Positions 1-26,051 of a stretch of DNA of 26,051 nucleotides are shown piece by piece. The DNA comes from a virus. The notes beneath the pieces were generated by a model, which was not told the DNA's origin, searched no databases, and was given only the letters and a program-made list of their open reading frames with translations. Every line of letters begins with the position of its first letter. Position 1 is the first letter of the stretch. Position numbers and translations under genes: made by a program. The stretch spans positions 1 through 26,051 of IMG/VR virus record IMGVR_UViG_3300020197_001914; one strand, given 5' to 3'.

Positions 1-2
1 TG

Positions 3-716
3 CCCCCCTCGGCGCCGAGCCCCGCACGCGTCCCCGACGCGACCGATCGCGCGGCCGACCTCGCGAACGCGCTTTTGGGCGCGCTCCGCACGCCCGCGGA
101 AACCGCGCTCCCGGCCGACCTTCTCGACACGCTCGACGCGATGACGGTCCGCGGCACGGACGACGCGCGCATGGGCGCGCTGTACGATCACGCGCTCACG
201 TTCGACCCGCCGACGCGCGTTCGCCCCATCCTTCGGGACTTCGTGAGCCTCGCAACGTGGGCAGGCCACGTGCGCGGCATCCTCGCGACCATGGCCGCGC
301 ATCCGGCGCCCGTCGCCGCGCCCAAGGTGGCGCCCCCGGTGGCGCCCGTCGTCGAGCCCCCGCCGACCCCGTCCGCCTTCCACCGTGCAGGCGCCGTGCT
401 CGACTACACGCGAGCAACGGAACCCGTCGCGATCCGCCTCGTGTCCGAGCGCACCGGCGTGACGCACGCGTTCCGGTTCGCGCCCGTCAAGGGACCGGTG
501 CGCGTCGCCCGGGCCTACGTGTCGTACCTCCCAGCCGACGGCGGCCGGCCGCTCTACCTCGGGTCGCTCCGGGTCGACGGCGGCATCGCGCACGGCGGGA
601 TGCGCGCCGCCATGAGCGCGGACGCGGAACCCTTCCGCGCGCTCACGTGGGCGTGGGCCGCCTTCCAGGGCGGGAGGATCCCGCCGGCCCTCCGCGTCGA
701 GGCCATCGCGCACTGA
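3..716 (+). CDS. Hypothetical protein, 5'-truncated by the window edge
   Basis: The reading frame is open from the first complete codon at position 3 to the TGA at 714-716, so the true start probably lies outside the window; a TTG at 75 is possible but has no clear ribosome site. The visible protein has an N-terminal helical part, a Pro/Ala/Val-rich linker around bases 300-375, and a C-terminal domain with alternating hydrophobic strands (residues such as RLVSERTGVTHAFRFAPV). I recognise no family. It is followed at once by a promoter, so it probably ends its transcription unit. Confidence 0.6.
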   Translation, partial: PPSAPSPARVPDATDRAADLANALLGALRTPAETALPADLLDTLDAMTVRGTDDARMGALYDHALTFDPPTRVRPILRDFVSLATWAGHVRGILATMAAHPAPVAAPKVAPPVAPVVEPPPTPSAFHRAGAVLDYTRATEPVAIRLVSERTGVTHAFRFAPVKGPVRVARAYVSYLPADGGRPLYLGSLRVDGGIAHGGMRAAMSADAEPFRALTWAWAAFQGGRIPPALRVEAIAH

Positions 717-718
717 AC

Positions 719-747
719 TTGACAAGCGGCGACAACCGTCGTAGGTT
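719..747 (+). promoter_or_regulatory. Sigma-70-type promoter P1 upstream of the DUF932 gene
   Basis: A perfect TTGACA (719-724) lies 17 bp from TAGGTT (742-747). It starts 3 bp after the stop codon of the preceding gene and about 80 bp before the DUF932 start. The spacer holds a GACAAC box shared with the other promoters of this window. Confidence 0.65.
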
Positions 748-751
748 GTCG
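730..751 (+). promoter_or_regulatory. Inverted repeat overlapping the P1 -10 region (probable operator)
   Basis: CGACAACC (730-737) and GGTTGTCG (744-751) form a perfect 8-bp inverted repeat with a 6-bp centre. The right arm covers the -10 box, so a bound protein would block RNA polymerase. The half site GACAAC recurs at the other promoters. Confidence 0.55.
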
Positions 752-764
752 CTCGCCCTTTGTG

Positions 765-781
765 GCGCTCACGGTGAGCGC
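765..781 (+). promoter_or_regulatory. 17-bp near-palindrome downstream of P1
   Basis: GCGCTCAC and GTGAGCGC flank a single central base. The centre is too short for a good RNA hairpin, which favours a protein-binding dyad about 10-25 bases downstream of the expected transcription start. Function is inferred only from position. Confidence 0.35.
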
Positions 782-829
782 CTCGAAGGGCGGGAACCCC
801 CGCGCACCCCTCACGAAAGGACCCTCACC

Positions 830-1801
830 ATGGCCCATCAGATCACCGACACCGATGCCACGTTTTTCGTCCAGGAACCCGCGTGGCACGGCCTTGGGCT
901 TGTGCTCGACGACGCCCCCTCGGACGCGACCGTGGCCGCGTCGATCGCCTTCGCGCGCCGCGACGGGAAGCCGGGCGCGTGGTCGCTCGCGAAGCAACCG
1001 CTTTTCGTGCCCGACGGCACGATGGTGCCGGACCACTTCGCCGTCGTCCGGACGGACACGCGCGCGCCCCTCGGCGTCGTCGGGTCGAAGTACGCGATTG
1101 TCCAGCCGGCGGAGCTGTTCGCCGCGGCGCAGCCGCTTCTCAACACCGGCCGGTGGGCGTTCGAGACGGGCGGGAGCCTCATGGGCGGCGCAACCACGTG
1201 GGGCCTGCTCAAGTCGAAGGCGCTCGACCTCGGCGCGGGGGACGTGATTCAGCCATACCTCCGTCTCGACGCGGACAACACCGGGCGCCGCGCGGTCGAG
1301 CTTGCGCCGACGGCTACGCGCATCGTGTGCGCTAACACGCTCGCGATCGCGCGCGCGGAGAAGGTCGACGCGTTCAAGATCCGGCACACGGCGTCCGCCG
1401 GGCTTCAGCTCGAAGAGGCCGGCGAAGCCATCGCGCGCGCCGAGCGCATCGACGCGCAAACCATCGCGGAGGCGCAGCTCCTCATCCGGCGCCGCGTGTC
1501 GAAGGCGGAGACGGAAGCCTACTTCGCGCACCTGATTCCGGACACGGACACGGAGCGCGGGACGGCGCGCGCGAAGAACACGCGCACCACGCTCGTGCAG
1601 GCGCTCGACCGTGCCCCGGGCGCGCAGCTCGCGACGGCGCGCGGAACCGCGTGGGGTATGTACCAGGCCGCAACGTGGTACGCGTCGCATGGCATGCGCC
1701 CGGACGCCGACGCCGACACGCGTACGAGCGCGCTTTGGTATGGCTCGGCGCGCGAGCTGATCGAGCGCGCTCGCGTGGCTGCGCTGGCCGTCGCCGCGTG
1801 A
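830..1801 (+). CDS. DUF932 family phage/plasmid-like protein
   Basis: The 323-residue product matches the DUF932 (phage/plasmid-like TIGR03299) family by memory of its motifs: an N-terminal AWHGLG segment near residue 18, a GVVGSKYAIVQPAELF segment, a central LRLDADNTGRRAVELAPTA stretch, and RIVCANTLAIA. These proteins are common in phages and plasmids and their biochemical role is not established. The start at 830 follows ACGAAAGGA at a normal distance. P1 precedes it and three hairpins follow it. Confidence 0.85.
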   Translation: MAHQITDTDATFFVQEPAWHGLGLVLDDAPSDATVAASIAFARRDGKPGAWSLAKQPLFVPDGTMVPDHFAVVRTDTRAPLGVVGSKYAIVQPAELFAAAQPLLNTGRWAFETGGSLMGGATTWGLLKSKALDLGAGDVIQPYLRLDADNTGRRAVELAPTATRIVCANTLAIARAEKVDAFKIRHTASAGLQLEEAGEAIARAERIDAQTIAEAQLLIRRRVSKAETEAYFAHLIPDTDTERGTARAKNTRTTLVQALDRAPGAQLATARGTAWGMYQAATWYASHGMRPDADADTRTSALWYGSARELIERARVAALAVAA

Positions 1802-1807
1802 CGGCGT

Positions 1808-1884
1808 GCGCCCCCTCGGGGGCGCTCGTCCGCGCCTGCGCTTGACCCTCGGGTCGAGACCGGGCGCGGCCGATAGTCGGCCGC
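1808..1884 (+). repeat. Three consecutive short hairpins between genes
   Basis: Perfect inverted repeats lie at 1808-1825 (GCGCCCC/GGGGCGC, CTCG loop), 1844-1855 (GACCC/GGGTC) and 1866-1884 (GCGGCCGA/TCGGCCGC, TAG loop). None is followed by a T tract, so they are not classical intrinsic terminators. They could be RNA processing or stability elements, or operators. The last one ends about 18 bases before the next start codon. Confidence 0.5.
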
Positions 1885-1902
1885 ACGAAAGGTAGGGTTT
1901 CC

Positions 1903-2139
1903 ATGCTCGGCACACTCACGCGCGACGCGCTCATGGCGCCGCCCGATCTCACGCTCGAATCCCTCGGGCGCATGCTCGAAGGCTCGGGGCTTTCGCTTGG
2001 CTCCGCGTATTGCCTCGACGGCCGGTGGTCCGCGCTCGCGACCACGCGTGACGCGTCGCGCGTCGCCGTGGGCGAGGGCTCGACGCTCGCCCATGCGCTC
2101 TGGTCCGCGCTCGTCGCGCTCACGGAAGGGGGCGTGTGA
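1903..2139 (+). CDS. Hypothetical small protein (78 aa)
   Basis: A 78-residue product of unknown family. The start ATG is preceded by CACGAAAGGTAGGG, which resembles the leader of the DUF932 gene. The C-terminal half (YCLDGRWSALATTRDASR then ALWSALVALTEGGV) looks like a small alpha/beta fold; the pattern of a short strand pair followed by a helix with Leu/Ala is common in small phage proteins. It ends 18 bases before the P2 control region. Confidence 0.6.
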   Translation: MLGTLTRDALMAPPDLTLESLGRMLEGSGLSLGSAYCLDGRWSALATTRDASRVAVGEGSTLAHALWSALVALTEGGV

Positions 2140-2156
2140 TAAACCTCGGCCTGGTA

Positions 2157-2193
2157 GACAACCCTTGACAACTTCCGACAGCGGACCCATACT
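2157..2193 (+). promoter_or_regulatory. Promoter P2 with three GACAAC-type boxes at 10-bp spacing
   Basis: GACAAC at 2157, GACAAC at 2167 and GACAGC at 2177 are exactly 10 bp apart. The middle box is part of a perfect TTGACA -35 (2165-2170), followed after 17 bp by CATACT (2188-2193). The promoter faces the 74-residue gene and the sliding clamp gene. Confidence 0.75.
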
Positions 2194-2194
2194 C

Positions 2195-2229
2195 ACTGAA
2201 CCGAACCGAAACCGAACCGAACGAACGAA
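2195..2229 (+). promoter_or_regulatory. CCGAA-repeat leader shared with the DNA polymerase gene
   Basis: The transcribed leader carries ACTGAACCGAACCGAA (2195-2210) and further CCGAA/CGAA units up to the ribosome site at 2229. The same 16 bases occur on the minus strand at 20529-20544, just before the DNA polymerase start. Confidence 0.55.
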
Positions 2230-2241
2230 GGAGATACGATC

Positions 2242-2466
2242 ATGCCGACGATCCAGCCGCCGAAGAATCCGCCCGCAGTCCGAATGGATGCCCTGATCTC
2301 CGCCATCTCCGCGCTTGGCACGCGCGCGCGCACCGCGGAGCTGGCGACGCTCACCGTCGCGAGCGCGGCGGAGATCGCCCGCGAGCACGGGATCGAGTGG
2401 AACGACATCCACGCGACGCTCGCATACGAGCTGCCCTTCGTGCTCGGCGTCGGCCGTCTCGCCTGA
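2242..2466 (+). CDS. Hypothetical small protein (74 aa)
   Basis: A 74-residue mostly helical protein with a very good ribosome site (AAGGAGA) 8 bases before its ATG. The segment ATLTVASAAEIAREHGIEW could be a helix-turn-helix-like pair, but it is too short to assign. It is the first gene after P2, and two hairpins separate it from the sliding clamp gene. Confidence 0.65.
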   Translation: MPTIQPPKNPPAVRMDALISAISALGTRARTAELATLTVASAAEIAREHGIEWNDIHATLAYELPFVLGVGRLA

Positions 2467-2476
2467 ACGCACGACC

Positions 2477-2528
2477 CGAACGCGCAAGCGTTCGTGGCTC
2501 GGCTCGATGCGTCGAACCCTCGACGCAT
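2477..2528 (+). repeat. Two hairpins in the leader of the clamp gene
   Basis: CGAACGC-GCAA-GCGTTCG (2477-2494, GNRA-type loop) and ATGCGTCGA-ACCC-TCGACGCAT (2507-2528) are perfect inverted repeats with 4-base loops. No T tract follows either. They lie in the 105-base gap before the clamp start, so they may tune expression or processing of that message. Confidence 0.55.
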
Positions 2529-2571
2529 GGCGCCGCGGCACGATCAACCGCCCCGGAGAATCGAGACCCTC

Positions 2572-3267
2572 ATGTCGAATCACAACCCGTTCGCCACGCT
2601 CCCCGTCGCCACCGATCACAACTCGCAGATCGTGGTGTCCCTTGGTTTCCTCCTCGACGCGCTTCGGATCGCGCCGACGTTCGCGAGCAAGGACGACGCG
2701 CGCACCCCCCTGAACCAGATCGCGATCGCGGTCGAAGGCAAGGTCGCACACGTGGCAGCCACCGACGGGCACCGTGCGTGCATCTTCTCGGAGACCTACG
2801 ACCCAGCGGGGCTGGTTCGGAACGATCGGCGCATCGGCATCTGCGTGGAGGACGTAGCGGACCGCGCGAAAATCAAAGCCGCGATCACTGTACTGAAGGC
2901 GCTCCGCAAGACGGTCCGCGCGAAGATGGTTCCAGTCGCGCTCCACGTGTCTGAGGACGGCAAGGAAGCGCTCGTCGTCGACCCGCAGAATGGAGACGTG
3001 GTTGCGCGCCTTTCCACGACGGAAGAGACGCTCCCACCGATCCACGCGGTGATCCCACAGCCGAAGACGGGCAACGCGGCCATCGTGCGCGTGAACGCGC
3101 GCTACGCCGCAGAGGCGTTCACCGCGATCGGCGACTGGCACGCGGAAGAGTGGAAGGCACACGCGGCCGACGTGGCCGCCCAAACGGACGCGATGAAACC
3201 GTGGGTACTCCGCCAGAAGACGAGCACGCGGGAATCGGTCGTGGTGACGATGCCGATGCGCCAGTAG
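2572..3267 (+). CDS. DnaN-like sliding clamp, short two-domain form
   Basis: This 231-residue protein carries the ATDGHR signature (residues 63-68) that marks domain II of bacterial DNA polymerase III beta clamps, a PPIHAVIPQP segment in the place of the beta FPDYRRVLP segment, and ends in VVVTMPMRQ, like the MPMRL end of bacterial DnaN. Bacterial clamps have about 370 residues in three domains; here only the equivalents of domains II and III fit, the latter apparently shortened. The likely role is to tether the phage DNA polymerase to DNA. The ATG at 2572 is chosen because the protein then begins just before the first beta-domain strand; an upstream in-frame start at 2494 would run through two hairpins. 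It lies in the P2 unit, on the other strand from the polymerase. Confidence 0.75.
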   Translation: MSNHNPFATLPVATDHNSQIVVSLGFLLDALRIAPTFASKDDARTPLNQIAIAVEGKVAHVAATDGHRACIFSETYDPAGLVRNDRRIGICVEDVADRAKIKAAITVLKALRKTVRAKMVPVALHVSEDGKEALVVDPQNGDVVARLSTTEETLPPIHAVIPQPKTGNAAIVRVNARYAAEAFTAIGDWHAEEWKAHAADVAAQTDAMKPWVLRQKTSTRESVVVTMPMRQ

Positions 3268-3297
3268 TCCGGGGCAGTCTCGGATCGACCGAGGCTC

Positions 3298-3332
3298 GCC
3301 ATACGGACACGTCTCCGACGTGTCCGTATGGC
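3298..3332 (+). repeat. 16-bp perfect inverted repeat (strong hairpin)
   Basis: GCCATACGGACACGTC (3298-3313) and its exact complement (3317-3332) flank a 3-base loop. There is no T tract on either side, so it is not a typical intrinsic terminator. It sits between the clamp stop and the AGGAGG ribosome site of the next gene and could be a processing site, attenuator or operator. Confidence 0.7.
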
Positions 3333-3369
3333 GCGGCTCGACCTTCCCCGCGCCTACAGGAGGACCATC

Positions 3370-3783
3370 ATGCCGACGACCCTCGTCATCGACTCTCACT
3401 CGAACGTCGCCGACATCGCCTTGGGCGTGAGCACGGAAGCAAGCGCCACGCTGCGCTACGCGCTTCGCCTGCTCGCTTCGTGCTCGCCGGACGGGACCTA
3501 CATCGAAGGGATCCTCAGTGAGCATCCCCTCGACCCTCAGGTGATCGAACGTCTCTCGGGGCTCCTCGGCGCGATCAACCGCGCGGGCTTCCAGCAGGCC
3601 GCGACGTGCGCGCACCTTGCCAGTGTCGCGATCAAGATCGCGGACGAGGCCGCCTACTCCCGCAGCACCGATGCGCTCCGCGACGCGCTTACCTGGGCAG
3701 GGAAGGCCGCGCAGGCGGCTCACCGGGTGGACCGCGCGATTCACGCGTCGCTCGACACCGAGGCGCAGCTCCTCGCGGGCTGA
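3370..3783 (+). CDS. Hypothetical protein (137 aa)
   Basis: A 137-residue protein, mostly helical after residue 20, without a recognised family. The start at 3370 is supported by AGGAGG at 3360-3365; an in-frame ATG at 3328 lies inside the preceding hairpin and is rejected. The segment SEHPLDPQVIERLSGLLGAI may be an amphipathic helix. Next comes the DUF2786 gene after 11 bases, so the two are probably co-transcribed. Confidence 0.65.
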   Translation: MPTTLVIDSHSNVADIALGVSTEASATLRYALRLLASCSPDGTYIEGILSEHPLDPQVIERLSGLLGAINRAGFQQAATCAHLASVAIKIADEAAYSRSTDALRDALTWAGKAAQAAHRVDRAIHASLDTEAQLLAG

Positions 3784-3794
3784 AGGTGATCGTC

Positions 3795-4493
3795 ATGACG
3801 TCCCCGGTGAACCACGCATCCCCGGTGCTCGCGAAGATCCGAAAGCTCCTCGCGCTCGCCAAAAGCACGAACCCGAACGAAGCCGCCGTAGCCGCCACGC
3901 AAGCGCAACGGCTACTCGACGAGCACAACCTCTCGCTCCTCGACATCGACGAGCCGGAAGAGCGCGTCGCGGCCGACGTGGACGCCTTGTGCGGCACCGT
4001 CGATGGGCGGCTCACGCCGTGGCGCACGGCGCTCGCACAGGCGCTCGCGACGAGCAACGGGTGCGTGCTCCTCAGCCGCGGGGGACAGATCCGTCTCGTC
4101 GGTCGCCCGACGGACACCGCCGTCGTCCGCTACCTCTTCGTGTTCTGCGAGCGCGAGATCGAGCGGCTCACCGCGCGGCTCACGCTTCGGTGGTCTCGCG
4201 CAGAAAAACGCTCGTTCCGCATGGGCGTCGTCGCCACGATCCGAATCAAGCTCGCCGCGGCTCGCGCGGCGCACGCGGACGGCGCACAAGCAATCGTGCT
4301 CGTCGACCGCCGGTGGGCGGATGCGCGCGCCGTGATGCAGGAAATCACCGGCGGACGGGTGCGCGCGGCACGCACGAACATCCCGGAGGCGTACGCCTAC
4401 CGCGCAGGCCAAGAGGCCGGCACTGAGATCGAGCTTTCCCAAGGGCTCGGCGCCGGCCAGGAAAAGCGCGCGCTTCGCTCCGACAACACTTGA
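3795..4493 (+). CDS. DUF2786 family protein
   Basis: The N-terminal 45 residues carry the DUF2786 pattern: a KIRKLLALAKST segment followed by PNEAAVAATQAQRLLDEHNL. The family is frequent in phages, plasmids and bacterial chromosomes and has no settled function. The remainder (to residue 232) contains a basic helix-rich core with GRPTDTAVVRYLFVFCEREI, similar to the C-terminal regions that often follow DUF2786. The ATG at 3795 is chosen because the DUF2786 motif starts right after it. The stop codon TGA is embedded in the -35 box of promoter P3. Confidence 0.85.
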   Translation: MTSPVNHASPVLAKIRKLLALAKSTNPNEAAVAATQAQRLLDEHNLSLLDIDEPEERVAADVDALCGTVDGRLTPWRTALAQALATSNGCVLLSRGGQIRLVGRPTDTAVVRYLFVFCEREIERLTARLTLRWSRAEKRSFRMGVVATIRIKLAAARAAHADGAQAIVLVDRRWADARAVMQEITGGRVRAARTNIPEAYAYRAGQEAGTEIELSQGLGAGQEKRALRSDNT

Positions 4494-4518
4494 CAGCCAT
4501 CGACAACCAACCCACACT
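4482..4518 (+). promoter_or_regulatory. Promoter P3 with three GACAAC-type boxes at 10-bp spacing
   Basis: GACAAC (4482), GACAGC (4492) and GACAAC (4502) are exactly 10 bp apart. TTGACA (4490-4495) overlaps the DUF2786 stop codon and lies 17 bp from CACACT (4513-4518). It drives the gene at 4537, which has a GTAGGAGG ribosome site. Confidence 0.7.
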
Positions 4519-4536
4519 TTCCGTAGGAGGCTCACC

Positions 4537-5052
4537 ATGCACATTTACGGCGCGAACCCGTCTGGAGGACGCAACGTCGGCATCGAGATCGACGGGCTTT
4601 CGGTGCTCATCACATCGAACGGCCCCGAGGACAACGCGCGCGCGCGGCAGCTCGGAGAGCTGCTCGAAGCTCCGCTCGAAGCGGTCGAGCTGGTCTTGCA
4701 GGCGCAAGGGCGGCTCCACACCTACCAGTCGATCGCCGAGTCGAAGGACGAGGTGATTCACAAGCTGGAAGCGCGGATCGCGGAGCTGCGCGCGAAGCTC
4801 GACGTGGCCGCGAAGGAAGCGTCGCGACCGTATTTCTTCGGGCCGGTGCTCCTCGCCCGCGCGTCGGACGACGACACCGAGTGGACGGGCGAAGTTGACC
4901 TCCTCGATCCCGTGCGGCGGGACCGTGGGTGGGGCATGCGCTTCGCGTCGGTCGCGGCGGTGTTCGCCGAGTACCCTCGGCTCAACTTCCTGTGCACGAC
5001 CGAGCACGGCGTGCTCCTCGACACCCCGGGCCGGAAGGCGGGTGCGCGGTGA
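4537..5052 (+). CDS. Hypothetical protein with central coiled coil (171 aa)
   Basis: The product has a short beta-rich start (NVGIEIDGLSVLITSNG), then a helical stretch of about residues 28-93 rich in Glu, Ala and Leu that looks like a coiled coil, and a C-terminal domain with Trp and Gly. No family is recognised. The ATG follows GTAGGAGG by 6 bases. It overlaps the next gene by 4 bases (GTGA), which suggests coupled translation. Confidence 0.7.
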   Translation: MHIYGANPSGGRNVGIEIDGLSVLITSNGPEDNARARQLGELLEAPLEAVELVLQAQGRLHTYQSIAESKDEVIHKLEARIAELRAKLDVAAKEASRPYFFGPVLLARASDDDTEWTGEVDLLDPVRRDRGWGMRFASVAAVFAEYPRLNFLCTTEHGVLLDTPGRKAGAR

Positions 5053-5303
5053 CCGACTCCGAAACGCGCATCGTGGCCGTTCGCGGCATCGAGCTGCGTG
5101 CCGGCGACACGCTCTTGAACGTCGACGGAACGCCGAAGGCGATCGTGGTCGCCGTGCGTAGCTACGTCCTTCCGGCGCGCGTGCTTCACGACGTCTTCAG
5201 CGTGCGGCACCCATTCGACATGCCTGTGCGGCTCATCGACACGAACCCGAGCTGTTTCGGCTTCACCGCCTTCAACGACGACTACTACGAAGTGCGCCGC
5301 TAA
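5049..5303 (+). CDS. Hypothetical small protein (84 aa)
   Basis: The GTG start overlaps the preceding stop codon as GTGA. The 84 residues include AGDTLLNVDGTPKAIVVAV, a strand-turn-strand pattern seen in small beta-barrel folds, and end in FTAFNDDYYEVRR. The family is not recognised. The short overlap makes it the second gene of the P3 unit. Confidence 0.6.
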   Translation: MTDSETRIVAVRGIELRAGDTLLNVDGTPKAIVVAVRSYVLPARVLHDVFSVRHPFDMPVRLIDTNPSCFGFTAFNDDYYEVRR

Positions 5304-5325
5304 CCCTCCACCGCGAAAGGTTCCC

Positions 5326-6141
5326 ATGACGAAAACCCCTGATGACTTCGACCTCGGCTTGCTCGACGGGCGCGTGTTCACGCACGGTACGCACACGAAT
5401 CCCGCGGAAGGAATGTGCGCGCTCGAAGCTGCGTCGATCCTTCTCGGCGAGGAGTTCACCGACGAACCTTCGGTCGTGCCCCTCACGCTCGTGACCTACG
5501 TGTCGCGGCTCAACGACGCAGAAGCGTGGGAGTCGAACGAGCAGCGAACGGCGATGCTGAAACCGCTTCTCCCGCGCCTCCTCTGTGTCGAAAGCTCCTA
5601 CGGCTGGACGGTGCGGTGCCTCGGGCTCCACCTTGCGTTCCTCCGCGGAAAGTTCCTCGCGGAGCTTAATAGCCTCGGCTTCACCGACGCGGCTACGGAG
5701 ATCCGCGACGTGGGCGAAGTGATCGACATCCCCTCCGCGCACCGGCTCTCCGAGGCGTACAAGCACGCGCAGTACGCGGTCGATCGCGTTTACTACCCGC
5801 TGAGTGAGACCGCGGCAGAGCAGCTCGCGCACGAGCGGATCTACCGCGCGGGGCGCCTTGCTCGCGTGCTCACCGACGCCGTCCGCGTATGGGCGGACGG
5901 CGTGACCTTCACCCGCGTCCATGGTTTCGACGCCTCGGCGATGACGCACGCGCGCAGGACGCGCGTGGTCGACGCAATCCACGCGTGCAACGTGGTGGCG
6001 CCTGTGCTCACGTCCCCCGAACCCATGCGCGAGCGCGATGACGCCGTCGCGCTCCTCGCGCAGCTCATCGACGCGCGCCCCGAAGACCTCCTCTCGCAAC
6101 CGTGGGAGTCGGTGAATATCGACGACCTCGACAACGTCTGA
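5326..6141 (+). CDS. Hypothetical protein with a C-E-AS-L-GE motif (271 aa)
   Basis: The N-terminal part contains MCALEAASILLGEEFTDEP followed by VVPLTLVTYVSRLNDAE and MLKPLLPRLL. I recall this combination from uncharacterised proteins of actinobacteria and phages, but no function is known to me. The rest is helical. The start follows GCGAAAGG at a normal distance. Its stop codon TGA (6139-6141) lies inside the -35-like box of the next promoter. Confidence 0.7.
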   Translation: MTKTPDDFDLGLLDGRVFTHGTHTNPAEGMCALEAASILLGEEFTDEPSVVPLTLVTYVSRLNDAEAWESNEQRTAMLKPLLPRLLCVESSYGWTVRCLGLHLAFLRGKFLAELNSLGFTDAATEIRDVGEVIDIPSAHRLSEAYKHAQYAVDRVYYPLSETAAEQLAHERIYRAGRLARVLTDAVRVWADGVTFTRVHGFDASAMTHARRTRVVDAIHACNVVAPVLTSPEPMRERDDAVALLAQLIDARPEDLLSQPWESVNIDDLDNV

Positions 6142-6166
6142 CACACTTCAACCCTGAAACCTGTAA
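6130..6166 (+). promoter_or_regulatory. Possible promoter with two GACA boxes before the lipoprotein gene
   Basis: GACAAC (6130) and GACACA (6140) are 10 bp apart. CTGACA (6138-6143) lies 17 bp from CTGTAA (6161-6166). It is weaker than P1-P3 but has the same layout, including overlap of the -35 with a stop codon. Confidence 0.45.
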
Positions 6167-6182
6167 CCGTGAGATTCCGACC

Positions 6183-6644
6183 ATGAACAAGCCCTTCTCG
6201 ACCCTCCTCCTCGCGCTCCTCTTCACCTCCGCCACCGCGTGTGAAGACACGACCACCACGCCTCCTCCGCCCCCGCCGCCGCTTCCGACGACGGCGCTGA
6301 CGTGCACGATCACGGCCACGCAGAAGGAGATCGACGGAACACCCACTGTGCTCGGCACGTTCCCAGGGTCGCCCGTCGACATTGACGACGATCTCGTGTC
6401 GTTCGATCTCGTCGCCTGCGCCCTGGAGTTTCCGGGGGCGTACGTCCGCACGGCTGCGGTGGTCGTCGGCATCGACGCAGTCACCGCGTACGACGGCACC
6501 GGATGCGGCGGCACGTACTTCGACGCCTCAACTATCCAGAGCAGCTACGTCTCGTACACCGATGACACGCGCGAGTTCATCGTCGAGGTGGTCTTCGACG
6601 ACAACAGCGCGGTGGAATTCGAGGGCACATGTCGGACGCGCTAG
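6183..6644 (+). CDS. Predicted lipoprotein (153 aa)
   Basis: The N terminus has a basic start, a hydrophobic core (TLLLALLF) and a lipobox-like SATAC with Cys20, followed by a Thr and polyproline linker. This fits signal peptidase II processing and anchoring in a membrane, outside the cytoplasm. The remaining domain, about 110 residues, is rich in Asp, Thr and aromatic residues and contains a few Cys (TCTI, VACALEF, GCGGTYF, GTCRTR) that could form disulfides. Role unknown; surface-exposed phage lipoproteins sometimes block superinfection, but that is only a possibility here. Confidence 0.7.
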   Translation: MNKPFSTLLLALLFTSATACEDTTTTPPPPPPPLPTTALTCTITATQKEIDGTPTVLGTFPGSPVDIDDDLVSFDLVACALEFPGAYVRTAAVVVGIDAVTAYDGTGCGGTYFDASTIQSSYVSYTDDTREFIVEVVFDDNSAVEFEGTCRTR

Positions 6645-6685
6645 ACTTCGCGCTTTTTCACGACTGACCCGAAGGAACCTCAGGG

Positions 6686-7399
6686 ATGAGCGATGGTTTC
6701 TGCACGCACGGAAGGCCGCGCGCGATGTTCTGCGAAGCGTGCCTCGTCGAGTTTCACGCCGGAGGCCCGCCCGCGGTCGCGGCGTCGCCGCTCGCTGACG
6801 CGATGCTTCCCGTGCCCGCGCCGACGCGCCGTGAGAGCGACGAGACCTACACCGTGCGATCGCTCCGCGCGCGGATCGCGTCGCTCGAAGCGACGATCGC
6901 CGAGGAGCGCATCGCCCGCGCCCGAGAGCGCGAGGAGCTGCTCGCGGGCCTGCAACGCGCCGAGCTGCGCGCGGCTGATGCCGACGCAGCCGCTCGCGCG
7001 CTCCACCGCGCGATCGCGACGCAGACCGAGGCGCCCGACGACGCGCCCGAGACGGTCCACACCGCGCTCGGACAGGTAGTACTAAAAGCGCGCAAGTACG
7101 AGGACATCGCACCTACACACACACGACTCGTGAAAGCCGCGCTCGATTGGTGGCTTTCCAGGCAGAAGGGGCTCGAAAACATGCGTCGCCCCAACTCCAC
7201 AGCGCACGTCCAGACCACGCAGGCGTTCTACGCCGTGCTCGCCGACCTCGCCGAGGAGGAGCACAAGCGGAACCCGGACCAGCTCGCCTACCTCGTCGCG
7301 CGGGACGCCCGCTGGCGTGCGCGGCAGGAGGGCATCCAGGCAAAGATCAAGGGCGCGAAGAAGGCGCTCGCGAAGAAGAAACGGACGAAGTCACCGTGA
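6686..7399 (+). CDS. Hypothetical protein: zinc-binding start, coiled coil, basic tail
   Basis: The 237-residue product begins with a Cys/His cluster (C6, H8, C16, C19, H24; pattern CTH-x7-CEACLVEFH) that could bind zinc. Residues of about 55-110 are a charged heptad-rich stretch likely to form a coiled coil. A Trp-rich middle follows, and the C terminus is Lys-rich (IKGAKKALAKKKRTKSP). It resembles DNA- or RNA-contacting proteins but matches no family I know. A terminator-like region follows. Confidence 0.65.
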   Translation: MSDGFCTHGRPRAMFCEACLVEFHAGGPPAVAASPLADAMLPVPAPTRRESDETYTVRSLRARIASLEATIAEERIARAREREELLAGLQRAELRAADADAAARALHRAIATQTEAPDDAPETVHTALGQVVLKARKYEDIAPTHTRLVKAALDWWLSRQKGLENMRRPNSTAHVQTTQAFYAVLADLAEEEHKRNPDQLAYLVARDARWRARQEGIQAKIKGAKKALAKKKRTKSP

Positions 7400-7439
7400 G
7401 TCACGACGAGTGACGAAGCCGCTGGCGGCCTTCGGCCGC
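7400..7439 (+). repeat. Two short hairpins after the gene end
   Basis: GTCAC-GACGA-GTGAC (7400-7414) and GCGGCC-TTC-GGCCGC (7425-7439) are perfect short inverted repeats with no T tract. They may stabilise the 3' end of the upstream message. Confidence 0.35.
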
Positions 7440-7502
7440 GCGGGATAGTCTGGATCCACGAAGACCTGCGGCTCCTTCGGGAATCGTTCGGCAGCGAGGG
7501 GG

Positions 7503-7534
7503 AGGGGCCGGAAGGCTCCACCCCTTTCGTCTTT
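7503..7534 (+). terminator. Probable intrinsic terminator
   Basis: AGGGG (7503-7507) pairs with CCCCT (7521-7525), and GGA (7510-7512) with TCC (7517-7519), leaving a small internal loop. The stem is followed by TTTCGTCTTT. It lies between the plus-strand early block and the regulator-sigma pair. Confidence 0.5.
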
Positions 7535-7604
7535 CGGGACCCCCCGCCCGCTTCCCCTGCAGTGCTGTAGTGCTCCGCGACGTGTTTCTGATACCTTGGC
7601 GACC

Positions 7605-7949
7605 ATGCCGAGCTACGAGTCGAAGCCGCTGTCGATCCGCTTTTCCCCTGCGCAGCTCGCGCTGATCGATGACGTCGCCCGGCAAATGCGCGTCTCGCGC
7701 TCGATCGCGGTCCGTGCGCTGATCACCGCTGCGCTCGCGGACGACGTCGGTCGCGCGGTGGCGTGGGAGTACACCGCGAAGCTGATGGCGGTCCGCAAGC
7801 TCCTCACGAAGCTCTTCGCGCGCGCGCTGCGGGAGACCGTCGACGCGACGATCCAGACGGCCATCGCCGAGGACGTGTTCGCGATGCGGAGCGAGGACAT
7901 CGAAGACCTCGTCGACGCGGGTATCAGCGAGGACGAGGCCGACGCGTGA
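7605..7949 (+). CDS. Ribbon-helix-helix (CopG/Arc-like) regulator
   Basis: The N-terminal 45 residues (SIRFSPAQLALIDDVARQ, then VSRSIAVRALITAAL) have the short strand, helix, turn and helix of ribbon-helix-helix DNA-binding proteins. These bind DNA as dimers through the strand and often occupy tandem short repeats. The C-terminal 65 residues are helical and acidic at the end (DIEDLVDAGISEDEADA). ATG 7605 is preferred over a TTG three codons upstream. The stop overlaps the sigma-like gene start, so the two are translated together. It may bind the GACAAC repeats, but this is inference. Confidence 0.7.
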   Translation: MPSYESKPLSIRFSPAQLALIDDVARQMRVSRSIAVRALITAALADDVGRAVAWEYTAKLMAVRKLLTKLFARALRETVDATIQTAIAEDVFAMRSEDIEDLVDAGISEDEADA

Positions 7950-8602
7950 GCCGGGAGGCGCGGAACCCGTACGCGCGGCTCCTCCGCGTCGACTGCTCCA
8001 GCCTCTCGAATCGGGAGGCGAAGGTCTTACTCACCCGGTACGAACGCATCGTCCAGCACCACGTGACGGCGTTCGCGCGCGCGCTCCCGAAAGCTCGGGG
8101 GCTCGACTCCGAAGACCTCCTCGCCGTCGGGCGTTACGCCGTGCTCGAAGCGTCGCTCACGCACGCCGCCGACCGTAACGTGTCGCTCGACACTTGGGTC
8201 TACACGGTCGTGCGCTGGCGCATCGCGCACCAGGTCGAGGTGATGGACGAGGCCCACGTGGTTGTCTACCGCGACGTTCTGGCCGCCGCAGGGCGTGTCG
8301 CCGAGGGCCGGGAAGACCGGCGGGACGGCGGGGCGTGCGGCGACACCGACCTCGACGTGCTCGGGGGCGAGGACGCGATGGTCGCGCAGATCGACGCCCG
8401 ACGGGCGCTCGCCCAGGTAGGGGCGTTGCTCGCAGGAATGCCCATGCGAATGCGGCACATCCTCTTTCAGCGGCTCGCGGCGCAGTCGTCCGGGGACGTC
8501 GCGGGCGCGCTCGGGATCTCTCACTGGCGAGAGCAGCAGCTCATGGTGCGGATCCGCGCCGACCTGCGCGCAGGGCTCGCCGCCCACCTCGCCGCCGGCT
8601 GA
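7946..8602 (+). CDS. Sigma-70-like RNA polymerase sigma factor
   Basis: Residues of about 31-100 resemble sigma-70 region 2, including LDSEDLLAVGRYAVLEAS and VSLDTWVYTVVRWRIAHQV, which contain the usual -10 binding helices. Residues of about 155-208 resemble region 4 with a helix-turn-helix (SSGDVAGALGISHWREQQL). A glycine- and Asp-rich linker joins them. The product should direct the host RNA polymerase to a set of phage promoters, probably those of the downstream late cluster. It starts at GTG 7946 and overlaps the regulator stop by four bases. Length 218 aa is normal for an alternative sigma factor. Confidence 0.75.
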   Translation: MSREARNPYARLLRVDCSSLSNREAKVLLTRYERIVQHHVTAFARALPKARGLDSEDLLAVGRYAVLEASLTHAADRNVSLDTWVYTVVRWRIAHQVEVMDEAHVVVYRDVLAAAGRVAEGREDRRDGGACGDTDLDVLGGEDAMVAQIDARRALAQVGALLAGMPMRMRHILFQRLAAQSSGDVAGALGISHWREQQLMVRIRADLRAGLAAHLAAG

Positions 8603-8606
8603 GGGG

Positions 8607-8636
8607 TTACATCCCGTCCGCCGGGGCCGGTACAAC
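8607..8636 (+). promoter_or_regulatory. Possible promoter of the late cluster, near-leaderless
   Basis: TTACAT (8607-8612) lies 18 bp from TACAAC (8631-8636), and the next ATG is at 8643. A transcript from it would begin at or near the start codon. The match is weak and no GACAAC repeat is present. Confidence 0.3.
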
Positions 8637-8642
8637 GGTTCC

Positions 8643-8891
8643 ATGGACAAGAACGCCATCCTGGCGGGAGCCGTGGCCGGAGCCTTCGCAGGCGTCGCGA
8701 CGTGGCTCATCCTCCGCCCCGTCGTCAACTCGCAGATCGAGTCGACCTTGCAGACGCAGCTCCGTCAGCAGATCCCGACGCAGCTCAACTCGGCGCTCGA
8801 CGCGAAGCTCGCGGAGTTCGGGTTCACGCGGCAGACCGGCCAGCAGGTCAGCTCGCTCCTCGACGCGCTCGATCGCGTGGGGCTCGTCTGA
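8643..8891 (+). CDS. Small membrane protein (82 aa), N-terminal span
   Basis: A single hydrophobic segment (AILAGAVAGAFAGVATWLIL) fills residues 5-24, followed by a helical, Gln-rich tail with LLDALDRVGL. The layout is a short N-anchored protein with a soluble C-terminal helix. It is the first gene of the late cluster and its TGA overlaps the next ATG. No family is recognised; a virion membrane or scaffold role is inferred from context. Confidence 0.7.
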   Translation: MDKNAILAGAVAGAFAGVATWLILRPVVNSQIESTLQTQLRQQIPTQLNSALDAKLAEFGFTRQTGQQVSSLLDALDRVGLV

Positions 8892-9160
8892 TGTCGCCCC
8901 GGGGCCAAGCCGCCACGGCCGGCTTCGTCGTCGGCGCCGTCACCTTCGCCGGCTGCTTCTACTTCTGGATCCAGCGGAAGCAGGCGGACCTCGCCCACAT
9001 CGGGCAGAACCTCGCGCCCGCGATCGCCGAGCAGGCGGTCAAGGACTACATCGCCACCAACTACGGCATGACGCCCGAGCGCCTTCGCGCGGCGATGGGG
9101 CACATCCGGGCAGTGCAAGGCTCGCTCGGCCCGATCCTCTCGGCCTCTATCCTTCGGTGA
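8891..9160 (+). CDS. Small membrane protein (89 aa) with YFW segment
   Basis: One hydrophobic span at residues 9-27 (TAGFVVGAVTFAGCFYFWI) is followed by a basic residue pair (QRK) and a helical C-terminal domain. The FYFWIQRK sequence resembles the ends of three proteins further on (YFWLRR, YFWRKR, HFWLKR). It overlaps the preceding gene by one base. Family unknown. Confidence 0.7.
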   Translation: MSPRGQAATAGFVVGAVTFAGCFYFWIQRKQADLAHIGQNLAPAIAEQAVKDYIATNYGMTPERLRAAMGHIRAVQGSLGPILSASILR

Positions 9161-9164
9161 TCCC

Positions 9165-9548
9165 ATGATGCTCACGCGCCCCGCGCACACCGCGCCCATC
9201 GACTCGCAGCTCACCGGCATCTACGGCCTCACGGGTCGTGTCCACTGGCCGACCGCCCTCGCGCGCACGGCTCTTCGCGGCCTCGTGCTCTGGCCCGTCA
9301 TCGCCTTCGTCGGCGGCACGCGCGGCGTGCGTGGCGCGATGACCGCGCTCGTCGGCGGTGCGGCCTACACCGTCGTCGAAATGGCCTTCGACGCCACGGG
9401 CGCAGCGAACGCCGCAGCCTCGGTGCTCTCGTCGTCCGCCGCCCCAGGCACGCTCCCGAACGGCGTGCCCACGCAACCCGCACCGGCCGACATGATGCCG
9501 AACGGCATGGGTCGCGTGATCGACGCAGCGCAAGGCGGTGTGTGGTGA
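9165..9548 (+). CDS. Membrane protein with one or two hydrophobic segments (127 aa)
   Basis: Hydrophobic segments lie around residues 35-52 (TALRGLVLWPVIAFVGG) and 57-75 (AMTALVGGAAYTVVEMAF). The N terminus is polar, and the C terminus is Ala/Pro/Met-rich and probably unstructured. No family is recognised. It overlaps the following protease-like gene (GTGA), so it is part of the same translated unit. Confidence 0.65.
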   Translation: MMLTRPAHTAPIDSQLTGIYGLTGRVHWPTALARTALRGLVLWPVIAFVGGTRGVRGAMTALVGGAAYTVVEMAFDATGAANAAASVLSSSAAPGTLPNGVPTQPAPADMMPNGMGRVIDAAQGGVW

Positions 9549-10258
9549 ACCTGCTCGCGCTTCACGCCTCCGTGAACAAGTCGCCGCTCGTGAACGATGC
9601 CAAGGGCGCGTTCATCCCTCAGGCCCAGGTCTTCGCGAAGATCCACACCGCCGCCGGCCACACGGTGACGCGGGTGCCGTTCGCGAACGACCTTCTGCCC
9701 GCGGCGCGGAAGAAGGCGTTCTACGACGCGATCCGCGCGGCGAAGGGCCTCGATGGCTTCGCCTACTTCGGCCACGGCCTGCGCACGTCGCTCCCGAGCG
9801 CGGGGCTTCAGCTCTCGGACATCCCCGAGCTGGCGAAGCTCCTCGCCGCGGCGACGAACCCCGACACGCGCACGCTCCGCATCGCGCTCTACGCGTGCTC
9901 GGCGGCAGCGAGCCCGCTCCGCGTCGTCGTCAGGACCGACGACGAGGGCGTCTACGGTGGCGAGGGCTCGGGCGATGGCGGCTTCGCCGATCTTCTCCGG
10001 GACGCGCTCGCACAGCTCAAAATCAAGGGCCACGTGGACGCGCACATCAACGCGGGCCACACGACCACGAACCCGTACGTCAAGCGCTTCGTCTCGGACG
10101 GTGAGCACACCGGCGTCGGCGGTGAGTGGCTCGTGTCGCCGAAAGACGCGAAGCTCTTCAAGGCGTTCCGGAAGAAGCTCACGGACGATCGGACCTTCCG
10201 CATGAACTTCACGTTCATGGAAGCGGACGCCGTTCGCGCTGCACTCGTCGGAGGCTGA
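9545..10258 (+). CDS. Caspase-like (clan CD type) predicted cysteine protease
   Basis: The 237-residue protein shows a His-Cys dyad pattern of caspase-like folds: a hydrophobic strand ending in FAYFGHG (His77) and another ending in LRIALYACSAA (Cys118), each after a predicted central strand. The region GSGDGGFADLLRDAL after them fits the helix that follows the catalytic Cys, and HINAGHTTTNPYVKRF follows. The dyad and spacing of about 40 residues match the general fold, but the family is not named with certainty. It could cleave phage structural precursors or act in host killing; the surrounding small membrane genes favour a particle maturation role. GTG 9545 overlaps the preceding stop codon; GTG 9542 is an alternative. 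Confidence 0.5.
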   Translation: MNLLALHASVNKSPLVNDAKGAFIPQAQVFAKIHTAAGHTVTRVPFANDLLPAARKKAFYDAIRAAKGLDGFAYFGHGLRTSLPSAGLQLSDIPELAKLLAAATNPDTRTLRIALYACSAAASPLRVVVRTDDEGVYGGEGSGDGGFADLLRDALAQLKIKGHVDAHINAGHTTTNPYVKRFVSDGEHTGVGGEWLVSPKDAKLFKAFRKKLTDDRTFRMNFTFMEADAVRAALVGG

Positions 10259-10259
10259 A

Positions 10260-10724
10260 GTGGCGAACCATTCGAGCACGGACCTCTTCGCCCTCGCGCA
10301 CGACCTGCGCGCGATCGTGTCGAACCCCGTGACGCCCGCGTCGGTGAAGTCGCAGGCGGAGACGATGCTCGCGAAGTACGCGACCGCCTTCACGGCGGCG
10401 CAGGGCATCCCCGTCGGCACGTCGATCTCGATCTACGTCCAGGAGGACGGGCACCCGACGATCGGCGCCGTCGCGACCTTCGTGCGCGACACGGCCGCGC
10501 CCTACGTGCTCGGCAGGACGCTCGCGGAAGGGTCGCCCGCAAGCTCGCGCTCGACGTCGGTGCTCCGGCCTGTGGCGACCCCTCCTTCGTCACTTGCACC
10601 GACGTCGGGCGCGGGGTCGTCGAAGACGCCCCGCTGGCTCGTCTACGTGCTCGCCGCCGGTGCGGGCTTCGGTGCGATGTACTTCTGGCTCCGGCGGTCC
10701 AAGGGAAGCAGGCGCGCACGATGA
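10260..10724 (+). CDS. Protein with C-terminal membrane span and basic tail (154 aa)
   Basis: The N-terminal 85 residues look soluble and partly helical, then comes a Ser/Pro/Thr-rich linker and a single span (LVYVLAAGAGFGAMYFW) ending in LRRSKGSRRAR. By the positive-inside rule the basic tail faces the cytoplasm or virion interior. GTG 10260 has GGAGG 6-7 bases upstream. Its stop overlaps the next start. Family unknown. Confidence 0.65.
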   Translation: MANHSSTDLFALAHDLRAIVSNPVTPASVKSQAETMLAKYATAFTAAQGIPVGTSISIYVQEDGHPTIGAVATFVRDTAAPYVLGRTLAEGSPASSRSTSVLRPVATPPSSLAPTSGAGSSKTPRWLVYVLAAGAGFGAMYFWLRRSKGSRRAR

Positions 10725-10885
10725 ACCCGACCACTTCTCCACCCCCGCAGACGCAGATGCAGGCGCAGACGCAGGCGCAGACGTCGTCGCTGCCCTGGTG
10801 GCTGAAAGGCAACACGATCCCGGCGGTGCTCGCCTTCTGCGCGGGTGCTGGCGCGGTGTACTTCTGGCGGAAGCGGTTCCCATGA
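10721..10885 (+). CDS. Small membrane protein (54 aa) with Gln/Thr repeat
   Basis: ATG 10721 overlaps the previous stop and the frame runs to TGA 10883-10885. The protein starts with a Pro/Gln/Thr run (QTQMQAQTQAQT), then WW, and a span (IPAVLAFCAGAGAVYFW) ending RKRFP. The YFW-plus-basic end matches its neighbours. Overlaps on both sides and the shared motif support it as a real gene despite its size. Confidence 0.65.
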   Translation: MNPTTSPPPQTQMQAQTQAQTSSLPWWLKGNTIPAVLAFCAGAGAVYFWRKRFP

Positions 10886-11070
10886 CCTACGGACATCCGA
10901 CGCACACGCCGACGCCCCAACTGTCCGGCCCCGGGACGGAGATCGTCGCCGACCCTGTACGCCGCGGGCTGTACTGGCTGCGGTTCAAGGGCAAGCTCCT
11001 GTTGCCCGCGCTCGCTGGCGCGCTCGTGATGCACTTCTGGCTCAAGCGGTCCAAGCGACGCAAGCGGTAG
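10882..11070 (+). CDS. Small membrane protein (62 aa), strongly basic tail
   Basis: ATG 10882 overlaps the preceding stop. The N-terminal half is polar with THTPTPQL, then GLYWLRFKGKL, a span (LLLPALAGALVMHFW) and the tail LKRSKRRKR. The HFWLKR end parallels the YFW ends of its neighbours. No family is recognised. Confidence 0.65.
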   Translation: MTYGHPTHTPTPQLSGPGTEIVADPVRRGLYWLRFKGKLLLPALAGALVMHFWLKRSKRRKR

Positions 11071-11080
11071 GAGACGAACG

Positions 11081-11314
11081 ATGCGAGTTGCAACCCTCGG
11101 CCAGCTCTCGACTGGCATCCGCCCCGGCGAGACGATCGCCCACCCCTACAGCCTGAGCGCCGTCGCTCCGATCCCCGTGCCCTCCGCGGGCGTGTACGGC
11201 TTCGGCACCATGACCGAAGAAACACAGATGCGTCTCGGCGTCGGCGTCTGTGCGTTCGTCGCCGGAGGCATCACCGGCTACCTCTTCGCCGCGCGGCGGA
11301 AGCGTCGTCGCTGA
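11081..11314 (+). CDS. Small membrane protein (77 aa), basic tail
   Basis: A polar N-terminal half (residues 1-50) is followed by a single span (LGVGVCAFVAGGITGYLF) and the tail AARRKRRR. It has a TAGGAGA ribosome site. It is the last of the four genes with a C-terminal span and basic tail in a row, and its stop overlaps the next start (TGATG). Confidence 0.65.
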   Translation: MRVATLGQLSTGIRPGETIAHPYSLSAVAPIPVPSAGVYGFGTMTEETQMRLGVGVCAFVAGGITGYLFAARRKRRR

Positions 11315-11928
11315 TGGCGAGTCGCGTGAAGCCGCAGCCCATCGGACCCCGTCTGCCTGGCGGCGCCTTCCAGGCGTCGCGCACGCGCGCGACGAAGATC
11401 GGACGCTGCTCGCTCACGCGGCGGTACACGCGGCACACGAAGTGGAGCCTCGACGAGCCGTCGCAGCGCCGCATCGCGTACACGCTCGACTGCGGCCAGC
11501 GTCGTCGCGCCGACCTCGAAATCATCCACTCCCCGAACCGTGATGCGTACTGGCGCGAACGGCTCGGCCTGGCGCGCGGCGTGAAGGTGTGGCGTGTGTC
11601 GTCGATCGACACGGAAGCCGCAGCGCAGCGCAAGGGCCTCGCGACGCGTCTCTACGAAGAGGCGGCGAAGCACGTGTGCGCGCGTGGTGGCGTGCTCATC
11701 TCGAACAACCGACTGCCCGGGGCGAAGAGCCAGGACTTCTGGTGGAAGCAGGTGCAGAAGGGTCGCGCTCGCCGCGTCGGCGAGGGCGAGTTCGTCCACG
11801 CGAGCGTCGTGCTCGACTGCGCGCACGCAGGCGACCTCTCGGGCGTCGCGAAGCGTCGGCGCGTGAAGCGCAAGCAGGTGAAGCGCAAGCCCGTGAAGCG
11901 CAAGACGACGAAGCGAGCTGCACGATGA
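11314..11928 (+). CDS. GNAT-like acetyltransferase with Lys/Arg-rich C-terminal tail
   Basis: The central part carries a GNAT motif A-like loop, AQRKGLATRLYEEAAKH (residues 104-120; Q105-x-x-G108-x-A110), which in the family binds acetyl-CoA, followed by a strand (GGVLISN) and QDFWWKQVQKGRA, which fits the end of the fold. The last 25 residues are nearly all Lys, Arg and Val, with a repeated VKRK unit, and look like a nucleic-acid-binding tail. Predicted role: transfer of an acetyl group to an unknown acceptor, or a non-catalytic DNA-binding protein. It overlaps neighbours at both ends. Confidence 0.6.
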   Translation: MASRVKPQPIGPRLPGGAFQASRTRATKIGRCSLTRRYTRHTKWSLDEPSQRRIAYTLDCGQRRRADLEIIHSPNRDAYWRERLGLARGVKVWRVSSIDTEAAAQRKGLATRLYEEAAKHVCARGGVLISNNRLPGAKSQDFWWKQVQKGRARRVGEGEFVHASVVLDCAHAGDLSGVAKRRRVKRKQVKRKPVKRKTTKRAAR

Positions 11929-12599
11929 TCCCGTTCGAGTCACTCTCACTCCCGCTCTTGCGCGCGAAGGACGGCTGGACCTATCAGGTCACGCCGCGCG
12001 ACTTGCTCGTGATGGCGCGCTCGATCCGGCGCGAGAGCACGCGCGACGGTGACGCGATCCCGTGGATGTACGCGCAGCGGCTCTACCTCTTGCGCCGCTC
12101 GTACAGCTCGCTCGCCGCGCTCGCCACCGCCTACTCCCAGCCGATCAATCCCGCGTGGTTCCCGAGCGGACGCTTCTGCGTGCCGGGCGGGGAATACCAC
12201 GGCACGCGCTCGTGCCTGGACGCACCGAACCGTCCCGGCTACGCCGCCGCGTCGTGGGAATCGCTCGGCGACGCGACGCAGACGGCGACCGCACGGTGGG
12301 CGCGCGGTGACGTGCCGAACCCGGTGCCGAAGGTCGTCCACTTCGCGGCGGAAAGCCTCGTCGCGCGGCAGATCGCCGCCGGTGGAACCAGCGAGAAGCG
12401 CGTGATCGTGCGGCAGGGACGCGAGCCCTTCACGAACACGTTCCTGTCTACGAAGACGTCGCGCGAGTGGCCCGACGACTTCATCCAGCTCGAAGTGGGA
12501 GGGAAGGTCGTCGGCACGACCTCGAATCCACTACCCTACGTTCTCGGTGCACTGGCGATTGGCGCCGGTGTAGCTGTGCTAGTGGCGCGCAAGCGCTGA
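11925..12599 (+). CDS. Membrane-anchored peptidoglycan hydrolase-like protein
   Basis: The 224-residue protein has an N-terminal domain that begins VTPRDLLVMARSIRRES (Glu37), then IPWMYAQRLYLLRRSY and a YSQPINPAWF loop, similar to lytic transglycosylase or SleB-type cell-wall hydrolases where the Glu is catalytic. A second protein of this type is at 15319-15873. The C terminus is one membrane span (YVLGALAIGAGVAVLV) ending ARKR. It could open the host wall during entry, as the membrane-bound lysin of membrane-containing phages does, or act at lysis. The family assignment rests on short motifs only. Confidence 0.5.
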   Translation: MIPFESLSLPLLRAKDGWTYQVTPRDLLVMARSIRRESTRDGDAIPWMYAQRLYLLRRSYSSLAALATAYSQPINPAWFPSGRFCVPGGEYHGTRSCLDAPNRPGYAAASWESLGDATQTATARWARGDVPNPVPKVVHFAAESLVARQIAAGGTSEKRVIVRQGREPFTNTFLSTKTSREWPDDFIQLEVGGKVVGTTSNPLPYVLGALAIGAGVAVLVARKR

Positions 12600-12612
12600 G
12601 AGGAGAGAAGCC

Positions 12613-12774
12613 ATGGCAAAGTCCTGCGCATGCGTGCCCGCGAGGCGCGCGAAGAAGAAGGCGAAGAAGTCCACCACCAAGCGCCGCACGAAGAAGTGCG
12701 CGAAGGGTGCGAAGGGCGCGGCCTGCCGCGCTCGGAAGCGCGCCGCCGCCAAGCGTCGCAAGTCGCGCGCCTGA
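12613..12774 (+). CDS. Protamine-like, Cys-containing basic protein (53 aa)
   Basis: Twenty-four of 53 residues are Lys or Arg and none is acidic; Cys5, Cys7, Cys29 and Cys38 could cross-link or bind metal. AAAKRRKSRA ends the protein. The ATG follows AGGAGAG closely and the frame is closed by TGA before a strong terminator. The composition is that of a DNA-condensing protein, such as a virion core protein, and its position at the end of the late cluster agrees. No named family is claimed. Confidence 0.65.
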   Translation: MAKSCACVPARRAKKKAKKSTTKRRTKKCAKGAKGAACRARKRAAAKRRKSRA

Positions 12775-12803
12775 TCGGCGTGCACGCATGCGTGCGTGAG
12801 TAG

Positions 12804-12844
12804 GGGGCGATGCGGAGAAATCCACATCGCCCCTTGCTTTTATT
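12804..12844 (+). terminator. Strong intrinsic terminator of the late cluster
   Basis: GGGGCGATG (12804-12812) pairs perfectly with CATCGCCCC (12825-12833); GGA/TCC continues the stem after one mismatch, and a GAAA loop closes it. TTGCTTTTATT follows. This is the best terminator in the window. Confidence 0.85.
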
Positions 12845-12893
12845 ATGTACCTGCGCCGCGCGTCGTATCACCTTTCCAGGATACGGAGGAGCC

Positions 12894-13130
12894 ATGAGAC
12901 AAGTCGTTGCGCTTATCACGGTTTTCGCACTCGGGATGTTGCCCGGGTGCGCCGGCCGCCAGCGAGTGAGAGCCTACGAGGCTGAGCTGGCGCGCTGCGA
13001 AGCGAACCTGCACGCGATCATCGCGCGCGATCCTGCCACGAGCACCGAAGAGCAGGACCTCGCCGACCTCACCGCAGAACGCGCGCGCTGCCTGAGCGCG
13101 CTCGACACCCTGCACGGAGACCTGCCATGA
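12894..13130 (+). CDS. Small lipoprotein (78 aa), possible lysis protein
   Basis: Residues 1-19 form a signal peptide with the lipobox LPGC (Cys19). The rest is a short charged helix with two Cys (ELARCEANLHAII, ERARCLSALDTL) and probably a coiled coil. Short lipoproteins of this kind are seen as outer-membrane spanins in phages, where they act with an inner-membrane partner; no partner is certain here. ACGGAGGA precedes the ATG. Its stop overlaps the next start. Confidence 0.6.
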   Translation: MRQVVALITVFALGMLPGCAGRQRVRAYEAELARCEANLHAIIARDPATSTEEQDLADLTAERARCLSALDTLHGDLP

Positions 13131-13399
13131 CCCAGCCGAATCTGGAACCGTACGAGGAGCTGTTCGACGTCGCCGTCCGCACGGCCTTCAAGCTCCCGAG
13201 CGACTTCGACGTCGTCGACATCGGGAAGAAGGTGCTCCACGCGATCCCGATCCTGATCGAGTTCTTCCGCGCGCGGCGGAACGAGAAGATCGACGTCTCG
13301 CTCGCGAAGCTCCGCGCGAGCATCGTCGCCGACTTCGACGCGGCCGAAGACGCGATCCGCGACAAGTACCGCACGCAGGACGGGCAGGACGATGACTGA
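13127..13399 (+). CDS. Hypothetical small protein (90 aa)
   Basis: An acidic, helical protein with an amphipathic hydrophobic stretch near residues 34-48 (IGKKVLHAIPILIEFF) and charged ends. It overlaps the lipoprotein gene by 4 bases and the next gene by 8 bases, so the three form one unit. No family is recognised; a lysis or virion function is possible. Confidence 0.6.
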   Translation: MTQPNLEPYEELFDVAVRTAFKLPSDFDVVDIGKKVLHAIPILIEFFRARRNEKIDVSLAKLRASIVADFDAAEDAIRDKYRTQDGQDDD

Positions 13400-13907
13400 T
13401 GCCCTCGGCGACCTGCACCAAGTCTTCACCGCAGGCGGAAGCGCTGCGGGGATGTGGATGTTCGTCCGGTACGTCGCGAAGCAGACGATCGCGTGGCTGA
13501 ATGCCCGCGAGAGTCGCCTCATGGCGGAAGCGACCGAGCGAACGAAGCAGGTCGCCGCGGATGCGCAGGCCAAGGTCGAAACAGCGCGCGCGGACGACAT
13601 CACCGCGCAGCAGGCGCTCGACAACGAGCACGAGTGCCTTCAGCTCGTGAAGGCGCAGATCGCCGAGACGAAAGCAGTGCGCAACGAAGTCACCGTGCTC
13701 TCGGAGATCATCACGCGTACGGTGAAGGACTACGACGACTGCGAAAGCGCACGCGCCGTACAGCAACATCGCATCGAAGTCCTTGAGACGACAGGCAGGC
13801 GCACGCGGAAGCGCATCGCGCAGCTTGAAGCCGCGCTCGTGACGGCGGGGATCTCGCCGCCTGCCCCGACGCAACGCTTACCGTCGACGCCGCCTGCGTC
13901 GGACTGA
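13392..13907 (+). CDS. Hypothetical protein with hydrophobic start and long coiled coil (171 aa)
   Basis: A hydrophobic segment (GGSAAGMWMFVRYVAKQTIAW, about residues 15-35) could be a membrane anchor, followed by a long heptad-rich coiled coil to about residue 150 and a Pro-rich end. An anchored coiled coil beside a lipoprotein resembles the inner-membrane half of a spanin pair, but this is a guess. The stop codon lies inside the first unit of the tandem decamer array. Confidence 0.6.
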   Translation: MTDALGDLHQVFTAGGSAAGMWMFVRYVAKQTIAWLNARESRLMAEATERTKQVAADAQAKVETARADDITAQQALDNEHECLQLVKAQIAETKAVRNEVTVLSEIITRTVKDYDDCESARAVQQHRIEVLETTGRRTRKRIAQLEAALVTAGISPPAPTQRLPSTPPASD

Positions 13908-14018
13908 AGCGGACAGGAGCGGACTGAAGCGGATAGGGCCGAGCGGGGTCGGACTGGCGCGGACTCAGGCGGACTCAGGCGGACTCAGGCGGACTCGGGC
14001 GGACTCGGGCGGACTCAG
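13899..14018. repeat. Twelve tandem 10-bp repeats (GCGGACTCAG type)
   Basis: Units of 10 bp with consensus GCGGACTCAG run without spacers over 120 bp. The last six (13959-14018) are nearly identical and the first six are degraded, with one unit (13939) strongly changed. One unit per helical turn would put repeated binding sites on one DNA face. The array lies between convergent gene blocks and about 400 bp past the integrase gene end. It could be an integrase arm-site region, an iteron origin or a partition site. Confidence 0.9.
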
Positions 14019-14024
14019 GGGCCT

Positions 14025-14060
14025 ACAAGAACGAAAGGGGCCGGCAGTAGTGCCGTCCCC
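14025..14060 (-). terminator. Intrinsic terminator for the minus-strand block
   Basis: GGGGCCGGCA (14037-14046) pairs with TGCCGTCCCC (14051-14060) with one mismatch and a 4-base loop. Read on the minus strand, the stem is followed by TTTCGTTCTTG, a good T tract. On the plus strand there is no T tract. Confidence 0.7.
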
Positions 14061-14126
14061 CTGCGCCCCGTTCGGGTCCTTCACTCGGTCAAAGAAGGCC
14101 GTCGCGTTGCTTGTACCGAAGCCTAA

Positions 14127-14145
14127 CGCGGGCCGCAGGCCCGCG
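14127..14145 (-). repeat. 8-bp perfect hairpin after the minus-strand gene end
   Basis: CGCGGGCC and GGCCCGCG flank a 3-base loop, 8 bases after the stop of the small gene at 14153. Only two T follow on the minus strand, so termination here would be weak; it may protect the message end. The stretch 14061-14126 between this and the terminator shows nothing further. Confidence 0.5.
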
Positions 14146-14152
14146 CCATGGC

Positions 14153-14401
14153 TCAGAGCTTCATCATGCGTGCGCGCTCTCCGTCGCGCAGTTTCGCGAA
14201 CGTCTTCGGCACGACGCCCTTCGCGTGCTGCGCGCACAGGTGCCAGGCCCGGCCTGCGCGCTCGAAACGCACGCTCGCCCAGCGCGCGCACGGGCCTCGG
14301 TCGGCCTGCGTGTACGGCTTGCGGTGTACGGTGGCTTCGCACCGCGCCGTTCCGGACGCGATGCGCTCCATCTTGACGGTCGCGTTCCCCTCGTTCGCCA
14401 T
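14153..14401 (-). CDS. Small Cys/His protein (82 aa)
   Basis: Cys21, Cys38, Cys56 and His59 (pattern RAWHLCAQHAK at the end) could form a zinc site. The protein is basic at the end (TFAKLRDGERARMMKL). It starts 3 bases after the integrase stop and is probably translated with it. Small proteins beside integrases sometimes act as excisionases, but no such family is recognised here. Confidence 0.55.
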   Translation of the reverse strand: MANEGNATVKMERIASGTARCEATVHRKPYTQADRGPCARWASVRFERAGRAWHLCAQHAKGVVPKTFAKLRDGERARMMKL

Positions 14402-14404
14402 GGC

Positions 14405-15322
14405 TCAGGAGCCCTTCCCGGGCAGCTCCTCGCGCCCGAACTTCTCGCGGATGCGGCGCTGCACGTTCCCGATCGCGTCGGGGCGTGCCTCGTCGAGGTA
14501 CGTGCTCGTGGTGAGCATCGAGCGGTGGCCGAGGAGCTGCTGTACGGCCGGCATGTCTTCGGTCACGCGGAGCGCCTGGACGGCGACCGTGCGGCGAAGG
14601 CGGTGCAGGTAGATGCGGCCGTCGACGCCCGCGCGTCCTGCGGCGCGCAAGAGCGCCCGTCGCACACGCTTGTACGCGGGGCCTTCGCCCGACGCTCGCG
14701 TGTCCTTCGGCGTCACGAGCTGCGCGACGTTCGTCGCGTCGCGGTTCCGCTCGGCGAGCGCGATGAGCCGGAGCCAGTCGGCCGGCGCACCTGCGATCGG
14801 GAGGATGCGCCACTCGCCGCCCTTCGCGTCGAACCGGACTTGGTTCGTGCGCTTCGCTTCGAGCAGCGCGGAGCACGGGATCGCGAGTAGGTCGCCGATG
14901 CGCAGGCCCGTCGCCATGAGCGTGAGCAGGACCGCGGGGATCGCGCCGCCGCGCTTCATCGAGTCTTCGAGGAGCACGTCGTAGAGGTGCTGCCACTCGG
15001 CGTCCGGGATCGAGCGCGCGGCGAGCTTGCGGCGCGTCTGCGCCTCACGCCGCTTCTCGATGCCGGTCTTCTCCGTCGCCTTCTGGTTCTCATGCTCGGC
15101 GAGGAAGATCCCGACGTTGCGCGTGAGCACCGGATCGGTGTGGCTCTCGCGCCACCTCTGCCACGCACGCGCGGCGGAGACGTTCACGAGCGTGAAGTCG
15201 AGGTCGTAGAGGGCGTCGGTGCGCATCGCGCGGAGCGCAGTCGCGTACCTGCGCCCGGTCTGGTCGCGGTAGCCGCCGACACGGAGCGCTTCACGGAAAC
15301 GGTCGATGGGGTCCACGATCAC
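14405..15322 (-). CDS. Tyrosine recombinase (phage integrase)
   Basis: The 305-residue protein has the tyrosine-recombinase catalytic set: Arg141 in TGLRIGDLL, Lys167 in FDAKGGEWRIL, His240-x-x-Arg243 in YLHRLRRTVAVQ, His266 in QQLLGHRS and Tyr275 in TTSTYLDE. It would join phage and host DNA by attP/attB crossover, so the element is temperate or mobile. GTG 15322 overlaps the stop of the upstream gene (GTGA) and gives a normal size with an N-terminal SAM-like core-binding domain. Nearby repeats at 13899 may be its arm sites. Confidence 0.9.
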   Translation of the reverse strand: MIVDPIDRFREALRVGGYRDQTGRRYATALRAMRTDALYDLDFTLVNVSAARAWQRWRESHTDPVLTRNVGIFLAEHENQKATEKTGIEKRREAQTRRKLAARSIPDAEWQHLYDVLLEDSMKRGGAIPAVLLTLMATGLRIGDLLAIPCSALLEAKRTNQVRFDAKGGEWRILPIAGAPADWLRLIALAERNRDATNVAQLVTPKDTRASGEGPAYKRVRRALLRAAGRAGVDGRIYLHRLRRTVAVQALRVTEDMPAVQQLLGHRSMLTTSTYLDEARPDAIGNVQRRIREKFGREELPGKGS

Positions 15323-15873
15323 CTCGCCGGAGCTTGCAGGTACTCGTTCAACGTCCGGCCGCAGTCGACGCGTGTCCAGCCCGACGCGATCATTCGGTCC
15401 ATGCGCGCGCGGATGTAGCGCGGAGCGCCCCATGTGTACGCGCGGCATCGGTTGCGGGGCTCGGCGAGCGCCGTGCGCACTTCGCGTAGGCGCTGATACC
15501 AGCGCAGACGGTAGCGCGACCACGGCACGCCAACGGGCCAGCCTGCGGGCTCGTCGAGCCCCGCGTCGAGCGCGTTCACCCATCTGCGTCGCGTCGGACC
15601 AAACGTCGCTTGCGCGTGGAAAGTCGCGACGTAGTCCGCGATGTCGAGGCCGAGCACGCGCGCACGGTTGCGGACGACGTGCGCGATGGCGCGCGGGTCG
15701 TTCGTCGCCGCAAAGCCCGCTTCGTGGACGACGAGCCGTGCGAGACGCACCTCCGCGAGCGTGAAAGGCGCATCCGCGGCGGCGCGATCCGTACACGTGC
15801 TGCTCGCGAAAAGCAGCGTGAGGCAGAACACCGCCGTGACCGCGATGAGGAGGAAGCGTGCTTTGTTCGTCAT
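15319..15873 (-). CDS. Cell-wall hydrolase-like protein with N-terminal anchor (184 aa)
   Basis: An N-terminal hydrophobic segment (RFLLIAVTAVFCLTLLFA) is a signal anchor or signal peptide. The domain after it has FTLAEVRLARLVVHEAGF with Glu51 and AIAHVVRNRARVLG, which resembles SleB/Hydrolase_2 or lytic transglycosylase proteins, where this Glu is catalytic. The predicted activity is cutting peptidoglycan outside the cytoplasm. The ATG at 15873 lacks a clear ribosome site, and an upstream in-frame start is possible but would overlap the methylase. It overlaps the integrase start by 4 bases, an unusual pair. Confidence in the family is moderate. Confidence 0.6.
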   Translation of the reverse strand: MTNKARFLLIAVTAVFCLTLLFASSTCTDRAAADAPFTLAEVRLARLVVHEAGFAATNDPRAIAHVVRNRARVLGLDIADYVATFHAQATFGPTRRRWVNALDAGLDEPAGWPVGVPWSRYRLRWYQRLREVRTALAEPRNRCRAYTWGAPRYIRARMDRMIASGWTRVDCGRTLNEYLQAPAR

Positions 15874-15905
15874 GGGTGGGTCGTACCGAGCGAGGGGTTG
15901 CGTGT

Positions 15906-16550
15906 CTAGGTCCCCGGTCGTGACGGCCTGAGCCACGCTCCGAGGGGCGCGAAGGCGTGTTCGACGCGCGCCTTTGCTTCCGGGTCGACGAGCCAATGCA
16001 CGAGCGTCGTCGCGAACGTCGCTTTGTCGAACGACATCGTCTTCGCGTTCGTGCCGCGCATGAACGTGATGCGCGTCTCTAGTTTCAGCGCCTTGCGACG
16101 CCCCGCCCCCGACGTGTCGAGCTTCGCCGCAGCCAGCTCACGTTCGAGGCTCGCGAGCGAGCGGTGAAACCCGAGCCGCCCCTTGAACGCGAGCATGCGC
16201 GCGTGGTCGTTCCCGAGGATGTGCTCGTGAACAGCCACCGTGTCGAGACGCATCGGCATGAGCAAGAGCACGTGCGCGCCCTTCGCGCTCTCCGTGGCGC
16301 ACTTCGCGACCCACGAGCGGAGGTCTGAAAACGGCGGATTCACGTACACGATCCCGTCGATCTCGAACCAGTCCTCGCGGAGGCCGTCGCCACCGTCGGT
16401 GACGTCGATGATGTACTCGGCGTCGAGCAGGGATTCGGCGGAGTGGCACGGGTCGAGCGCCACACCCCCGCAGGCTTTGAGCGCGGCGACGACTTCCGGC
16501 GGCGTGAGCCAGTCGTCGGTGCCTGCAAGCGTGTCGAACGATTCACTCAT
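15906..16550 (-). CDS. Phage Dam-type DNA N-6-adenine methyltransferase
   Basis: The 214-residue protein carries the DNA N6-adenine methyltransferase pattern of phage Dam proteins: DDWLTPPEVV at residues 12-21 and the catalytic VNPPFSDL (NPPF at 72-75), which transfers a methyl group from S-adenosylmethionine to adenine. Target sequence cannot be read from the protein. It may protect phage DNA from restriction or control replication. The ATG at 16550 has AGGAAGG upstream on the minus strand. It lies 29 bases after the polymerase stop. Confidence 0.85.
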   Translation of the reverse strand: MSESFDTLAGTDDWLTPPEVVAALKACGGVALDPCHSAESLLDAEYIIDVTDGGDGLREDWFEIDGIVYVNPPFSDLRSWVAKCATESAKGAHVLLLMPMRLDTVAVHEHILGNDHARMLAFKGRLGFHRSLASLERELAAAKLDTSGAGRRKALKLETRITFMRGTNAKTMSFDKATFATTLVHWLVDPEAKARVEHAFAPLGAWLRPSRPGT

Positions 16551-16579
16551 CGGACGGGTCCTTCCTGGGTCCTCGAAGA

Positions 16580-19500
16580 TCACAGCTCCGCGAGATTCGT
16601 GCCGATGGCCGCCGTGGCGACGTACTTCATCGGCGTCCCGCCGGGCGTGAACGCAAACTCGCACGTGAGCGAGTCCTCGACGCACTTCGCGACGGCTTCG
16701 GCCTTCGTCTCGTCGCACTCGACGTACACGGCGTCGTGGATCTGCGCGATGATCACGGCCGTGGGGTCGATGAGCGGGAGCGCCTTGCGCAGGCGTGCGA
16801 GACCGAACGCCATCACGTCCGCGCCGCCCGACTGGATCGGGTAGTTGTAGACGACGCTCGCTTCGACGTCGCCGAGCGGGAAGATGCGGCGGCGCCCGTA
16901 GAGCGGCGAGCGCACTTCGCGGTTCGCCTGCGCGTCGCGGAACGTCTTGTCGCGCCACGTGGGCACGCCCGGGAAGAGCCTGAAGTAAGTCTTCGTGACG
17001 CGCTCGATGAACGGCAGCGTGAGCGGCGGACCGTCGTAGCCGCCGTTGTAGATCGCGTCGAGCACCGTCTGGCCGCCCGCGCCGTAGTTCAAGCCGTAGA
17101 TCGTGCGCTTGTTCACGTCACGCAGCGTCGAGCGCTTGCACTTCTGGCACTTGCACTTCGGCTCGCCCGGTTGCGGCTTCGTGTGCGACTTGTCGAAGCG
17201 GTCGAGGCTCGTGAACGTCGCACCGAAGACGAACGACGCGACGTAGCTGTGCGGGTCGCAGTCGGGGTTCAACTTGTCGTCCTCGCGCGCGTTCATGCAC
17301 CGCTCGATGAGGTTCTTGTCCCCCGAGAGGTTCGCGATGATGCGCATCTCTAGCTGCGCCTGGTCGGCGCCGACGAGCTTGCGTCCCGGCGGTGCGACGA
17401 ACACCGCGCGCATCCACTTTGGCCAGTTCTGGCACTGCCCGGTGACGCTGACGCAGCCGTTGTGGCGCACCACGATGAACGACGACGGCACCGAGACGCA
17501 ATACACGGTGAAGCCCGCGTCGTCGTGCAGCTCCGTGCGGCGCGTGTTCCTCGTGCCTGACGACGTGCGTAGCTGCCCGTCGATCTGCCAGTTGACCTTC
17601 GCGTCCGGGTTCGCAGGCGGGTACGCACGACGGCGCGCACGGTAGCCGGAGATCGAGAGCACCGCCTGCACGAGGTCCGCGTTCGCCTGCTCCGACGACG
17701 CGTACATCCCCGCGCCGATTCCACCTGTGCGCGAGGAGTCGCCCCACCGGTGCAGCTCGTGGATGAACACGTCGCGCGTGGACGGCGACGCCTCCGTGAG
17801 CCACGCGGAAGTCCACGTGCGCTCGGGAACCGTGAGCCAGGACTGCGCGAAGCCCGGCGGCAGCACGACGCTGAAGACATGCCGCACGTTCCGCGTGGTT
17901 CGTGGCGAGACCGTCCATGCGTAGGGCAGCAGCGCAAGGATGCCCGCGAGTCGCCTGCGCCTTCGCCATCCATCGAGCGTGAAGTGCCACACCTGCTGGC
18001 CGTCCGCGCGCACCTGTCCCGCGGACGCGTGTGCCTGGAACGCGACGAGGAAGCGGACGTACGCGGGCGGAAGATCGTAGTCTCCGCCGACGTACATGCC
18101 CGCGTGAAGCTGCTCGTGGTCTTCGGGGTAGTCCTTCGCCTCGACGACCCGCGTCCTGCCCGTCTTCCGGTTTCGCACGAGGCATCGATGGTCGGGCGTC
18201 ACGACGAGCGAGGTCGCCGTCGTCTGAAGGTGAAGCATCGGCCCGTGGTGCTGCTTCTGGATCCACGCCTCGGGATGCACCCAAGAGATCCCGCCGGTCT
18301 CGCGCGTGTACTGCGCCACACGCAGGCCCTCGCTCGGGTCGATCGCGTCGAAGCGCACGAAACCGCGTTCGGTGAGGATCTCCGTGTCCGCGCTGAAGCA
18401 GTTCGGGGTGCTCGTCCACCGACCCGTACGCGCGCCCGTCACGTTCCACGTCGGGTGGAAGCGTCCGTCCTCGCCGATCTGCCGCAGGTCTTCGGCGCGG
18501 ACGAAGTGGGAGAGGTTGTACTCGATCTTTTTGTACGCCAGCAGCTCGCGCACGAAAGGCTCGGCGATGTGCAGGCGCAGCGTGTCTGCGTCCATCGCAG
18601 GCGCGTCGGTCTTCTCCGTGCGCTTCAGGACGGGGAGCCGCAGGGGACCCGCAGGATCGAAGAGCACGTACTGAAGCCGTGCCGCAGCGCTCTTGCCACC
18701 GTCCCTCTCGATCTGTTTCTTCTGCTCGTCGGTGTCCGTGAGCCGGAAGTTCGGGTCCTTCAGGATCTCGCGCATGTTCGCGAGGTGCAGCGCTTGCTCG
18801 CGCGTCTGGTCGGCGTCGACCTTCGCGAGCGCTTGCTGGTTCAACGGCAGGCCCGCGATCTCCATGTCGATGCACACTTCGTGCATCACCTTGTCGCTCG
18901 TGACGACGTCGCGGACGTTCTCGACGTCCACACGCCCGCGACCGTTCGGCGTGCCGTTGAGCGCCGTCCACGCGAGCGCCGTCGCGTGCAAGTCGCGCGC
19001 GTTGTAGAGCGCCAGCTCCTCGAACGTGCGGTAGCCGGAAAGCTCCGCGTGCTCGTCCCACGCGGCGCCCTCTTCGGCGCCGCCCTTCCACGCAGGCGCG
19101 TCGGTCAGCTCGTGCGCGATGAAGCCGAGGCCGTGCTCTTCGTCGGGGTAGCAGTTCGCGTGGACGACCATCGTGTCGCCCTCGATGCCGGAGACCTCGA
19201 CGCCCCACATGCGGAGCATCGACACGCGGTCGTAGCCGAAGTTCTGCCCGACCTTGCGGTGCACGGGCGATTCGAGGAACGCGCAGAGCGCATCCTGCGC
19301 AGGGTGTCCGGGGAGGATCGAGCCGCCCCACGTGCGCGTGTCGATCACGAGGCCGACGCCCGTGTCGACGCGCTCGATGCCGATGCAGACGATATTCGTG
19401 ACCTTCCACGGTCCGCCGCGGCGGTTGGTCTCGATGTCGACCGTGTAGACGCCCGGCTCGGCGGTGTGCTCGCGGATCGCGTTCGCCGCTTCCTCCGGCG

Positions 19501-20515
19501 TCATGTGCTCCGTCGTCGTGAAGTTCACGTCGAACACGGGATCGCGCGTGAGCAGCGACTTCGCCTTGCGGAGGTGGTCGACGGTGGCGCGGGCGGCAAA
19601 CTGCCCGCCCATGAGAAACTTGCCGCCCTTCGACTTGCGCATTCCGCCGTCGCGCATGAGCAAGAGCGCGGGAGAGTACGTCGGGATCACGAAGCGCACG
19701 CCCAGCTCGCCGAGGTCGCCTTGCAGGTCCTCGGTCGGGAGGATCGCGCCGACGACACCGTTGCGCCCTGAGAGGGTGCGCATCGGGCGGTACTCCACGT
19801 AGCTCGCAGGCGTCTTCTTCTTCCCGCCGCAGTGGACGCACTTCGGGCGCTTCAGTTTGATGCGCTTCCACGACGTGCCGCACTCGGGGCAGTTCGGCTC
19901 GGTGGCGATGAGCTTCGCGTGCCACGCGGCCTGCGCCTCGTCGGTGCCGGATGGCGCGAAGAGCAGGTGCTTGCACGAGCCGTTCGGGCACTGCTGCGCG
20001 GGCGCGAGCTTTCGGTCGATGGGGTCGCACGACGAGCACGGATTGTCGACGAGGCGCGTGCGCTGCACCGCGTGCGAGGTGAGCGCGTCGAGACCCACCT
20101 GCCCGAGCACCACGATCACGCGAGGCTTCGCCGCCGCGATCTCCGCTTCAAGGCGCGGGAGGCAGGCGTAGAGATCGTCGGCGATGTGCTTGCGGAGATC
20201 GGACGACTTCACGCTCGGCGGATGGCCGAGCACGGCGACCGTCTTCCACACGGTCTCGGGCGCGATGCCCGCTTCGACGAGGAGCGCGTCGAGGAGCTGC
20301 GCGGTGCGTCCGATGAAGCCCGTGCGTCGCTGCGCTTCGAGCCGCGTCGGAAACTCGCCGATCACCATGAGGCCGCCTTGCTCGTACGCAGGGCCGACGA
20401 CGTTGGTCACGAACGATCGCTCACCACGGCAGGCGAGCTTCAGCGAACACGCGTCGCAGTCGGCGTGCCCAGGTCCGTAGGTCTCGAACGCGGTCACTGA
20501 GGTGGGGCGGTCCAT
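16580..20515 (-). CDS. Family A DNA polymerase with N-terminal UDG-like domain and intein
   Basis: Domains in order: residues 1-300 resemble family 4 uracil-DNA glycosylase (GEFPTRLEAQRRTGFIGR and CLPRLEAEI) with zinc-ribbon-like Cys pairs inserted (160/163, 176/181, 209/212, 226/229); from about 355 a 3'-5' exonuclease (VDIETN, Asp360 and Glu362); then the PolA palm with motif A (DQAQLEMR, Asp1051), motif B (NKRTIYGLNYG) and motif C (QIHDAVYVE, where the usual HDE is HDA). Residues 706-1027 are an intein within the TGRWTSTPN-CQNW loop. Without it the polymerase has 989 residues. UDG-PolA fusions are known in phage SPO1-type replication. Expected role: main replicative polymerase with the clamp at 2572. 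The UDG active site looks altered. The leader is shared with the gene at 2242. Confidence 0.92.
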   Translation of the reverse strand: MDRPTSVTAFETYGPGHADCDACSLKLACRGERSFVTNVVGPAYEQGGLMVIGEFPTRLEAQRRTGFIGRTAQLLDALLVEAGIAPETVWKTVAVLGHPPSVKSSDLRKHIADDLYACLPRLEAEIAAAKPRVIVVLGQVGLDALTSHAVQRTRLVDNPCSSCDPIDRKLAPAQQCPNGSCKHLLFAPSGTDEAQAAWHAKLIATEPNCPECGTSWKRIKLKRPKCVHCGGKKKTPASYVEYRPMRTLSGRNGVVGAILPTEDLQGDLGELGVRFVIPTYSPALLLMRDGGMRKSKGGKFLMGGQFAARATVDHLRKAKSLLTRDPVFDVNFTTTEHMTPEEAANAIREHTAEPGVYTVDIETNRRGGPWKVTNIVCIGIERVDTGVGLVIDTRTWGGSILPGHPAQDALCAFLESPVHRKVGQNFGYDRVSMLRMWGVEVSGIEGDTMVVHANCYPDEEHGLGFIAHELTDAPAWKGGAEEGAAWDEHAELSGYRTFEELALYNARDLHATALAWTALNGTPNGRGRVDVENVRDVVTSDKVMHEVCIDMEIAGLPLNQQALAKVDADQTREQALHLANMREILKDPNFRLTDTDEQKKQIERDGGKSAAARLQYVLFDPAGPLRLPVLKRTEKTDAPAMDADTLRLHIAEPFVRELLAYKKIEYNLSHFVRAEDLRQIGEDGRFHPTWNVTGARTGRWTSTPNCFSADTEILTERGFVRFDAIDPSEGLRVAQYTRETGGISWVHPEAWIQKQHHGPMLHLQTTATSLVVTPDHRCLVRNRKTGRTRVVEAKDYPEDHEQLHAGMYVGGDYDLPPAYVRFLVAFQAHASAGQVRADGQQVWHFTLDGWRRRRRLAGILALLPYAWTVSPRTTRNVRHVFSVVLPPGFAQSWLTVPERTWTSAWLTEASPSTRDVFIHELHRWGDSSRTGGIGAGMYASSEQANADLVQAVLSISGYRARRRAYPPANPDAKVNWQIDGQLRTSSGTRNTRRTELHDDAGFTVYCVSVPSSFIVVRHNGCVSVTGQCQNWPKWMRAVFVAPPGRKLVGADQAQLEMRIIANLSGDKNLIERCMNAREDDKLNPDCDPHSYVASFVFGATFTSLDRFDKSHTKPQPGEPKCKCQKCKRSTLRDVNKRTIYGLNYGAGGQTVLDAIYNGGYDGPPLTLPFIERVTKTYFRLFPGVPTWRDKTFRDAQANREVRSPLYGRRRIFPLGDVEASVVYNYPIQSGGADVMAFGLARLRKALPLIDPTAVIIAQIHDAVYVECDETKAEAVAKCVEDSLTCEFAFTPGGTPMKYVATAAIGTNLAEL
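17435..18400 (-). other. Intein inside the DNA polymerase gene (322 aa)
   Basis: The intein starts with Cys (CFSADTEILTERGFVRF, block A), has a block B-like TPDH (residues 68-71), and ends with VYCVSVPSSFIVV then VRHNGCVSVTGQ before Cys+1. The terminal residue is Gln rather than the usual Asn, and the penultimate is Gly rather than His. A central region resembles a LAGLIDADG endonuclease but its first motif reads AFQAHASAG, with His where the catalytic Asp (QADGS) is expected. Excision would join TSTPN to CQNWP, restoring a standard PolA sequence. Confidence 0.92.
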
Positions 20516-20631
20516 GCGGTACTTTCGGTTCGGTTCGGTTCAGTGGAGGCGGTACACGTCTCGGCGAGGCCGAGGAGGAACACGGCGATCGCGTACGCCC
20601 ACAACGCGATCGCCGGACGGTTGTCGATCAC
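20494..20631 (-). CDS. Possible small membrane protein (45 aa), coupled to its neighbours
   Basis: GTG 20631 overlaps the stop of the preceding gene (GTGA), and the frame runs through the polymerase leader and ends 22 bases inside the polymerase gene. The peptide contains IALWAYAIAVFLLGLA, a full membrane span. Overlaps at both ends suggest coupled translation. GAGG lies only about 2 bases before the start, so initiation would depend on coupling. It may be spurious. Confidence 0.4.
   Translation of the reverse strand: MIDNRPAIALWAYAIAVFLLGLAETCTASTEPNRTESTAWTAPPQ
20521..20544 (-). promoter_or_regulatory. CCGAA-repeat leader of the DNA polymerase gene
   Basis: On the minus strand, ACTGAACCGAACCGAACCG then AAAGT precedes the polymerase ATG by 5 bases. 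The first 16 bases equal 2195-2210, and the end (GAAAGTAC) recurs before the DUF669-like gene. No purine-rich ribosome site is present. Confidence 0.55.
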
Positions 20632-20969
20632 TTCCTCGCCGCGCCGGTGCGCTTCACGAGGTAGTAGATCGGCCAGCGGCGGTTGTTCACGGCCGGCAGA
20701 CGTACGAAAAGCAGTTCCTCGGCAGTCGTCGGCGGATCCTCACGACGCACGTGCCCGTGCGCGACGGCGCGGTTGAGGCGTGTGATCGCGGCCTGGCGCG
20801 AGATCCCGAGCGCTCGCCCGTAGGCCGCTGCGGTGCAGCCCTCGGTGAGGAGCTTCTCGATCTCCGCGGCACCGGTCGGCGCGGTCTTCCGCGCTTCCGA
20901 AAGCGACTTCGCGGGTTTCTTCGTCGGCTTCGCCGCTTTCTTCGCGGCTTTCTTCGTCGGCTTTGCCAT
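20628..20969 (-). CDS. Winged-helix-like protein with histone H1-like tail (113 aa)
   Basis: The first 25 residues are Lys/Ala/Pro-rich (KPTKKAAKKAAKPTKKPAK), like the tails of histone H1 and AlgP-type bacterial proteins, and should bind DNA non-specifically. Residues of about 33-75 (AAEIEKLLTEG, AYGRALGISRQAAITRLNRAV) form a helix-turn-helix, followed by a wing-like segment. It may regulate phage transcription or replication. AGAGG lies before its ATG, directly after a stem-loop, so it may be expressed separately from the genes upstream. Confidence 0.65.
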   Translation of the reverse strand: MAKPTKKAAKKAAKPTKKPAKSLSEARKTAPTGAAEIEKLLTEGCTAAAYGRALGISRQAAITRLNRAVAHGHVRREDPPTTAEELLFVRLPAVNNRRWPIYYLVKRTGAARK

Positions 20970-20980
20970 GGGGTCCTCTT

Positions 20981-21017
20981 AGGTCGAAAGCCCCGCACAC
21001 GAAGCCGTGTGCGGGGC
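20981..21017 (-). terminator. 12-bp perfect stem-loop between minus-strand genes
   Basis: GCCCCGCACACG (20990-21001) and CGTGTGCGGGGC (21006-21017) are perfect complements with a 4-base loop. On the minus strand TTTCGACCT follows the stem. With such a short T tract it could be a partial terminator that lowers expression of the downstream genes, including the polymerase. Confidence 0.6.
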
Positions 21018-21025
21018 GTACGCCC

Positions 21026-21463
21026 TCACGTAATGAGACTCGAAGCCGGCGTGTCGGGCGCCTGGAAGAACTCGACCGCGTAGCCGAGAGACTCCCAAAT
21101 CGCACGCACCGCAGGCGTGGTGACGAGCATGTACACGCTCGTCCAGCTCGCCACCTGGCCCGCGTAGTCGGGGGCTTTCGGATCGAGCTGCTTGCGCACC
21201 TTCACACGCGCAAGCTCATGCTGGTTCGTGGGGTTCCGCAGAATGAAACCCCAATACGGATGGGTCGCGCGCGCTTCGTCCGACACGATGTCTTCGATGA
21301 CACGTGCGTAGGTCTCGGCGTTCTGCACCGCGTTCGCGATGTGCTGCGCAAGCAGCGTCGCGGGAATGTGCGGCACGACGTGCCGCAAGGTGTTCGCACT
21401 GTGCGCGACGTAGGCTTCGAGGAAGTCCCCCTCCGCCTGCGCCTCGTCGTGCTCGGCGCTCAC
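21026..21463 (-). CDS. Hypothetical protein (145 aa)
   Basis: The product begins acidic (SAEHDEAQAEGDFLEAY), is helical in the middle (IPATLLAQHIANAVQNAETYARVIEDIV) and ends in VYMLVTTPAVRAIWESLGYAVEFF. I recognise no family. GTG 21463 overlaps the stop of the DUF669-like gene (GTGA), so it probably works with the DNA replication or recombination set. It is followed by the 12-bp stem-loop. Confidence 0.6.
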   Translation of the reverse strand: MSAEHDEAQAEGDFLEAYVAHSANTLRHVVPHIPATLLAQHIANAVQNAETYARVIEDIVSDEARATHPYWGFILRNPTNQHELARVKVRKQLDPKAPDYAGQVASWTSVYMLVTTPAVRAIWESLGYAVEFFQAPDTPASSLIT

Positions 21464-21951
21464 GACGTCGCCCGCGGACGGCGCTGGATGCCGCCCTGAC
21501 GCGCGGGCTCGGCCTTCGGAGCCGCGGCCTTCGGAGCGGGCGGCGCCTCCTCTTCCGGCTCGTCGTCGGCGTAGACCGTCTCGTTCCCGATGCGGTTCTG
21601 GTCCTTGCCCTCGTACTTCTCGACCGTCAGCTCGGCCGTGAAGCGCAGACCCACGAGGTCGTTTTCGTCGAACTCGATCTGCGGGTTGCCCTTCTCATCC
21701 TCGCCGACGACGTTGTGCGGAACGCGCGACGCCTCGATGAGCATGTTCAGGCGGAAGAGCGCCTGCGGGAGGAGCGAGTACCACGTGGTGAACTTCTTCC
21801 CCGCGTGCGGGCCGTCGATGATCTCCGTGACGACCTTGAGCTGCGGGTTGCCCTTCTTCGAGGCCCCCTGCTCGACTTCCATGATCTCGAAGGAGTAGAT
21901 CCCCGCGGGATAGACCTCGAACAAACTAGACGCGTTGGTGTAGCGAATCAT
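21460..21951 (-). CDS. DUF669-like, probable single-stranded DNA binding protein
   Basis: The 163-residue protein starts with short strands (AGIYSFEIMEVEQGASKKGNPQLKV without a break) and contains EIIDGPHAGKKF, LVGLRFTAELTVEKYEGK and a low-complexity end with an acidic run (DDEPEEEAPPAP) and a basic final segment. This fits phage DUF669 proteins, which sit beside Sak4/ERF-type recombination genes and are thought to bind ssDNA. It is part of the recombination set with the ATPase and nuclease upstream. The ATG is preceded by an A-rich leader rather than a good ribosome site. Confidence 0.65.
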   Translation of the reverse strand: MIRYTNASSLFEVYPAGIYSFEIMEVEQGASKKGNPQLKVVTEIIDGPHAGKKFTTWYSLLPQALFRLNMLIEASRVPHNVVGEDEKGNPQIEFDENDLVGLRFTAELTVEKYEGKDQNRIGNETVYADDEPEEEAPPAPKAAAPKAEPARQGGIQRRPRATS

Positions 21952-21978
21952 GTTGCTTTGTACTTTCCGTTTTCAGTT

Positions 21979-22152
21979 TTAGTGACTGACCCCGGAGGAA
22001 CGATTCCCCCGAGGAACGTCGACCAGCTCGAACCACACGCGGATGTTCGTGTAGCCCCTCTCCTGCGCGGTGAACCGCGCGTGCTGTTCGGAGAGGTAGG
22101 GACCGTGCTTCGCGACGCGATCGTTCGCGAAGTAATAGAACCGACGCTTCAC
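21979..22152 (-). CDS. Small basic/aromatic protein (57 aa)
   Basis: GTG 22152 overlaps the stop codon of the Sak4-like gene. The 57 residues begin VKRRFYYFANDRVAKHGPYL and are rich in Arg, Tyr and Phe; the layout is one short strand-helix-strand unit. Too small to assign, but the overlap and its place in the recombination operon support it as real. The stop is followed by an unusually A-rich leader. Confidence 0.6.
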   Translation of the reverse strand: MKRRFYYFANDRVAKHGPYLSEQHARFTAQERGYTNIRVWFELVDVPRGNRSSGVSH

Positions 22153-22922
22153 GTGCCGGTGCCCACGATGATCGCGGAGAAGTTGTTGAAGTCGAAGTTT
22201 TCGACCACGCCCGGGATCTCGCGGAAGCGCGTACGCGCGGGGTACACGCGGTAGGGCTGGAAGTGGACGCGGTAGAGCGGCTTGCCCTTCGCGCTCGTCG
22301 CCGGGACGTTCTCGCAGAAGCCGATCACGTCGCACGCCGACGGCAGCATGCGCGCCATCTTCCCGACGATGTCGGGCGAGCCCTCGACCGCAGTGCCCTC
22401 ACCGTCGACCTTCGAGAGCGCGGTGAACACGACGTGGCAGTCGAACGTGCGGAGCGTTGAGTGCACCATGCGGAGGTGGTCGGCGATGAGGCCCCACCGC
22501 TGCTGGTCCATCTTGTGCGTGCCGTTGCCCGAGACGTCGTCTTGGAGCATCGCGCAGTAGTGCGTCATCGACTCGAAAACGATCGTCTCCCACGGGAACG
22601 CCTCCATCGCGGCTTCCTCGTCGCCCTCGGCGAGCTTCGACCGCATGAGCGCGTGCTTCGTGCTCAGATGCTTCAGAATCTCAGCCATGTGCTTTCGCGG
22701 CTCCACAGTCGCACCGCGTGAGTCACGACCGACTTTGATGTAGTCGTAGCCGAGACCGGCAAGCGACAGCTCGGAGCCTTCGGACACCGGGACGAGGAAC
22801 AGCGGGTTCGGGAACGTCGCTGCGTTCGTGGTCTTGCCGGAGCCGGTCGAGCCGTAAAAGAACCAGTGGGTCCACGGGTTCTGAATCTTCTCGGTCTTCT
22901 GAATGTGAAAGAGATTCGACAT
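22149..22922 (-). CDS. Sak4-like / RecA-type phage ATPase
   Basis: The Walker A motif is GSTGSGKT (residues 24-31) and the Walker B-like strand TIVFES (113-118). The order HWFFYGSTGSGKTTNAATFP, LFLVPVSEGSEL and MDQQRWGLIADHLRMV is that of phage nucleotide-binding proteins (AAA_24, Sak4 type), which use ATP to anneal or exchange DNA strands with an SSB partner. Neighbours (Cas4-like nuclease, DUF669-like) support recombination. ATG 22922 follows GACGAAAGGACC. The length, 257 aa, is normal. Confidence 0.8.
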   Translation of the reverse strand: MSNLFHIQKTEKIQNPWTHWFFYGSTGSGKTTNAATFPNPLFLVPVSEGSELSLAGLGYDYIKVGRDSRGATVEPRKHMAEILKHLSTKHALMRSKLAEGDEEAAMEAFPWETIVFESMTHYCAMLQDDVSGNGTHKMDQQRWGLIADHLRMVHSTLRTFDCHVVFTALSKVDGEGTAVEGSPDIVGKMARMLPSACDVIGFCENVPATSAKGKPLYRVHFQPYRVYPARTRFREIPGVVENFDFNNFSAIIVGTGT

Positions 22923-22945
22923 GGTTCGGTGCGGTCCTTTCGTCG

Positions 22946-23884
22946 TCAGCGCGTCTGCTGCAACGTGAAGCCGAGTGGTAGCGTGCTTTCGACAATGCCG
23001 TCAACTGTCAAATCGGGCCTTCCGTGACAAATGTCGAAGTAGGTGCAGGGCTGGAAGTAGTGCGCCGGTCCCACGCAGTTACCGAGCGCCTTCGGCCAGC
23101 CGAGGTACTTGAACGTCCGGCCCACTTCCGCCCATGCGCGCATCGAAAGCTCGAACTCGGCGAGGTGCGGCTTCGACGCGATCACATGCACGCGCTCGTG
23201 CTGCACGTTCACGTCCTTCGACGTGATGTTCACGAGGCACCCGCCGAGCGGCTCCCCGTACGCGTCGAAGTCGATGATGCGTTCGGCGAGCCAGAGCTGC
23301 CCGAGCACCTGCATATCGAGCAGGTAGCCGGTTTTGATGTCCGGCGTGATCCGCTTCGCGGACTTGTGCTCGACGACCCACAGGCCCCCGAGCCGCTTCG
23401 AGTGGACGAAGAGATCGAGCCGACACGAGTAGGTGAACGGGTCGCCGGGTTCGTTGTGGACCAGCTCCTCCTCGACCCCGAGCACGGTGAAGTCGTCCGT
23501 GCTCGCGACGTCGAAGTAGTGCACGCACATGCGTTCGAGCAGCGCGACGATGTCCTCGTAGCCGGGCTCCTCCCAAAACGGACGCGCGCGTTCGTACGCA
23601 CGATCGACCGCGACGTGGTGATTCGCGCCGCCCATGCGCTCGCGGTAGTACGTTTCGAGCATGAAGTGGAAGATCCACCCGACATCGAGCCCTTCGTCGG
23701 CCTTGCCGCGCTGCGAGGAGCGCCGCACGCCGAGCTGCCGTAGTGCGTGCTCACGCGGACAGAGGCGCATCCCCTTCCACAACGTCGAGCCGAACTTCGA
23801 CCCGCCGGGATCGGGGATCCCGAGCACGTCGTACGGCGCACGACGTCCGTCCGCAGGCGCAGCGCGCGCACCGAAGCGGATCAT
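22946..23884 (-). CDS. Cas4/RecB-type PD-(D/E)XK nuclease with probable Fe-S cluster
   Basis: The 312-residue protein shows the PD-(D/E)XK set: His73 in GWIFHFMLE, Asp157 in SCRLDLFVH, Glu172-x-Lys174 in VVEHKSAK and Gln192 in MQVLGQLWL. Cys42 at the start and Cys270, Cys280 and Cys286 at the end match the four-Cys Fe-S clasp of Cas4/AddB-type nucleases. It should cut DNA ends to make ssDNA for the ATPase and DUF669-like protein. ATG 23884 overlaps the stop of the gene upstream (ATGA). Confidence 0.85.
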   Translation of the reverse strand: MIRFGARAAPADGRRAPYDVLGIPDPGGSKFGSTLWKGMRLCPREHALRQLGVRRSSQRGKADEGLDVGWIFHFMLETYYRERMGGANHHVAVDRAYERARPFWEEPGYEDIVALLERMCVHYFDVASTDDFTVLGVEEELVHNEPGDPFTYSCRLDLFVHSKRLGGLWVVEHKSAKRITPDIKTGYLLDMQVLGQLWLAERIIDFDAYGEPLGGCLVNITSKDVNVQHERVHVIASKPHLAEFELSMRAWAEVGRTFKYLGWPKALGNCVGPAHYFQPCTYFDICHGRPDLTVDGIVESTLPLGFTLQQTR

Positions 23885-24240
23885 TTCTCCACCCCCACAG
23901 GCTCCGTGCGCATGGCTTCCCACGCAGCGAGGGTGGCGAGCGCCGTGTCGACCGTCTTCTGCGTCCTGGCGTACTCACGCACGAGCCGCGCGTGGAGCGC
24001 GGGAAGGTGCATCGCGAGGACGGCGCGAACGTGCCCCGACGCTTCTGCGAGGGGCACGCGCGTCCTACCGGGACCCATGCGGAAGTAGAACAAGCCCCAC
24101 GTGGTACCGTGCACGCGCGACCACGAGAGCGCGTACGTGTCCTCGCCGATCGGCACTTCAACCTCGGCGTACATGCTGTACTCCGCGAAAGCCACCTGCG
24201 CGCGTTCGATAGCTCGGTTCAACTCGTCCAGTTTGTTCAT
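23881..24240 (-). CDS. Hypothetical protein (119 aa)
   Basis: The start is helical (MNKLDELNRAIERAQVAFAEY), then a strand-rich part (YALSWSRVHGTTWGLFYFRMG) and a final long helical section (ATLAAWEAMRTEPV). No family is recognised. It overlaps both neighbours by 4 bases (ATGA), placing it firmly in the helicase-nuclease operon. Confidence 0.7.
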   Translation of the reverse strand: MNKLDELNRAIERAQVAFAEYSMYAEVEVPIGEDTYALSWSRVHGTTWGLFYFRMGPGRTRVPLAEASGHVRAVLAMHLPALHARLVREYARTQKTVDTALATLAAWEAMRTEPVGVEK

Positions 24241-25949
24241 GCGTCGTCTCCTAGAATCTCTGAGGCGAAGTCCGCGCCTGCGTCCCGCGCGCGAAGTTGC
24301 GTCTCGTCGAGCGCATCACGCATCGCCGCGTCGTCGAGCGCGTCCGCGATGACTTCGGCCTTCGTGTCGAGGTGCTCCACGATCAGCTCGTCCGCGCTCG
24401 ACTCGATCACGATCCAGTGGCTTCGGCACGGCTTACGCGCGCCGATACGGTGGATGCGCTTCTCCGCCTGGAGCACCGTCGCGGGGATCCAGTCGAGGTC
24501 ATGCAGGAACACATCCGACGCCGCGTGCAGCGTCACGCCTTCCTTGAGCGAGTCGATCGTCGCGACGATCACCGTGGGCGAGTGGTTCGCCTGAAACTCG
24601 TCGATGAGCCGCACGCGCTCGGCATCCGGGACGCCGCCGTGGATGACGAACGCGCGACCGAACTCAGAGAGCTTGTCGACCTGCTTCGCGATCGACTCCG
24701 CCGTCTCGCGTCGCCACGTGAACACGACGGCGTTTTCGTTCTGTTCGAGGATCGACGCGACGCTGTGCGCCGTGTAGTCGACCTTCGCGTCGCTCGTCCA
24801 TTTCCGCCAATCGTTAATGAGCTTCAACGTCTCTTCGCGCGCGACACCGCTACGGAACGCGTCGCGAAGACGTTGAAGCGCCTTCACCGTGTCACCCCCG
24901 GTGAACCGCTGGAGCGGTGCGCTCAGAGGACGTTCCGGCGGAATGCGGTGCACGATGCGCGTGAGCGGCGGGATCTCCGCGCCCACATCGTCGTTCGTGC
25001 GCCGCACGTAAAGCCCGGCGAGGCGCTGCCGCAGCTCCTCTTCGTGCCGTGTACCGTACGAGACCCACCCGTAGGCGTCCCGCGCGTAATGCGTGTATCG
25101 CGAGAGGAACTGGAAGAGCGTGCCCCACGAGCCGCCCCCGCCCGCGAGCGTGAGCAACGGCCAAAGATCGCGGACGCGGTTCGCGAGCGGCGTGCCGGTG
25201 AGCACGATGCGATGCCGAGCGAGCGGGCCGATCGCGAGCGCCGCCTTCGTGCGCTTCGCCTTCGGGTTCCGGAGCCAGTGGGCCTCGTCGAAGATCACGA
25301 CGTTCGCCCGCGTCCCGTAGAGCGGGTTCGTGAACACGTGCCGCCAGTCGTCGAGGAGGTCGTAGTGGCAGAAGCGCCACCGCGCCGCACCGAACGCTTG
25401 CTCGGCTTCCTTCGTCGGCGTGCGCGCGTCCACGGCGTAGAAGTCGTCCGGGTCGTCGATCACGCCGCACGCGAGCAGCTCTTGCCGCCACACGTTGCGC
25501 ACGTACTTCGGGCCGACGACGAGCACGCTGGTCCGTCCGCCGATGTCGTTACAGAGCGCCACCGCAGCCGCGATCGACGAGCTGGTCTTACCGAGACCCG
25601 GCGCATCGCAGAGCAGGCCACCGCCCGCACCGACGATCGTGAGCGCACCCTCGATCTGGTAGCTCCGCAGCGAACGCGTAGGGAGCGAGAGCGTGTCGCC
25701 CGTGAGGTCGGCCGGAGCCATCGCGCCCGGAGGACTGAAGCCGAGGCGCGCGAGCGCAGCGTGCGCCGAGCGGTGCGCCTGGATCGCACCGATGACCATG
25801 CGGTCTTCCGTATCCGAGATCGAGACCGAGACGCCCGGCACTTCCGAGAGGTCTTCGAGGTCTGCGAGCTTCGTACGCGGAAGCGTGAACTTTCCCGACC
25901 ACCACACACCGTGCGTGGCGGATTGCGGACGCCAGTCGATCATCGCCAT
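24237..25949 (-). CDS. SNF2-type superfamily 2 helicase
   Basis: The 570-residue protein has SF2 motifs in order: Walker A APGLGKTSS (GLGKT at 118-122), the DEAH box (VVIFDEAHWLRNPK, 221-224), motif III LTGTPLANRVRDL, and the C-terminal lobe with VVFTWRRE, TLHAASDVFLHDLDW and motif VI QAEKRIHRIG. This is the SNF2/SMARCAL1-like type used by many phages in replication and recombination. ATG 25949 is chosen because AAGGGAAAC lies before it; the upstream TTG start lacks a ribosome site. It is the first gene of the minus operon from the promoter at 26000. Confidence 0.9.
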   Translation of the reverse strand: MAMIDWRPQSATHGVWWSGKFTLPRTKLADLEDLSEVPGVSVSISDTEDRMVIGAIQAHRSAHAALARLGFSPPGAMAPADLTGDTLSLPTRSLRSYQIEGALTIVGAGGGLLCDAPGLGKTSSSIAAAVALCNDIGGRTSVLVVGPKYVRNVWRQELLACGVIDDPDDFYAVDARTPTKEAEQAFGAARWRFCHYDLLDDWRHVFTNPLYGTRANVVIFDEAHWLRNPKAKRTKAALAIGPLARHRIVLTGTPLANRVRDLWPLLTLAGGGGSWGTLFQFLSRYTHYARDAYGWVSYGTRHEEELRQRLAGLYVRRTNDDVGAEIPPLTRIVHRIPPERPLSAPLQRFTGGDTVKALQRLRDAFRSGVAREETLKLINDWRKWTSDAKVDYTAHSVASILEQNENAVVFTWRRETAESIAKQVDKLSEFGRAFVIHGGVPDAERVRLIDEFQANHSPTVIVATIDSLKEGVTLHAASDVFLHDLDWIPATVLQAEKRIHRIGARKPCRSHWIVIESSADELIVEHLDTKAEVIADALDDAAMRDALDETQLRARDAGADFASEILGDDA

Positions 25950-25989
25950 GAAGTTTCCCTTGCTCGGGCGGAGAGGGTCACCGCCCGAC

Positions 25990-26024
25990 GACAACCATCA
26001 TAACGCATGACAAGTTGTCGTCAA
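25990..26024 (-). promoter_or_regulatory. Minus-strand promoter P4 with GACAA boxes
   Basis: On the minus strand, TTGACG (26019-26024) lies 16 bp from TATGAT (25997-26002). A palindrome GACAA-G-TTGTC (26009-26019, plus-strand reading) overlaps the -35 and spacer, and a further GACAAC (25990-25995, plus) lies just downstream of the -10. It should drive the whole helicase-to-polymerase block and may share a regulator with P1-P3. Confidence 0.65.
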
Positions 26025-26051
26025 GCGGGATATTTCATCGCGAGCCACACG
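26021..26051 (-). CDS. Possible 3' end of an upstream minus-strand gene
   Basis: On the minus strand a frame reading from the window edge ends at TGA (plus 26021-26023), which lies inside the -35 of P4. Ten codons are too few to prove coding, but the same stop-in-promoter layout is seen at 4491 and 6139. Confidence 0.25.
   Translation of the reverse strand, partial: VWLAMKYPA

Follow-up and report, generated by a model that had tools for sequence, protein, structure and literature searches.

The window, by which we mean the whole 26,051-nucleotide stretch analysed here (IMG/VR record IMGVR_UViG_3300020197_001914, positions 1-26,051), is probably a fragment of an uncultured, tailless dsDNA virus with an internal membrane and a jelly-roll capsid, distantly related to Salisaeta icosahedral phage 1 (SSIP-1), and most products of its gene cluster at 8643-12599 are probably proteins of the inner vesicle. 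The fragment ends before the capsid genes, none of which lies within the window itself, and its link to them runs through relatives.

The cluster comprises ten coupled genes, all on the plus strand, which overlap by at most 7 bases or are separated by at most 10, with ATGA or TGATG couplings at several junctions (Table 1). Third-position GC (GC3) is of coding type (0.82-0.93) in all ten, the 54- and 62-aa ORFs included. A preliminary description had reported seven or more consecutive one-span genes. Seven clear single spans were indeed found, with the product of 9165 (genes are named here by their first coordinate) as a borderline eighth, and 7 of the 10 cluster proteins have a predicted span, versus 8 of 32 elsewhere in the window (Fisher p 0.02); the run is nevertheless interrupted, because the proteins of 9542-10258 and 11314-11928 are without a span and that of 9165 is borderline. 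The same description held that four proteins share a YFW-type span end, and the pattern [FYH]FW..[KR] matches exactly four proteins in the whole window, all within the cluster (YFWIQR in 8891, YFWLRR in 10260, YFWRKR in 10721 and HFWLKR in 10882), but these are of two different kinds: 8891 has an N-terminal span followed by a helical domain, whereas in 10260, 10721 and 10882 the span is a tail anchor at the C-terminus. The looser pattern FW..[KR] occurs in five of 11 cluster proteins, at least four being reached in 0.02% of within-protein shuffles (P ~0.0002). Lys/Arg tails on two further proteins were also seen as described, in 11081 (RRKRRR) and 11925 (ARKR). Relatives keep the architecture, a C-terminal span with a short, often basic tail, without the literal FW motif. 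For such a basic tail the positive-inside rule predicts a sidedness other than that of a classical tail anchor, which counts against the vesicle reading.

Table 1. Annotated features of the window, with the basis of each assignment.
Feature	Coordinates	Strand	Basis or homologs
Sigma-factor-like gene, directly upstream of cluster	7946..8602	+	Label by sequence inspection, without profile match
82-aa protein, N-terminal span then helical domain	8643..8891	+	Homologs in G1, G4
89-aa protein, N-terminal span ending FYFWIQRK, then helical domain	8891..9160	+	Homologs G1_072, G4_074, same order
127-aa hydrophobic protein, borderline span	9165..9548	+	42% identity over 53 aa to G1_073, same order
238-aa soluble protein, clan-CD-like His/Cys pair (YFGHG...YACSAA)	9542..10258	+	Motif by eye
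154-aa tail-anchored protein, span 127-144 ending YFWLRRSKGSRRAR	10260..10724	+	Topology prediction
54-aa tail-anchored protein, ...VYFWRKRFP	10721..10885	+	Coupled ORF, GC3 0.85, topology prediction
62-aa tail-anchored protein, ...MHFWLKRSKRRKR	10882..11070	+	GC3 0.89, topology prediction
77-aa tail-anchored protein, ...YLFAARRKRRR	11081..11314	+	Topology prediction
204-aa GNAT-like protein, Lys/Arg-rich C-terminus	11314..11928	+	Homolog G1_116 (6.5e-15)
224-aa tail-anchored lysin-like protein	11925..12599	+	Homologs G1_091 (43%), G5_040, G4_113
53-aa protamine-like Lys/Arg-rich protein	12613..12774	+	GC3 0.89
Lipoprotein-like protein, o-spanin-like	12810..13130	+	Lipobox LPGC and helical tail, by inspection
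Long helical protein, possible inner spanin	13392..13907	+	Inspection; no span at threshold used
Secreted/anchored protein, possible endolysin	15319..15873	-	Homolog G1_054 (1.7e-23)
UDG-exonuclease-family A DNA polymerase fusion with intein	16580..20515	-	PF03167, PF01612, PF00476
Replication/recombination block: DUF669 SSB-like, Sak4-like ATPase, PD-(D/E)XK nuclease, SNF2 helicase	21460..25949	-	

Relatives were located through the C-terminus of the polymerase and are linked to the window by shared polymerase and virion genes. The same polymerase block occurs in 13 contigs, and the polymerase fusion has homologs in all relatives (the intein of the window gene lies at about 17435-18400). Jelly-roll capsid candidates and membrane proteins are present in four records: G1, complete (76,963 bp) by its exact 127-bp terminal direct repeat, which is consistent with a circular genome or terminal redundancy, and the large fragments G3, G4 and G5. 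Six cluster genes have homologs in relatives, five of them clear and that of 10260 weak. The sigma-factor-like gene corresponds to G1_070 (9e-16), at the same place upstream of the homologs of 8643, 8891 and 9165 in G1, and the 8643 protein is 51% identical to G1_071 and 35% to G4_073. None of the four small tail anchors (10260-11314) has a clear sequence homolog: the 10260 protein matches G3_011 weakly, over the linker and span only (2e-5 with phmmer, 0.007 with blastp), nothing was found for 10721 and 10882, and the 11081 protein looks like G1_078 by eye, both starting with MR..TL and having YGFG, a C-terminal span and an RKRR tail, with no significant match in sequence comparison.

The 11314 protein reached E 0.078 against Acetyltransf_1, under the cut-off. 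Searches of Pfam, PHROGs, PDB, phages and viral contigs returned nothing for the 9542 protein, by its motif a possible maturation protease. A C-terminal span is found in the window, G1 and G4 versions of the lysin-like protein, and the 11925 protein matched no family; SleB (PF07486) was rejected for the lysin-like proteins, the profile not being matched. Direct viral-contig searches with the caspase-like and lysin-like proteins returned nothing, and the possible endolysin at 15319 had no Pfam or PHROG match.

Part of the cluster adjoins lysis-like genes, an arrangement that counts against the vesicle reading. The cluster could be mainly a lysis cassette, its spans belonging to holins, pinholins or spanins that act at release, with the capsid block elsewhere building the virion alone. 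The spanin-looking lipoprotein and helical protein (12810-13907) come after the cluster, G1_071 to G1_073 have an amidase-like gene and a lipoprotein nearby, and the only profile match of the 8643 protein is a weak Rz-like one (E 0.022). At least five small membrane proteins are, however, too many for one cassette, the lysin homologs in G1 and G4 stand apart from other lysis-like genes, and late proteins of SSIP-1 are often C-terminally anchored, two of them (gp34 and gp53) being annotated virion proteins with a C-terminal-span architecture. We consider this explanation unlikely.

Indirect evidence for membrane-containing virions comes from the virion block, which in G1, G3, G4 and G5 lies beyond the SNF2 gene, that is, past the right end of the window. 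It holds three paralogous capsid candidates, predicted as single jelly rolls, along with a further pair of beta-rich proteins, numerous proteins with a C-terminal anchor, small basic ones and a transglutaminase-like protein. The last (G1_042/G3_021/G4_023) is homologous to the SSIP-1 virion protein gp34 (phmmer 8e-14 to 1e-10, profile 6e-16); this homolog was seen in G1, G3 and G4, the window fragment being without it. The sole transglutaminase-like match in genome contigs, L019 (a Bacteroidales MAG), was discarded as a host lead, its neighbours being cellular and unrelated to the virus, and searches for the MCP and Sak4 in plasmids were empty.

The AF2 model of one capsid candidate (pLDDT 70, pTM 0.70) is a single jelly roll. 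Its best VIA matches are to SPV1 (Z 8.4, rmsd 3.6 over 140 aa), HHIV-2 (7.4), HCIV-1 (7.3), SH1 (7.3) and P23-77 VP17 (6.8), though proteins without real kinship can also score Z 7-8; the best Foldseek E was 9e-3, with nothing below 1e-3. Judged by this model, the capsid candidates seem to be of the vertical single jelly-roll type, with no significant sequence similarity to P23-77 VP16 or SSIP-1 gp45-48. The main shell of the same kind of virus might instead be built of double jelly rolls, as in PRD1 and PM2, by the second family (G1_022/023), with the single jelly-roll paralogs as pentons or minor proteins. Homologs in this family are 315-396 aa long and beta-rich, with two strand clusters in the low-confidence model of G3_003. 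At pLDDT 57, however, that model is too poor for a firm classification and matches other jelly-roll capsids (polyomavirus, birnavirus, nodavirus) with an rmsd of ~20 A in Foldseek or Z <=7 in VIA; no PHROG match to a double-jelly-roll MCP was found in G1, such families are not prominent in the fold lists, and no P9-like/FtsK ATPase was found. A double-jelly-roll shell is quite improbable, and the double-jelly-roll capsid protein that the preliminary description suggested looking for was not recognised.

Nor was the FtsK-like packaging ATPase suggested alongside it: searches with PF01580 and PF01935 (FtsK/HerA) yielded nothing above cut-off in G0, G1, G3, G4 and G5. Whole-PHROG scans of G1 revealed no terminase, portal, HK97 capsid, tail-tube or tail gene, its late block showing only M23 peptidase-type matches and weak tail-spike ones, while the same library recovered the Mx8 terminase, portal and capsid and the P23-77 ATPase. 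A search for the terminase large subunit with phrog_2 was negative in G0, G1, G3, G4 and G5, a genome-mode test that found the gene in the tailed phage SPN1S (NC_016761) and missed it in Mx8. G1_043 (DUF3987) is a candidate for a diverged packaging ATPase. The earlier view that this is no tailed-phage operon agrees with the complete relative, and terminase, portal and tail genes adjoining the cluster, which would have spoken against it, did not appear in the relatives. An ordinary tailed phage with head and tail genes outside the sampled contigs and the small membrane proteins as accessories (morons, exclusion) would suit the incomplete window and its replication genes (family A polymerase, SNF2, Sak4, DUF669), a set often met in tailed phages, but is extremely improbable, being largely refuted by the complete G1 without head or tail genes; in G3, G4 and G5, too, this replication block has the same virion block beside it.

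The internal-membrane virion proposed at the outset is supported, if indirectly, because the relatives' virion block combines jelly-roll capsid candidates, anchored proteins and the gp34 homolog, and G1 is without terminase, portal and tail genes. The possibly new virus group is likewise supported, as an undescribed group distantly related to a single cultured phage, SSIP-1. This unclassified phage has a 43.8-kb circular dsDNA genome, T=49 and an internal membrane, and its genome shows hardly any similarity to GenBank entries (PMC6356626). It resembles the present viruses in its many late proteins with one C-terminal span, the muralytic-looking gp54 among them, in an integrase gene, and in a late block that opens with a transglutaminase and ends with large spike-like proteins. 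It differs in size (43.8 kb versus 77 kb in G1), in that the UDG-PolA/SNF2/Sak4 block was not detected in it, in its gp40 ATPase, which has no match in the present viruses, and in its less basic tails. The G1_023 family aligned to SSIP-1 gp45/gp46 with an hhalign probability of 51% over 35 columns, other capsid pairs scoring lower. C-terminal-span proteins, whose abundance is an indirect sign of an internal membrane, make up 7-14% of the proteins in the present family, 21% in SSIP-1, 14% in P23-77 and 2-3% in two tailed phages; that the membrane phage PRD1 has none by this test counts against the reading.

The Sphaerolipoviridae and Matsushitaviridae (SH1, HHIV-2, HCIV-1, P23-77; Singelaviria, Helvetiavirae) have capsid proteins among the best VIA matches of the single jelly-roll candidate, and their tailless internal-membrane plan is the one predicted from genes for the present viruses; small C-terminal-span proteins of the same kind are VP13 and VP10 of HCIV-1/HHIV-2 (PMC6414509). 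Their genomes, of ~17-30 kb, encode two MCPs as well as a packaging ATPase of recognisable FtsK/HerA type (PMC5332951), in contrast to the three paralogs plus a second pair, the 64-77 kb records and the lack of a detected FtsK/HerA-type ATPase here. The Portogloboviridae (Sulfolobus polyhedral virus 1) supplied the top structural match of the capsid candidate in one fold comparison, but have an archaeal host and no sequence match. Tectiviridae, Corticoviridae and Jorvik-like phages (PRD1, PM2, Jorvik) have membrane-bound muralytic enzymes, as predicted for the present viruses, whereas their double jelly-roll MCP and P9 ATPase were not recognised here; short hydrophobic proteins, several of which occur in the present cluster, are found in the structural module of Jorvik (Gp16-19; PMC10589892).

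In the assembly scheme that we infer, where the virion membership of each cluster protein, its sidedness and every function are predicted, the small C-terminal anchors with basic tails would insert into the patch of host membrane destined to become the vesicle and would link this vesicle either to the shell, in the manner of VP13 and VP10 of HCIV-1/HHIV-2, or to condensed DNA. The products of 8643, 8891 and 9165 would together make up a conserved membrane unit that may serve genome delivery or a vertex, and the tail-anchored lysin-like 11925 protein would ride on the vesicle and open the cell wall at entry. Lys/Arg-rich proteins (12613 and the tail of 11314) would neutralise DNA. Small basic proteins like 12613 recur in the virion blocks of G1 (028, 031), G3 (009, 012) and G4 (006-009), and the unusual nucleoprotein core named as an alternative in the preliminary description is possible. 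More tentatively, and with considerable doubt, these viruses may form a deep lineage of ~64-77 kb tailless internal-membrane bacterial viruses, with three paralogous single jelly-roll proteins over a vesicle bearing a dozen tail anchors, protamine-like DNA condensation, packaging by an NTPase that is neither terminase nor FtsK/HerA, and a self-encoded maturation protease acting at G-[FLIMV]-G sites.

To our knowledge, SSIP-1 has had almost no company among the membrane-containing phages since 2012. It is now placed in a wider set of uncultured viruses with genomes of up to 77 kb, for which concrete candidates for capsid, membrane and entry-enzyme proteins are supplied, and which pose a testable question: how a membrane vesicle can be filled when none of the viral genes is recognised as a packaging ATPase.

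A run of consecutive small one-span membrane proteins with YFW and basic ends had been noted in the preliminary description. In the window, which is the whole 26,051-bp IMG/VR record, it corresponds to ten tightly coupled genes, named here by their start positions, with a coding-type codon composition down to the smallest. One clear span is present in 7 of the 10 cluster proteins versus 8 of 32 proteins elsewhere in the window (p 0.02), the ending [FYH]FW..[KR] occurs four times in the window, always within the cluster, and for a looser FW motif four proteins were reached in 0.02% of shuffles. These results show that the observation is real, with minor corrections: beside the seven clear spans, 9165 has a borderline one, 9542 and 11314 are soluble, and only three of the four motif-bearing proteins are C-terminal tail anchors (tail charge +3 to +7), the span of the fourth, 8891, being N-terminal. 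Pfam and PHROGs yielded no significant match for the cluster proteins. To the left of the cluster lie a DUF932 gene and other small genes without homologs in contig G1.

Related viral contigs were reached with the C-terminal end of the DNA polymerase in the window (G1, 76,963 bp, and G2, 23.8 kb), with structural genes of G1 (G3, 30.7 kb) and with its transglutaminase-like gene (G4, 68.4 kb). The polymerase family gave 13 close contigs, G5 (63.9 kb) among them. G1 was taken as complete because it carries an exact 127-bp terminal repeat. The window and its relatives have in common, in collinear order, genes for the polymerase, a Sak4-like ATPase, a nuclease, DUF669 and SNF2; the N-terminal region of the polymerase is conserved across aligned relatives. 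Homologs of 8643, 8891 and 9165 keep their order in G1 (G1_071-073), where a homologous sigma-like gene precedes them, and two of the three also occur in G4. G1_116 is the match of the GNAT-like gene 11314, whereas the lysin-like gene 11925 has three: G1_091, G4_113 and G5_040. For the four small tail anchors no firm homolog emerged; the similarity between 10260 and G3_011 is confined to linker and span.

In all four large relatives a virion block follows the SNF2 gene, at which the window stops; by synteny, this would explain why the window holds no capsid gene. The features of this block and of other loci are listed in the table.

Location and characteristics of the features in the window and related contigs
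Feature	Location	Length	Remarks
DUF932 protein	window 776-1801		PF06067, 3e-37
Small-protein cluster	window 8643-12599 (+)
Clan-CD-like protein	window 9542-10258		YFGHG...YACSAA; no database match; absent from relatives examined
Family A DNA polymerase	window 16580-20515 (-)		uracil-DNA-glycosylase domain fused N-terminally (PF03167 in window)
Intein-like insert in polymerase	window 17435-18400 (-)		Cys at N-junction, Gln-Cys at C-junction; absent in G3 homolog
ThyX with intein-like insert	G2 (record G002) 2738-4378
Three paralogous proteins	virion block of relatives	225-257 aa	two seen in G4 fragment
Pair of paralogs	virion block	315-396 aa	G4 fragment does not extend to them
Transglutaminase-like protein	virion block (G1_042)		PF01841
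C-terminally anchored proteins	virion block		short basic tails
Small Lys/Arg-rich proteins	virion block
M23 peptidase	virion block, G1		C-terminal span
Beta-rich spike-like proteins	virion block, G1
Protein with hydrophobic stretch	G1_050, G2_031, G3_027, G4_040, G5_004	590-710 aa	conserved in all relatives, where it adjoins SNF2; of no known family, PHROG hits weak only
Capsid-like gene fragment, three-paralog family	L037 (record G006) 8001-8603		within replication block
Epimerase-, glycosyltransferase- and DegT-like aminotransferase-resembling genes	G4 (record G004) ~36,000-48,300 (L027, L028)		assigned by eye; might serve to modify virion or host with glycans

The view that this is not a tailed-phage operon is supported: scanning the late and other proteins of G1 against all PHROGs gave no match to terminase, portal, major head or tail-tube proteins. 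The same library did pick out the P23-77 ATPase and, in Mx8, the terminase, portal and head protein. Head or tail labels in G1 came only from G1_007, through its M23 peptidase domain, and from weak tail-spike hits. The FtsK-like packaging ATPase proposed as a check was looked for, and no FtsK/HerA ATPase (PF01580, PF01935) was found in the contigs scanned, G1, G3, G4 and G5 among them. A DUF3987 NTPase adjoins the virion block (G1_043, G3_022, G4_031) and is a candidate for either a replicative helicase or the packaging motor.

A double-jelly-roll capsid protein had been the other proposed check; the shell is instead probably made of single jelly rolls. The AF2 model of a 226-aa paralog, built from six sequences (pLDDT 70, pTM 0.70), is a beta-sandwich with one helix, for which VIA-align ranked the SPV1 MCP first (Z 8.4), followed by satellite panicum mosaic virus (7.7) and HHIV-2, HCIV-1 and SH1 (7.3-7.4), while P23-77 VP17 (6.8) falls among jelly rolls that are not viral, for example PHM (6.6-7.2). 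Foldseek alone returned nothing below E = 1e-3 for this model. The modelled fold supports, rather than proves, a single jelly roll like those of internal-membrane viruses. The second family, the 315-396-aa pair, gave a poor model (pLDDT 57).

Among 50,697 phage records, the transglutaminase-like protein matched only Salisaeta icosahedral phage 1 (SSIP-1), its profile aligning with the annotated structural protein gp34 (E 6e-16). SSIP-1 lacks a tail and has an internal membrane; it measures 100 nm (T=49), has a circular dsDNA genome of 44 kb and two types of MCP, and is grouped with the vertical single beta-barrel viruses (PMC6356626, PMC4958249, PMC6260650). As in the window and its relatives, C-terminal spans recur in SSIP-1: 12 of its 57 proteins have one, among them the virion proteins gp34 and gp53 as well as gp54, which looks muralytic. 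In one and the same test, such proteins numbered 5 of 36 in P23-77, 0 of 28 in PRD1 and 3 of 115 in two tailed phages.

Comparable small proteins are documented in other viruses. In HCIV-1/HHIV-2, the vertex base in the membrane is formed by VP13 (8.8 kDa, C-terminal span), and VP10, which also has a C-terminal span, is a candidate capsomer-positioning protein (PMC6414509). In Jorvik, virion-enriched samples contained several proteins of the structural module that are short, hydrophobic and poorly conserved (PMC10589892). On the model of these viruses, the small anchors would belong to the vesicle, with their basic tails either inside it (tail-anchor logic) or towards the shell (positive-inside rule). 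The tail-anchored lysin may likewise serve wall penetration during entry, and the basic proteins charge neutralisation.

In G1, G3 and G4 the late non-capsid proteins carry the motif G-[FLIMV]-G 69 times versus 29 +/- 5 in shuffles, an enrichment explained in part by glycine-rich spans, and the early proteins 29 times versus 25 +/- 5. In late proteins it is often N-terminal, behind a basic residue (RGFGS, RRGFGN, RRGMGS), and SSIP-1 gp34, gp36, gp37, gp52 and gp53 also contain it. Our guess is that it marks a protease site for virion maturation, with the transglutaminase-like protein and the His/Cys protein 9542 as candidate proteases.

The internal-membrane virion envisaged in the preliminary description is probable, a reading well supported by the gp34 homology, the C-terminal-span theme and the jelly-roll capsid candidate model. 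These large viruses, known here from genes alone, form an undescribed group with kinship to SSIP-1.
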